64,000 nucleotides of DNA from Saturnia japonica (taxonomy: Eukaryota; Arthropoda; Insecta; Lepidoptera; Saturniidae), in the NCBI GenBank assembly GCA_033032175.1, contig CM065309.1, forward strand, positions 7,006,001 through 7,070,000, in the 5' to 3' direction. Numbering within the stretch: the stretch's first letter is position 1; every line of letters starts with the position of its first letter. Shown piece after piece: positions 1 through 64,000 of the stretch. The notes under the pieces were generated by a model. It was not told the DNA's origin, did not search any database, and saw only the letters and a list, made by a program, of their open reading frames with translations. Made by a program: the position numbers and the translations under genes.

Positions 1-260
1 TATTTTATTCTATTTTTATATTAACAAATTTAATTACTCCTTAATTATATTATAATAATATTGTATTTATAACAGACTTCTATTTGTGTCTTGATACGTG
101 TATCTATCTATCTTCTTTAAAAATAAAATTATTGAAGTTTGCTGTTGTGCGCGCAACACGCAAAAGCCATAGGACAAAATCAATATTTATTTATTGTTAA
201 AGAGCGGGTGATGACTCTTCATAACAAAAGCCAACATTCGAGTGGTAGGCAAGCTCGTAA

Positions 261-359
261 AATATACCATTCTGCCTTAATGATGAGCAACTTCTGGAGT
301 GGGAGCCATTGACTGTGAGCCCCAACCCCTACGGTGTGCCTGGTGATGACATGTTTGAG
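261..359 (+). CDS. Putative penultimate coding exon of an unidentified plus-strand gene
   Basis: The frame is open from an in-frame TAA at 258-260 to a good splice donor (GAG|GTATGT) at 359/360. It reads ...LLEWEPLTVSPNPYGVPG and ends DDMFE in phase 0. A phase-0 acceptor at 1400-1401 leads to a short terminal exon (1402-1467), and together they make a plausible C-terminus. I do not recognise the protein. The true 5' boundary is not fixed; AG at 286-287 is one candidate acceptor but has little pyrimidine tract. The exon lies opposite the minus-strand inhibitor cluster, so this gene would converge on gene A or lie inside one of its introns. A decayed retrocopy is possible, but the matching phase and downstream poly(A) signal favour a real gene end. 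Confidence 0.35.
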
Positions 360-1401
360 GTATGTATGGAACTTTGTTAGGATTTGATAGGGTGAGGTAT
401 GTTTGCTAGTATGTTAAAGATGTATGTAATTGTGAAGCTAGCTCTCTATATTATAAAGTATATATTATCAAAATTTTTCCTTTAATTGAAAAATTTTACG
501 GGGTCAAAGGGGAAATGTTATATTATTTATCTGGAAGATAATCTTATTTAATATCTACTTTATATTATTCATCATAAGTTCATTTGATTTACCTTATTAG
601 TGTTTTGGTGTACCTATTCTTTTATTTCCAGGATACCAATTAATGATAGGTTTATGTATTGATGCGTTTAGGTAATTTATAACTTGATAATTTTGGTTTA
701 ATAACAGCTTTGTTAATATTTTAGGTTCGTATTGTTTACATTGCAATATAATGACAATCTCTGTCATTGATAATTCTTTGATAGTAATAGAGCATGCGCA
801 GTTAGGAGTTTCTCAGGTATAGACAAATATTCTATCCAGGTTCTAGTTTAGCAAAATAAATCTATGATTAGATTTATTTTGAATTTTTAAAATAAGAAAA
901 GTCTAGTAAGATGAAATTTTGAATTCAAACGAAAACAAAAGAGAAAATTAGAACAGAGAGTATGACAGATTCTTCAGGATGGATCTGATCATGTTTGATT
1001 CATTGGACTGCAGACCTTTGAATCGAAGTAACGTTTATATCATAATTATCATGTGTTTTGATAAAAACCAAATTATTTGTACAACAGACCTGGGAGTCGA
1101 AAAGATAGTTTATTTTATAACATGTTTATATAGAAAAGTTATTTTAATTGTTATAATTGTTATAATTTATAATTTTAATATTAATATGGGTGAAATACCC
1201 TTTGTCAAAACGACAAATACCTACTGAACATTGAAAGAACACTACCGGGAAAGTATCACCTGGATTTTGTATTTATAATACAAATAATAACTTTTCCTTT
1301 TACATATGAGGAAATCTCAATAGAAAAGATATTTGGTGCTGCGTCGTCTGCTTGAGCCGTGTATCCTGATACGGCCTACACCGTGCTGACTTCTATTCTA
1401 G

Positions 1402-1467
1402 ATCCTAGGCAAGGATCTCTACGCTGAGCTGTCTGAGCAAGAAGAACGTCTCGGTTATGGACATTAA
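1402..1467 (+). CDS. Putative terminal coding exon of the same unidentified gene
   Basis: A pyrimidine-rich acceptor (ACTTCTATTCTAG) is followed by 21 codons, ILGKDLYAELSEQEERLGYG plus H, and TAA at 1465-1467. AATAAA follows 12 bases later (1479-1484). The exon begins in phase 0, matching the donor at 359/360. The segment is GC-richer than its surroundings and charged, as expected of conserved coding sequence. The product is not recognised. Confidence 0.4.
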   Translation: MLGKDLYAELSEQEERLGYGH

Positions 1468-1478
1468 AATTGTGTAAT

Positions 1479-1484
1479 AATAAA
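1479..1484 (+). terminator. Poly(A) signal AATAAA
   Basis: A canonical hexamer 12 bp after the TAA of the putative terminal exon supports a genuine 3' end on the plus strand. Confidence 0.4.
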
Positions 1485-3344
1485 TTGTAAAACCCATATT
1501 ATTTGAAAATTGTAAGGTATGCTGGAAAATTATTCATAACTATCCTAAATTATAAAACTTTCATTCATTTTACTTTTTTTTTTTTTTTTGTATCAAAAAG
1601 GTTTGTTGTAAGAAATCAATGGAACACAGAAGAGTAGGTAAGCAAGTCTTTTCTTTGTTATTATTTGTCATAAATTCCGCATATTAATGAATAGTACACT
1701 TGAATTCATTTTCCGATTTTCCAACTTATCTTGTTACTTTAGCGGAAGCATCTAAATAGCTCACGTACTTAAAATTGCAAAACTTATACGTGTTCGGATC
1801 GTTTGGTAACGAATGAACTGCAATGTTTTTCGAGCCTACGCAGAACCAAATAGCAAGATTCTAGTTTGCTCAGAAATCTGCAACAGCTTAGATTAATTTC
1901 ATAATTTACTAGCCGTGCCCCACGGTTTCACCCGTGTTACATTAATTCGACCAAATCTCCACCGCGCTAGCAACGCACCCACGTATCATCATTCATGGTT
2001 ACTATGTTACGATTATAAATTATAATTATAATAATATTTATAATTATAATTATAATAATTATAATAATATTTATATTTATTTAATTATATTTATATTTAT
2101 AATTATAAATCAAATGAACTTATGATGAATAATATAAAGTAGATATTAAATAAGATTATCTTCCAGATAAATAATATAACAACGACTGAGAGAAAACCAC
2201 TTTTATTTCCAAATAAAATAATGAAATATTCCGCATTTTAACCTGAAAAGATAATTATTACATAATTAGATAAAATATGTAAGAAAAAAAGGAAACGTGA
2301 TTAATGTAAATTATTTGGAATACTACACACGCAATGCGTTAAAAAGCAGTAAAAGATAATGTCAGTACGCGAGCGCGAACTGTGTGATGTAAAAAATAAA
2401 ATATAAAAGGAATGTTCACGTTAGATTGTTTTAAATTATCTAAATTAGTTTAGGTATTTGTCGGAAATCAGTAAGGCTATGTTCCAAATTGGTGTTTTTT
2501 TTTCATTTTTAAATGCTTTAAAAGGTTCGGAATTTAGAACTTATGCAGTAGATATTAATTATTCGTTTGCATATATATACAATAATTGCTCACTTAATAT
2601 AATAAGATTAGTATTGAACCTTCAAGTTCAAAGATACACCAGGGAATTCTTCGAAGTTATTGAAGTTGATTTTTTTTTTAAAATAATCTTGTTTTACCTT
2701 TTATGGAAGTTAAAACAATAATAAGATGTCAGTTCTGTTTAATACAAGTTTATAGTAAAACGATTTTGTAAAGACAAGGCTTAATATTTGGCCTAATATA
2801 TATTCCCAGTTTACCTAGATAGGTGTAGTTTTTTTTTAAATATAAGATACCGAGCATAGCTCGGTTGCCCAGATATTGAAATTAAAATGACCACCTTTGA
2901 GGTGAAAACCTTTCCAATTAAATATCTAAATCGATTTATAAACAAAGAAATTATGGTTAAACCTACTTTTTTGCTTTGTTCCTTTTTTTTGTTGTGTGTG
3001 CTTTAAGTATAATGGATAAATTACGAATGAGTACATTAGATGAATTATGAAAATGGAACTAGTGTCAGAGAAGTTGTGAAGTAATGGGATGAACATCTCA
3101 TGAGAAGGAATGGAAGTCATATAAGCAGAAGAGTGCTAAGTATGAAGGTTCAACCTACCTTAGAGTAGAGAATACCTATTGAATTTGATATGCATAAAAA
3201 AGTGTAAGTACTCATATGACAACTAATTTTATTGAGGAAGTGAAACAGGAAAACATATGCTGACGCTACTTAATGATGAGAAAAAGAAGACTCATTATCG
3301 ATATTATAAGAAATAGATATAATATAGGAAAAAAATTTACATAC
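1485..3344. repeat. Repeat-filled stretch: lepidopteran repeat heads, AT microsatellite, dispersed repeat
   Basis: No gene is seen here. At 1908-1945 lies a decayed repeat head (CTAGCCGTGCCCCACGG). An imperfect TAATTATAA-type microsatellite covers about 2015-2110. At 2620-2690 is a segment (TTCAAAGATACACCAGGG) similar to 51710-51770. At 2870-2915 a segment is the reverse complement of 51658-51690, and 2855-2880 resembles 10655-10690 (CGGT..GCCCAGATATTG). On the minus strand, 3345-1 should contain the rest of gene A's introns and exons, but no further TIL exon could be found in this window. Confidence 0.5.
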
Positions 3345-3527
3345 TACAATCTTCAGGAAAAACACATTTCTTTGTATTTTCATCGTAGGTATAGCCCTCT
3401 TTACAAGCACACCCAGGAATACAGGCATGTGGACAGACGATTCGCCTGATCGCGGTATTGGGTATGGAACATCTGTTACAATGTCCAGCACATCCTTTTA
3501 TTGCATTAGGATCACCATCGCATGAAT
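3345..3527 (-). CDS. Gene A exon 3: TIL-domain exon
   Basis: On the minus strand an acceptor (TTTGTACAG) opens a 183-bp exon that ends at a GTATGTAAAT donor, phase 1 at both ends. The 61-codon product begins SCDGDPNAIKGCAGHCNRC and ends KKCVFPEDC. It has ten cysteines in TIL (Pfam TIL / Ascaris-type) spacing: C-x9-C-x3-C-x2-C-x11-C-x3-C-x3-C-x1-C-x12-C-x5-C. In characterised TIL inhibitors the inhibitory loop lies around the fifth and sixth cysteines. Here that segment carries Arg-Ile-Val-Cys-Pro-His-Ala. The exon joins in phase to the signal and linker exons at 4086-4307. It is the most diverged of the GGDPNA-type TIL exons here. The gene continues beyond the left edge of the window. Confidence 0.85.
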
Positions 3528-3577
3528 CTGTACAAAGTTACACACATATCTATAAAAATCAAAATCAAATATATTTT

Positions 3578-3712
3578 ATTCAATTTAGGAAGGTACTTAT
3601 GAATGTCAATACTTTATTACCGGCTCTTCTGGATGACCGGGATGTTTCTGAACCGGTAGTAGTGTTTTGACGTTCATAAATACCTTCTTGGGGCCTAAAT
3701 TGAATACAGTGT
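3578..3712. repeat. Imperfect inverted repeat (hairpin-like element)
   Basis: The arms ATTCAATTTAGGAAGGTACTTATG (from 3579) and CATAAATACCTTCTTGGGGCCTAAATTGAAT (ending 3705) are imperfect reverse complements around a core with ACCGG motifs. A related one-armed copy is at about 46255-46380, next to a LINE 3' end. It may be the 3' region of a LINE family that has inserted head-to-head, or a small non-autonomous element. It lies in the gene A intron. Confidence 0.5.
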
Positions 3713-4085
3713 TTTTGATTGCTCCACTTTTTAGAGTCGTAGTATGAAGTTGTACATAAACTTCATCAATGAATATTAGGCTATAAAATACATAAAAAGA
3801 TTTAAAAAAAAATTACTGGTAGTTTCAGAGATTAGCACGTTCAAACAGACAATCTATTGAGCGTTATAATGAAGATATAAGATATCATCAAGATGAAATA
3901 CGAAACAAGTTGATTGTATTTTACTTATTAGCTGTGACCCACGGTTTGACCCGTGTTATAAAAAAATCCAAATAAATTTTGAACTTTCGCTACACCCCTT
4001 TAGTTCAGTCAGGTCAGTCAGGGTGTACAATAAAAAAAAGTGTATTGACAAATCAACTTACTGCGTTTTTCTTCATCATACTTAC

Positions 4086-4172
4086 CTAAATTTGTTGTTT
4101 GGTTGATAACTGTACTACTGACTGCAGCACTTATTCCCGCAGCGTTTGTTGAACTGATATCATCGGTCTTAG
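4086..4172 (-). CDS. Gene A exon 2: Ser/Thr-rich linker exon
   Basis: An 87-bp exon between a strong acceptor (CTCTATTTTCAG) and a canonical donor (GTAAGTATG), phase 1 at both ends. It encodes KTDDISSTNAAGISAAVSST followed by VINQTTNL and has no cysteine. It lies between the signal-peptide exon and the first TIL exon and corresponds in position to the 105-bp exon 2 of gene B (52983-53087). It is probably a flexible spacer after the signal peptide, with Asn-Gln-Thr as a possible glycosylation site. Confidence 0.75.
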
Positions 4173-4243
4173 CTGAAAATAGAGAAAATATAAATAAAAC
4201 AGCCGTAAACGTTAAATAGCAAAACACTTCAATATTATTTTAC

Positions 4244-4307
4244 CAGAAGGTAGTTTTATTAATAACAAAATAGCCATTATGACTAAAATAAAGAGATGCT
4301 TCAACAT
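4244..4307 (-). CDS. Gene A exon 1: start codon and signal peptide
   Basis: ATG at 4305-4307 opens 21 codons (MLKHLFILVIMAILLLIKLP...), a basic start and a long hydrophobic core typical of a secretory signal. The exon ends in phase 1 at a GTAAAATAA donor. It is exactly as long (64 bp) as gene B exon 1 at 53160-53223, which begins MLKEVFVLAVTAILFFIKP, so the two genes are paralogues. The shared upstream motifs and TATA-like box support this ATG. The product would be a secreted TIL inhibitor. Confidence 0.8.
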
Positions 4308-4361
4308 TATTACTAAACGAATGGTGTTTGAAATATGTACAAGTTATCAGTTTATTTTCCA

Positions 4362-4403
4362 TTTTTATATCCTTTGAAGGTACATTTTTGCACTTGTTCC
4401 AAT
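4362..4403 (-). promoter_or_regulatory. Gene A core promoter: TATA-like box and conserved upstream motif
   Basis: Read on the minus strand, ATTGGAACAAGTGC (4390-4403) is followed by an ACCTTCA block and GGATATAAAAATGG (4361-4373), about 60 bp before the ATG. The same order and nearly the same spacing occur before gene B (53272-53312), where the TATA box is GGTATAAAAG. Conservation between paralogues whose introns have diverged suggests functional constraint or recent duplication of the promoter. Confidence 0.6.
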
Positions 4404-4699
4404 ATAAAATGTACACTATTTGAATTCATTGTAAATACTTTATTGTGAAACAGATGTTCATTATTATCTTGCAGAAGAAACATTAATTCCGTATTCAACT
4501 GAATATTAAACACTGTTAACGCGGCGATTAAGCAATAATAGTCAAACACGTCAATGGCAGGAATATTGTGGCTGATGAAAGGTACTATCTGACTGTTTTT
4601 TTGAACGAGAATACACTTATGACACCTCGTTCCGTAATTACATTTTCTTCTATAGTTGAGGTTTGAAGTTTACCATCAGGAGCACAGTCGAAATATTTC

Positions 4700-7300
4700 A
4701 TTTACTAGTGACCCGCCCCGGCTTCTCACCTGTGCAATTTACTAATGAAGAAAAGAATGCAAGAATGGAAAAGCGTATAGGAAAAGTAGTATCGAAAAGT
4801 GGTTTGCAGTTAAATTTTAATATAATATAGGTTGCTTATATTGTAGTGTTAAAAAGCGAATAAATATTTGTTTAAATAACGACACCTTTTTTAAACATAA
4901 TTCTTTAAAAATATTGTGGGAAGGTGTAGGAAAGTTAATTTGTGGATAGTATATGTATCTGTTTTTGGGTGAGAATTTTAGATGAGAAAAAATAAAAAAT
5001 GAAAATTTGTGTTGTCACCAGCAAGGCGGTGGGGTCATTTGACCCTAATTTGAACATGCATTGCTATTTTATAACAATTAATTTTTACAATTTTGTACCT
5101 TGTGAATCTTAATGAATTATAATTGTTATAAAAACAAAAGTTTCTATATGGTAATATGATCGTCCAAACATAAATAAAAATAACATTCAACAACAAAGAC
5201 AGCTAGGGTCATATGACCTATTCAATGAATGAATGGTTGTTGGGATAGTAGAAGGGCGTGTAAATAGCCCTCCTGCGGTGTGAGCATATAATGAAGGTTA
5301 GAATAGCCGTCCTAAGCGGTAAAACTAAGTATAAAATACCTAAAAATATATTGCGGTAAACTAAGAGATACTAACTAGACTAAAGATAGAAACTAAATAC
5401 ACATAGGCGAGCGGGCGGGCGAATGTGTTTTTTAATGTGACAACATTGTAACAAAATATCTATGTTTGTCTATAGTACCTAAGCTCTATGGTTATTAACA
5501 AGAATAAATGAGTCGTAGCCAAGTCATTATTGTATTAGAATGATCACATGGAAGCAGCAATAAAATGGTAATAAGTTAGAAGAACGTGCACTTACCTGTA
5601 GTAGACCTTGCTAGTGCTGCGGTGCGGGCGTTGGCGATGGCAGCGCGAGGGTTGCGGGGGTGACGTAGATCATGCAGTTCCTACGTACTATATACACGAC
5701 ATAACGTAATATGCCGCAATCTAGGCGGCTAGCTGTAAAACGTTATTGAGCGACACATGGAACCACGTTTTGGAAACTCGCGGTAATTAGATACTAATAA
5801 ACTCTCCAAGTGGCGCAATCCCAATAACTTACTACGCATAACATTACTACTCCCGCGCGCAACCAGTTGTTGTGAGCCTGTGAAATCTTTATTTGAATTT
5901 TATTGACTGAATTTATTACAAATGCATACATAGTTTATGTTATATATGTTCATTACTCTAATTATTCTCCTAGAGTCAACTCTATAAATTTTTGTTTAAT
6001 ATTCAGTGGAAATGTCTCAGATTATCCATAAAGCAGAAATATTGACAATAATGCTATCTTTGCTAGAAAATTATTCCCATAGTGAAGTTAAAACTGTGTT
6101 ATTAACATCAGAATTTGAAAACGGTTATACATAATATTATGTATAATCCTGCTCCTGAGTAAAGCTCTAGTGACGCTTCAGATAGCAATGTTTCATTAGC
6201 TGCCATTGAAGAACATACTAGAAGACTAGAGACGAGTATTTAGTGTTCGAATAACACTTTCTGAAAATACTCCACCAGAATAAAGTGGAACTATATCGGG
6301 ATATCACCGAAAAAGTCATAATGTATTGACTGAACAGCCAGGAACTACTGTCTATGCATGAAGGCTAGTTAGAGAAAAATGCATGACAGAACCTATAACC
6401 TTTTTATGTTTTTAGATTTATCTGCAATAAATAAACAGGAATTCTACCAAAAAATAAATGCCAAAAAAAGAAGTATTACGGACTTTATTCTGCAATTCGC
6501 GGTCGAACGGAGTGAAATTTTAGAAGAATCCACTAACATCAGCAAATGTCAGTAGCTGAATCAAGAATGAGCCGTACCTACTTAATTGCTATCAATTCCT
6601 TTGTAAAAATTAAAGTATGTTAAACTTACAAAAAACCTAATGGAAGTTACAATCAATCATAGCGTTAATCATAGCATCAATAGCGTTTATTTGTTTACAG
6701 TTAGGATTTATTTTTGACGAGTGACGAATTTTTTTTTAAAGTAATCATATTAATTAGATAATTTAAAATAGCCTATTATTTTTACGACTATATAACGTAT
6801 TAGTTGGTGCCCGCGACTTCGTCTGCACAGGTTTAGTAATTCGAGTAAGCTTATCCATCCACACAAATTTTCGCGTTTATATTATTAGTAGGATAAGAAT
6901 AAATTTGTTACTACCAAATTTGCACTATAAATAAATTATCAATTTTTATTGTATTTGTGGTTCACTATTTTGGCGATAATGTCTTACACATAAAAGATAA
7001 ATATATGCTGTCGCTGGCTTTTTTGTAGGACTATTTTTCATATAAACATTTCTATTGTACAATATATACGTGTAACTATAATATTTTTTGCAGCGCACGC
7101 CAGGATAGCTCGCATTTTCCTATTTACTTGACATTCATCGTTATATTTTAGATAATTCAAACAATATCTTCATAAATTATAGCCTATGTGTTATTCTGAT
7201 GCATAAGCTATATTATTGTAAAGTTTCATTAAAATCCATTTAATAGTTTTTGCGTGAAAGAGTAATAAACATCCATAGTACGGCGTACTAATTTTTCCGC
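4700..7300. repeat. Intergenic stretch with decayed repeats, no supported gene
   Basis: At 4705-4730 is a repeat head (ACTAGTGACCCGCCCCGGCTTC), and another (TTAGTTGGTGCCCGCGACTTCG) at 6803-6830 belongs to the repeat into which the gypsy LTR inserted at 37.3 kb. At 5597-5690 a GC-rich patch reads on the minus strand as an open Arg/Ala-rich segment ending at a GTAAGTGC donor; see findings. The rest is AT-rich and broken in all frames. Confidence 0.45.
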
Positions 7301-9330
7301 TTATGTTACTGTCCTTGAAAATACGGATTTCTCAACAGTGCTTAAATCTAATGATGCTAACAATGCTGCAACTGAGCTAGTTACTGCTATTTCTAATGTG
7401 GTCAACGCTAATACTCATCATATTGAGGTCCCCAGTAGAAAACGTATAATTAAACCCTGGATTACACCAGGTCTTTTGCGGTGTATTCGTAATCGAATAT
7501 ATCTTATAAAATATAATAACCCTAGCATAAAGATAATTTTATGTGCGACACAAATCCTTCTCTAATAACTTACTCAAGAAAATTAAACGTGACTCTGAAC
7601 GTAGCGAATTCGAAAAATTTCGTTAAAATCTTAAAGCTACATGGAATCTTATTAAAAAAATTACAAATTTGGATACTGTCAAAACTGTTGCTAGTGAGCT
7701 TTTGTCCTCTAACAATGAACCAGAATGTGCCATAAATAGGGTTAATGTGTTCTTTGCGAATGTACGTGTAAATCTGGCATCTAAATTAATGTCCAGGCCC
7801 AATGAAGGTTTGATCTAGGACCCTTTCTTTAAAAATATCCCATCTTCTATGGTTCTGTTTTTGATAACCAATGAAGAGATTGAACGCTATATACATACTT
7901 AATTTAAGAATTGATTGTGCTGTTGGGTGGGATGGCATACCTGCTTTATTGATTAAAATAGCCAGACATGTTCTTGTTCCATTGATTTGTCACTTATTTA
8001 ATCTTTGCATTTCATCAGGCGTCTTTCCCTTACGAAAGCGCTGGTACATGCGATATATAAAAGCGGGGACAAAAGCATTGTCAGAAATTATATACCTATT
8101 TTTGTTTTATCAGTTTTGTCGAAATTATTAGAAAAGAGTTTGAATAGTAGACTCATCAGTTACCTAAATACTCAAAAAGTTATTGCTGAAAACCAATATG
8201 GTTTTTGTGATGGTAACAGTACTGAAGATGTCATTTTATTATTAACTGAAGTTGTGAGTAACAATCTTGATAATAGACTTAAAACTTTAGCTATCTTTAA
8301 GTGATCGCTCATAGATCGTCAAAATTAATAACTTAGTGAGTCAAGATGCATTTCTTACCTACGGGGTACCTCAAAGTAGTGTACTAGGTCTTACCTATTT
8401 TTAATTTATATAAATGATCTATGTATGCTATCTCTTAATAGTGTTAAAATCATAACTTATGCTAACGATACCGTAATTATTGTTCGAGGCGAGAAATGGT
8501 CTGAAACTCGCACACATGCTGAACATTCTTTAAATTTAGTTATGAAATGGCTGTCCGTTAACTTATTAACGCTGAACCTACAAAAAACTAAGTTTATTAC
8601 ATTTGCTCCTAGAGTTTCATCCCAGCCTATCTACTCTTATAGTTTAGCAGCTCATAAATGTTGTAAGTTAGATAATTTAACATGTAGCTGTCCTATAATT
8701 GAACGTATCCATACCATCAAATATCTTGGTGTTTTGGTTGATAGCACTTTGACATGGGATAAACAAGTAGATTAACTTATATCTAGGGTCAGAAAACTAA
8801 TATTTGTGTTTAAAGCATTAAGAACCTCTGCGGACTCTGATATATTGAAAAAAGTATACTTTGCCTTAGTTAATTCAATTGTAACCTATTGTATTACGGC
8901 TTGGGGTGGATATGGAAAGAGCTTATTTCTTCGACTAGAAAAAGCCTAGAGGGCTGTATTAAAAGTCATGGCATATAAGCCAATATGATTCCCTACGAAT
9001 AAATTATATATCCTTTCTCCTAAATGCTGTTCTCCGTCGACACTCAGCTCTCACTTTTGATCCAAAAACATATAATCAGAAGCGCAGAACTGACAGAGTG
9101 TGTAAAAACGTTTTTTCCAGTCCCGCTGTAGTTAGAAAACAATTTAATTTTTTGAGTCCAGTTCTTTAAAACAGACTTAACTAAGAACTAAACATTTTCC
9201 TATTCACCTTCAGTAAATGCAAAATACGCATCGCTCATTGGCTTCTCACACTTAGTTATGAGGAAACTGAAGATATAATTAAAACAGTATTAAATTCTTT
9301 ATTGAATTGTGTGGTAGAATCGTAAACAAG
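7300..9330 (+). pseudogene. Decayed non-LTR retrotransposon (LINE) reverse transcriptase
   Basis: Translated pieces in shifting plus-strand frames give a LINE ORF2 in order. A pre-RT region (KPWITPGLLRCIRNR) is at about 7455. RT motifs follow at 7918-8030 (VGWDGIPALLIKIA), 8030-8130 (IYKSGDKS then NYIPI), 8160-8220 (AENQYGF) and near 8375 (PQSSVLGP). The catalytic box at 8455-8475 reads YANDT instead of the usual Y-A/V-D-D. IKYLGVLVD and TLTWDKQV are at 8720-8775, and a C-terminal region (FNFLSPVL) is near 9150. Stops and frameshifts are frequent, so it is dead. The arrangement fits the Jockey/CR1 group; the exact family is not determined. Confidence 0.85.
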
Positions 9331-9782
9331 ATGATTTTTGATTTCTCGCTTTACAAATTAGGCATTGAATGTAGATAATGTACAGACCGTATAAAAAATC
9401 CAAGTGTAATTAATAACAGGCTGTAGGAAAATCTAAAATGCAATGCAGAAATAGATCAAGTAATTTAAACTAAATTATATAAGACATTGTTTAGTCGAAA
9501 ATAAATATCTTTAGTCTGACGTCATTTATTTCAATTTTAATTTATATAATCAACTATTTAAGCCCCAGCCACGCTTCGCTGTGGTTCAATCGTATAATAA
9601 ATGTTAGAGAAGTAAATAAAAATATTCTACTGAACTTAGATTCACTGATAAAACACTCATCATTCAAAATCATAAGTATTTCAAATATTTTATAACAAAT
9701 AAGTAAAAACAGTAATGTGAGATATAATTGTTTTTAAATAAAATGCTTTCAATTTTCAGTTTCACCAAAGGTTCCACTTTAG

Positions 9783-9950
9783 TGCAGTTACCCTAGACTG
9801 GTAATATTCCAAGCCTACGTTCATCCCAGACGTTGTTACATGTTTGTTGCCACTCCGCGAAATGCTGAGCTGTTATCGTTCGGCGACGCTGTTAAAGACA
9901 TCAAGGTCAACAGCAAATGTTACAACAAATACCTCAAATATAACAAATAA
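9783..9950 (+). pseudogene. Short coding-like segment of unknown origin
   Basis: A 55-codon open stretch after an in-frame stop reads CSYPRLVIFQAYVHPRRC then YMFVATPRNAELLSFGDAVKDI and ends in TAA. Its base composition is richer than the AT flanks and the amino-acid mix looks protein-like, but there is no start codon. A TTTTCAG acceptor lies about 20 bp upstream in another frame. I do not recognise it. It may be a remnant of an exon, a retrocopy or a transposon protein. Confidence 0.25.
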
Positions 9951-9999
9951 AATCTACAACTGAACCTCCATAATACAAAAAGTTTCCAACAGTTTCCTT

Positions 10000-10250
10000 T
10001 CGATATCCAAGTAACCTTGTACGCTGAGGCGAACGTTTTATCTGTTCGTAAGTTATTTTTGTTTAAAATTGCTTTAGTAACCTATAAATCACTTATTTCC
10101 ATGTCTTATTATAACTATTTACGTAATAAACGAATTTTTAACTTACCACTATCAAAAATACTTTCCAGATTTGGTAAGCATTTTGGGGATTTCATAAGGG
10201 TTTCAACATATTATAACGCCATCCTTAAACACTGCAGTACTCTTTAAGAT
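10000..10250 (+). pseudogene. LINE ORF2 C-terminal fragment
   Basis: The open stretch reads LYAEANVLSVRKLFLFKIAL and continues to AILKHCSTL. This resembles the short C-terminal tail of insect LINE reverse transcriptases (x-NVLSVRxLF). It lacks the catalytic domain and is separated from the RT remnant at 7.3-9.3 kb, so it is a truncated independent copy. Confidence 0.5.
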
Positions 10251-11754
10251 TGTTCAATATATGAAGCAAAAAAAGTAATTTTTGATTTGCTGCTATCGTT
10301 AAATTACGTTGAGACAGAGACGCTGGTTAAAGTACCCTAATTTTTAAGTTTTTAAATTTTATTGTATATGGTTTTATTTGGTTTTCATTAGTACATTTTT
10401 TATTTTGTCTTTTGTTAAGTATAACTCTCTTTAGTTTAACCTACGTACGTACGGTTCTTCGTGATACAGGCAATATTGTTCTAAATTGTGTTACGTAATA
10501 AACGTTATCTTTATATTTAAGCGAAACTGCTTTTTGCAGCTCACGTATATTACGTAATTGGTTTCTCGGAAACGGGTACAACGAATTGGGTGAAACTTTG
10601 TATTTAAAGAAGATTTTACATTCCAAGTTTACCTAAAATTTAGGTTTAAGTTAGCCGGTTAGCGTAGTTCGGTCGCCCAGATATTGGTTTTTATTTACAA
10701 CCAAAAAATTCATCGTTATCATTAATTTCTATTGTCATTAATTACAATCAAGAAAAAATATTAATTATATGATATTCATATTTCTCGTTACTTATTATTA
10801 CTGGGTATAGCAAGCAACAATAAACAGTAAGTATTTATTTTATTTTTATTGATGATGACCACTACCCAGAGAGCACAGTAATAAGCCCTTAAACCATTCT
10901 TAAGCCCCGTAATATTATTTTCCTTTCCCAATTACCCTGTAATATTTTTTTGCATTTTAACCCTCTTTTATTTACAGTGTGATTATTCTATGTTTACCAG
11001 GAAATAAATTAAAAAAGAAAACAATTGAACAAAAAATCATATAATATATTTTCATATAAATAATCTGTGTATAAATTGCAAACTAGTTTTGTTATATGCA
11101 CCTGAAAAGAGAATTATTGTAAAATTAAGTTAAAAATTGTAGAAAATAGAATACATTTTAAGTAATAGAACTTTTTGTTTTAATTAAAAATATGTATGAC
11201 AATGTAATTATTAGGTTTACCAAGTAAATATGAGGTAAAATAACTTTTAATTATTTTATTAACCGCTACAGTAAGTAAATAAACGATGTAATAAAATTAA
11301 TCGGTCGTAGATGAATGTACGTCATTTTAAATTAATTGCATTTACCTTATTGGCCGGTGTAAGTCCCAATAAATAACGGGTCTTTTTGCTTGAATAAGCA
11401 GAAAACAAAGGAACGGTTGGCTTCGAATTTGTATACCTTACGAGGAACTGCAACAGCCGTAGCTCTGATTCCGATAACGGCTGTAACATTGAAGAAAAAA
11501 TCTTAACCACCAATTTACTTTGCATTTATTGGTTGAATCACAATTATTCTATATAATTTGGATGAGTATAACTTTCTAGGGAGTTTTTTTTGGCAATTCA
11601 TGGTCTATGTTATTATTTCCAATCTAATTCACTTGTGCACAATAACCAAGTTTTATTAAACAACAAACAAAACAAATTTATGTATAAAAAACAAAAACCA
11701 CTACACTGCAGTTTGAGATCCCGCCAAAAACTCCTTAAAATGATTTCATTTACG
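10251..11754. other. AT-rich stretch with no supported gene
   Basis: I see no exon with both splice sites and no recognisable transposon protein. The segment at 10655-10690 repeats 2855-2880. The short open frames at 10441-10626 and 11322-11525 have no recognisable content. Confidence 0.4.
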
Positions 11755-11765
11755 GAATTGCATGC

Positions 11766-11841
11766 CCAAGTCCGGTGAAGCTGTAAAAGCCACAGCGGCT
11801 CTGTTTGACGATAGGGCCCCTAAGGCTAACAGTGTAGTCAG

Positions 11842-11920
<79 letters not shown>
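11766..11920 (+). mobile_element. Recent poly(A)-tailed retroposon insertion with target-site duplication
   Basis: Eighty bases (CCAAGTCCGGTGAAGCTGTA...GTCAGTTCT) are followed by 75 uninterrupted A residues (11846-11920). The insertion is flanked by the exact 11-bp direct repeat GAATTGCATGC at 11755-11765 and 11921-11931. The body matches the 3' end of an older copy at 48549-48610 (GGTGAAGCTGTAAAAGC...GGGCCCT...GCTAACAGT). This is the signature of target-primed reverse transcription of a 5'-truncated LINE or SINE. The very long pure A tail implies a recent, perhaps polymorphic, event. Confidence 0.9.
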
Positions 11921-11922
<2 letters not shown>

Positions 11923-12300
11923 ATTGCATGCACGGCAATGGCCACGCATAAGTTCGTCCTGTTTTGAACCCTTACGCTTGTTGCCTTTTCGGTTAGGTGT
12001 CTCCTGCGCTCGCCACAAAGTCCGGTATCAGGCTAACAGCGATCCTCAGTTTATATCAATATACAATAAATGGATTTAAAGTGGAAGATAACGTAATATA
12101 TGTACAACCCTTGATGCATTTGGAAAACAAATATAATATTTAATGTCATATTGAGGCTTTAAAGGGTCTAGAATTACATCTAAATGATTAAATAAGTTTC
12201 ATTGTATATAATATTTTCTAATGGAGAAACGTAAACGAAAAAATAATAATATCATGAAGATAAAATAAAACTATATAATTAGAACTTATATAACTATTTG

Positions 12301-12306
12301 TTTATT
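12301..12306 (-). terminator. Serpin poly(A) signal AATAAA
   Basis: AATAAA on the minus strand, about 43 bp after the serpin stop codon (12349-12351). It marks the probable 3' end of the TIL-serpin transcription unit. Confidence 0.65.
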
Positions 12307-12348
12307 ATATGGATAGTTTACAATGTATATTATTTTTTATACAACTAT

Positions 12349-12479
12349 TTAACCGTTGAACACTCCACAGAAAACCAAAGTTGTTTGATATTTTATACAA
12401 CAAACGAATGGATGATCTGCTTTGAAAACCTGGATTACTGGAAGTTGAAGTGGTAAACTTAATGTTGCTATACCAACAG
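12349..12479 (-). CDS. Serpin terminal exon: reactive-centre loop and C-terminus
   Basis: After an acceptor (TTTACAATTACAG) the exon completes a phase-1 codon and reads VGIATLSLPLQLPVIQVFKA, then DHPFVCCIKYQTTLVFCGVF and NG before TAA. The block F-x-A-D-H-P-F followed by LVFCGVF is the conserved serpin C-terminus (strands s4B/s5B), so family identity is secure. Joined to 17200-17344, the hinge E-T-G-I-E-A-V-A-A-T continues A-V-G-I-A-T-L-S. Counting 17 residues from the hinge Glu as in alpha-1-antitrypsin puts P1-P1' at Leu-Ser, which suggests a chymotrypsin- or elastase-like target (inference). It is separated from the previous exon by a 4.7-kb intron holding a pogo-type transposon. Confidence 0.85.
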
Positions 12480-13657
12480 CTGTAATTGTAAACATTTTTA
12501 AATTAATTTGTTACTGATTTAAATTTATTTTCACTGATACTAATCACATTTATTTGGGAACCATTTATGTATGTATTTTTTTAATGCACGTTAAAGGAAC
12601 TGTCTCTGATAGTAAGCACAGCACAATCCAAACTCAACGGCAAACATCGAAAAATATAAATATATTCAGATTATTGCAAATGACAATTAATTATAATTTT
12701 TAATAATACTTTAATACCGATTTATTTTCAAATATGTTCAACAGTGTATTTTAGCATATTAAGATTGCAAGAATGCAAGTCACTAATTTTATAAAGCACT
12801 CTGAATCATGTTTATCGCCTTTAATTACACTCCATAAAAATAATATTGTTTTGCTTTTTTTCTATATGCGTAAGCAATTTCTCTTTGTAAATTATTGTTG
12901 CTGTAAGTAAATAATTTTCTGTGTAAAATTGGCGTAGGTAGCTATGGTTCGTATTTACTTGTACTTTACTTCTAATTTTATCTTGTAGTTATAAAAAATT
13001 AAAGAGGTGCAAAAACCATATACGTCATTGGTAAGGTAATTAAAGTGCTCGGATACTTCGAATCGAACACGCTGCATGCCAGTAAGCCAAACCAGGTTTG
13101 AATCCTACAAGGAGTGAGTTTTAGGGGTAGGAAAACATCGTGATGGAATCATAGCATGATTGTAGCATAGCATGTTATAATTCCCATTTGGCTAGCTAGA
13201 ACTATAAAAATTGAGAATTTACAGCCAAACACCTATCGGTACGTTCCGGCAGCTACACTTAATACTCACTCAGTCCTACTTCTAAATTGGGCGTCTTAGC
13301 TACCGTATTGTAGTACGTGAGAAAAATATTAGGTGATCAAAACGCTCAAAAAAAAGACTTGGTGGATATAGCGCATTTCTCATACAGAGTTATGAAATAT
13401 TTTTTAAGAAACTAATGAAATATCGATTATTGAATGCTTGAACTTTTGTAACCAGGGCCGAAAAATTATTATGATATAACAAATATTTAAGAATTTATTA
13501 CAAGCAATACGACGCAAAATAGATATATTATTATCTCGTAGTATACAATGACAAATAATACACTGCTCCCTTCTTATGAACTTATACTCAAATCAAAAAA
13601 AATACTTTTGGCAATGAACTAAAGTAATTTGAAGAAAAATTTATTACCATCTAAGGG
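12480..13657. other. Serpin last intron, 3' part
   Basis: Mostly AT-rich intronic sequence. At about 13050-13115 a segment has GGTTTGAATCC, close to a tRNA B-box, and may be a SINE relic. At 13180-13310 lies a dispersed repeat (TAGCTAGAACT...CAGCCAAACACCTATCGG) whose relatives occur at 22.2, 26.4, 40.4, 41.75, 44.0, 52.1 and 59.2 kb. No exon seen. Confidence 0.4.
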
Positions 13658-13659
13658 TA

Positions 13660-16307
13660 GGGCAAACCTTGGCTAAGCAGTGATATGCAATAATTCGGTG
13701 ATAGTTTATTCCCGCTCTATAACTTAGTTACGGTATAAAGACGCAGTTTATACTAATTTTAAATAGATGGAGCTGTTTACAAAGTTTATTGTGCATCTAT
13801 GAGTGTTTCCGAACATTTTTTGAGAAGTTATCAAAATTTATCCAAATGTCAAATTCAGTTGTCAACGTAAATTTTTTTTAAAGTTGAGCGTGTCCTGCTT
13901 TATAAAAGGAATAATAATTAAATTATAGTTTAAAATGAGAAAAGAAAAAGGAAATCGTAATAAGGTAAGAGTATTAAATATTGTTGTATATTTGTAATCA
14001 ATATTTATATGAATTTTCATATTGAAATTCCTTAAGTTCGTTGGGTAAAATGTTCGTGTTTTTATGTAATAACTATATTTCTGTATCACAATATAACCAA
14101 GTTTAGTAAAATTAATAAAGATCTCAAAACACAATTCTCGAAACTAAGCATATTTTTAAAGCTTTTTAGCCTTGAATTACAAGCTGAATGTATCTTATTT
14201 TTTTACAGACTACTTGCTACAAAAAAAAAGTTTTAAAACGACCACTAGATAAGATTAAAAAAAAGAGTAAAACCTACAATTCGAGTAGCCTCAGAGCTGC
14301 TGTTATGGCATTAAAGATGGAAGTACTGTTTACCAGGCATCAAAAAGATTTTCTATACCATGGAGCACCTTGAAAGCATACTGCAATCGTTATCAGGAAG
14401 ACCCTACTTCCACATCTCAAGCAAAACGTGGGAAACCATTTATTTTGCCAGCAAATTAGAAATTGATCTCTTAAATTACATAAATAGAATGCAGGAAATC
14501 GGATTTGGGTTGACTGTGAAACAGATCCGTATAGTGGCTTATCGCTTAGCCGAAAGTGCTCAAATCAAACATCCATTTTCCAAAACCAAACAATATGCGG
14601 GATGGTATTGGTGGCTTCTTTTAAGAAGCGGTATAACCTTAGTTTGAGAACACCTGAGAGTTTATCAATAAATAGAGCTCAGTCAGCTACAAGAGAGGCC
14701 CTAAATGATTTCTATAAGATGCTTGAAGAGTTATATACAAAGTTGGAAATATTAAATAAGCCACATCGCATCTGGAATTTAGATGAAACTGGCTTTATGT
14801 TTATCATGAAGTCTGGCAAAATAGTAGCCATAACTGGTAAAACACATGTTTATAAACAATCTTTTGGGGAAAGAGGAACAACAACCACAGTGTTGCCCTG
14901 TGTGAATGTTGCTGGTGATTCAATACCACCTATGATCATTTTTAAAGGAAAACGATGGATGATAGGTTAAGAAGTGCTGAATTTCCTTGCCTCATTAGAC
15001 TTAGTGAAAAAGGCTGGATAAACAATGACTTGTTTTTGGAATTTTTCAAACATTTTATAGAAAACATCACTTTGGCCAGACCAGTGGTGCTTTTTATGGA
15101 TTCTCATAAGTCACACTTGGCTCCAGAGGTTCTAGAACTTGCAAACAAGGAGCAAATATACATTGTGACTTACCCTCCGCATCTTACACATTTATTGCAA
15201 CCTCTAGATGTTGGTATTTTTGCCCCACTAAAGTCAAAGTGGAGAAACATTCTAGACCAGTTTCAGATAGAACAACCAGGAGAAAAACCAACAAGATTTG
15301 ACTTTTTAAGGATGTTTTCTGCTGCATATCAAGAAACAATTGACAGAAGATCATTGATAGTGAACGCTTTTTCTAAAACAGGAATCTATCCCATCAATTT
15401 TAATGCTGTTCCTGACCATGCAATTGCACCATCATCAGTGACTTCTATTCTCTGTGAAAATGAAGTTTCCAATTCAGTAAGTCCCCAAAATGATAAATAT
15501 AACCAACAACCACAGGATTTAACACAGCCAGGGGGCTCAGGATTATTGCAGGATGTTTTAAAGTTTCCTAAAGGAAATACAAAGCGAGGCAAGAGACATC
15601 AACCTAAAAAAGGCAAGATATATGAACCCAATATATCACAGTTTCAGGCTGATAGGCTGATAGCAGAACCACTAGGTAGTAAAGATATTAACATATGTGG
15701 AACATGCAAAGGAAATTTTAACCATGATGTGAAACTTAAAAATGGTGCAGAATGGATTGAGTGCCAATTCTGTAAGATATGGTATCATGTGATGTGTCAA
15801 AATGTCATAAACCCTACATTTTTTCTCTGTTCTAATTGTGAAATTTCTGATTAATTATTTTAAAGGATATAAATATCCTCATTTCATTTGTTAATGACTG
15901 ATTTATTTCTTGATTGTGTAATGATTATAAAAGTTCCTGTTATTAATAAAAAACCAAATAAACCAATCACATGTATATCTAATAATTGATTACTTTGTTT
16001 GTTTTATTTGAAATTAGTATCTCATCCCAACCTGTCATTAGTATCACATCATAATCTGAATGGTATCACAAGATAATCTAACCTATGTCACACTTTTACT
16101 CAAGTATCACAAAATTATCTTATTCTAAGTTATGCATAAACAAAAATATTTTATACGAATTATTCACTATTTCTAACATATTTGCCTGTTACATACTAAA
16201 GATAATTGTATGCACTAATAAATAGCAATTTTTGTAATTTATCTGATCAGTGAAGAATATTCTGTGGGCAAAATACCTAACTATCACCAATTAGCCAAGC
16301 TTTGCCC
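13660..16307 (+). mobile_element. Pogo/Tigger-type DNA transposon with terminal inverted repeats
   Basis: The terminal inverted repeats are GGGCAAACCTTGGCTAA (13660-13676) and its inverse with one mismatch (16291-16307); similarity continues a few bases inward (GTGATA). TA dinucleotides flank both ends (13658-13659 and 16308-16309), the target duplication of Tc1/mariner/pogo elements. The 2.65-kb body holds a frameshifted DDE-superfamily transposase on the plus strand (14188-15854). It sits in the last serpin intron in the opposite orientation. The ends are well preserved although the gene is broken. Confidence 0.85.
14188..15854 (+). pseudogene. Pogo-like (DDE_1) transposase with C-terminal PHD-like finger, frameshifted
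   Basis: Four plus-strand pieces in changing frames give one protein in order. A helix-turn-helix N-terminus (NSSSLRAAVMALKM) is at about 14281-14320. A linker lies at 14360-14647. The DDE_1 core contains NLDETGFMF (first Asp, 14778-14805), FMDSHKSHL (second Asp, about 15094-15120) and HLTHLLQPLDVGIFAPLKSK (about 15180-15240), the hallmark of the pogo/jerky group. The C-terminus (15690-15850) has CGTCKG, then ECQFCKIWYHVMCQ and FFLCSNC, a Cys4-His-Cys3 PHD-type pattern. The last reading frame alone is 299 codons. Frameshifts near 14345, 14610 and 14960 make it non-functional as read, unless they are sequencing errors. Confidence 0.85.
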
Positions 16308-17199
16308 TACATGATCAAAATTCTACTTGTAATAATATTCCTCCTAAAATTTATCTTTATTTAGTATGAAAACATTAATTTGAATCGAGGTACTTAATCT
16401 AATTTCTAAAATAATGTTTTTGTTATTCTTCTACTTCTTATTCTTCCTAACTTGGCAACCGGTCCTCTTTAATGAAGACCATTACTGTCATTATCGAGTG
16501 AATTATAGTGTCATGTGTTATGACGATTCAGTATCCTAACAAGATGGTGGCTCCCTTGTTAGAACTTTGTAGGAAGATTTTGTGGGATCTCAGAATGAAT
16601 GCTAATAAGCTTATATTATAATCCACTTCACTTAAGCACAAAAACTAAACTATATCACGCAAAACGCCACCAATATTACATAATATAGGGTCAAAAACAC
16701 AAGTTAATGAATTAAAAATAAAAACCACAACATGTCATTTCAAGATTCCGCCAAAAACTTGTTTTTGTCATTTAATGAAATTATATCAATAAAGCGTGTC
16801 ACAGACGGTGAAGATATCGTTACATATAAATATCATACTATCTTAAGATATCACAGACGGCTAAGATACGTTACTATACATGATGGAAAAAATGAATAGG
16901 ACATGAAGGAAAAGTACATTGAATATTGAAGGTTGCAAATTTTACTTATAAGAAAAATTCTTTTGTTTTTTAAAGTAATATCAAGGACATTCACAAATTT
17001 GATAAAAAACCTTATTAAGATGAAATAACCATATCTTAAAATAGTGTAATATGAAAATATATTTGTTATCTTCGTCGTGTGTGATAAGTCCATTGAAATG
17101 TATGGCAAGAAATATTTTATCTTAACATAAAATATTATAAATATCATCTTCACCGTCTAACTGACACTCGAACACATAGATATATTACGTTAGTCATAC
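16308..17199. other. Serpin last intron, 5' part
   Basis: AT-rich with no recognised element beyond the pogo end. The open frame at 16851-17153 (minus) shows no recognisable domain and is not considered a gene. Confidence 0.4.
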
Positions 17200-17344
17200 C
17201 CGTTGCTGCGACTGCTTCTATTCCAGTTTCATCTACTTTAATTCTAGCTTTTTGTATAGCATTACTTATGTATATAGTGTCATTATTATTCACTATCCCT
17301 TTCAATTCAGCAGTGTATGGATTAAATACCTCCGTCACATTATA
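17200..17344 (-). CDS. Serpin exon: breach region and reactive-loop hinge
   Basis: A 145-bp exon (acceptor TATTATTCTAG, donor GTATGA) begins in phase 0 and ends in phase 1. It encodes YNVTEVFNPYTAELKGIVNN, then DTIYISNAIQKARIKVDETG and IEAVAAT. The serpin landmarks are F-N-P-x-x-A-x-L-x-G-I, the I-S-x-A-x-x-K-A strand and the proximal hinge D-E-T-G-x-E-A. The small residues in the hinge (A-V-A-A-T) are those of an inhibitory serpin able to insert its loop. Reading past the donor would give a premature stop (17150), so splicing to 12349-12479 is needed. An intron within the loop is the arrangement used in insect serpins with alternative C-terminal exons, but only one acceptor exon was found here. 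Confidence 0.88.
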
Positions 17345-17504
17345 CTAGAATAATATTTATTAATTTTATTTCATTAAAATTCAGTAATAAATGAGTTTGA
17401 AGTGTTTCTGTTAATGAATTTGGAAAATAAGCATGTTTGTTACTTTTTTCTGCATCCATTTAATTAATATGGGACATAATTAACACAAAGTGAATGCGTT
17501 AATT

Positions 17505-17700
17505 TTGACCAATATAAAATAACTTATCCTCTGTCTTTCTTTTGACCGCTTGAAAAGACACGACTCGCACTTTATCCTTCACTTGTTGGGAAAAGCTTCT
17601 TCTAGGTCTTCCTCTTCCTACCTTTCCTTCCCAAATTGTTTTAAAGAACTTGACAAAAGAAAGGCAGAGGATAGGGAATAGTGGCAATAACTGCTCCACC
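17505..17700 (-). pseudogene. LINE (RTE-like) C-terminal fragment in serpin intron
   Basis: The minus-strand open stretch contains GKVGRGRPRRSFSQQVKD followed by a Val/Lys-rich tail. This matches the G-x-x-G-R-G-R-P-R-R tail typical of some insect non-LTR reverse transcriptases and also seen at about 60720-60780. It lies in the intron between exons 17200-17344 and 17881-18090. Confidence 0.5.
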
Positions 17701-17880
17701 CACAAGAGCTTGAGATCATAAATTAAAAAAAAATAAAAAGAAACTTACAGATATCCTGTACACACTAAGAAATATATTATAATACGTAATATTGTATACG
17801 TCGATTTTTAAATAATTAAAACATATTTCTATATTTTACATATAACGATAACGTTCGTGTATAATTAATGTACTTGTTAC

Positions 17881-18090
17881 CTTTTCTAATACATCGACGA
17901 GGTTGATGACAGTTGTTATATCGAATTTAGGCAAATCTATTTGAACTGTTTCATAAGTAAATAAATTCATACTGTTGGAGAATGTATCAGGATCTCGTAA
18001 TTTTTCTACCATGCTTTGTAGTCCATCTATTGTTTTTGGAAGCCAGATTACGAAACTAAAGTTTCCTGCCTTGTAGTATAATTCGATTAT
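17881..18090 (-). CDS. Serpin exon: central beta-sheet region
   Basis: A 210-bp exon (acceptor CGACTTTCAG, donor GTAACAAGT), phase 0 at both ends, 70 codons. It encodes IIELYYKAGNFSFVIWLPKT, then DGLQSMVEKLRD and ETVQIDLPKFDITTVINLVD. The serpin signatures are the L-P-K-x strand after an F-x-F-V-I-W-L-P motif (s2B/s3B) and V-x-I-x-L-P-K-F-x-I (s2C/s6A). It joins in frame to the neighbouring serpin exons. Confidence 0.88.
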
Positions 18091-18543
18091 CTGAAAGTCG
18101 ACGAAATAAGCATTGAACGAGTTTTGAATTATATTTCTCAATATTTACCACTCATTTAAGTATTATAGACTATAGAACTTATAGACTATAATTATATATA
18201 TACTTTTAGACTTATAAGTCTACATAAAAATTACTATATATTTTAATTAATAGTCAATTTCTTCCGTTAAAGATATAATAAATAAGTAATCAGATTATAA
18301 GAAATAAACACCCTTAGATCAATGATAAAAATCTACATAATATATTAAATTGAAAACATAGAAACCTGATTAAACAATTATCTATTTGAACCGTTTTAAT
18401 TCATTACTTTTAATCGTGGCCGTGGACATCATCTTTTAACAATCGACTAATAATTAATGGTCTATATACAATAGTGGTATGATAACACTATACTAAAACT
18501 TTATTTTAGTTTAATAAGTATGCCTTTTTTATTTGTAATTTAC

Positions 18544-18684
18544 CTGAGCATCTAGAGTAGGATCTTCTGCGTAATTGAATGTTCCTTGTTGATACATTGT
18601 CGGTAAAGATATAGTTTTATTTGGTGCTACATAAAAATCTTTATTTTTGGTATTATTAGGGTTAAATTGTGAACTCCAAGTTCC
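18544..18684 (-). CDS. Serpin exon: post-NAxYF region
   Basis: A 141-bp exon (acceptor CATTTTTCTCAG, donor GTAAATTAC), phase 0 at both ends, 47 codons. It opens GTWSSQFNPNNTKNKDFYVA and continues SLPTMYQQGTF, ending LDAQ. G-x-W-x-x-x-F followed by T...F and x-M-x-Q-x-G-x-F is the standard serpin order after the N-A-x-Y-F motif, which closes the exon at 20271-20369. N-N-T is a possible glycosylation site. Confidence 0.88.
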
Positions 18685-18849
18685 CTGAGAAAAATGAGAT
18701 ATATTAAGAGTTTTATGTGTCTGGCATTCCCGCGAACGAAGCCATAGGCACAGCTATTATTTAATATAGAAATTATTTTTAAATATCCAGAAACGTATAA
18801 ATGTAAATAACTGGTAAATAACTTTTCTATTTGTGGTTCATTTAAGACA

Positions 18850-19430
18850 TTTTTTTTTTCTATCTGTGAAGGTAACGGTGGTTTCGCGGGCGTCAGTGCG
18901 AGCAAGTTTGGTTCCTAGGGATGGTCGCGTAATAAGCGTTCGATGCCTCGATATCATCATCGGGATCAGTAAAAATGTTCCACGAGCGGCGTTTTGCCCT
19001 CAGGGCATCGAATACTGGAGTGTAAGTCACGGCGCGGCGGTTCTCACCAACTGGTTCACGTGATTCGACGGGGTGTCCAAATATGATCTCGCAAGGGACT
19101 CTATGTACGATTCGATCGAAGGAAGATCCATATCTCTACAGAGGTCTAAGCTCCGAGCGAATAATGGTGCATCGACTAAATGACGTATTAAAGAATCTGT
19201 TGTAATTCTTTGAATAGGGTAAAATTGTATTTGGGCATATGCACGAATGCGGCCGCGGCATAGCTATATAATTTAGGATCTGGCGGACACATCATAGCAA
19301 GGGATACAAGCGGCCCAGGACAATGGCGGCTCTATTTCGAACTATACGTACATGTGCATTGAAGTTATTTTCTATTGTCGAGGGTAGCACCCAGTTATTT
19401 ATTCTGGGTGGCCCAGAGGGCTCCTAAAAG
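18850..19430 (-). pseudogene. Non-LTR retrotransposon ORF2 C-terminal fragment in serpin intron
   Basis: A GC-rich island in an AT-rich intron. In minus-strand pieces it reads ...RAAIVLGRLYPLL, then KLYSYAAAAFVHMPKYNFTL (one frame), then DLPSIESYIESLARSYLDTP and a terminal TPVFDALRAKRRSW. These resemble the C-terminal region of Jockey-type ORF2. It has frameshifts and stops and lies between serpin exons 18544-18684 and 20271-20369. Confidence 0.6.
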
Positions 19431-19439
19431 ACAAGACAC

Positions 19440-20270
19440 TCATAATTACACACTTATAAAAAATCTGTAGTCTTGTCTGTATATGTATTTTTTTCCAAAT
19501 TTCCTGTTATAAACGTCTATTATGAAGGATACTGATCAAAAATATGACATTTCAAAAATGTGTCTATCAATTTGCTTTTATTTCCGAGTGTAGCTCGAAA
19601 TCGGCTTGACTGATTTTGACTTGACGTTGATTACAATAGAAGCTAATGTCATTTCTCTGTGATAGGCTTTAAGAACTGTCAAGAAAGGTTTTAGAAAAAA
19701 AAAATGATTTAATTAGTATAATAATTATCATTAATATTTCTATGAAATCGTTTGTTTTTTTTTTTTGTGGAACACTACATTTTAGTCAATTCTGAACGGA
19801 TTTTAATGTAATGTTGTACGAAGGAAGTACATGTATAAGTAAAAATTATATATTTCTCAACTGATAAGTTATGAGAATTGTTGAGAAAATTAGTAAAAAT
19901 AAAATTACGAGAAGAAAATAATTACTGCGTAAGAAACGCGAGCCGAGTCAACAATGAAATATGTGGCAATTTAAAAACAAAAATGATACAACAAATAAAA
20001 TCGTCATAAAAATCGAACGTGTGATCTTTGATACAATTATTCAAGAAGCTTAATATTGAATTTATAACAATTTATCAAATATTATATAAATATGATATAC
20101 TTTAACTGACTTTCTTTACTTTATACTAACTAACTACACCATGTTGTTGGTAGGCTAGATAAACTTACTTCAACTTCTTATTTGTGTAGAAATTTTGTGA
20201 CCATCCAGTATAACTTTGAATATTAAATATTTTGCTATTTACACATAAAACTAAAATAATATTACATTAC
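19440..20270. other. Serpin intron with a dispersed AT-rich repeat
   Basis: The segment at 19455-19560 (ATCTGTAGTCTTGTCTGTAT...TTTTTTCCAAATTTCCTG) resembles 61935-62010. The remainder is AT-rich intron with no exon seen. Confidence 0.4.
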
Positions 20271-20369
20271 CAAGAAATACATAGCATTAATTAAGACCAT
20301 CCTAGTATCTGCACTCAACATATCAGGCGATATGAGATTTTGAATTAGATTGTTTGTTTCGTTAGCAAC
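20271..20369 (-). CDS. Serpin exon: signature NAMYF region
   Basis: A 99-bp exon (acceptor TTCTAATTTTAG, donor GTAATGTAAT), phase 0 at both ends, 33 codons. It encodes [20 protein letters not shown] followed by [14 protein letters not shown]-x-x-x-I-x-x-L-I and [11 protein letters not shown] are the helix F/strand 3A landmarks of serpins. The next exon supplies the expected G-x-W. Confidence 0.9.
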
Positions 20370-20576
20370 CTAAAATTAGAAAAAAAAAAATTATTAAAAT
20401 GCAAAGTTCATTATTCTTATGGAATTCATTAAAAATATTATGTATTGCACATTTTTTATTAGAGTTTATTACTTTATTATAGAACCTTTATTATAAATAA
20501 TAAAGCATTGTTTTTAATGAGCACATAGCCTTTGGCTGTAGGAATTTTGACTACTAAGTATTCTTTCTTAGTTTTT

Positions 20577-21210
20577 ACTAGCAACCCGCCCCAGCTTTGC
20601 GCGGGTAGCAGAGCATGTAGGTAGGTACATTTCTTGAAATGATAACTTCTTTTGGCGCGTTGAGCGATTTATGGTAGGGGAAGAACTTATGCGTTCGCGT
20701 GACCTTCGCGTCACTGATGAGCTCGACATGCTCGTGACGTATTGTGCTTGCATCATACTAGCGACGCGTAGTATAGCGGCCTTTGTACATGTGTACGCAA
20801 GCTTATACATTGTATATACTCGACTGTATCATATGCCTGTTTGACGTTTTGGATAGGTAAACTCTTGTGATTGTTATTAAAACACAACATTTAGTTTTCA
20901 CTTCTGTCGGCAGTCCTTATGACTGCTTTTTTTGTCGTGTAATATATTATATAACTATTGGTTTTGTCGGCGCACACCATTAAAGCTCCCAGTCGGCATG
21001 ATTTTTTCCGCCATCTTCCACATTCATCGTCATATTTCAGCTAATTTATACAGAACCTTCATGAATTATACACCTAAACCTTCCTCATGAATCACTCCGT
21101 CTGTTGATGAAAACTGTATGAAAATCCGTTCGGCAGTTTTTGATTTTATCGCCTTCAGACAGACGCGGCGGGGTCTATATTTCATAATATGTATAGATTT
21201 ATGTCAAAAT
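20577..21210 (+). repeat. Full-length lepidopteran interspersed repeat
   Basis: It begins ACTAGCAACCCGCCCCAGCT and ends with the conserved tail GATGAAAACTGTATGAAAATC...CAGACAGACGCGG. This head and tail recur in decayed form across the window (for example 23339, 25600, 37219, 43050, 48470, 52389). It is an intronic insertion in the serpin part of the gene. The short minus-strand open frame at 20568-20810 is a by-product. Confidence 0.65.
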
Positions 21211-21828
21211 TTAATTAATTATAATATTTCCGAGCATTTCTAAGGATATTATACGTGTGCTGCCCAAGGAAATTACGAAAGACATATCAACGAAAATACG
21301 ATTCTAACAATCACAAAAAGTGTTTGTTTAAGTAACAACGAAATTTCGGAGGGGGGAGAATTAGATCGCGACCAGCATACACCCAAAATTTAATAAGCCC
21401 CCGATATAAATTATCTATTCATTGAGACCATTCCATTGTATCCAAATACGATATATCTGCTGTAAGTTGGTGAGGAGTTAGGTATCCTACGATTTCCAGA
21501 CGATGCTGCAGCATCAGGTCAAGGTTTTTCTAATATAATTGAAGTAACACAATACCAACATACTGATCAAAACGAATACAAACACGACATACTGTCACAT
21601 AAATACTAAATAGTGTGCTATACCATAAGACAAAGTTAGAGAAATAAAAAATTAAATTAAAATATTAAAACAGAAATCACTAAGAAAGTATGTGCGTTAT
21701 TCGTGATCGTGTTCGTTTTAGAGTGTGTGTTTGTGCGTGTTTGTAATTTAGTATTTAATAGTATAAAGAAATGTGTTTAATATATTTTTGTTCACAAAAT
21801 AATTTTTTTAATGCAGTTCAATACATAC
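21211..21828. other. Serpin intron, no recognised feature
   Basis: Unique-looking intron sequence with one purine-rich patch (GGAGGGGGGAGAA near 21350). No exon or transposon was recognised. Confidence 0.35.
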
Positions 21829-22032
21829 CCATTGATTAATTATATCAGCAGCTGTAACTTGATCACTGAAGTCAACATTTTCTGCTTCAGAATGGAAAAT
21901 GGTTTTAGCTTCATTAATAAATGTATCGGTCAAGGGATAATATATATTCGCATAATATTTGTTAGCGATATCAAAGATTACAGATTGTTGATCTTGAAAA
22001 CTGCTTAGTAATACTGGCATTGTTTCCCTTAT
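21829..22032 (-). CDS. Serpin exon: helix C-E region
   Basis: A 204-bp exon (acceptor TTGCTTATTCAAG, donor GTATGTATTG), phase 0 at both ends, 68 codons. It encodes IRETMPVLLSSFQDQQSVIF, then DIANKYYANIYYPLTDTFIN and NVDFSDQVTAADIINQW. The serpin landmarks are A-N-x-x-Y (strand 2A), the F-x-x-x-A-x-x-x-F/Y-x-x-E-x-x-x-V-D-F segment, and the closing I-N-x-W of helix F. The order fits between exons 22475-22618 and 20271-20369. Confidence 0.9.
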
Positions 22033-22159
22033 CTTGAATAAGCAACACAATTATTTATTGAGATACTATAAAAAGTAATTATGATTGTAAGCTCTGCATA
22101 TTGATTAATATGAGCCATGGAAGAACAACTCTTTTCTTTTATAGGTACTTGTGTATAAT

Positions 22160-22340
22160 CCTCGCTGATTTTAAGTAACGACGCAACGTGACCAAAGATG
22201 GTAACACATCAAATATAGAGGGACTAGTTCTCAAGAGCAACTGCCAGAAGTCACCTATGTAACTGTAGGTGCTTGTTGACACATTTTCAACTTTCCTGTG
22301 GTAGCTAACCAGATAGTCATTAGAAAATGCCCTAAAACTA
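22160..22340. repeat. Dispersed repeat in serpin intron
   Basis: TAAGTAACGACGCAACGTGACCAAAGATGGTAACAC...CTCAAGAGCAACTGCCAG belongs to the same family as 52080-52200, 26400-26580 and 40380-40500 (the 'constitutively repeated' G-A-T-G-G-T-A-A-C-A-C / CTCTCAAG modules). It is intronic. Confidence 0.45.
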
Positions 22341-22474
22341 TATAAAGCTACTACGAACTTGCTAACACCATATTTTTATTCGAATAAATTAATACTTTAA
22401 TTACTTAACTAAGTGAATTTATAATAACAATTAAATATATCATAATATGTCAATGTTCTAAATGTTATTGGTAC

Positions 22475-22618
22475 CTGATCTTTATTATTGAGGTTTAGAA
22501 ATCTCAAAAGTTGTTCCAGTGTCAAACCATAAGCATACAAGGATATTTCTGCAAACGGAATCATCGCAGAAAGTGATGACGCTACGAAGCTTACTCCGGG
22601 ATTACTTTGAACTGATTG
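22475..22618 (-). CDS. Serpin exon: helix A-B region
   Basis: A 144-bp exon (acceptor TTTCTTTCACAG, donor GTACCAAT), phase 0 at both ends, 48 codons. It encodes QSVQSNPGVSFVASSLSAMI, then PFAEISLYAYGLTLEQLLRF and LNLNNKDQ. The pattern matches the serpin stretch N-x-x-x-S-x-x-S-x-x-x-x-x-A-x-x-x-x-G-A-x-x-x-T-x-x-Q-L. The usual 'P-x-S' and 'G-A-x-G-x-T' residues are partly replaced (A-S-S-L-S, A-Y-G-L-T). Confidence 0.85.
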
Positions 22619-23104
22619 CTGTGAAAGAAATAATTATAATGATAACATCCTTATTTTCTTAATTGAATATGATTAATATACAGATAGGTAGGTCTATCTT
22701 AAAGTTTACCTCTATCATATTCGGCTAAGCTTTTCACTTAGATGACTTTACTGATTATGATGTGCTAGAAGCCATCTTTCTACTGGGATTCCAAGTTATT
22801 GTTTTTTTTTTTTTTGATAAACTTTGTTTTTCTGCAAATGTATTTTTAAATACAGCTCTAGACGCTCTCTGTCTATCTCTGCCTCATTCTGGGTAGTATT
22901 TAACAACAGGAATGCTATTCACCATTTTTTTTTTTTATTCAAGTGACTTTGAGAAGTCCGAAATAGAGAGGAAACCGGTCGTAGCATTTCATAAAAATTA
23001 ATAAAATTGACTAGACTTTTTTATATGGTGTAAGTAGTTTTATTTCTATAGTTTCAAATAATTTAAAAAAAACTGAATAGTAACATTTAAATATATTCAC
23101 TTAC

Positions 23105-23229
23105 ATATAATAGTTCACCGGCTAAAGCCAAATTTCCTTTACGGAATGCAGCTAATTCTGTCGTAATGTTACCTTGCGGTACAGAAGTAGTGGGTGTAGG
23201 AGTAGTGCTAGTATTCGTCGAAGGCTGTG
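23105..23229 (-). CDS. Serpin first recognised exon: Ser/Thr/Pro linker and helix A
   Basis: A 125-bp exon (acceptor ATTATGTTACAG, donor GTAAGTGAA) starts in phase 1 and ends in phase 0. It encodes QPSTNTSTTPTPTTSVPQGN followed by ITTELAAFRKGNLALAGELLY. The first half is a mucin-like linker; the second matches serpin helix A (F-x-x-x-L-x-x-x-L). There is no start codon or signal peptide. Because it starts in phase 1, it can accept any upstream TIL exon directly: GCG-type ends give G+CA = Ala. I searched the minus strand from 23230 to 25358 for an ATG plus hydrophobic leader ending in a phase-1 donor and found none. This is the key exon for the proposed TIL-serpin fusion. Confidence 0.8.
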
Positions 23230-23338
23230 CTGTAACATAATATGAGTCGAATTAAATCAAAGGCGACAAATTATGTCTTAATGATAATTCAAATAAACCT
23301 AATAAATTTCAATAGTATATAAAGACACTTATGGGAAA

Positions 23339-23600
23339 CTAGCTGTGCCGGCAGCTCCGCTCGCGTAGACTACAGAATGTCGGTATTAACGGTAACTCCG
23401 CTTCCATCCACAGCAGTTGCCTGCCAGTTATTTTAAGGATAAAAATTCTTATTATTTCTTGTGCGTGGAACCCTAATTATTTTTCTAAGATAAAAATAGC
23501 TTTAGTCCGTCCCTATAAAATCAGCTATGTGCCTGTGAAAGTCCAGCCATAATGGGTCTAACCGTTTCGGATATCATAAAAATGTTTTTTTTTTTTAGTA
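23339..23600 (+). repeat. Lepidopteran interspersed repeat
   Basis: Starts ACTAGCTGTGCCGGCAGCTC and contains the recurrent TTCTGCGTGGAACCCTAATT-like and GAAAGTCC...GTTTCGGATAT blocks also found at 25600-26040, 43050-43510 and 52389-52800. Intron or intergenic. Confidence 0.6.
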
Positions 23601-24580
23601 GCGTATGACACTTTCATTTATATTTAGTAGAAACCTAACATTTTGATATTAGAAATAGAAACTTCAATTTTATTTACTTGGATAGAATATTTGACTATTC
23701 GCTTTGGGTGAAAACCCAACAGTAAAATATATGCCATGGATACGATTGAAATTTAGAGGTTTATTTCAATCACTTACAAAATTATCGGTCAGACCTACTT
23801 GGCCGCGTTTGGTTTTATACGAATCGCATAACTCATGTGAGATGCTAGATTGCAAACACGTAGTACTTAACTAGCGAAAAGCAAATTGTTCACTAGAGCA
23901 GAAAAGTTTTTAACAACCGAGAGTATTTTTTAGGCGGTTACTTTATATTCTAAATCTTTAAAAGTTCCTTTTAGCGATATCAATTTAAAGTAGTTATGTT
24001 TTGTGGGTAACTAAAATACATTTGAAATATTTATTTACACATCAATAAAACGTTACTGAATTGATTATTTAATGTAATAAATGTATGGAACGGTGTACAT
24101 CACACTTTTTTATACGGAAAGCAAAAATTAGAACTGTATGGATAACGATTCATATATAAATCGATACAACTTTTCGCCGTCATAACCTTTATTACTTTCT
24201 TAAACTAGAAGCTTGGAACGCTTTAAATGCATGGGATTTAAAAAAAATGTTTATTGGTTGCAAATAAAATTATATTAATATGACACGTTCAAAACAAAAT
24301 ACATGATAAATAATTATGAAAAAATTACACTAGAAATATCTTCATTTCAAAATATTTTACTTTATAATAATCGTTTATTAGAATTATGAAGTCCAATGTA
24401 AAATTCTCTTGGACAGTCAATATTATTATTATTGTATTAAAGAACTATTAAAATCAAATTCGTGAAAATACTTGGAAGAAGTCAACTAACAAAGATAAAA
24501 AATGGATGGTTAGACCGTGAACTCTAAACCGGAGATGCTCGTTGAGATCAAAGTTATATCAGCCAAAATGACATGACATT
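23601..24580. other. Non-coding stretch between TIL unit 3 and serpin exons
   Basis: AT-rich, with no recognised exon or transposon. If the fusion model is right, this is part of the 2.1-kb intron linking TIL exon 25359-25541 to 23105-23229. No signal-peptide exon was seen. Confidence 0.4.
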
Positions 24581-24589
24581 GACAATTGA

Positions 24590-24765
24590 CAGAAGCGGTT
24601 CAAAAAACCTGATTTGGATGGAATAACAGTAGAACTTCTGAAAGTAGATAGCTCTACATTACAAAAGGAGCTGCAAAAGATCTTTATTCCCTTACTTTTT
24701 TACGGGAGAGTACCAGAGGCGTACAAGCAATCTATCATAGTGCTATTTTAAAAAATGGCAGATCT
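24590..24765 (+). pseudogene. LINE reverse-transcriptase fragment
   Basis: Reads KPDLDGITVELLKVDSSTLQ, then KELQKIFIPLLFYGRVPEAY and KQSIIVLF. This is the early RT block of RTE-like LINEs (D-G-I-x-x-E-L-L-K ... G-x-V-P-E-x-x-K-x-S-x-I). It is truncated on both sides. Confidence 0.7.
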
Positions 24766-24769
24766 AATC

Positions 24770-25358
24770 TCTTCAACGTCGTCTTCTGCAAGCTATTTTA
24801 GTGAGTCATCTCAATTAGTATCATAGACTCGACAAATTACAGTTTCCAGAGGGTTTTGTAACATGGACATATTAACATAGTTCACAAAATTATCAAGAAG
24901 CGATATGTATAGAATCAGCTTCTGTGTCGCTTTTGGAACTAAAAACATTTGGTTCAACTGAAGTTGAGCTGTTTTGAAACACTGCCGTGTATATACATCA
25001 AAGTTATGAACTGTTTGTCGATTAATGCAATAAATTTGTTGCAAATAGCATGTTATTTATTCTGAATTCAATAATGCAATTTAAAAAAATCAAACTACGT
25101 GTTTGTTAACCACCGCCCATATATATATATTATATAGAAGAAGATTACATCTATATTTTGGTTTATTAATATAAAACAGAACTGATGTTATAAGAGTGCG
25201 ATCCTTCATAGTAGGTGAAGGAAAATTATAACAATTGCTTACAAAGTAAGAATTTAGTAAAACATGTATTTTTTTCATCTACAATACATAATTATAAAAG
25301 TTAGATAAAAATATTTTATATAACATAAAATAATAATAAATACTTATAGCTTACATAC
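24770..25358. other. Intron-like stretch, no supported gene
   Basis: The open frames at 24811-25044 and 25090-25278 (minus) have no family features. The latter starts MKKIHVLLNSYF at a GTAAGC donor but in phase 0, so it cannot act as a leader for the phase-1 serpin exon. Confidence 0.35.
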
Positions 25359-25541
25359 CGCAGTCTATAGGCAAAACGCATTTTTTTTTGTTACTATCGT
25401 AGTAAAAGCCGTCTTTGCATGCACATCCATTGGCTGGGCAAGCTATAGGTGGACAAATTCTTTTTACGCCAATACTGGAGCATTGCTTATTACAATTAAA
25501 ACTACAACCTGGTTCTGCATTAGGATCACCACCACATGTAG
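25359..25541 (-). CDS. TIL exon (unit 3, last TIL before the serpin)
   Basis: A 183-bp phase-1/phase-1 exon with acceptor TGTGTCTACAG and donor GTATGTAAGC. It encodes TCGGDPNAEPGCSFNCNKQC, then SSIGVKRICPPIACPANGC and ACKDGFYYDSNKKKC ending VLPIDCG. All ten TIL cysteines are present. The C5-C6 loop is C-P-P-I-A-C. It is the last TIL exon upstream of the serpin exons, and its phase allows direct splicing to 23105-23229. Its close relatives are at 41299-41481, 42814-42996 and 60054-60236, which share the loop C-P-R-I-A-C; here Pro replaces Arg, so its target specificity may differ (inference). Confidence 0.9.
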
Positions 25542-25589
25542 CTGTAGACACATATTATATTTAGCATATAATTTGAAATGTAACTTTAT

Positions 25590-26640
25590 TCTATAACTAG
25601 CTGCATCCGCGGGTTCACTCACGTGGACTACAGAATGTCATCGATTGGGCACACGCGCGAATCATGAAACCCCGCTCCCGGCTATTTTAAAGACAAAAAT
25701 GATGACTTTTTTTGTAGGTATTTTTGATGACTAAACTTGTGTAGTATATTAATTTGATATATCTCTTATGGTTTACTCAGTGCAAGTCATTTAAGCATCC
25801 GAATTGATTAACCATGAATAGTTTTTTTTATTTGCGCAGAAACCCTAATTCTTTTTCTAAAATAAAAGTAGCCTAACAAGTATCTTAGGCTAGTTTAAGA
25901 CTATGTAGTACCTTATAATATCAGCTATCTTCCAGTGAAAGTTTCATCAAAATCGGCCCAATCGTTTCGGAAATACACGGAATAAACATATAGAAAAACA
26001 GGACAGACCAAAATTTTACAAGTTGGTGTTTTGTTACAGGTTCCATACAAGCTTATAGTAAAAAACGTTTATTTTGAGATACAAATACTTTCATTTTATT
26101 AATTGTACCTATTACTATGAATAAACACATTTTGATAGTTTATGATAGAATATATATAATAACTGTTCCACCGGATCAATAATGTTATCATACTTTTTAT
26201 AAATAAACCCAATTATAAATAATGAATGAAATTGTAAATGAATTTTTGAATTACATACATTATTACATATTTTCGTTTTGTAAACTGACGAGTTTAATGT
26301 CAAAAGGCATTTTATTTTAGCTAAGCAATCAAAAATCATAGACGGTAGAGCTATTGGTGGTTTAGAAAAGGGGATATAATAAAGCATATTGGTGGGATAT
26401 TTTCTAATACCAGTCTGGCTAACTACTACCCTCAAATGGAAAATCTGTCGCCAAGCACCTATAAGCGTGTTCCGAAAACTGCACTCGTGAAGAAGTCCCG
26501 CCACTAGTCTTAGCGTGTTACTATCTTGGGTTATATATCGTCGCTTAACATCAAGTGAGATCGTAACCAAACGTTGAATCTATATAGAATTTTACAAAGG
26601 ACTAGATTTATAGTATACATGTTATATTAACACAAATAAT
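25590..26640. repeat. Interspersed repeats in TIL intron (duplicated at 43045-44190)
   Basis: It starts with ACTAGCTGCATCCGCGGGTT at 25598 and runs through the CTAATTCTTTTTCTAAAAT and GTTTCGGAAATACACGGAA blocks to about 26030. A second repeat (AGCTATTGGTGGTTTAG...CTTAGCGTGTTACTATCTTGGG) follows at 26340-26570. The long minus-strand open frame 26115-26570 arises from this repeat and is repeated at 43625-44122. It is not a gene. Confidence 0.65.
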
Positions 26641-26680
26641 GCACTAAATATGATAAGGATTTAGTTATTATAATACTTAC

Positions 26681-26872
26681 AACAATTATTTTTTGGTATA
26701 CACGTCCCATTGTTATCCCTGACATAGTCGTTTTGACAAATACATCCTTTGATGCAAGAATTAGAATCAATAAGTGGGCAAGCCACAGGTTTGCCTAACT
26801 GAGAACAGGTAATGGGACCACATTGTCCTTGTATACAGTCACTATAAATTTCATATTGTCCACAGGTTGGCG
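26681..26872 (-). CDS. TIL exon (unit 3, IQGQCG type)
   Basis: A 192-bp phase-1/phase-1 exon, acceptor CTCATTTATAG, donor GTAAGTATT. It encodes PTCGQYEIYSDCIQGQCGPI, then TCSQLGKPVACPLIDSNSC and IKGCICQNDYVRDNNGTC ending IPKNNC. It has ten cysteines and the loop C-P-L-I-D-S-N-S-C between C5 and C6, longer than in the 183-bp class. The sequence is the same as at 44233-44424, reflecting recent duplication. Confidence 0.9.
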
Positions 26873-26973
26873 CTATAAATGAGAATAATTTACAAGTAGT
26901 CTTTAAAAAATATCAATAAATTAATTATTTTCAAATTTCAAACAGCGATATTATAAATTTCGTATTCACTTAC

Positions 26974-27156
26974 TGCAGTCTTTAGGTGGAACACATTTTT
27001 TTGTATTATCATCATAATAGTACCCGTCTTTACAGTCGCATCTATTTTCGTAACAAACGTCAATACACAATTGTTCCTCTTTTCCTATATTCGAGCATTT
27101 CTTATTACAGTATACGCCACAGCCAGATACAGCGTTGGGATCACCTCCACAAGAAG
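26974..27156 (-). CDS. TIL exon (unit 3, GGDPNAVSG type)
   Basis: A 183-bp phase-1/phase-1 exon, acceptor AATTCCTAATAG, donor GTAAGTGAA. It encodes SCGGDPNAVSGCGVYCNKKC, then SNIGKEEQLCIDVCYENRC and DCKDGYYYDDNTKKCVPPKD plus C. It has ten cysteines; the C5-C6 loop is C-I-D-V-C. Its paralogue at 44526-44708 appears identical. Confidence 0.9.
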
Positions 27157-27454
27157 CTATTAGGAATTGATAAAATATGCTTTAGTAGCTCATTAACACA
27201 AAAATAATGTTGTCATGTTGCTTATTATAAAATCAAACTTTAAATATTAGGGATATGGTAAAAATTGAACAATTTGCTTTGTTATAAAATCCAATATAAT
27301 TTTAAGTAGTACACATATACAACAATTCAAATAAAGGTAAAGTTTAGAAATGTATTTTTTTTGCTAAATTATGAATTACATGTTGTGTTTGAGTACATAA
27401 GAATTTCAAATTTTCTGATAATAGCATCCTCTCTATGTGTATAAGTAGACTTAC

Positions 27455-27509
27455 GACAAGATTGTTTCGGTATGCACGTGCCGTTCCCTGCTCTAACATA
27501 GTCGTCTTT
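27455..27509 (-). pseudogene. Truncated TIL exon cut by a deletion
   Basis: The donor side (GTAAGTCTAC) and the last ~18 codons, including the end PKQSC and the N-G-T-C region, match the exon at 45014-45205. The match stops at about 27509 and continues as sequence homologous to 47270 onward (CAACTGACGCATCCTACACA). Seven upstream cysteines and the acceptor are lost. Compared with the gene B unit, about 2.2 kb (45.07-47.27 kb) is missing, including a whole further TIL exon (45763-45945). Without an acceptor this remnant should be skipped in splicing. Confidence 0.85.
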
Positions 27510-27841
27510 CAACTGACGCATCCTACACATAGCGACATCTCCGCCACAACTGACATCCTTCGCGATATAGAAATTATCCTAACAATTAAGTATATATACA
27601 AGAACCCGACAACAACCGTTGGGTAGCTGCCCGCCAGACATAACACCCGTCTGGTCGGAGGATCCTCTCTTTTCTATGGCGGATGAGGAAATTTACACTC
27701 TGTTCCTCACTTCCGCTAAAATCCTATTTATAAATATTTGTTATTTTAAATGAAGCCTTATATTTAAACATAAGTAATTTCGCAATAAATTATTCAAATA
27801 CATAAAAGTATATTTTATTTTTGTAACTAAAACAAACTCAC

Positions 27842-28042
27842 GGCATTCATTTTGAGGTATGCATACGCCTTTATTGTTTCTTACATAGCCATCAATACAC
27901 ACACATCCCGGTTTTTCTGGACAGTTAGTATCGGCAGTCAAAACTGTGCAATTTAGTGGAAAACCTAACTGAGAACACGTTTGTGGTCTACATAAATTTG
28001 ATGTACTCTGCAAATATTTTTCGTTTACAGGGCACTGTGGTT
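27842..28042 (-). CDS. TIL exon (unit 3, EPQCPVNEKY type)
   Basis: A 201-bp phase-1/phase-1 exon, acceptor TTAATTTCAG, donor GTGAGTTTG. It encodes PQCPVNEKYLQSTSNLCRPQ, then TCSQLGFPLNCTVLTADTNC and PEKPGCVCIDGYVRNNKGVC ending IPQNEC. Nine cysteines are visible, so one of the usual ten (the second) is missing, as in the paralogues at 47601-47801 and 62996-63196. It is the highest-coordinate exon of unit 3; the next upstream exon expected from gene B (the type at 49000-49169) would fall where the AT-rich block begins. Confidence 0.88.
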
Positions 28043-28461
28043 CTGAAATTAATAAATATCAGTTATTTAACTTCTTCTTATTATAAAACTATCCAGTACG
28101 AGTGGCGTAGCCAGCATGAACCTGTTAATATTATCCATTGATATATCATCCCATTTATGTACTTCATCGAAGGTTAATTTTTTTTAACTATAAAATACGT
28201 TTGTTCGATGTTTACAATAAAAAATATTAAGTGATCCTAATATCAATACTGATGACATTTTTACAGACTTTCATCTTCTTAGAAGGTTATTTTCGAGAAA
28301 TGCTTTCTTGGAATTCAGTGCTTTGGACGCTTAATTACAGTTTACAATAAGTCAAACAATTTAAAAGCAAATAGGATAGAAAGCTAGAGTCAAAACAGTG
28401 ACTATGGTATCATTTACACTATATACTGTAATATCGTTTGAGAGATATTATAATTATATGA

Positions 28462-31400
28462 TGACACAATTAATTTAATGATATCTTTGTTAATGGACAT
28501 ATTAATAATTACTGATTTTTAATATGAATATCTATTCATCTTATTTTAACATAATTTAATATTACATATTAGTATTTAAAATAGTTAGTACTATTAATAT
28601 TACTATACCCATAACATTTTAAATGTGAAATCGATATTGAAATCAACGTTAAATATATGTGAAAAGAAGAATAATATGTAACAATTGTGCTATTTTACAG
28701 GTTATAGCAACCTAATAAAAAACATGTATTGGATCAATAATCCATTATTAATTTCTATTATTATGCATAGTTGATAAAATTTGATATTATTATCAATATC
28801 TGTATAGAATCTAAAGATATAGATATTGTCAAAATTTATGACATGACTTAATTAACGTTTATATATTCTTTATAATCTAGAAATTTTATTAATAGTAAAT
28901 ATAATAAGTACTACTGAATCTACATAATTTTAAATGCGTAAATGTCAAAAATTTAGTAATTTATTAGTATCAGCATTCATTAAATATACATAGATAGGAC
29001 TAGTTTAGATAGTTGTATAAACGCATATTTAGTGTATTAAGAATTGACAATATTTCTAGAATTGTCTATACCATAAAGGTATCTAAAACTTAATGAATTA
29101 AAATGCACAAATCTGAATGCTATGTTAGTAATGTAAAGATACATAGTACCAAATAGTAAACTATATTAAAAGTATTAGAAATTAAATTTATGTAATTTTA
29201 CTATAAGATAAGTAATTACAATTTAGATTTATATCATAATATTTAATATTCATATTGTATTTAATCGTCCTTAGAAAATTATGCACATGTGTTTGATTTA
29301 TGCAATCTCATTACGTCTTAGCTCTAACAAATAATCATGTTCCTTTCAGTTAATTCTAAATTTTATTCCAGTTGGTTAATAGCATCAGTTTAATATACAT
29401 AGATTTCTAAAGTATAGATACATTAAAATTATCATTTCACTCGATCTTATCAAAAATTATTTTACATAATCTTTAAATCATTTATTGACAGATATGAAAT
29501 CTTTAATCAGATTTGCATTAATTGTACAAAGCATATAATTCACTCAGGTCGTGGATATAAACATTAACTAGAAACAAAATAATGTAATCATATTGCAAAT
29601 AGAATTGAATTTAGACATATTATACAAAATTACAATTTTATATTATAATATACACATAACTATTTAATTTATATAATTGAGAAATATTGTAGTCATTCAA
29701 ACTACAGTATCAATGCTAAATAACTTTTACATAAATTAGTAAATAAATCAATTTTTGAAACTAGAATTAATTGTACTGATAGATAGTATCTGTCAATATC
29801 CTGTATACATAACTTGTACATTATAGTGAATAATAACATGTAGAAATCTTCATGTTATACATCTTACTAACACTTTATAATTATGTACTGATCTATTCTT
29901 GACACTTCTGTTTTAAGTGCAGACATTTTATAAATGCTTAACATTCTTTAACGATTTATTTTCAATATTATACTATGAATAGGAAATTATTAACATTAAC
30001 CAATTTCACTGAAATATGCCTGTAATTATCAATTTCATGGTAACTATGGTATAATCATAAAAATTATGTTACAAAATACTTATGAATATGTAAAATAACA
30101 ATTAGACTGAAATCTAAGAGCATACTACTAACCTGAAGTTGAAAAACGTTTTGTCAATTTAAAAACATATATTATAAGATTCATTTAGAACTTTAAGTAT
30201 AAAGATTAACATTCATACGTAATGATGAGATTTATAACTGAAATTATACAGACATAATTTTGTAAATAGTCTTAATCGAATTCTAAATATCCAAAATTAC
30301 TTTAGAATTCTTCCAAAATTACCTTATATAGTTAGTTATCATAAGCATTCAAATTTCATCTGCAAGTTAATATTTTAAATCGTATTTTTTAATTTGTTGG
30401 AAATTAAACTAAGACTATATCACATCAACTGATTAGCATTAATAAGTACATACCCAACTGTAAGAATTCGTTTTAAATTACAACGTTATTTCATTATTAT
30501 ATTAAATTAGTATCAATCTGCCATACTGATCATGTACATTAAGTATACAACATGATCGGTACAACATTCATCAATCACATATTGAAATACATAAGCTTAA
30601 ACTATTTATATAAATTAGTATATTGACTACGATGACATGTTAGAAACTTCGCAGTATTAATGTTAAAGACGTCTAACTAATCTATTAAAATCTTAAAAGA
30701 GTTTACTATTAGTCTACTAACTTCTAGATTAAATACGGTATTCAGCAATTTCTACATCGCAATAGATTAGAAATTTATCAAGTCGAACTTTTATAGATGT
30801 AATAATTAGGAAATATAAATCAATTCGTATTCTATAATTCAGTTCGAATAATATATTAAAAATTAAGCTCAATGTATGAACTTAACTGAACGTATATAAC
30901 TAGGACTGAACAATCATAGTATGTTGTTAGGTCAGATAACTGATCGCTAACTTATTCCATGATACAATTCAATTATCTTCGTAAGTAATCTGCAGAAACC
31001 CTTTTTAATTAGTATATACCAAATTGTAACTAATACAATAATAACTGTTGACATATTTTACTATTATAACAATACGATTGCAAATTAATAGTTTACTAAG
31101 TTATATAACTATAATTTAGTTCTAAACTAATTTATATGTAAACAATTTTTTTTTCATACAATACTATAGACGTAATCATTGCGAATTGCAAATATTTGAT
31201 TAATATACAATCGTATATTTTATACGATTGCGGCATATTTAAATGGATTAACACTAGCTAACTGTCGAACTGATCATACAATCCGACAATACTATAACTA
31301 CTGGATTAAATTATATAACAAGTAGATAACACACTGTAGCGATCATGTTTAAAGATGATTGCAGAAATATCATAAACTTCTATGGATATCGTCAATTAAT

Positions 31401-33990
31401 CTTTGCAGTTGATTAATTTTTACCACTTGAAATTTAATGCAAATTAAATATAATTGTTAGCAAAAGTTAATCAATCCTATAGTGACGACTCAATTGCATT
31501 GTACAGCAAAATTCATCAATTGATCAAGTATGACTTAGATTAATTTTAATAATATAAAACTCAGCAAATTTCTCGAGTATCCCAATTCAAACTGCATCAG
31601 TGAAACCTTATATCATGACGTTAGGATTCTACACATTTCCTCTACATCGAATACACAATTCTTCGTAATCGACTGTATTACTTTAGTAAACTAAGGTATA
31701 ACTTGTAACTTCCAACAATCCGTAATAGAGATTGCTTAATTAAATAATTTTATCTTTACTAAAATAATCATCGCTTATAAATCTAATTAATTTTATCTAT
31801 TAAAATAACATGTTATTTTACAATAATTATAATTATTAATTACACTATTATTATTACAAGTATACATAATAATTATCTAATTTTATCTGCTTTAAGTATT
31901 GTTCTAGAATTAATATTCGGAATATCTCTAATTTGGCATTAATGCTAGCTACTGAAATTTCATATCACATTTAAGGCATAGATAAGTCTGATAACTATCT
32001 ATTAATTTTTCATTTACAGCATATACTAGTGAGCAGTAATTAATATGATACATTATTTAATCTTTCACATTATTAATAACGAATATTTATATATGATTAA
32101 CGTTAATTTTCATGTTATAATCATGTATAATGCTAAAAATTAACTAATGGAATAAACAGATTCATGTTACGTATTATTTTACACGTATACTTACATTAAC
32201 TTGATTTAGAGTTTTGAGTATACATTTTGTTTATAACAGTCGACATATTATTAATAATAATCATAGAAATATTCCCTAAACTTATGTTCAATTCAATAGT
32301 CTGAAACTAGTATATTAACTGTTGATTCAAAATTACTGATACATTATAAGCTACTATTAGTAAGCTAAAGTATTATTCGTATATCTAGTCCTGTCTATTA
32401 CAAGATAATCGTACATTTAACATCATTTATTTAACTATGAATGAATAAACTTATTATGGAAATGTGTAACCTTGCATACAGCGTTACTATTAGTATACTG
32501 TATGTACATTACCATCTATAGCATAAATTCGTTAAAATCATTTATTTTTAATTTATATAATGATGCCTACTTTTCAGTTATATTAACGCTTCTAGAACTA
32601 GTAACTAAATCGTGAGTTATATCAATGTAGTATTTAATACAAGTCATCGTTACTAATTAAATAAACAACGTTTAATTAATTCTAATACATAATAATATTT
32701 ATTAGGTCAAACTCATTATTAATTATTATTAATTAAATAATATCAAAATCCTATTTATAAAACTAATCAAGCATATCATTTTACTGTTAACATAAGTATT
32801 AGCCGTATAAATCATTCATCATAGTTATTAAATATACGTTCAAAGCTATGTCAATGAATGATCACTAATACATTTTGATGACAAATTTCAAATCAAATAT
32901 TTACATATCTCGTAAAGTATTCATTGATAATTCATTATATTTTAGAATCATATATCACTTGATTGTTACACATATACTAACACTATATCTATTACTGTAA
33001 TTTAATTTCGTCACGTACATCTGACAACTTATCACAAACACGCAATTTCGACATAGTTTTACGAATAGATACATCGATATACTTATACTAAATTTCCATG
33101 TCAGTTTCATTAACATATCGATCGAAATCCTTTACAGTCTATAGTCAACATACTAGACCAGGACTAGCTCTCATATCTGACTAATCGTACAATCGCTCAG
33201 CTATTCACGTAAGATGTTACCTTCAATGAGTTGACTGCTTCACAGTGTTACCATCCGAATACACTCATGTATTCTATTAACACTCAGCCGGTAACTCTCA
33301 AATTGACAATGAGCTTTAACTCGTCAAGAATTACCATAAATAACTTTCACAATATACGTACGTTATTAATCACTAGCATTGTATAACTTGTAAGAGGATA
33401 GCTTATTCGAGATACTTTATATAGATACTCGATTCAATTCTCTATGACATATATACACTTATATATTTTAAGTAACAAGCTGTATCACATTATCATATGT
33501 TAGGTTACTATATGTATTAGTATTTGCCACTAATCATATTGTACCTATTTCGATTATGTCTAGTTTTAATATTCGCTTTATAATTATTAGTTTGAATAAT
33601 ATTATTAATATCTTTAATAACATCTTTATATATTGTTTTAATACTTCAAATATCCGTAATTTCACGTACAAGTTTGCGTAATTAATTATAGTCTTAGACA
33701 TGTTTAGACTTTCATAATTTGATTTTATCCAACTATCGTTCACTTGTGAATTGTAAATGTTTGTGGAATTTATTATATCAGATTTGTAGATTGAACTTAC
33801 TGAATTATTGCATATTACTTAACTGTAACGAAAATTAACTAAATTAATATGTATCAATTTATTGATATTAAATATTTAGTGACAATAATTAATAACTAAA
33901 GACTTATTAAGATAATAAAAAAGCTTTAGATCACTGTACACTTAAGAATAATAATTCGAAAATCTAACAATTAGAAGTAATTAAACATAA
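28462..33990. other. AT-rich, ORF-poor block of unknown nature
   Basis: About 5.5 kb with no open frame of 60 codons until a single weak one at 33534-33743. It has no transposon protein, none of the CTAG-type lepidopteran repeats that otherwise occur every few kilobases, and only one homopolymer run longer than six (T at about 31147). The texture is rich in short self-complementary AT words and near-repeats (AGCAT-CATTAAATATACATAGA at 28970 and AGCATCAGTTTAATATACATAGA at 29383). The left edge is exactly where homology to 48216 stops; the right edge, near 34000, is gradual. It may be an old satellite-like array, an insertion or an assembly artefact. No function can be assigned. Confidence 0.55.
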
Positions 33991-34079
33991 GTCTTAATTA
34001 AATGATAATAAAATGTAGGAATTCTGACTCGAATTTTCATTTTTTATGAAAAGTGGATCCTGTATGATCATTTAAAACG

Positions 34080-34425
34080 TCCATCACACTAGCCACAGAG
34101 AAGGCAGTCAATCCATTTCCTAAACACAAATTGAGTCAAAAAATTGCTTGTAAGTATATGGAGGACCTGTGCCGGCATTATTCATTAGAACATCTTGAGC
34201 CCTGGGATAACAAGTACTGAAAAGGTGTACAGTAAAATATTCCATATGATAATGAAGAGGCTCGCTGTCAAACAACTAAGACTTGTCAATTGCTCTAGTC
34301 CACTTCTTCTTCACAACAACGCTCGCACAACGGACTGTCTCATAGCTACAGGAGCTACGACTGGAAGCTCCCCATCACCCATCATACTCTCGAGTCTTTG
34401 CTCCAACTAATTTTCATTTTATCAG
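34080..34425 (+). pseudogene. Mariner-type transposase fragment
   Basis: Contains LVNCSSPLLLHNNARTTDCL, matching the mariner block LVNRSSPLLLHDNARPHT with the second catalytic Asp changed to Asn. The upstream GTGYSKIFHMIMKR-like text is scrambled. A short decayed copy without visible ends. Confidence 0.7.
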
Positions 34426-35047
34426 AATTTGGATAGTTTGTCACAGGGGACCATTATGAAAAAAATTTTCACATTCAAATTCGGCTTTTCCCGTTAATCA
34501 GCTAGAATTCATTTGAAAAGTAATTCTTGTTAGCCAACAATAACAAGCCTGCTGTCGCTAGAATAATTGCGTTTTTACAATTATTTAAGAATAGGATCAG
34601 TGTTTCCCTTGAAACATCAAAAGTACCAACACCATTATAAGACAGATGATATTTATCGTTTTAAAGAAAAGTCTTTATACACTGGAATATACTTTTAATA
34701 AATGTTTTACATTAATATATAGTAACTACAAATAATATGCTTTTTAATAAAGATATAGTAAAATACAGGTAGGTACCTTACGCTATGAACGCGGATTGAT
34801 GGCCAACTGGCTGGGGAACGTGAAGAAGCTAGCTTAGAGTGAGAAATGGTGACAGTACAGAGCCTAAAATGATATAGGCGTCACGCCATAAATCTTATGG
34901 GTATAAAAATTCGTGTAAATATACACACTGGCCGGTGTCGCCTGTTCCGGACTTGGCTGACACACTACCATGTGTCTAGATAGAGAAAAAAAATTGATAA
35001 TTTGATAAAGACGTTGTTGTGATATATGTAGTTATTTTAAATTAGTA

Positions 35048-36103
35048 CAGGGTGGGCCAGAAAGGCGTACGATTTTAAAAACACTCTTGCGTTTGAACCT
35101 TATGAGCGGGGGCTGCGCGGGTGGTGGGTATGAGAAGCTCAGTTCTCGGAAATTTAGTCACGATGGATCGCTTTACTGGAGCGCAGCGTGCATTCTGCGT
35201 TAAACTTTATTATACAAATGGCGATTCGTGCGCTATTGTTCGACGTTTATTTCGGCGTGCATTGGATTACATGACGTAAATCAGTGTCCGAAGGAAAGTG
35301 TGATTTGATCGTGGGTCAGAAAGTTCGAAGCTACTAGTTAGACTCTCAAACAGAAGCTTGCGGGACGCCCAAGGTCAACAAGAACGGAAGACACAATTGA
35401 ACAAGTTAGAGCTTCAGTTCAACGTAATCCTGGTCTATCGACTCGCTAGCGATCAGCTGAACTTGTGGTGTCCAGAACATCTTCGAAAGTAACCGTTTGG
35501 GCGGTCATATCAGCACATGGAATTATCAGACCCTTTTTCTTAGAAAAACAATAAAGGCAATCTGTCACTGTAAATTCCGACCGATACATAGCCATGTTAA
35601 GGGATTTTTATTTCCGCAACTGCAACAATTTGAAGTCTATAATCGTGTGAGACGTGGTTTCAACAAGATGGTGCGACATGCCATACATCTAATGCTTCGT
35701 TGGCAGCCGTAAACGAGATGTTTGCTGGGAAACTGATATCGCGCCGAGGTGACATTGTATGGCCGCCTAGAAGTCCGGATTTACGCCACCGGACTTTTTC
35801 ATGTAGGGATACCTAAACAGTAGAGTCTACTCCAATAACCCAGCCACGATAAACCAGTTGAAGATAAATATCTGAGAAGAAATGGCAGCTATTCCTCTCG
35901 CAATGTGTCAGCGAGATTTTACCAATTTGAGGTTCAGATTAGAGGAATGTTTGCAGCGGGATGGTGCACACCTGAATGATGTAACTTCTAAGAAATAAAT
36001 GTCCCAGATATCTATTTTAATTGAAATAAAGATGCGTATGTGTATTGTATTTAGTTTTTTTTACAATTTTTTTTAAATTCGCAAATCTTTCTGGCCCAGC
36101 CTG
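35048..36103 (+). mobile_element. Tc1/mariner-superfamily element (DUF4817-type), 1.06 kb
   Basis: The terminal inverted repeats CAGGGTGGGCCAGAAAG (35048-35064) and CTTTCTGGCCCAGCCTG (36087-36103) differ by one base. TA flanks both ends (35046-35047, 36104-36105). Inside, plus-strand pieces read MDRFTGAQRAFCVKLYYTNG (35162 on, the DUF4817 helix-turn-helix), VQRNPGLSTR (about 35425), WFQQDGATCHTSNASLAAVN (35658-35715) and ISRRGDIVWPPRSPDL (about 35735-35782). These include the catalytic Asp of QQDGA and the P-R-S-P-D-L block. Internal frameshifts and deletions make it inactive, though its ends look intact. Confidence 0.88.
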
Positions 36104-36299
36104 TATATAAGATAATTATAGAGCCAGAAGGGAATATGGAATGAAAGAAAAATAAAATCTGATATAAATATAACATCCGGAACTTTTAAATAAATAAATT
36201 AAATTTATATACTATAATAACAAATTTTTTTATTCCTTAAAAAAATTAATAATAGATTTATAAATACCGTAGTTAAAATAAACAAAAAATATAGTACAT

Positions 36300-36495
36300 A
36301 ACAGGTTTCCTGTATGTCTATCTCACAAATGACACAATTAGTAGAATTGTCAGCAAAATATAGTTCTGCGTCGGGATCTCGAACCAGAATCTCTTGGTTT
36401 GGGTGGAACGGCTCAATGCAGACTCGAAGCAAAACCGTCGCCTATAGCAGCCGGCTCAGCGTAATAATCTCGGCCATCGAGATTTTTGTCATTAT
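36300..36495 (-). mobile_element. tRNA-derived SINE (minus strand)
   Basis: On the minus strand an A-box-like TGGCCGAGATTA (36465-36476) is followed about 90 bp later by the B-box GGTTCGAGATCC (36374-36385), the internal RNA polymerase III promoter pair, in a GC-richer patch. No tRNA cloverleaf is evident, so a SINE head is more likely than a tRNA gene. Both overlapping open frames here are incidental. Confidence 0.6.
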
Positions 36496-36499
36496 GAAA

Positions 36500-37215
36500 T
36501 GGAAATATTAGTAAGAATATTAATACAAAATTCTGATATGAGGTTTTCCAAAGATTTTAGTTCAGTCTTCAGTTTATTTCAATAATTTACATTGGGTATT
36601 TTTATGCCAATGTTATATAAACTTTTAAAAATAATTATTATAAATTCAACTGGAGTCTTACAAAATTGGTCTTATTTTATTAATATTTATAAAAACCAAT
36701 CTTTTCTATTCCATAGTATATCCTACAATGACAATCATTGTCTTTATCATTTTTTAAATACTCGAACCCGCATTATTTAAATTTTTACATTCAGACATCG
36801 AACTACTTTATTTGATTAAATAAAACCTCGATAGAAAAACATTAACTAACTCCTAACAGCGCATGCCCTAAAACTATCAGACGTAACAGAAATTGGCATG
36901 TTGACAGTCTTCAAAAGTAAACAAACAATGTATTATAATTAAATATGATAAAATTATATGAAACATTCTGTATTAAACTAAAAGGATCGTATTATAAATG
37001 AAATCTGAACGAACGAATACATTAACCTAACCGATGCCCTGGAAATTTGACAATAAAAACAATACATAATATACACGAAAATAATACAAGAAATACAAGG
37101 TAAAGAAGAGTATTATGAGATATTAAGATACATAGACACTGACTACATAGGCCTAATATAACAACGTGTAGATTTAATATGCAAAAAAATGTCCTAAAAT
37201 ATCTTCTTTATAATA
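36500..37215. other. AT-rich intron or spacer
   Basis: No gene or element recognised. Lies between the SINE and the lepidopteran repeat at 37219-37332. Confidence 0.35.
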
Positions 37216-37218
37216 AAC

Positions 37219-37332
37219 TAGCTGGTGCCCGCGACTTCGTCTGCGCAGGATTAGTACTATGAGTAGCTTATCCATCAACACAAACTTTCGCGTTTATAAT
37301 ATTTGTAGGATAAGGATCAATTTGTTACTACC
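37219..37332 (+). repeat. Lepidopteran repeat interrupted by the gypsy LTR
   Basis: CTAGCTGGTGCCCGCGACTT...TTTGTTACTACC matches 6803-6920 closely until TACC, where the LTR begins. In the 6.8-kb copy the same position continues AAATTTGCAC. This defines the insertion junction. Confidence 0.75.
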
Positions 37333-37453
37333 TGTTAAGTATGCGGACAGGGACGAGTGAAACAAAGCGTAGCTGGTAGCACACTGACTGTATTCGTCGA
37401 ACGATATACATAGGGCGTGCGGACACGCATATATAAACATCTTATACATAACA
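37333..37453 (-). mobile_element. 3' LTR (121 bp) of a Ty3/gypsy element
   Basis: On the minus strand it begins TGTTATGTATAAG and ends ATACTTAACA (5'-TGTT...AACA-3'). It is immediately preceded by a polypurine tract (GGAACTAGGGGAAGGAAA, 37454-37471) just after the stop of the integrase ORF. A 121-bp LTR is short for the group. No 5' LTR is seen, so the copy is 5'-truncated. Confidence 0.8.
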
Positions 37454-37485
37454 TTTCCTTCCCCTAGTTCCTACGTTTTTTAATA

Positions 37486-39019
37486 TCAAAAATATTTTCT
37501 GTAATCTACTTCTTTACGTTTTCGTAAAGATCTGCCCGCAACTCTGGGAGGTTCTACTGGGACGTCAGACAGTGCTTCATGGAATTCGTCTGTATCATGC
37601 ATTTCAGCAACTGTTTGAGTAGTTTCCGTAGCCTCTTTTCCCTCCTCTCCGGGGTCCCTTTGCTCGGTGCTACCTTGAACTGGTAGAACCTTTCGTGGAG
37701 GTACTGCTATTGGAATCGCCAGAGGCGGCGGCGGTGTCAGTGACGATGACGCCGAGGCCTCCAAAAGAACCGGCGGTGGCGATGGCGGCGGTGAAAATGG
37801 GTGTGACAGGGGCGGCGACAGTGGTAGCGGTGAAGGAAACTGTGTAGCGGACTGTAACTGCGCCGGAGGAGCTAATGGTGTAATCTGATGATCTGATGAC
37901 ATAGGTGGCATCGATGAACACGAAGCAGTATTAGGTAAGTATGTTTCGCTCTTGTCTGTATCATAGTCCCAGTAGTTTTTATTATTTAAAGTTCCTTTGT
38001 ACTTTATTTCATGATTTTTATGTTTTTTGACTTCTTTGTTAAACACAAATAACTTATTAAATACAAAACCTTTCCAATTCTTTTAACCACTATTCCTTTT
38101 GTCCATTCAAACTTATTTTTACTAATACATTTCTTGTACTAGACTATATCTCCTTTCTCTAACTTACGATTAAGTTTTTTATTATGTGAACACTGGTTAT
38201 CGTAACATACATTAGTTGCAGGTGGAGAGCGTGAAGAGAATGACGGTGTAAGCAGATCCAACCGACATCTTAACTTACATCCAAAAACTAGCTCTGCGGG
38301 CGAGATCCCAGTGCCAGAATGAACCGAGTTCCTGTAATCGAATATATATTTTAACAACCCTAACTTTTGATTTTTATTATTTAATTGTAAACAAGATTTG
38401 ATTCCCTTTTTAATAATTTTTACAAAGCTTTCTGCCTGCCAGTTACTTGTCGGGTGGTAAGCAGGAGAAGTTAAATGACATATTCCGTTTAAATTACAAA
38501 AATATTCAAAGCTTTGAGAACAAAAGGCTGTACCATTATCACTTACTATAGACTTAGGTAGGCCGAATCTCGATATAAAATCAATTAGCTTATCTATAAC
38601 AGCCGTGGAGGTGGTCGAGTTTGACATATCATAAACTTTTATGCCCATTTAGAGTAGGCATCTACTATAACCAAGTAAGTGCGATTGTTAATTGGGCCCA
38701 AGAAGTCTATATGAATGCGATGGAAAGCGTGGTTAGGGCGTTCCCATGGCGCGGGATACGCGCGAGGGGGCGATGCTCGTAATTTAATGCAGATCTCGCA
38801 AGAACTTATCATATTTTCGATTGCACTATCTATTCCGGAAAACCAAAATCGTGATCGAGCCTCTGATTTTGTTTTAACGATTCCTAAATGAGATATGTGC
38901 AATTCTAATAGAATTTTATTACGGAATATTTCTGGTATCACAAGCTTATGCCCACGCAAGACACATCCATTTTCGAACGCTAATTGCGATTTACAAAGGA
39001 AAAATGGTTTTAACCTTTA
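37486..39019 (-). pseudogene. Ty3/gypsy integrase region with proline-rich tail, truncated
   Basis: Minus-strand frames give an integrase in order: an N-terminal His/Cys zinc motif (H-x3-H ... C-x2-C, within 38830-38950), the catalytic core with Asp in the D-F-L-G-P-I segment (about 38690), Asp in V-S-D-N-G-T-A-F (about 38555) and Glu in W-Q-A-E-S-F (about 38435), and then G-T-G-I-S-P-A-E-L-V-F-G. The last reading frame ends in a Pro/Ser-rich segment and a basic tail (to 37486). A frameshift near 38645 and a break near 38145 disrupt it, and gag, protease, RT and RNase H are absent. It is an old 5'-truncated copy, best classed as an LTR retrotransposon. Confidence 0.88.
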
Positions 39020-40128
39020 GCCAGGCAGTGATCACATAGCGACCACATGGATTTTTATTTTTTTGTGACGAGCCGATGTCATAAAGAGACCACAAAATGT
39101 CATTATTATATTGCGCCATTAAGCATTGACTCATATATTACCTGAATTACCAATTTATAAATCAATGCCGAAAGGCCATTTCGAATATTTGTAAATTGAT
39201 ATGTCTATAAAACCCTTGTTTTACTGATCTGTTATAAAATCAGTCAATTTATGGCCTATGGATATTTGACGTGGCAAATACGGTAATTGAATTACCTATA
39301 TTATTATTTAATCAACAAAACGACGAACTAAAACCAAAATTTAGTAATTTTGGTAAGCTTTTATAATTTTCTGCCTTCATTGTCTAAGAACTCTGTGTAC
39401 GCCGATGTTACTTAACAATTTTAGTGAATGTTGCTGTACAATTACGGGACCCTCGGCGTGCGAGTTCGTCTCGCACGGGCCGATTTTTTCTATATAAAAC
39501 GGTAATTTCATACGTTAACGTCTATTATGATAATTAATATTCGTGTGACATCATCACATGCATAATCTTCAGTTGTTATTAGTCAAACTAATTAGTCAAA
39601 TGTGTTGAACTAAATTTAAAAAAGTTGTTTATTTATTATCTATTTATGAAAGTTGGTATATGAAATTAAATTAAAAAAAATTAAGTATTCCGAATAATTT
39701 TATTTCAATCATCAACATATAAATAATTTACAGATAATTATTAAAAAAAAAAACGAACTAAACGTTTTCTAAATAATTTTCTCGTTTATCAATCAATGTT
39801 CTTTATACGTTGTTTCCTCGTGGTGTTGTTGACCTGCGTAAAAATATATTTCAAGTTAGAGTTTTCAGTATACTTTTACTTTTATTTATCATTAGCTGAT
39901 GCACATGACTTTGTTCACGTGAATACGCTTTTGCTGTTCCACCGGAACTACCTATTTTATATGGATTAAAAGTGGGCGGTCTTTAATTTATTTATTGTAA
40001 TTTTATCATCACTTGTTAACCCATATGGAAAATAGTACTTATTAAGTTAAAATTTGTTCATTCGTTTTAAAATTTAAGCCCCCTACTTTGTATGCTTAAA
40101 TTACAATATAAAGGCGTGTGTTAGAGTG

Positions 40129-40130
<2 letters not shown>

Positions 40131-40162
<32 letters not shown>
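40131..40162. repeat. (AT)n microsatellite
   Basis: Thirty-two bases of pure AT dinucleotide, flanked by AGAGTGAAAT and GTAAGGTACAATG. The paralogous position at 58898 is interrupted (ATAGAT) and shorter, so this locus has changed since duplication. Confidence 0.95.
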
Positions 40163-40165
<3 letters not shown>

Positions 40166-40679
40166 AGGTACAATGTCATTTTATTTTGCAAAGAATAAGG
40201 ACAAATACCTATTTACTTAATACCTAGCAAAGGCGTACTCGAGTAAGATATATCGCTTGTTTTTGTTCATTATGTCATTTCTTCTATTTTGTCGATAGTT
40301 TCATAAGATCTCTCTTTCACTTGGGATGTAGAAGCTTGGATCATGGAAAGGCAGCTCTCAAAGCGACTAGATGCATTAATTCTATAGCCAAACACCAATA
40401 ACATAAGTGTATTCCTGCGGCAGCACTTGAGAGCCAGTCTTCCACTAGGCTTAGCGTATTACCATCTTGGGCTACATCGTCACTTATGATCAGATGAGAT
40501 TGTGTCCATAACGCTAAAAGCTATAAACGATACAAAAAAAGTCCTATTGAGAGCAGTGGACTCATACGGTTGGCAATTACGATGAAAGTCTAAAATGTAG
40601 ATTGTATTCATCTATCCATACTTATATATTATAAATGCGAAAGTAACTCTGTTTATTTGTTACGATTTCACGCCTAAAC

Positions 40680-40885
40680 CGCTGACCTAATTTTATTAAA
40701 TTTTGGTATAGAGATGAAAAATTGTATGGAGGACACACCAAACCTACTTTGAAGAATTTTGTTATAGAGATATATTAGACCTTAGAGAAGAAAATAGGCT
40801 ACTTTATATCACGAAAATAAAACTTGAAGGGCTGAAATAGAGGATGAAAGTTTGTATGAAGAACCCATCATGTCTCAAATAAGGG
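40680..40885 (+). repeat. Degenerate ~120-bp tandem repeat, about 1.5-2 units
   Basis: Units share TTTTATTAAATTTTGGTATA, GAGATATATTAGACCTTAGA and AAATAAAACTTGAAGGG...GATGAAAGTTTGTATG. The parallel array at 41995-42370 has about three units; 59455-59625 has the same shortened form as here. Confidence 0.7.
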
Positions 40886-41298
40886 ATAGAAAAATTCATA
40901 TTAATGCTCTTGGTAAGAAATAAAAAGTGTTTTAGATTGTTCTAAAACCCATCCCACAAGCTGGTATAATAAGAGATGAATTTAATTAATTTGATCTTTT
41001 ATTGTGACAGTTAATAATGTATTGGATTCATATTGGCATATAATTATAATACTCTACACATGGTGATAAACCCATCTAAGATTATCTTTTGGTTTGTCGT
41101 GTTCCGAATTCAGCTAGTGTATATGCAGTAATATAGCGGGGTGGTTCACAAATGAATTGTGATCAGATATGTTTATGTAGTTTTTAAACTTTACTAAGAA
41201 CTTGTGTTTTTCTTTTGATGAGCAATGATTTATAACAAAGCAGGTAATATTTTTACGTACAGATTACATTAAAATAAATTAAAATATTGCCTACATAC

Positions 41299-41481
41299 CG
41301 CAGTCTTTGGGCAAAACACATTTCTTTCTATTTTTATCGAAATAAAAGCCGGCTTTACATTCACAGCCATTGGGTGGGCAAGCTATACGTGGACAGATTC
41401 CTTTTACGCCAATACTGGAGCATTGCTTATTACAGTTTAGACCACAACCTGGTTCTGCATTAGGATCACCACCACATGTAG
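41299..41481 (-). CDS. TIL exon (gene B, CPRIAC loop)
   Basis: A 183-bp phase-1/phase-1 exon, acceptor TTTGTCTACAG, donor GTATGTAGGC. It encodes TCGGDPNAEPGCGLNCNKQC, then SSIGVKGICPRIACPPNGC and ECKAGFYFDKNRKKC ending VLPKDCG. Ten cysteines; C5-C6 loop C-P-R-I-A-C with an Arg that could serve a trypsin-like target (inference). The protein is identical to that of 60054-60236. In minus-strand order it is the last TIL exon before the gypsy remnant and the AT-rich block. Confidence 0.9.
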
Positions 41482-41742
41482 CTGTAGACAAAGTAAATTA
41501 ATTTAAAATCAAATATTGTGCAAAACAACCATATTTCCATCGATTCTTTAGTACATTATATCAAGTCTAACCATATCTTTTACTATACTATTAAGTTTAA
41601 ATAAGTACATAATTTAATTTACCTTCCCATTTCAATATTATTAAAAATTTCATTGTTAAAGAAAACCTCTTTCTTAGCGAACGCTTAAAAACCATCAAGC
41701 ACATAGATAGTATGATCAAATTTTTAATTGTATCAAACACAG

Positions 41743-42915
41743 AGCCAGTCTTCCACTAGGCTTAGCGTATTACCATCTTGGGCTACATCGTCACTTATGA
41801 TCAGATGAGATTGTGTCCATAACACTAAAAGCTATAAACGATACAAAAAATGTCCTATTGAGAGCAGTGGACTCATACGGACTGGCAATTACGATGAAAT
41901 TCTAAAATGTTGACTGTATTCATCTATCCATACTTATATATTATAAATGTGAAAGTAACTCTATTTATTTCTTACGATTTCACGCCTAAACCGCTGAACT
42001 AATTTTATTAAATTTTGGTATAGAGATAGATCGGACCCTGGGAAAGGACAATGGCTACTTTTTGTCATAAAAATAAAACTTTAAGAGAGGAAAATAGGGG
42101 ATGAAAGTTTGTAAAAAGAATTCATTAATCCAATTTTAATGAATTTTGGTAAAGAGATATATTGGAACTTGGATAGGATATGCTACGTTTTGTCGCTAAA
42201 ATAACACTTCAAGGGATATAAATAGGGGATGAAAAATTGTATGGAGGACACACCAAACCTACTTTGATGAATTTTGTTATAGAGATATATTAGACCTTAG
42301 AGAAGAAAATAGGGTACTTTATATCACGAAAATAAAACTTGAAGGTCTGAAATAGAGGATGAAAGTTTGTATGAAGAACCCATCATGTCTCAAATTAGGG
42401 ATAGAAAAATTCATATTAATGCTCTTGGTAAGAAATAAAAAGTGTTTTAGATTTTTCTAAAACCCTTTCCACAAGCTGGTACATTAAGAGATGAATTTAA
42501 TTAATTTGAACTTTTATTGGGACAGTTAATAATGTATTGGATTCATATTGGCATATAATTATAATACCCTACACATGGTGATAAACCCATCTAAGATTTT
42601 CTTTTGGTTTGTCGTGTTCCGAATTCAGCCGATGTTTAGGCAGTAATATAGCGGGGTGGTTCACAAATGAATTGTGATCCGATATGTTTATGTAGTTTTT
42701 AAACTTTACTAAGAACTTGTGTTTTTCTTTTGATGAGCGATGATTTATAACAAAGCGGGTAATATTATTACGTACAAATGAAATTAAAATAAATTAAAAT
42801 ATTGCCTACATACCGCAGTCTTTAGGCAAAACACATTTCTTTCTATTTTTATCGAAATAAAAGCCGGCTTTACATTCACAGCCATTGGGTGGGCAAGCTA
42901 TACGTGGACAGATTC
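41743..42915. repeat. Tandem duplicate of 40427-41397
   Basis: Starts at AGCCAGTCTTCCACTAGGCT (as at 40429) and runs colinearly to within TIL exon 42814-42996. It keeps extra units of the ~120-bp repeat (41995-42370). It leads to two TIL exons with near-identical downstream halves (41299-41481 and 42814-42996). Confidence 0.88.
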
Positions 42916-42996
42916 CTTTTACGCCAATACTGGAGCATTGCTTATTACAATTAAAACTACAACCTGGTTCTGCATTTGGATCACCACCACATGTAG
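42814..42996 (-). CDS. TIL exon (gene B), chimeric between two paralogues
   Basis: A 183-bp phase-1/phase-1 exon, ten cysteines, beginning TCGGDPNAEPGCSFNCNKQC and continuing SSIGVKGICPRIACPPNGC then ECKAGFYFDKNRKKC. Its first part (GCSFNC) and upstream intron match unit 3 exon 25359-25541, while its second part (KGICPRIAC...) and downstream intron match 41299-41481. The switch lies within 42916-42949, where all three copies are identical. The exon therefore records unequal crossing-over inside a TIL coding exon that preserved the frame. Confidence 0.92.
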
Positions 42997-42999
42997 CTG

Positions 43000-44232
43000 T
43001 AGACACATATTATATTTAGCATATAATTTGAAATGTAACTTTATTCTATAACTAGCTGCATCCGCGGGTTCACTCACGTGGACTACAGAATGTCATCGAT
43101 TGGGCACACGCGCGAATCATGAAACCCCGCTCCCGGCTATTTTAAATACAAAAATGCTGACTTTTTTTGTAGGTATTTTTGATGACTAAACTTGTGTAGT
43201 ATATTAATTTGATATATCTCTTATGGTTTACTCAGTGCAAGTCATTTAAGTACCCGAATTGATGAATGAATGGTCACATTAATAGTTTTTTTTTATTTGT
43301 GCAGAAACCCTAATTCTTTTTCTAAAATAAAAGTAGCATAACAAGTATCTTAGGCTATTTTAAGACTATGTAGTACCTTATAATATCAGCTATCTTCCAG
43401 TGAAAGTTTCATCAAAATCGGCCCAATCGTTTCGGAAATACACGGAATAAACATATAGAAAAACAGGACAGACCAAAATTTTACAAGTTGGTGTTTTGTT
43501 ACAGGTTCCATACAAGCTTATAGTAAAAAACGTTTATTTTGAGATACAAATACTTCCATTTTATTAATTGTACCTATTACTATGAATAAACATTTATTTA
43601 TGATATGATAACAATTTTGATAGTTTATGATAGAATAGATATAATAACTGTTCCACTTGATAATATGATATGATTATATAAAACATTATAGTTTATGATG
43701 AATATATATAATAACTGTTCCACCGGATCAATAATGTTATCATACTTTTTATAAATAAACCCAATTATAAATAATGAATGAAATTGTAAATGAATTTTTG
43801 AAATACATACATTATTACATATTTTCGTTTTGTAAACTGACGAGTTTAATGTCAAAAGGCATTTTATTTTAGCTAAGCAATCAAAAATCATAGACGGTAG
43901 AGCTATTGGTGGTTTAGAAAAGGGGATATAATAAAGCATATTGGTGGGATATTTTCTAATACCAGTCTGGCTAACTACTACCCTCAAATGGAAAATCTGT
44001 CGCCAAGCACCTATAAGCGTGTTCCGAAAACTGCACTCGTGAAGAAGTCCCGCCACTAGTCTTAACGTGTTACTGTCTTGGGTTATATATCGTCGTTTAA
44101 CATCAAGTGAGATCGTAACCAAACGTTGAGTCTATATAGAATTTTAAAAAGGACTAGATTTATAGTATACATGTTATATTAACACAAATAATGCACTAAA
44201 TATGATAAGGATTTAGTTATTATAATACTTAC
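43000..44232. repeat. TIL intron with interspersed repeats (copy of 25550-26680)
   Basis: Same repeats as at 25590-26640, with an added ~100-bp local duplication at 43590-43700 (TAGTTTATGATAGAATA and ATAATAACTGTTCCAC occur twice). The minus-strand open frame 43625-44122 is repeat-derived. Confidence 0.75.
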
Positions 44233-44424
44233 AACAATTATTTTTTGGTATACACGTCCCATTGTTATCCCTGACATAGTCGTTTTGACAAATACATCCT
44301 TTGATGCAAGAATTAGAATCAATAAGTGGGCAAGCCACAGGTTTGCCTAACTGAGAACAGGTAATGGGACCACATTGTCCTTGTATACAGTCACTATAAA
44401 TTTCATATTGTCCACAGGTTGGCG
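44233..44424 (-). CDS. TIL exon (gene B, IQGQCG type)
   Basis: A 192-bp phase-1/phase-1 exon (acceptor CTCATTTATAG, donor GTAAGTATT) encoding PTCGQYEIYSDCIQGQCGPI and onward to IPKNNC. Ten cysteines; C5-C6 loop C-P-L-I-D-S-N-S-C; N-G-T near the end is a possible N-glycosylation site. The copy at 26681-26872 is essentially identical. Confidence 0.9.
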
Positions 44425-44525
44425 CTATAAATGAGAATAATTTACAAGTAGTCTTTAAAAAATATCAATAAATTAATTATTTTCAAATTTCAAACAGCGA
44501 TATTATAAATTTCGTATTCACTTAC

Positions 44526-44708
44526 TGCAGTCTTTAGGTGGAACACATTTTTTTGTATTATCATCATAATAGTACCCGTCTTTACAGTCGCATCTATTTT
44601 CGTAACAAACGTCAATACACAATTGTTCCTCTTTTCCTATATTCGAGCATTTCTTATTACAGTATACGCCACAGCCAGATACAGCGTTGGGATCACCTCC
44701 ACAAGAAG
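44526..44708 (-). CDS. TIL exon (gene B, GGDPNAVSG type)
   Basis: A 183-bp phase-1/phase-1 exon (acceptor TTCCTAATAG, donor GTAAGTGAA). It encodes SCGGDPNAVSGCGVYCNKKC, SNIGKEEQLCIDVCYENRC and DCKDGYYYDDNTKKCVPPKD plus C. Ten cysteines. The C5-C6 segment C-I-D-V-C is acidic and lacks a basic residue, unlike the C-P-R-I-A-C exons. Confidence 0.9.
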
Positions 44709-45013
44709 CTATTAGGAATTGATAAAATATGCTTTAGTAGCTCATTAACACAAAAATAATGTTGTCATGTTGCTTATTATAAAATCAAACTTTAAATATT
44801 AGGGATATGGTAAAAATTGAACAATTTGCTTTGTTATAAAATCCAATATAATTTTAAGTAGTACACATATACAACAATTCAAATAAAGGTAAAGTTTAGA
44901 AATGTTTTTTTTTGCTAAATTATGAATTACATGTTGTGTTTGAGTACATAAGAATTTCAAATTTTCTGATAATAGCATCCTCTCTAGTAATTTATGTGTG
45001 TAAGTAGACTTAC

Positions 45014-45205
45014 GACAAGATTGTTTCGGTATGCACGTGCCGTTCCCTGCTCTAACATAGCCATCTTTACATAGACATCCTTTGATACAATATTCTGGAT
45101 CTATTCTTGGACAGGCTATTGGTTTTCCTAGGTCAGAGCAGTTCTTAGCTTGACATTGTCCTTGTATACATTCATTGTACACTTCATCATTTCCACATAC
45201 CAGAG
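45014..45205 (-). CDS. TIL exon (gene B, IQGQCQAKNC type)
   Basis: A 192-bp phase-1/phase-1 exon, acceptor AATATTTTCGTAG, donor GTAAGTCTAC. It encodes LVCGNDEVYNECIQGQCQAK, then NCSDLGKPIACPRIDPEYC and IKGCLCKDGYVRAGNGTC ending IPKQSC. Ten cysteines; loop C-P-R-I-D-P-E-Y-C. It is related to 51023-51211 and 61040-61231, and is the intact version of the broken exon at 27455-27509. The open frame continues upstream (MKFNIFV...) only by chance through the acceptor. Confidence 0.9.
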
Positions 45206-45762
45206 CTACGAAAATATTGAATTTCATACTAACACTTCCGAATTGTTTATGGCTAGGAAATTAAACAATTTCATAGTTACAGGTGCTCAAAACGGGATTG
45301 GTATAAAATCATGAACAAAATTAAAAATAAAATTGCATATTCACACTAGAATGCACATTATTAACGAATCAATTTGGACTTTCAAATTTTAACACAAAAC
45401 TACCTAACCAATTTGAATATAATTTTGAGTTTTATGGCTGCAACCGAGAAAGGATCTAAGCTACATATTATTACGCTTTTACAATAACGATTAAGTAGAA
45501 AAGATAAAATTAAAAACGATAAATGATAGTAAGTATAAACATGAAATGTAATTCCCCTGGAACATTAACCCTTTGGCTCCCAACTTCACAAAAATGTACG
45601 TAAAATAGTATAATATTAACTTTAGAATTTTCAACATATTACACCCTCTCGTTATTAAATACAAGTTTTTTGATGCATTTGGTATAAGCATAACATTAAT
45701 GTAAGTTTTATTTTCGGTTTTTATACTGATTTTCTTTAAGTAGTTAACAATATTATACTTAC

Positions 45763-45945
45763 TACAATCCTCCGGTAATACACATTGGCCTGTATTGTCA
45801 TCCAAGTAGTATCCCTCCTTGCAATTACATGAATTGATTTTACATAATTTTATACAAAATTGTGGTTCTTTGCCGATATTAGAACAATGTCGATTACAAT
45901 TAATACCACAACCTGAAGTAGCATTAAGATCACCACCACATAACG
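45763..45945 (-). CDS. TIL exon (gene B, GGDLNATSG type)
   Basis: A 183-bp phase-1/phase-1 exon, acceptor ACGTTTTTTACAG, donor GTAAGTATAA. It encodes LCGGDLNATSGCGINCNRHC, then SNIGKEPQFCIKLCKINSC and NCKEGYYLDDNTGQC ending VLPEDC. Ten cysteines; loop C-I-K-L-C. The orthologous position in gene C is 61659-61841; in unit 3 this exon is deleted. Confidence 0.9.
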
Positions 45946-46199
45946 CTGTAAAAAACGTTTTTATATTTATTTATTTTGAATTTTATAATGTGCTTTAGAA
46001 CTTTTCAAGTTATTTAAAATAGATATCAGAGCGTAGTCCGGATGAGCTGCTTGAGATAAACTAGAGTCGACCTGAAGAGAGAAGGTTTTTAAACAATTTG
46101 ACGTCCCTTTCTCACATTCGGTTTCCTAGCAAGAATGGTTACAAAATATAATATAATAATACATAATTTAAAATTGCTTTAAGGGCCATAGAACAAGCA

Positions 46200-46830
46200 A
46201 TGTCAGGCGTAACTTTCTCTGATTGCAAAAAGATTCAAAAATCAAAAAATCAAAATTGAAATATATTTTAATTCAATTTGGGCGCTAAAAAGGCACTTAT
46301 GCACGTCAAAACACTACGGCCGGTTCGGAAAACGTCCCGGACACCGAGAAGAACCGGTAAGAAACTCGATCGGGGTTACCTTTTTTTCAACTGTACAAGT
46401 GTTAATATATTAGGTACAATAATAACAATTTAGTGGATGTACAGAGAGGCAGTTACTTCCAGACATCACTATCATTCACATAATTATACACCCTATAATA
46501 AATAATCTTTTGACAGTAAAACCTGCTTGACATGGTCTTTGAACTTGTTGTCCGGCAAATCAGTAATGTGCTTTGGGATCTTGTTATAGAACCTAACACT
46601 ATTACCTAAACAAACTCTTTATTAGTCTTACTAAGTCTAAAACACGGTACGACTAATTTATCTCTATTTCTAGTATTAACATTTTGCTGATCTTTAACAA
46701 AATCCAGCTTGTCTAAGTTTTTACGAACGTATATTAAGTTATCAAGGATGTATTGGGAGGGCAAAGTTAAAATACTAAATTCCTGGAACTTGTTCTTTAG
46801 TGATTTGCGGGGTCTCATATAATATAAAAA
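46200..46830 (-). pseudogene. LINE ORF2 3' end in TIL intron
   Basis: On the minus strand it reads MRPRKSLKNKFQEFSILTLP, then SQYILDNLIYVRKNLDKL and NVNTRNRDKLVVPCFRLSKT, followed in another frame by NSVRFYNKIPKHITDLPDNK. This is the C-terminal region of CR1/Jockey-type LINE ORF2. The 3' tail (46255-46380) has the ATTCAATTTGGGCGC...GGCCGGTTCGG block related to 3578-3712. The 46900-47095 segment may be the preceding part of the same element (FSRLSCFLGYYY on the minus strand). Confidence 0.75.
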
Positions 46831-47159
46831 ATACTGTAAGACATTAAGTTATGAAGGTAAGCGAAGTAGACTAACCCAGCGGAGGCAATATCTGTTGTTA
46901 GGTGAATCTTGCGTACTGCATTCGCAGTACCAGAGATTCGCAGCAGAGCTTAATCTTTCCGTCAAGGTTTTAATGTGCGGACCCCATTGTAATTTTAAAT
47001 CAAATGTAATAATACCCAAGAAAACAACTAAGCCTACTAAATTCTCTTCTATTTTGATACTACATCAACATGCCGAACATTGGGCAAGTTAGACTTCAAA
47101 AGTTATATTTCAAAGCTGAAATTATCTCTAAACGTAATCTGTTATGAACTAGTAAGTTT

Positions 47160-47600
47160 TTTTTTTCAACTACACTGAGGAACGAAACCTACATATTTGC
47201 AATATATTTAGCATATAAATTAATACAATCGTGGCTCATTGATCCTGTAGCGGCATCTCTCGCCACAACTGACGCATCCTACACATAGCAACATCTCCGC
47301 CACAACTGACATCCTACATCGCGACATAGAAATTAACCGAACAATTAAGTATATATACAAGAACCCGACAACAACCGTTGGGTAGCTGCCCGCCAGACAT
47401 AACACCCGTCTGGTCGGAGGATCCTCCCTTTTCTATGGCGGATGAGGAAATTTACACTCTGTTCCTCACTTCCGCTAAAATCCTATTTATAAATATTTGT
47501 TATTTTAAATGAAGCCTTATATTTAAACATAAGTAATTTCGCAATAAATTATTCAAATACATAAAAGTATATTTTATTTTTGTAACTAAAATAAACTCAC
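47160..47600. other. TIL intron, partly duplicated at 27515-27841
   Basis: Contains the block GCATCCTACACATAGCAACATCTCCGCC and CCGTCTGGTCGGAGGATCC, present in both copies. It looks like a small decayed insertion containing CACAACTGACGCATCC twice (47268 and 47301), which may have mediated the deletion in unit 3. Confidence 0.5.
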
Positions 47601-47801
47601 GGCAATCATTTTGAGGTATGCATACGCCTTTATTGTTTCTTACATAGCCATCAATACACACACATCCCGGTTTTTCTGGACAGTTAGTATCGGCAGTCAA
47701 AACTGTGCAATTTAGTGGAAAACCTAACTGAGAACACGTTTGTGGTCTACATAAATTTGATGTACTCTGCAAATATTTTTCGTTTACAGGGCATTGTGGT
47801 T
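47601..47801 (-). CDS. TIL exon (gene B, EPQCPVNEKY type)
   Basis: A 201-bp phase-1/phase-1 exon, acceptor TTAATTTCAG, donor GTGAGTTTA. It encodes PQCPVNEKYLQSTSNLCRPQ, then TCSQLGFPLNCTVLTADTNC and PEKPGCVCIDGYVRNNKGVC ending IPQNDC. Nine cysteines; the loop C-T-V-L-T-A-D-T-N-C has no basic residue. It differs from 27842-28042 by a few bases (for example Asp instead of Glu near the end). Confidence 0.9.
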
Positions 47802-48216
47802 CTGAAATTAATAAATATCAGTTATTTAACTTCTTCTTATTATAAAACTATCCAGTACGAGTGGCGTAGCCAGCATGAACCTGTTAATATTATCCATTGA
47901 TATATCATCCCATTTATGTACTTCATCGAAGGTTAATTTTTTTTAACTATAAAATACGTTTGTTCGATGTTTACAATAAAAAATATTAAGTGATCCTAAT
48001 ATCAATACTGATGACATTTTTACAGACTTTCATCTTTTTAGAAGGTTATTTTCGAGAAATGCTTTCTTGGAATTCAGTGCTTTGGACGCTTAATTACAGT
48101 TTACAATAAGTCAAACAATTTAAAGGCAAATAGGATAGAAAGCTAGATTCAAAACAGTGTCTATGGTATCATTTACACTATAAACTGTAATATCGTTTGA
48201 GAGATATTATAATTAT

Positions 48217-48990
48217 ATGATAAATTTTGAGTTTTAAACAAACGAATTTAATTAATATAAAATAAACGTATTTCCCTCCTCCTTCTTATGTTACTGGGTC
48301 TTTCAAACCGGGCGTGAACAGGAATTTCAACAGCCCGGAATGACAGTGACGAAATTCAATGGAAGTGGTCACCGACAATCGCCGTTATATTGAACTGTAC
48401 TGTACGTGTACGTGTACTGTACTATATACTGTACGTGTCACCAGTTGTTATACAGTCATTTTATTTTTTACTAGCTGTGCCTGTGACTTTGTCCACGTGG
48501 TTTCCACGCATTCGCGGCTGAGTGCCTTAAGCGCTCGCCCCCAAACTACGGTGAAGCTGTAAAAGCTATCTGAGGTTCCAGGGCCCTATTGCTAACAGTA
48601 TTGTCAGATAGAAAAAAAAAATCAACTAAACTCATTTTAAATATTAACCGATATCATAATTTAACATTATCTAATTAATAACTTTATATTTATAAACCGT
48701 TATTTTCCAGGGAGTAGTAACGTTTTATAGCATGTCTGTTTAGTCTAATTTAATAAAAATCTTAATTGCCCAAAAACACCAAACAACGACATTTATATCG
48801 CAAAAACCTACATAGAATGGATATTTTTACTGATTTAAATAATAATAAAAGCCCAGTCATAAGTTATTATTATACGTGCTTACAGAAAATATACGTAAAT
48901 GTGACAATAAATATCAAACCAATTTCGTGATAATTTAAACCATACCATACAGCGTCGTCTATGAATATTGTTGTATTAATTTTCAGTTTA
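48217..48990. repeat. Intron with repeat head and old retroposon tail
   Basis: CTAGCTGTGCCTGTGACTTT at about 48471 begins a lepidopteran repeat. GGTGAAGCTGTAAAAGC...GGGCCCT at 48549-48610 ending in a short A run is an old copy of the retroposon at 11766-11920. A GTACTGTACGTGTACGTGTACTGTAC palindrome-like run lies at 48396-48440. Confidence 0.6.
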
Positions 48991-48999
48991 TTTCAGTAA

Positions 49000-49169
49000 A
49001 TATTTTAAATATATTAAAGAGTTAAATACACATACATTCCTTTTGTACATATAACCTAAACACATATTTTTTATGTCACATTTAGATTGGTTGCGTTCAC
49101 TCAGTGTAGAACAGACGTTATCACATGCAACACCGCAGGAAAAATATTCATTCGGTCCCGTACACTTTA
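49000..49169 (-). pseudogene. Degenerate TIL exon
   Basis: After a good acceptor (TGATTTTTCAG) it reads KCTGPNEYFSCGVACDNVCS, then TLSERNQSKCDIKNMC. This aligns with the intact exon at the right edge (63866-64000, ...NCPIKNIVC). After that, a deletion removes the C6-C8 region, the text goes on as LGYMYKRNVCVF, and no donor matching its relatives is found. The open frame simply runs to a stop at 48988. It is probably skipped or non-functional, unless it works as an alternative 3' end that truncates the protein. Confidence 0.7.
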
Positions 49170-49239
49170 CTGAAAAATCATACAACATATATAAGAATAG
49201 TTTACTGTCAAGTTTTTCATTACTAGGAACCGTCCGTAT

Positions 49240-49420
49240 CTTCTTTCGTCCTAATTCATCATCATCATCATTATCATTTCAGCCAAAAGACGCCCAGTGC
49301 TGGACATTAGGTCGTCAGTACAACTTATGGTGTGTCTACTCACGCTGATTATTCCGGTAAATGGTTACCACTCGAGAACTATTTGGACTCGCTTTGGTCT
49401 TTCACCGTGTGTGTACCGAC
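49240..49420 (+). repeat. Lepidopteran TCATCATCAT...CTGGACATTAGG repeat
   Basis: TCATCATCATCATTATCATT then TCAGCCAAAAGACGCCCAGTGCTGGACATTAGGTC is a dispersed repeat widely seen in moth and butterfly genomes. It supports the taxonomic assignment and lies in a TIL intron. Confidence 0.8.
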
Positions 49421-49972
49421 CAAGAATAGCACCACCCCATCTCATTCCATGATATTTTAAACAAACTGCGACCGGTAACTCGCTTGCCAAGCGTGGTAAC
49501 TAAGGAAAATCTCCTCCAAATATGACGACAAAAACAAACCCTAGTCTCAGTGTTAAGTGTTAGGGTGTTAAGTGTTAAGGTCTCAGGGTCCTTCCATTGT
49601 CGAAATAACTTTTATAATGGGATCAGTACTTCCAGAGATCGTCTACTATACACATACATACTTCACTTCTTTATAATAATAGCTTGTATAGATTTAAAAC
49701 CAAACTGATAATTCAACATATGTTATTATTATAGGTAGGTATAACTCACGCCAAGCTTTGTGGCCGGTTTGCGCACGAATATATGATACCTAGAATGTTG
49801 TGTATTATGTCGCTTTTTCATCATCATTATCTTTTGTAATTGGTATTGAATATCATTTATTAAAGTATCTTTAATAACTATAATTGTACCTAGTATTGTT
49901 TTGCACAGATAACGCGCTTACACTTTCATTATGGTCAAAAAGTTTGGCGCGAAATGTAATTATAATACTTAC

Positions 49973-50173
49973 GACAGTCGTCCTTAGATATACACTCATT
50001 AATTTTGTTTCTATAATATCCCGTTTTACACCTACAGGCGGGTCGACAATTTGTAGTGTTGGTAGGAATTGGTATTCGCGGACAATTATATCTTTGATTT
50101 ATACTCTCACAGGTTTGCGGTGGGCAAATTGGAGGACATCTTACGAAAACTTCATTGCTCCTTGTACAGTTAA
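49973..50173 (-). CDS. TIL exon (gene B, second TIL, NCTRSNEVF type)
   Basis: A 201-bp phase-1/phase-1 exon, acceptor TATTTTCTGTTTACAG, donor GTAAGTATT. It encodes NCTRSNEVFVRCPPICPPQT, then CESINQRYNCPRIPIPTNTT and NCRPACRCKTGYYRNKINEC ending ISKDDC. Ten cysteines; the C5-C6 loop is long, C-P-R-I-P-I-P-T-N-T-T-N-C, with Arg. It is the most diverged TIL in the array and has no close paralogue in the window. An N-x-T site lies in the loop. Confidence 0.88.
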
Positions 50174-50179
50174 CTGTAA

Positions 50180-51022
50180 ACAGAAAATATAATATACTAA
50201 TTTATTATGTTGACAACATTATTCTGAATAATTATTATAGTCTAGTCACGAGCTCACGACATAAACGTATTGTGTGCAGATAATAAAAATAAAAGGCTTT
50301 AAGTACACTAGCAATACGATCCTGAAGAAAATAATAATTCGTAAGTTTTAATGACTACATAGAAGAATCTGACGAATCTTAATCTGAAGTTGCATAATAA
50401 TGTAAAATAGTTTTTAGAAACTAAAAATAAAAAATGTAGAAATAACTATGCAAAATTAGTTGCCAAAGAGGGTCAAGATTGAATAAAATGAATAATAATT
50501 TATTTATCGTAAATAAATATTTCATACTTGAATACAACGTCGATGCACCACAAATGATAAAGGGACTTGAAATAAGTTTGCAACGATAGATAAAAGTGAT
50601 GTTCTACTTTTTATGCCTACGCAAATGGGAACACGGTATGATAAAATATGTAATTAGATAAAATTAGATTAGGTATATCAGATGCAGCTGAATATTAATG
50701 AAATATAAGAAATTTTACTATTATTGAAAAAAAATATTGAGAGAGATTGGTCACAGAGAAATTTCTTCAGAGATTTCTCTCTACTTGGGTCAACCCGGCT
50801 TGTGGAATACCTCCACCCTACAGAAGATCACAGCTAAATAACCTTGTGTTGTGTTCCTGCGGTGAGTAGGGTTTCCAGAGCTCCTTGGTGTAGGGAAGTC
50901 CAAGGTTGGCAACGCGCTAGTGATACCTATGATATTACAAGCGTCCATGGGCTATGATTGCCGCTTCCCATTATGCCAGGTGTAAGGTTGTTTGTAACCT
51001 TTTTAGTAAAAAAAATACTTAC
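50180..51022. other. TIL intron, no recognised gene
   Basis: AT-rich. At 50800-50990 is a more GC-rich segment (AGGGTTTCCAGAGCTCCTTG, GGGCTATGATTGCCGCTTCCC) typical of a LINE 3' end (...SLGYGRQAWTPVT-type untranslated tail), but no protein can be read. Confidence 0.4.
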
Positions 51023-51211
51023 ATGTACAACTAGATATTGGCACACAAGTCCCGTTGTCCGCTCTCAAATACCCATCTTTACACAAGCATCCCTTAGTGC
51101 AATATTTTGGATCGATTTTTACACATGGAATATCTCTATTCAAATCGGAACAAGTTTTTGCTTGACAACCGCCTTGGATGCATTCGGACATGACTTCATT
51201 TTTTCTACAAA
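51023..51211 (-). CDS. TIL exon (gene B, first TIL after the linker)
   Basis: A 189-bp phase-1/phase-1 exon, acceptor TTTGTATACTCAG, donor GTAAGTATTT. It encodes CRKNEVMSECIQGGCQAKTC, then SDLNRDIPCVKIDPKYC and TKGCLCKDGYLRADNGTC ending VPISSCT. Ten cysteines; loop C-V-K-I-D-P-K-Y-C with Lys. It joins in phase to exon 2 (52983-53087: G+TT = Val). Confidence 0.9.
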
Positions 51212-51539
51212 CTGAGTATACAAAAATATCGATATAATTAACCACTAGTTAATATTTATTTGCCTGTTTATTTTCGTTTATAGACTTGTAGTCATCGTAT
51301 TCTGCGGTAATTCATTACTTCCAACTCACAATTTTTTTAAAAAGAAAAGATGTATTTTACTAGATTTTAAAATTATACCATATTTTTTAAATTTTGGAAT
51401 AATTTTTGTATCCGGCTGAATTTGCTGAAGTGTATGTATATTTCATGGTTCTTGGTAGTATTCTAATTGTAAAAAAACTGTTATTAAAACGTTATAAATA
51501 ATATTATAGAGCAATTTTAAGCCTTATAATTATATAATT

Positions 51540-51800
51540 TTTACCGACTTCAAAAAAGTACCGACTCAATTCGAATGTATATATATATTTTATGGATGTT
51601 CAACCATAACTCTTTGTTTATTAACTGGTTTGGATGATTCTTTTTTTGTTTGGTAGGGGATACCTCAAAGGTGGTCCTATTTTAATTTCATTGGCATTGG
51701 ACCTTCAACTTCAAAGATACACGAGAAAACTGTTCAAAATCATTGAAGTTGGATTCCTTTTTCGTTAAAAATTTTCTTGTGTGTTTTCTTTATTACAATT
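51540..51800 (+). repeat. Dispersed repeat (TACCGACTTCAAAAAAGTACC)
   Basis: TTTTACCGACTTCAAAAAAG followed by GGATACCTCAAAGGTGGTCC and TTCAACTTCAAAGATACACG. The latter parts recur at 2620-2690 and, inverted, at 2885-2915. Known lepidopteran genomes carry many repeats of this kind; intronic. Confidence 0.55.
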
Positions 51801-52388
51801 GTAACCGTTAAACTGTGGTATGTATGCATTTATCAATATTATATCTAAATAAAAACTCTGACACATAGCTATTGAATGACTAATGAATCTTATTATACCT
51901 ACATTTTTCTGTTATTTCTTCGTTTAATCGTAATATATTTTATGTTCACGTACGAAGACTATTTTGAATTATTTTTTATTTTTAGGTACTTTATTAAACG
52001 CATTAATAGACTAAGCAAATGTTTATGTTTTTTTATCTGTATAGGTTTAGCGGTTAGCCACAATCGTACCTTATCTTAAGTGATGATGTGGGCAAGACAC
52101 ATTAAGCTTAGTGGGAAACTAGCTCTCAAGTACAGCTACCAGAACACACTTTTCTTGGCTACAGATTTTAAACTTGAGGGTGGTAGCTAGCGAAGTACAT
52201 TTCAAAAATCCTCTATGGTTTAATCACAACAACGTAATATCAAAACTATATAAATTCTTTATAGGTATGCCTTGTTTAGTGATATGTGACATCCCATATA
52301 AAGTAAATAGACTACCTACATTTTATATGTAATGGTATCAGTTGTCTCAAGGCTATAAAAGTGCCACTTCTACTATATTTTATTTTAA

Positions 52389-52830
52389 ACTAGCTGTGCC
52401 CGTGGCTTCGCTCACGTGGACTACAGAATGCCTGCGCGAATCTTGCTACCCACTCCCGGCTATTTTAAAGACAAAAATGGTTATTGTGGATGTTCCTTAG
52501 AAGACAGACATATACTCTCCAAGACTTTTTTCTAGGTCTTTTTAATATTTACAATTGTTTAGTACATTAATTTGCTATATCTCTTATGGTTTACTGAGAG
52601 TAAGCCATTTAATCGCCCGAATTGATTCACCATGACCAGTTTTTATTTAAATTATGCGGAACCCTAATTAATTTTGTCAAATAGAAGTAACCTAAGTTAC
52701 TCCCTATAAATTCAGCTATCTTCCATTGAAAGTCCCGTCAAAATCGGTCCAACTGTTTCGGAGATTACCCGGAACAAACAGACAGACAGACAAAAATAAA
52801 AAAAATGGGTGTTTTGTTATAGTTATCGTA
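52389..52830 (+). repeat. Lepidopteran interspersed repeat
   Basis: CTAGCTGTGCCCGTGGCTTC to CAGACAGACAGACAAAAATA, with the TTTGCTATATCTCTTATGGT and GAAAGTCCCGTCAAAATCGG blocks. This is the best-preserved copy of the family in the window. It lies between gene B exons 2 and 3. Confidence 0.7.
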
Positions 52831-52982
52831 TAATACTTTCATATGCATTTATTAAAAAGCTGTTATTTTGACATTACAAACAGAAACTTCAATTTTATTA
52901 ATTATTAGTTTTTACCAAATTATTGTACAGGTGTTCGAGGTTAACTAAACTGAACTTAGAGATTAATTAAATTTGTTCTTAC

Positions 52983-53087
52983 CGAGTTTTTTTCCATTAT
53001 AGTTGGTACAGCTTGATGATGGGTTGGTTGCACCGTTTGAAGGACTTATTATGGCTGTAGTGTCTGCTGAACTAAGTGCAGTGTTCG
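52983..53087 (-). CDS. Gene B exon 2: Ser/Thr-rich linker exon
   Basis: A 105-bp phase-1/phase-1 exon, acceptor TTATTTTCAG, donor GTAAGAAC. It encodes NTALSSADTTAIISPSNGAT followed by NPSSSCTNYNGKKL. It has a single cysteine and is dominated by Ser, Thr and Asn. It corresponds to gene A exon 2 (4086-4172) and probably forms a flexible, possibly O-glycosylated spacer behind the signal peptide. Confidence 0.8.
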
Positions 53088-53159
53088 CTGAAAATAAATT
53101 TAAAAAATAAGAAAAGAGTTGTAAACGTTTAAAAGTTAAATACCATAAATGATCTTTAC

Positions 53160-53223
53160 CAAAAGTCGGTTTTATAAAAAATAAAATAGCCGTAACAGCT
53201 AAAACAAAGACTTCTTTCAACAT
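53160..53223 (-). CDS. Gene B exon 1: start codon and signal peptide
   Basis: ATG at 53221-53223 opens MLKEVFVLAVTAILFFIKPT followed by F and a phase-1 end at GTAAAGATC. A GTG two codons upstream is in frame, but ATG is the normal eukaryotic start and matches gene A (MLKHLFILV...). Length (64 bp), phase and hydrophobic profile equal gene A exon 1. A TATA box lies about 50 bp upstream. This exon is the proposed leader of the multi-TIL (and perhaps serpin) protein, so the product is secreted. Confidence 0.85.
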
Positions 53224-53271
53224 GATCACCTAACGAATACCGTCTGAAGTAACACCAAGGTAATGTACCAC

Positions 53272-53312
53272 TTTTATACCCGCTGAAGGTAAATTCGTGC
53301 ACTTGTTCCAAT
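53272..53312 (-). promoter_or_regulatory. Gene B core promoter: TATA box and conserved upstream motif
   Basis: On the minus strand: ATTGGAACAAGTGC (53299-53312), then ACCTTCAGCGG and TATAAAAG (53271-53278). Same motif order as before gene A (4362-4403). The TATA box is about 50 bp before the ATG, so the 5' UTR would be very short (about 20 nt). Confidence 0.7.
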
Positions 53313-53487
53313 ATAATTCATTGCAATATAAAATACCATTCGTTTTTGATAAGATTTATATAGTCTATAAAGTTTGTTTATTGTAAAGTAGTTAATGTTA
53401 CTTTTGCTGATTTATTGACATGTTATTGTAATTTAATATACCTAAGGTTTCAGTACCTCTTAAAGAGGTAAACACTGGCAACCACCT

Positions 53488-53517
53488 GCGAATTCGTGCA
53501 CTTTAACCCCAATATAA
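53488..53517 (-). promoter_or_regulatory. Second copy of the promoter upstream motif, no TATA box
   Basis: GAATTCGTGCACTTTAACCCCAATATAAT (plus strand) matches AATTCGTGCACTTGTTCCAATATAAT at 53293-53318. No TATA box or signal exon follows in the minus direction. It may be a decayed duplicate promoter or a repeated upstream control element. Confidence 0.4.
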
Positions 53518-53569
53518 TAATATACTTTATAACTAAAGAAAAAAAAAAAACAGTCAAAACTATTTACCC

Positions 53570-53720
53570 CACGGCCTGAGCCTATCAGTGAAATAATTTC
53601 TAGAATCAAACCAGTAGTTCCAGGAGGTTTGTTATTCACTACATATTTACCTGTAACGCATATCAGAGTTTTTATTATTTCTAGCCAGTTCCAGGGGCTA
53701 CCTCCTACTAACGTATTCAT
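53570..53720 (-). other. Open coding-like stretch, unidentified
   Basis: Minus strand reads MNTLVGGSPWNWLEIIKTLI then CVTGKYVVNNKPPGTTGLIL and EIISLIGSGRGVNSF. There is a GTAAAT donor-like site after CVT and an ATTCTAG acceptor-like site later. It shows protein-like composition but no family I know. It could be a remnant of a 3' exon of gene C or a repeat relic. Confidence 0.25.
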
Positions 53721-53749
53721 AAACCTTAGATAAATACCGTAATTACTCG

Positions 53750-54900
53750 GTTAAATGAGAGGGCAAGCAGAGAGGTCCAATTTGCTGCAATCATGAGTGG
53801 GGTTGATGCCTTGTGGTTTTAACGGCCCCTGATGAACCACGAGCGAGCTACACCCCCGAGTGGTACGTCGGAATATGGTATGAAATATTCCATAGCTTGA
53901 CTCACCATATAGGATATGGTAGAACCACAGCTCGATGGACCTGGTGACAGAAACCATATTTTCTGCCAAGGATATGATTCAAGGAAGTGACGCATCTCAT
54001 CCCAATCTGCTTATGCCATATCATTCTCGTGCCCCTAAGGCTTGCATCTTAAGGGACATATACTTAAACAGGCAGTGGCCTGAACTTACCAGTGGGACTG
54101 AGACCATGATGGAAAATCTATCTGGATCCGTTTTCAGCAGAAAGTCTAGGCAGTTAGCAGTGTGGCTATCAACGTCGGGTACTCGCCTCGCTTGGTTGAC
54201 CATCTGAGAGAGGTCCAGTGAGGAGAAAATTTGTGTACCTCTCTTTCAGCATGAACAGTTTTCAGACAGGGGCATAGCCAATCTTGGTGATGGGCATTAA
54301 AATATCCCAAGAATACCATCTTTTCGGAATGGTAGCGTTGTTGGGCTCTTCTGCTGCCTCGTTTAGGTGCTCAAATATCCTGGTAGTCTCCTGATCTCCA
54401 CCGTGTAAACAATAGACTCCAATGTATACGGTTTTCTCTGTACTGGAATCTACCAATACCCAGAGAAAAAAGGCCAGCGCGCTGTTTAAAATTATGTTAC
54501 AAGGAGTACCCAGGGTAACTGAGGTAAGCTCCATCAGAAGGACATCGTATGTTCCGTGAGGAAAAGGAGGTGCGGCTTGTCAGTCTATAGGGGTTGGTGG
54601 ACTGTATTGAGATTACAGTGCAAACCTCGGATGTTAATTAAGTACACTTTTAACGGGAGGAAGTGCAGCCGCTGTTTAACCTTTCTCTTTTTTCTTAACC
54701 TTTTCATAACGTGATTTGAGTGAAATGTAAGAAAAAGTTTTAAAGACGTGGTTTCGCGGGTCTAACCACATAGCACATAAATTATGTATTGCTGATAGGA
54801 TACCCAAGCAAAGACTGCGGGACATCCGAACTCCCCCTAGATGGCCGTCGGATCCTCTCATCCGGACCAACACGACGGAGCATTTCGGGATTTTTCGTGA
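53750..54900 (-). pseudogene. Decayed LINE endonuclease region
   Basis: Minus-strand pieces in order of decreasing coordinate. First is a segment with DSSTEKTVYIGVYCLHGGDQ and ETTRIFEHLNEAAE (54262-54480). Then come the L-G-Y-F-N-A-H-H block (54280-54310, another frame) and RRVPDVDSHTANCLDFLLKT, DPDRFSIMVSVPLVSSGHCL (54060-54190). This is the second half of the apurinic endonuclease domain of a non-LTR element (G-D-F-N-A-H-H ... D-L-L-L-T ... S-D-H). The catalytic S-D-H is altered to S-G-H and frames shift, so it is dead. Confidence 0.75.
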
Positions 54901-56503
54901 GGCGGCGGGGCAGCTTTTGATAGGTGGCTACTTGAGCTCCTTGTATAATCTGCGGTCGATCAGCAGGGCACCGTGCATTGGATCCCGCAAGCCCCTGTAG
55001 TGAGATACACGGCTATAGAAAAAAAAATAGTAGTTACCCATGATCGAAATTCGATCAGCAACTAGTCATAGACTATTTCTGTTTGACATTTTTTATTGAG
55101 TGACAATGTCAATATTTTGGGAGATCTAAGTCCAATGTCACTGTTCGGGTTAGGATTCGCAGTATTAATTTATTTAATTTAATATATTACTAACTAATAT
55201 TATAGATACAATTTAGCTTACTGCACTACTTCTCCATATAAACTTTAACCATGCCAAATCTCATGCAATACGCTTAAAAAAGCGTACAAAGTTTTTGCTT
55301 CACGTATAAATGATGATGATGATAAGTGTAATGATAGAAAAATGTTACTACTATAGGGGTTCAGATCAGAAGCAATGAAACTCAGGTTTACTTTTCCGGT
55401 ATAACTCTATTTTTGATACAGTATTTCCATTTTATAATCACATTACTTTTGCCCTAAGTATCATTTCACACTATTACTATATCCTTCGTTCTAATGAAAG
55501 TCCCCTGTCTCTCCATCCCCATCCCATTTTATCCACGCTTCTATGTTTTGTTAACGCGTATGATTGGTAGAAGCCAAAGATCGGTCGACGACCACGATTG
55601 GTTGACTACTAACTCACAAACGATCAATTGTACAACTAATAAATTGATTTACGTAGTTTGTAATAAATATAATATATTTTAATAATGTACGTATTATTTA
55701 ATAATTAGTTAACATGTTTACTGGCAAAACTACCCGAATATTCAAATAAATTATAATTAACCTTACACTACTTTATAGTTTTTTAGTTCTGACAAACATT
55801 TAATTTAAAACTAGTATTTACAAGCTTTTTCATATATTATAGAAGGCGGCCACACCATATGAAATAGACATAAACAGCCAAATTCCAAAACAACAGTTTG
55901 CCTCACGCAAATCACGTTATCCACAAAACAAACTTACATACATCATCCACGCTCATATCACGTCATAACTCGATAGAGAGACACTAAAAGATTATTACTA
56001 TTAAATTAAATTTTAACATACACCCATATTTTTATTTTTATTTTATATAAAATTTTGTCTGCTGTAAGTAAATATTAACTTTCAAGTTTTGTTCAATGTG
56101 ATACCACAGACATCGACAATCTAAAGGTGTTTTTATGTGACTTGCAAAATATGTATGTAGAATTATATATTTTTATTTATTAAACGTAGGTATTTATAGG
56201 TACTTACTTTAAACAATTTTGTTTTAACGAATTTGTAAGCTACCACAGATTGGAAAAACGTCGAGTATAACTGGCAAGAGATGTTACTGGTGATTGATTT
56301 TCTTTGTTAATATCATATTGCCAGTAAAGTAACTTAATGATTATATTCGCAATAAATCTTGTGTTGATTCATCATACGCCTGTATCGTTTATTTAACTAT
56401 TTTTTATTAGTTTATTGCACAGTTTCTACTATCTTTTTCATTTACATGAAATAAAAATAAAATGCATCAAAGACAAAAATATTTTATAGTTAAGTCATGA
56501 TTT
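54900..56503. other. AT-rich spacer, no recognised gene
   Basis: No exon, TIL domain or transposon protein was recognised. A short GATGATGATGATAAG run is at 55311-55325. If gene C ends in the window, its terminal exon should lie between here and 60053, but none was identified. Confidence 0.35.
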
Positions 56504-56506
56504 ATA

Positions 56507-57795
56507 TTAGGTCTTTACCTATGAAATTGCCGTTTTGTATGAAAAAATTTAAACGAATTTTTTTCATGTGTTTTTTATTTGTTTTAATCAAAGTAATCAC
56601 CCATGCAATCAATGCATCTTTGCCAGCGCAGTGCCAGTTTATTGATGCCCTTCTTAAAGAAATCAGCTGGACGGGAGGCAACAAATTCTTCAAAGGCATT
56701 TTCTACTGCCTCTCGGGTATTGAATTTTTTTCCCGTCAAGGAGTTATCCAAATTCTGGAAAAAGTAGTAGTCTGTAGGCGCAAGGTCTGGTGAGTAGGGC
56801 GGATGACGGAGAACTTCCAACCCCAGTTCTTACAACTTGGAGACCGTCTGTTGTTCAGTATCAGGTCGCGCGTTGTCATGCAGGAGCAGCAGAGACGAGC
56901 GATTGATGAATGCTGGTTGAAGATGTGCCAGCTTCTCCATGATTGTGTTCAGTTCTTCACTGTACACATCTGCAGTAATGCTCACCCCGTTTGGTAAGAA
57001 GCTGTGATGAATCACACCGGCGCTAGACCACCAAACAGTGACCATCACTTTTCTAGGGGTAAGTTTTCGTTTAGGGCATTGTTTAGGTGCTGAACCAGGA
57101 TCCAACCAACTTGCTGTGCGCTTGCGGTTATCAAACAGAATCCATTTTTCATCGCAGAGTAACAATGCGGTTCAAAATTCTTTCATTTGTGTGTCTGTTG
57201 AGCAGTGCAAGGTACGTCTCGACGCGTACTTCGCGCTGGCAATCATTGAGTTTGTGGGACACCCATTTACCAAGCTTTTTTACCTTGCCAATTTGACGCA
57301 AATGGACCAATATTGTTTTGACGCTAACGTCGAAAGCTGATGCTAATTCAGCCGTAGATTGTGTATCATCAGCTTCCACAATCGCCTTTAATTCGTCATT
57401 GTTCGACCAAAGTCTTCGGACGACCGCGAGGTTTATTTTTCAGGTCGAAATTCCCAGAACGGAAGCGAGCAAGCCAATAACAGGTGGTGCGTTGGTTTGT
57501 AGTGTTAGCTCCGTATACGTCGTTGATGTTGCGTGCCGCTTGTGCTGCGTTGCTGCCACAACGGAACTCATATTCCATAATTACTTGAATTTTTAACGTA
57601 TCCATGATGACAAAAAAGATTGAAATGCGATGAAAATGTAACACTAATCAATAAACAAATGACTACTTTTGGAAAAAGAATTCATATTTTTAAAATAAAA
57701 TTAATTTGAAATTAAAATTCTTAGCCAAACAAAAATTATTTTTATTTGAAATGGCCAGTACTGCAGAACAGGCAATTTCATAGGTAAAGACTTAT
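56507..57795 (-). mobile_element. Mariner element, 1.29 kb, with terminal inverted repeats
   Basis: The inverted ends TTAGGTCTTTACCTATGAAATTGCC (56507 on) and GGCAATTTCATAGGTAAAGACTTAT (to 57795) differ at two positions. TA flanks both ends (56505-56506 and 57796-57797). Length is typical of mariner. Contains a frameshifted transposase on the minus strand (56584-57605). It sits between gene B and gene C. Confidence 0.92.
56584..57605 (-). pseudogene. Mariner transposase, frameshifted
   Basis: From ATG at 57603-57605 to TAA at 56584-56586, about 340 codons, close to the usual 345. In order: an N-terminal helix-turn-helix (RCGSNAAQAARNINDVYG), a second one (STAELASAFDVSVKTILVHL), then the catalytic region with CDEKWILFDN (first Asp), PLLLHDNARP-like SLLLLHDNARPDTEQQ (second Asp) and HPPYSPDLAPTDYYFFQNL (third Asp; DD34D pattern). 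W-V-S-H-K-L and the R-K-V-M-V-T-V-W-W block are also standard. Frame changes near 57390, 57160 and 56825 inactivate it. Four overlapping plus-strand open frames here are shadows. Confidence 0.92.
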
Positions 57796-57888
57796 TATTA
57801 GTAGGATGTAGAACCATATAATAATACCACCATCTTCTCATTGCTACTATTTAATTTTGCAAATACAGAACATGAGATAAATGCGTCA

Positions 57889-60497
57889 TTAAGCATTTAC
57901 TCTTAAATTACCTGAATTACCAATTTTTAAATCAATGCCGAAAGGCCATTTCGAATATTTGTAAATTGATATGTCTATAAAACCCTTGTTTTACTGATCT
58001 GTTATAAAATCAGTCAATTTATGGCCTATGGATATTTGACGTGGCAAATACGGTAATTGAATTACCTATATTATTATTTAATCAACAAGACGACGAACTA
58101 AAACCAAAATTTAGTAATTTTGGTAAGCTTTTAAAATTTTCTGCCTTCATTGTCTAAGAACTCTGTGTACGCCGATGTTACTTAACAATTTTAGTGAATG
58201 TTGCTGTACAATTAAGGGACCCTCGGCGTGCGAGTTCGCCTCGCACGGGCCGATTTTTTCTATATAAAACGGTAATTTCATACGTTAACGTCTATTATGA
58301 TAATTAATATTCGTGTGACATCATCACATGCATAATCTTCAGTTGTTATTAGTCAAACTAATTAGTCAAATGTGTTGAACTAAATTTAAAAAAGTTGTTT
58401 ATTTATTATCTATTTATGAAAGTTGGTATATGAAATTAAATTTAAAAAAATTAAGTATTCCGAATAATTTTATTTCAATCATCAACATATAAATAACTTA
58501 CAGATAATTATTAAAAAAAAAACGAACTAAACGTTTTCTAAATAATTTTTTCCTTTATCAATCAATGTTCTTTATACGTTGTTTCCTCGTGGTGTTGTTG
58601 ACCTGCGTAAAAATACATTTCAAGTTAGTTTTCAGTATACTTTTACTTTTATTTATCATTAGCTGATGCATATGACTTTGTTCACGTGAATACGCTTTTG
58701 ATGTTCCACCGGAACTACCTATTTTATATGGATTAAAAGTGGGCGGTCTTTAATTTATTTATTGTAATTTTATCATCACTTGTTAACCCATATGGAAAAT
58801 AGTACTTATTAAGTTAAAATTTGTTCATTCGTTTTAAAATTTAAGCCCCCGACTTTGTATGCTTAAATTACAATATAAAGGCGTGTGTTAGAGTGAAATA
58901 TATATATATAGATATATGTAAGGTACAATGTCATTTTATTTTGCAAAGAATAAGGACAAATACCTATTTACTTAATACCTAGTAAAGGCGTTTTCGAGTA
59001 AGATATATCGCTTGTTTTTGTTCATTATGTCATTTCTTCTATTTTGTCGATAGTTTCATAAGATCTCTCTTTCACTTGGGATGTAGAAGCTTGGATCATG
59101 GAAAGGCAGCTCTCAAAGCGACTAGATGCATTAATTCTATAGCCAAACACCAATAACATAAGTGTATTCCTACGGCTGCACTTGAGAGCCAGTCTCCCAC
59201 TAGGCTTAGCGTATTACCATCTTGGGCTACATCGTCACTTATGATCAGATGAGATTGTGTCCACAACGCTAAAAGCTATAAACGATACAAAAAAAGTCCT
59301 ATTGAGAGCAGTGGACTCATACGGTTGGCAATTACGATGAAAGTCTAAAATGTAGATTGTATTCATCTATCCATACTTATATATTATAAATGCGAAAGTA
59401 ACTCTGTTTATTTGTTACGATTTCACGCCTAAACCGCTGACCTAATTTTATTAAATTTTGGTATAGAGATGAAAAATTGTATGGAGGACACACCAAACCT
59501 ACTTTGAAGAATTTTGTTATAGAGATATATTAGACCTTAGAGAAGAAAATAGGGTACTTTATATCACGAAAATAAAACTTGAAGGGCTGAAATAGAGGAT
59601 GAAAATTTGTATGAAGAACCCATCATGTCTCAAATTAGGGATAGAAAAATTCATATTAATGCTCTTGGTAAGAAATAAAAAGTGTTTTAGATTTTTCTAA
59701 AACCCATCCCACAAGCTGGTATAATAAGAGATGAATTTAATTAATTTGATCTTTTATTGTGACAGTTAATAATGTATTGGATTCATATTGGCATATAATT
59801 ATAATACCCTACACATGGTGATAAACCCATCTAAGATTATCTTTTGGTTTGTCGTGTTCCGAATTCAGCTAGTGTATATGCAGTAATATAGCGGGGTGGT
59901 TCACAAATGAATTGTGATCAGATATGTTTATGTAGTTTTTAAACTTTACTAAGAACTTGTGTTTTTCTTTTGATGAGCAATGATTTATAACAAAGCATGT
60001 AATATTTTTACGTACAGATTACATTAAAATAAATTAAAATATTGCCTACATACCGCAGTCTTTGGGCAAAACACATTTCTTTCTATTTTTATCGAAATAA
60101 AAGCCGGCTTTACATTCACAGCCATTGGGTGGGCAAGCTATACGTGGACAGATTCCTTTTACGCCAATACTGGAGCATTGCTTATTACAGTTTAGACCAC
60201 AACCTGGTTCTGCATTAGGATCACCACCACATGTAGCTGTAGACAAAGTAAATTAATTTAAAATCAAATATTGTGCAAAACAACCATATTTCCATCGATT
60301 CTTTAGTACATTATATCAAGTCTAACCATATCTTTTACTATACTATTAAGTTTAAATAAGTACATAATTTAATTTACCTTCCCATTTCAATATTATTAAA
60401 AATTTCATTGTTAAAGAAAACCTCTTTCTTAACGAACGCTTAAAAACCATCAAGCACATAGATAGTATGATCAAATTTTTAATTGTATCAAACACAG
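57889..60497. repeat. Segmental duplication copy 2 (paired with 39112-41743)
   Basis: Near-identical to 39112-41743, including TIL exon 60054-60236. The repeated (AT) run is shorter (58898-58917). The flanks differ on both sides, so the duplicated segment is about 2.6 kb. Confidence 0.9.
60054..60236 (-). CDS. TIL exon (gene C, CPRIAC loop)
   Basis: A 183-bp phase-1/phase-1 exon, acceptor TTTGTCTACAG, donor GTATGTAGGC. The protein equals that of 41299-41481 (TCGGDPNAEPGCGLNCNKQC... CPRIAC ...VLPKDCG), ten cysteines. In gene C it is the last TIL exon seen in transcription order. No terminal exon was found between it and the start of gene B, so gene C may be truncated or may splice further. 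Confidence 0.9.
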
Positions 60498-60619
60498 AAA
60501 CTGACTAATAAATGAATATTATTTGTATTTGATAGGGTGTATATCGGGTATGAAAGTGATAAATGCTTAAGAAGTACAATTAGTATCATTTTATCAATGT
60601 ATAAAGGACGACATAGTCA

Positions 60620-60910
60620 CATGGATTACGAAACGAATGCTTAGATGGCTTGAGCATGAAGAGAGGATGAATGGAAAATGACTAAAAAAATTATAATGCG
60701 AGTGTAAATGGGAGCGTTGGAAGAAGACCTAGACGAAGGTTCTGTGATAAAATCTGGGAGGATCTGAAGAAAGGTCAGATCAAGTTTACTCTAAACCGAC
60801 TAGCGCGCGTGAAAAGATTGATGAATGTTGAGGAAGCAAAAGATATCCCAAAATCATAGCAAGTGTAAGGACACGGTCTCTATCTACCCTTTTGGAAGAG
60901 AGATATGATG
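60620..60910 (+). pseudogene. LINE (RTE-like) ORF2 C-terminal fragment
   Basis: In shifting plus frames: RMLRWLEHEERMNGK, then VNGSVGRGRPRRRFCDKIWE and DLKKGQIKFTLNRLARVKRL with MNVEEAKDIP. This is the well-known C-terminal region of RTE-type LINEs (M-L-R-W-x-G-H-V-x-R-M ... G-R-G-R-P). Truncated and broken; intronic to gene C. Confidence 0.85.
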
Positions 60911-61039
60911 TATGTATGCTATCATTACATCTTTGACAGTTGATAATATCAGTGAATCATCAATTATACATTAGAACAATAACTGTCTACGTAAAGAATA
61001 ATGTTCCACTCTAGTCATTTAAGTCTTAAGGAAACTTAC

Positions 61040-61231
61040 GACAACATTTTTTCGGTATGCACGTGCCGTTCTCTGCTCTCACATGTTCATCTTTACATAT
61101 ACATCCTTTGATACAAAATCTTGGATCTATTCTGGGACAGGCGATTGATTTTCCTAGATCAGAGCAGTTCTTGGGTTGACACTGTCCTTGTATACAATCA
61201 TTGTAAACTTCATCTTTTTCACATACCGGAG
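61040..61231 (-). CDS. TIL exon (gene C, IQGQCQPKNC type)
   Basis: A 192-bp phase-1/phase-1 exon, acceptor TTTTCATAG, donor GTAAGTTTCC. It encodes PVCEKDEVYNDCIQGQCQPK, then NCSDLGKSIACPRIDPRFC and IKGCICKDEHVRAENGTC ending IPKKCC. It has the ten TIL cysteines plus one extra next to the last (K-C-C). Loop C-P-R-I-D-P-R-F-C has two Arg. Paralogue of 45014-45205. Confidence 0.9.
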
Positions 61232-61658
61232 CTATGAAAATAGAAAATTTTAGATTAGCATTGCTCTATAGTCAATCGCTAACTAAACAATTTCATAGCG
61301 ATAGGTTCTCAAAATGGGATTGCTATAAATCGATGAATAAGAAAAGGGTAATACATAGTGTGTATATTTTATGGTGAAAGTAATTCGTAAAATTTCCATG
61401 TTAAAACGCATATCACTGCAAACCAATTTAAATTTTGAGATTTAGGACTAAAACCAAGAAAGGATCTAAGCTACATAACATTATGCTTTTTCATATTACG
61501 GAATAAGAAGAAAATACCCAATTAAGTACGTAAAAAAAGACAGTCCACGTTTAATCAAAATAAGACAAATAATGGCAAAACAAACTTAGAAATATTACTT
61601 GCCGTTTATTTACTGGATGGTTGGTTGGTCTTTAGATTGTTAATAATATTATACTTAC

Positions 61659-61841
61659 TACAATCTTTGGGTAATACACATTTTCCTGTATTATCATCTA
61701 AGTAGTATCCTTCTTTGCAATCGCATGAATTGTCTTTGCACAATGCTATACAGAATTGTGATTCTTTGCCGATATTCGAGCAATGTCTGTTACAGTTAAT
61801 ACCACATCCAGATTTAGCATTGGTATCACCTCCACAGGATG
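61659..61841 (-). CDS. TIL exon (gene C, GGDTNAKSG type)
   Basis: A 183-bp phase-1/phase-1 exon, acceptor TTTACATTATAG, donor GTAAGTATA. It encodes SCGGDTNAKSGCGINCNRHC, then SNIGKESQFCIALCKDNSC and DCKEGYYLDDNTGKC ending VLPKDC. Ten cysteines; loop C-I-A-L-C. Paralogue of 45763-45945 (about three quarters identical by eye), clearly older than the unit 3/gene B duplication. Confidence 0.9.
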
Positions 61842-61859
61842 CTATAATGTAAATATATT

Positions 61860-62990
61860 AACAAATGAGGTGGCCCAAAAATAATTCCTTAAAATGATAA
61901 TATTTGCTAGTAAGTAGCCAATTTATATTAATAAATCTGTAGTTGTGTGTACATGTAATTTTTTCCAAATTTTCTGATAGGGATAAAGGACACTAATCGT
62001 GAATAAGACATTACACATTTTTTTCTGTCTGTAGTCCGATTTAGTAGTTTTCCAGTATGAGTAAGCGTAATTCCACGAAGTCATATATTGAGCAATATTG
62101 TACAACTGATAATTTTTTCGTTATACACCTACAATTACAAGCAAACCTACAACTGCCTAATGCTAATACCCTTCTTACCGCAAGAACACACACAACAACA
62201 ACTCAAGATTATTTGGCTGCAATATTCTGTAGAATGGAGGTATTCCACCAGTCGAACTGCCCCAAGTAGATAGAGTCCTCCATTTTTCTATGCCGTACCT
62301 CTCTTAAACTGTAAACTGTTAAAAAAACGGAGTGTGGCTGTGTCGGATACAAGGCCAAGTCGTTTATGTGAATACGTGTACGTTAACGGGTATCATTTAT
62401 GTTTCCGACACCGCTTCACTACTTCATCATATTATTATGGTACTTATAATTATTATTTTAACTGGATTGCTGTTGAGAAGCTATTTCCAACCGTATACGA
62501 TTATTATATTTTTATTTAGTATTTTAGGAGTATAGGCCGACATTGTTTTAGGTTTTCTTAATTTTTAACTTTAACTCCTATATGGTGTTAAATAACTGTT
62601 ATAAATTTTCTACACTAAGGTTTTGTATTTGAAAGATAAATCTTGACGCCAGCTGTCGATTTCAACTAAAGGGGGCTGTAGCTGATACAAGTCATGATTA
62701 AGTTCACTAAGCGGAAATTACGTTATGTGGCGAAACGACCTTAAAATGGCGACGTGTTCTCCTCCTCTGCGAGCGATTCGTCATAGTCCTCACTCTACAT
62801 ACCGAATTCTTTAACTATTTAACTATCGAGTAGTGTAACGTGATTTTCAGATGATACATATGTAGCTGCAATGCCAAACTGTATCTCCCGATTTTAATTT
62901 TATCAGTTTCTTGAATTGCCTCCCACTATGGAAGCAAATCAGTTAGTTTAGCAGTTAAAACAGAAAAAAAATTGTTATAAGTAAAGCAAA
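61860..62990. other. Gene C intron with repeats
   Basis: ATCTGTAGTTGTGTGTACAT...TTTTTTCCAAATTTTCTG at 61935-61980 repeats 19455-19510. The overlapping plus-strand frames at 62057-62535 have no recognisable domain. A small inverted repeat (GTGTCGGATAC near 62341, TTCCGACACCG near 62402) is present. No exon seen. Confidence 0.4.
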
Positions 62991-62995
62991 CTCAC

Positions 62996-63196
62996 GGCAT
63001 TCGTTTTGAGGTATGCAAACGCCTTTATTGTTTCTTACATAACCATCGATACAAACACATCCCGGTTTTTCTGAACATTTAGTGTCGTCGGTTAAAGCTG
63101 TGCAGTTTAATGGAAAACCTAACTGGGAACATTTTTGTGGTTTACATGAACTTGATGGAAACTGCTCATATTTTTCGTTTACAGGGCATTGCGGTT
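62996..63196 (-). CDS. TIL exon (gene C, EPQCPVNEKY type)
   Basis: A 201-bp phase-1/phase-1 exon, acceptor TTATTACTTTCAG, donor GTGAGTTTGC. It encodes PQCPVNEKYEQFPSSSCKPQ, then KCSQLGFPLNCTALTDDTKC and SEKPGCVCIDGYVRNNKGVC ending IPQNEC. Nine cysteines as in its paralogues 27842-28042 and 47601-47801, so the missing cysteine predates the duplications. Confidence 0.9.
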
Positions 63197-63865
63197 CTGA
63201 AAGTAATAAATATAAAAAGTTTTAACTGCTTTTTTATAAGGTTCTGTAAGCGGCGTTGCCAGCATGAAACACCTATTTAATTTTGTAGTCTATTTATATC
63301 CATTTGTACCTCATCGAAAGTTGATTTTGAAAAAAAAACTACGTTGCACAAACATTTTAGTATTTTGAATATAAAAATTAACGTGACTTTCATTCACAAC
63401 CTTAGAACTGCTTAAAAGTTGATTTTAAAGAAATCCGTTCTTAGAGTAGGATTCAGTGCTTTAGACACTGAAATTTAAGTTAAAAATTATTTCCAATAAT
63501 TGAAAGGTAAATGATACAGAAAGCTATACCTAAAATAGTATCTATGGGATCGATTACACTATAACCGTAGTATCGTGTTATAATTTTATATATTTATATT
63601 TTAAACGATAGGACCAAATTATAATATGAAATATAAAATAAACGTTTTACCTACTGCCTATGATATTGGGTCCTTTGAAGGAGACGTGAAGAGACATTTC
63701 AGCAGGTCGATCTGAATGTATAGTCACATGCAGAACAAGAATGCTATTAAACTAGCAATATTTCATGAAATGTCCAAAAATCAAACAAATTATTAGCGCA
63801 ACGAGTCTTACAGATTTTTTTTAACCAAACTGTTAACATATTTGATGAAAATTTTGTGTATATAC

Positions 63866-64000
63866 CTGTACATTTGTTGATTGGAATACAAGTTTTATTC
63901 TTAGCTCGTGCGTAACCTTCTTCACAATAGCACATTTTGTTGCAAACTATATTTTTTATGGGACAATTAGTTTGGTTGCGTTCACTCAGTGTAGAACAGA
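63866..64000 (-). CDS. TIL exon (gene C), cut by the window edge
   Basis: The 3' part of a TIL exon with donor GTATATAC. In transcription order it reads CSTLSERNQTNCPIKNIVC, then NKMCYCEEGYARAKNKTC ending IPINKCT. It is the intact relative of the degenerate exon at 49000-49169. The order c-d-e-a in gene C (63866, 62996, 61659, 61040) equals that in gene B (49000, 47601, 45763, 45014), which shows duplication of a multi-exon block. Confidence 0.85.

What the first reader, a model, noticed from the sequence alone, without database searches (positions are those of the whole stretch)
12349..28042. Candidate TIL-array/serpin fusion: one gene encoding many TIL inhibitors followed by a serpin domain
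Seen: every TIL exon ends in phase 1. The first serpin exon (23105-23229) starts in phase 1 with a Ser/Thr/Pro linker, has no ATG or signal peptide, and follows TIL exon 25359-25541 on the same strand. No leader exon with a matching donor was found between them. The eight serpin exons join in frame to a stop and AATAAA. Known: TIL domains and serpins are separate inhibitor classes, and secreted insect serpins normally have their own leader exon. Inference: the two are joined in one secreted protein. I know of no described protein with this architecture, but I could not search.
Basis: partly seen in the sequence, partly recalled or inferred. Interest (0 to 1): 0.9.

Follow-up and report, generated by a model that had tools for sequence, protein, structure and literature searches.

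The report
Moth silk-type TIL-serpin fusion gene
A moth gene encodes one secreted protein with 13 small protease-inhibitor (TIL) domains followed by a large serpin inhibitor; the fusion looks real, but the same kind of protein is already recorded in other moths and butterflies, where examples have been found in the silk gland and in cocoons.

Summary
The complete model has 23 exons over 53223-12349: leader, linker, 13 TIL domains, serpin (1277 aa). A second, alternative last exon (11480-11347) carries a different reactive-centre loop, as in lepidopteran serpin-1. Fifteen public proteins from 13 lepidopteran species, mostly automatic gene models, have the same TIL-plus-serpin order. One is Ek-Zon2, eighth most intense cocoon protein of Ephestia (PMC9745057). 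Codling moth CpSPN25 (serpin plus TIL) is highly expressed only in the silk gland, and that paper reports TIL-bearing serpins in nine further Lepidoptera (PMC10671500). The fused serpins form one clade (93.5/89) beside Manduca serpin-1. The window gene is a new member of this family, probably from a bombycoid-type moth. What may be new: two alternative loop exons, a non-canonical hinge (P14 Ile), and near-identical TIL blocks, which may partly be an assembly artefact. Best mechanism: a silk-coat, multi-headed protease shield. This is inferred, not tested.

The parts
53272..53278 (-). TATA-box-like TATAAAA about 55 nt upstream of the start codon
   Evidence: sequence; promoter role inferred
53160..53223 (-). 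leader exon: ATG and signal-peptide-like MLKEVFVLAVTAILFFIKPTF, phase-1 donor
   Evidence: matches a leader HMM built from six relatives only, E 0.0015, best of the window; 6 of 15 relatives begin MLK or MMLK; one of 3 strict scan hits on the minus strand
52983..53087 (-). Ser/Thr/Asn-rich linker exon, phase 1-1
51023..51211 (-). TIL exon 1
49973..50173 (-). TIL exon 2
47601..47801 (-). TIL exon 3
45763..45945 (-). TIL exon 4
45014..45205 (-). TIL exon 5
44526..44708 (-). TIL exon 6
44233..44424 (-). TIL exon 7
42814..42996 (-). TIL exon 8
41299..41481 (-). TIL exon 9 (identical to the exon at 60236-60054)
27842..28042 (-). TIL exon 10
27455..27509 (-). truncated TIL exon remnant: 5' part and acceptor lost with a ~2.2 kb deletion relative to the duplicate block at 42.8-48.2 kb; not in the model
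26974..27156 (-). TIL exon 11 (identical to exon 6)
26681..26872 (-). TIL exon 12 (identical to exon 7)
25359..25541 (-). TIL exon 13
23105..23229 (-). serpin exon 1 with Ser/Thr/Pro linker
22475..22618 (-). serpin exon 2
21829..22032 (-). serpin exon 3
20271..20369 (-). serpin exon 4
18544..18684 (-). serpin exon 5
17881..18090 (-). serpin exon 6
17200..17344 (-). serpin exon 7, ends in the hinge (..ETGIEAVAAT), phase-1 donor
12349..12479 (-). last exon A: reactive-centre loop with predicted P1-P1' Leu-Ser, stop
12301..12306 (-). AATAAA after last exon A
11347..11480 (-). alternative last exon B: different reactive-centre loop, same acceptor phase, own stop
   Evidence: found by tblastn, model, RCL HMM; only two such exons stand out in the window
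11255..11260 (-). AATAAA after last exon B

Best explanation
This is one gene on the minus strand, about 42 kb long. It encodes a secreted, cysteine-rich protein: signal peptide, Ser/Thr linker, 13 TIL domains, Ser/Thr/Pro linker, and a serpin domain of serpin-1 descent. It belongs to the lepidopteran TIL-serpin family, called zonadhesin-like (Zon2, Zon4B-L) in silk work and CpSPN25 in serpin work. By analogy with those relatives it is made in the larval silk gland and deposited in the silk coat. The TIL array would serve as a disulfide-rich scaffold and a set of small canonical inhibitors. The C-terminal serpin would trap proteases, with its target choice set by one of two mutually exclusive last exons (loop A, P1 probably Leu; loop B, P1 Ala or Thr, uncertain). 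The array grows by duplication of phase 1-1 TIL exon blocks. Shown: exon structure, domains, homology, duplicate blocks. Inferred: expression, secretion into silk, mutually exclusive splicing, inhibitory action.
For: The gene model is complete, with GT-AG throughout and consistent phases. Pfam gives 13 TIL and 1 serpin on one chain. The leader is supported by an HMM from six relatives. The same domain order occurs in 15 proteins of 13 lepidopteran species, with 2-17 TILs by my HMM. P0009 is Ek-Zon2: MW 101.09, GRAVY -0.235 and C/S/N content equal Table 1 of PMC9745057, where proteome and qPCR evidence is listed. CpSPN25 has 814 aa, 16 exons and BmSPN1 as homolog, and is highly expressed only in the silk gland. 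The serpin domain is closest in the PDB to Manduca serpin K. In the tree, read from the unrooted Newick, the 17 serpins of the fused family form one clade (93.5/89), with Manduca serpin-1K next to it (98.3/98). Exon B scores as well as exon A against the RCL HMM, though both were in it.
Against: There is no transcript or protein evidence for this species, and most of the 15 relatives are automatic gene models. The hinge has P14 Ile and P11 Val where 14 of 15 relatives read GTEAA at P15-P11 (the exception is Spodoptera, HTEAG), so the serpin may be a poor inhibitor. A serpin-only Bombyx model exists (P0126), though it starts at an internal Met of the fused one, to which it is 95% identical. The leader scan also gives 4 strict hits on the plus strand against 3 on the minus, so a scan hit alone proves little. 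Near-identical blocks could be assembly artefacts, so the TIL number may be wrong. No leader or 3' end was recognised for the TIL exons at 64-60 kb, so transcript limits are uncertain.
Confidence: 0.72

Rival explanations
1. The fusion is real, but the serpin is no longer an inhibitor: the protein is mainly a structural or adhesive silk-coat component (zonadhesin-like glue) and the serpin is a globular cap.
For: Hinge P14 Ile and P11 Val depart from the relatives. Silk papers place zonadhesins among adhesive coating proteins (PMC9745057 passages; PMC9684489 passages). Ek-Zon2 is abundant in cocoons.
Against: The rest of the hinge and two intact loops are kept. Loop A keeps the TLSLP stretch of the Bombyx relative P0126, and loop B fits the family RCL profile (built with it). 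A pure cap would not need two loops.
Confidence: 0.3
2. Two genes: a TIL-only zonadhesin ending before 23.2 kb and a separate serpin with an unseen leader.
For: TIL exons are phase 1-1, so splicing phase alone does not prove the join. A serpin-only Bombyx model exists (P0126). Zonadhesins described with TIL and EGF domains only exist (Yponomeuta, PMC9684489 passages).
Against: No leader-like exon in 25358-23230 at the strict cut-off (two weak ones at the laxer cut-off). Fifteen relatives carry both domains on one chain, including Ek-Zon2 with proteome and qPCR evidence. P0126 starts inside the serpin.
Confidence: 0.05
3. The gene is longer than modelled: TIL exons at 63998-60054 and a leader beyond 64 kb also splice into this gene, with the 53.2 kb leader an internal alternative start.
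For: All acceptors of the linker, TIL and first serpin exons are phase 1. No 3' end or serpin was recognised for the 64-60 kb TILs; terminal exons without a known domain were not searched for.
Against: The 53.2 kb leader has a TATA-like box, and a paralogous leader plus linker lies at 4307-4086 before the next TIL exon, which suggests discrete tandem genes.
Confidence: 0.15
4. The 13-TIL count is inflated by false duplication in the assembly (unpurged haplotypes joined in tandem).
For: Blocks 25310-28462 / 42761-48221 and 39112-41743 / 57882-60498 differ by at most 2% in 22 of 32 alignment windows, and 4 of 7 exon pairs compared differ by 0, 0, 0 and 2 nt.
Against: No N gaps (printed before it failed). 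No match of 150 bp or more at E 1e-20 between 28.5-39.1 and 48.2-57.9 kb, the stretches next to the blocks. One copy has a 2.2 kb deletion and a truncated exon, and the 25.5/42.9 kb exon pair differs by 18 nt.
Confidence: 0.3

Closest known systems
Ek-Zon2 of Ephestia kuehniella (ON604825; P0009)
   Same: Signal peptide, Ser-rich linker, 8 TILs, C-terminal serpin; same order
   Different: 8 rather than 13 TILs; hinge GTEAAAAT; detected in cocoons. The main text of PMC9745057 names only EGF_2/TIL (0 words beginning 'serpin'; supplements not read)
CpSPN25 of Cydia pomonella (PMC10671500)
   Same: Serpin (group A, BmSPN1 homolog) plus TIL; 16 exons would fit 8 serpin exons plus about 8 others
   Different: 814 aa, no signal peptide in that model; its sequence was not seen or compared here
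Antichymotrypsin-2-like isoforms of Bombyx mandarina (P0008, P0126)
   Same: Highest identities found: P0008 51% over TIL plus serpin, P0126 54% over serpin; P0008 leader begins MLK, 3 TILs plus serpin
   Different: 3 TILs; P0126 model lacks TILs; P0008 ends in an aberrant C-terminus
Zon4B-L of Andraca theae (P0007)
   Same: 48% identity over the region searched, 9 TILs by my HMM (7 by Pfam) plus serpin, Ser-rich linker
   Different: Only the database name and sequence were seen; no paper on it was read
Manduca sexta serpin-1 (PDB 1sek, 1k9o)
   Same: Best solved homologs by sequence; alternative last exons encoding the reactive-centre loop (PMC10671500 passages)
   Different: No TIL domains in the chains matched; 14 isoforms in M. 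sexta according to those passages, against two loop exons here
Yponomeuta zonadhesin-like ZNL1-4 (PMC9684489)
   Same: TIL-bearing silk-coat proteins
   Different: Described with TIL and EGF domains; no serpin in the passages read

Membership tests
Lepidopteran TIL-serpin (zonadhesin-like Zon2 / CpSPN25 type) | Signal-peptide leader before the TIL array | tested here: met
   Leader 53223-53160 by hydrophobicity and HMM; no signal-peptide predictor was run
Lepidopteran TIL-serpin (zonadhesin-like Zon2 / CpSPN25 type) | Several TIL domains (PF01826) followed by a C-terminal serpin (PF00079) on one chain | tested here: met
   13 TIL plus 1 serpin on the modelled protein
Lepidopteran TIL-serpin (zonadhesin-like Zon2 / CpSPN25 type) | Serpin domain groups with the fused serpins, beside serpin-1 | tested here: met
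   IQ-TREE, 22 sequences, 328 columns; clade 93.5/89, Manduca serpin-1K next to it 98.3/98; only one non-family lepidopteran serpin included
Lepidopteran TIL-serpin (zonadhesin-like Zon2 / CpSPN25 type) | Silk-gland expression / presence in cocoon | not testable with these tools
   Seen only for CpSPN25 (silk gland) and Ek-Zon2 (cocoon proteome and qPCR listed)
Serpin-1 alternative reactive-loop cassette | More than one last exon with a loop, same acceptor phase, after a shared body | tested here: met
   Exons 12479-12349 and 11480-11347
Serpin-1 alternative reactive-loop cassette | Both last exons used in transcripts | not testable with these tools
   No reads available
Inhibitory serpins | Hinge consensus (Gly P15, Thr/Ser P14, small P12-P9, Thr/Ser P8; recalled) | tested here: inconclusive
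   G-I-E-A-V-A-A-T: P15, P12, P10, P9, P8 fit; P14 Ile and P11 Val do not
Vertebrate zonadhesin | VWD and other zonadhesin domains besides TIL (recalled) | tested here: not met
   Pfam shows TIL and serpin, a cEGF match lying inside a TIL, and a CDC48_N match below its cut-off; no VWD

The most novel reading that the evidence does not exclude
Silk TIL-serpins have kept the serpin-1 trick of alternative reactive-loop exons. One silk-coat protein would then be issued with the same TIL array but two serpin specificities, while its TIL array is rebuilt by block duplication within the species: a rapidly evolving multi-target protease shield on silk. In the passages I read, the silk ('zonadhesin') and serpin ('CpSPN25') papers describe one family without linking the two names.
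Probability: 0.5. Interest if true: 0.5.

Novelty: new member of a known kind. Interest (0 to 1): 0.32.

Why it matters
It supports the TIL-array/serpin join as a real, shared lepidopteran architecture rather than an annotation error. It links two bodies of work: silk 'zonadhesins' and TIL-bearing serpins. It also gives a testable mechanism: two loop exons in a silk protein predict two protease targets. The near-identical TIL blocks offer a case of exon-array turnover within one species, if the assembly is right.

Tried and rejected
Rejected: (1) a second serpin at 57.5-55 kb, suggested by weak tblastn hits. The translation there reads as a mariner-type transposase (by eye and recall). (2) Serpin-only Bombyx P0126 as proof of separate genes: it starts at an internal Met of the fused protein; being only 95% identical to it, it may be a paralogue or an incomplete model. 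(3) The TIL remnant at 27.5 kb as a working exon: it has lost its acceptor and 5' part.

Led nowhere: the genome search on the window's own assembly did not complete, so the flanks beyond the window, other paralogues and the serpin-1 neighbourhood were not examined. No lepidopteran serpin-1 was seen in their listings, so the tree has one lepidopteran serpin from outside the family. Supplements of papers could not be read. Seven paper searches were run. I saw no paper in their listings that names alternative loop exons in TIL-serpins. Of seven papers I read passages only (PMC10671500, PMC6567255, PMC5309989, PMC9745057, PMC12661448, PMC9684489, PMC3278429); the rest I saw as listings. TIL P1 residues were considered but left out, since the reactive-site position was recalled only.

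Corrected on checking: the support values printed on the re-rooted tree were shifted along the path to the new root. The values given here are read from the Newick string of the same call. My count of relatives with hinge GTEAA was also mended (14 of 15).

Rows dropped: Spodoptera exigua P0022 (serpin incomplete) and isoform B from the tree; Bombyx P0008 and Spodoptera from the RCL HMM (aberrant or divergent ends).
Full report
Observation. Eight exons on the minus strand (23229-23105, 22618-22475, 22032-21829, 20369-20271, 18684-18544, 18090-17881, 17344-17200, 12479-12349) have AG/GT borders, join in one frame to a stop, and match Pfam serpin at E 9e-87. The first exon enters in phase 1 with a Ser/Thr/Pro linker and no ATG. 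One search printed 20 TIL-like matches, all on the minus strand: 13 used in the model (all phase 1-1), 1 truncated remnant at 27.5 kb, 5 at 64-60 kb (one cut by the window edge), and 1 at 3.3 kb. Because phase 1-1 exons can be joined in any combination, phase alone does not prove the fusion.

Leader and full gene. The missing leader is at 53223-53160: MLKEVFVLAVTAILFFIKPTF and a phase-1 donor, about 55 nt downstream of a TATA-like box. A Ser/Thr/Asn-rich exon at 53087-52983 follows. An HMM built from the leaders of six relatives, without the window's own, ranks the 53.2 kb frame first in the window (E 0.0015) and the 4.3 kb one second (E 0.08). Six of the 15 relatives begin MLK or MMLK. A cruder scan for ATG plus hydrophobic core plus phase-1 donor gives 3 strict hits on the minus strand (53223, 4307, 11055) but also 4 on the plus strand, so it serves mainly to show that none lies in the 25358-23230 intron. 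At a laxer cut-off it gives 21 minus and 12 plus hits, including two weak overlapping ones in that intron, from 25278 and 25209. The model of leader, linker, 13 TIL exons, 7 shared serpin exons and last exon gives 1277 aa and 23 exons. Pfam reads it as 13 TIL and 1 serpin; cEGF and CDC48_N also appear, with no stretch passing alone, and CDC48_N is below its cut-off.

A second last exon. A tblastn hit at 11484-11353 is an exon at 11480-11347 with the same acceptor phase as the last serpin exon, encoding another reactive-centre loop and its own stop; AATAAA follows at 11260. Against a profile of 15 loops (13 from relatives plus the two window exons), exons A and B score E 5e-20 and 2e-20; the next best reading frames are at 0.18. 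Both were in the profile, so the absolute scores are flattered; the gap to the next frame is what counts. The two encoded ends share 15 identical positions over 44 and 45 residues. Ostrinia nubilalis isoform X5 and O. furnacalis isoform X2 are nearly identical through the serpin body and differ from just after the hinge onward, which suggests the same device in relatives, although the two come from different species. Whether the two exons are used alternatively in the window species is inferred.

Relatives. Searching with the serpin part of the full protein returned 6 proteins, 3 of them with TIL and serpin. Searching with the last TIL plus serpin returned 155 (120 listed), of which 13 listed carry both. 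Together these are 15 proteins from 13 lepidopteran species: Diatraea, Danaus (2 species), Andraca, Bombyx mandarina, Ephestia, Galleria (2 proteins), Dendrolimus, Chilo (2 proteins), Ostrinia (2 species), Tuta and Spodoptera. They carry 2 to 17 TILs by my own HMM; Pfam counted 8, 7 and 8 in three of them where my HMM counted 8, 9 and 8. By their names most are automatic gene models. Brenthis ino P0127 also shows a TIL-like stretch before the serpin, seen by eye. No near-identical protein was found in the length ranges searched, so the source species may not be in that database.

Tree. Among 22 serpin domains (328 columns, body and hinge without the loop, supports SH-aLRT/UFBoot read from the Newick string) the 17 family members, counting P0126 and P0127, form one clade (93.5/89; 96.7/94 without Tuta). 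Manduca serpin-1K is next to it (98.3/98 against the beetle, fly and oyster serpins). The window serpin groups with Bombyx, Andraca and Dendrolimus (92.1/94). Several inner nodes are weak (for example 61.1/40 and 33.2/60). Only one lepidopteran serpin from outside the family was available, so a single origin is supported but not firmly tested. The best solved structure by sequence is Manduca serpin K, 1sek.

What is in print. PMC10671500 (passages read) reports a TIL domain in codling moth CpSPN25 (814 aa, 16 exons, BmSPN1 homolog), says the TIL domain was found earlier in P. xylostella and also in serpins of nine other Lepidoptera, and says CpSPN22 and CpSPN25 are highly expressed only in the silk gland. 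In one P. xylostella paper (PMC5309989, passages) Table 1 lists 25 serpins with one serpin domain each and separate TIL genes, so I could not confirm the claim for that species, nor did I check that it is the paper cited. PMC9745057 (passages) lists Ek-Zon2 as the eighth most intense cocoon protein of Ephestia, with proteome and qPCR evidence. P0009 matches its molecular weight (101.09 kDa), GRAVY (-0.235) and C/S/N percentages; my pI differs (5.108 against 4.907). That paper's main text describes zonadhesins by EGF_2/TIL domains and holds no word beginning with 'serpin'; its supplements were not read. So the architecture, the tissue and the cocoon location are on record, under two different names.

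How it probably works. By analogy the protein is secreted by the silk gland and ends up in the silk coat. The TIL array gives a disulfide-rich, multi-site inhibitor or adhesive scaffold, and the serpin offers a suicide trap for proteases. Loop A has a predicted P1-P1' of Leu-Ser, counting from the hinge as in serpin 1K (Tyr-Ser there by the same count), pointing to chymotrypsin- or elastase-like targets; loop B has Ala or Thr and is less certain. Against an inhibitory role stand P14 Ile and P11 Val in the window's hinge (GIEAVAAT), where 14 of 15 relatives read GTEAA. A structural cap therefore remains a real rival.

Array turnover. Blocks 25310-28462 and 42761-48221, and blocks 39112-41743 and 57882-60498, are near-identical: 92-98% in BLAST, at most 2% substitutions in 22 of 32 alignment windows, with the highest values at the 25.5 kb end. 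Of seven exon pairs compared, three are identical, one differs by 2 nt, one by 6, and the two pairs with the 25.5 kb exon by 18 and 22. The 42.9 kb exon is thus closer to the 41.4 kb exon than to its counterpart in the duplicate block, which points to local exchange between copies. The 25-28 kb block lacks about 2.2 kb relative to its duplicate, which removed one TIL exon and truncated the next (27.5 kb remnant). There are no N gaps in the window. Recent duplication and false duplication in the assembly cannot be told apart here.

Neighbours. A second leader (4307-4244), linker and TIL exon (3527-3345) look like the start of a paralogous gene downstream. TIL exons at 63998-60054 belong to an upstream gene or to a longer form of this one. 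Clustering of zonadhesin genes is reported in PMC9745057 (passage).

Verdict. The fusion is real with high probability. The claim of novelty does not hold: this is a new member of a known lepidopteran family. The alternative loop exons and the recent array changes are the parts worth following.

Noticed in passing
4307-3345 (minus): Probable start of a paralogous downstream gene: leader MLKHLFILVIMAILLLIKLPS (4307-4244), Ser/Thr linker exon (about 4172-4086), TIL exon (3527-3345); no further TIL exon found between it and the window edge.
   Followed up: partly
63998-60054 (minus): Five TIL exons (one cut by the window edge) upstream of the 53.2 kb leader, with no leader or 3' end recognised in the window.
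   Followed up: partly
39112-41743 and 57882-60498: 2.6 kb segment, 98.2% identical, each holding the same TIL exon; recent duplication or unpurged haplotype.
   Followed up: partly
14488-15854 (plus): DDE_1-type transposase (pogo/jerky-like, name recalled) inside the last serpin intron, in two overlapping frames.
   Followed up: no
57650-56500 (minus): Mariner-like transposase remnants (by eye) that gave weak serpin hits.
   Followed up: no
38139-39016 (minus): Integrase-like frames of an LTR retrotransposon (by eye) inside the 13 kb intron between TIL exons 9 and 10.
   Followed up: no
11846-11920 (minus): Poly-T run of 75 nt between the two alternative last exons.
   Followed up: no
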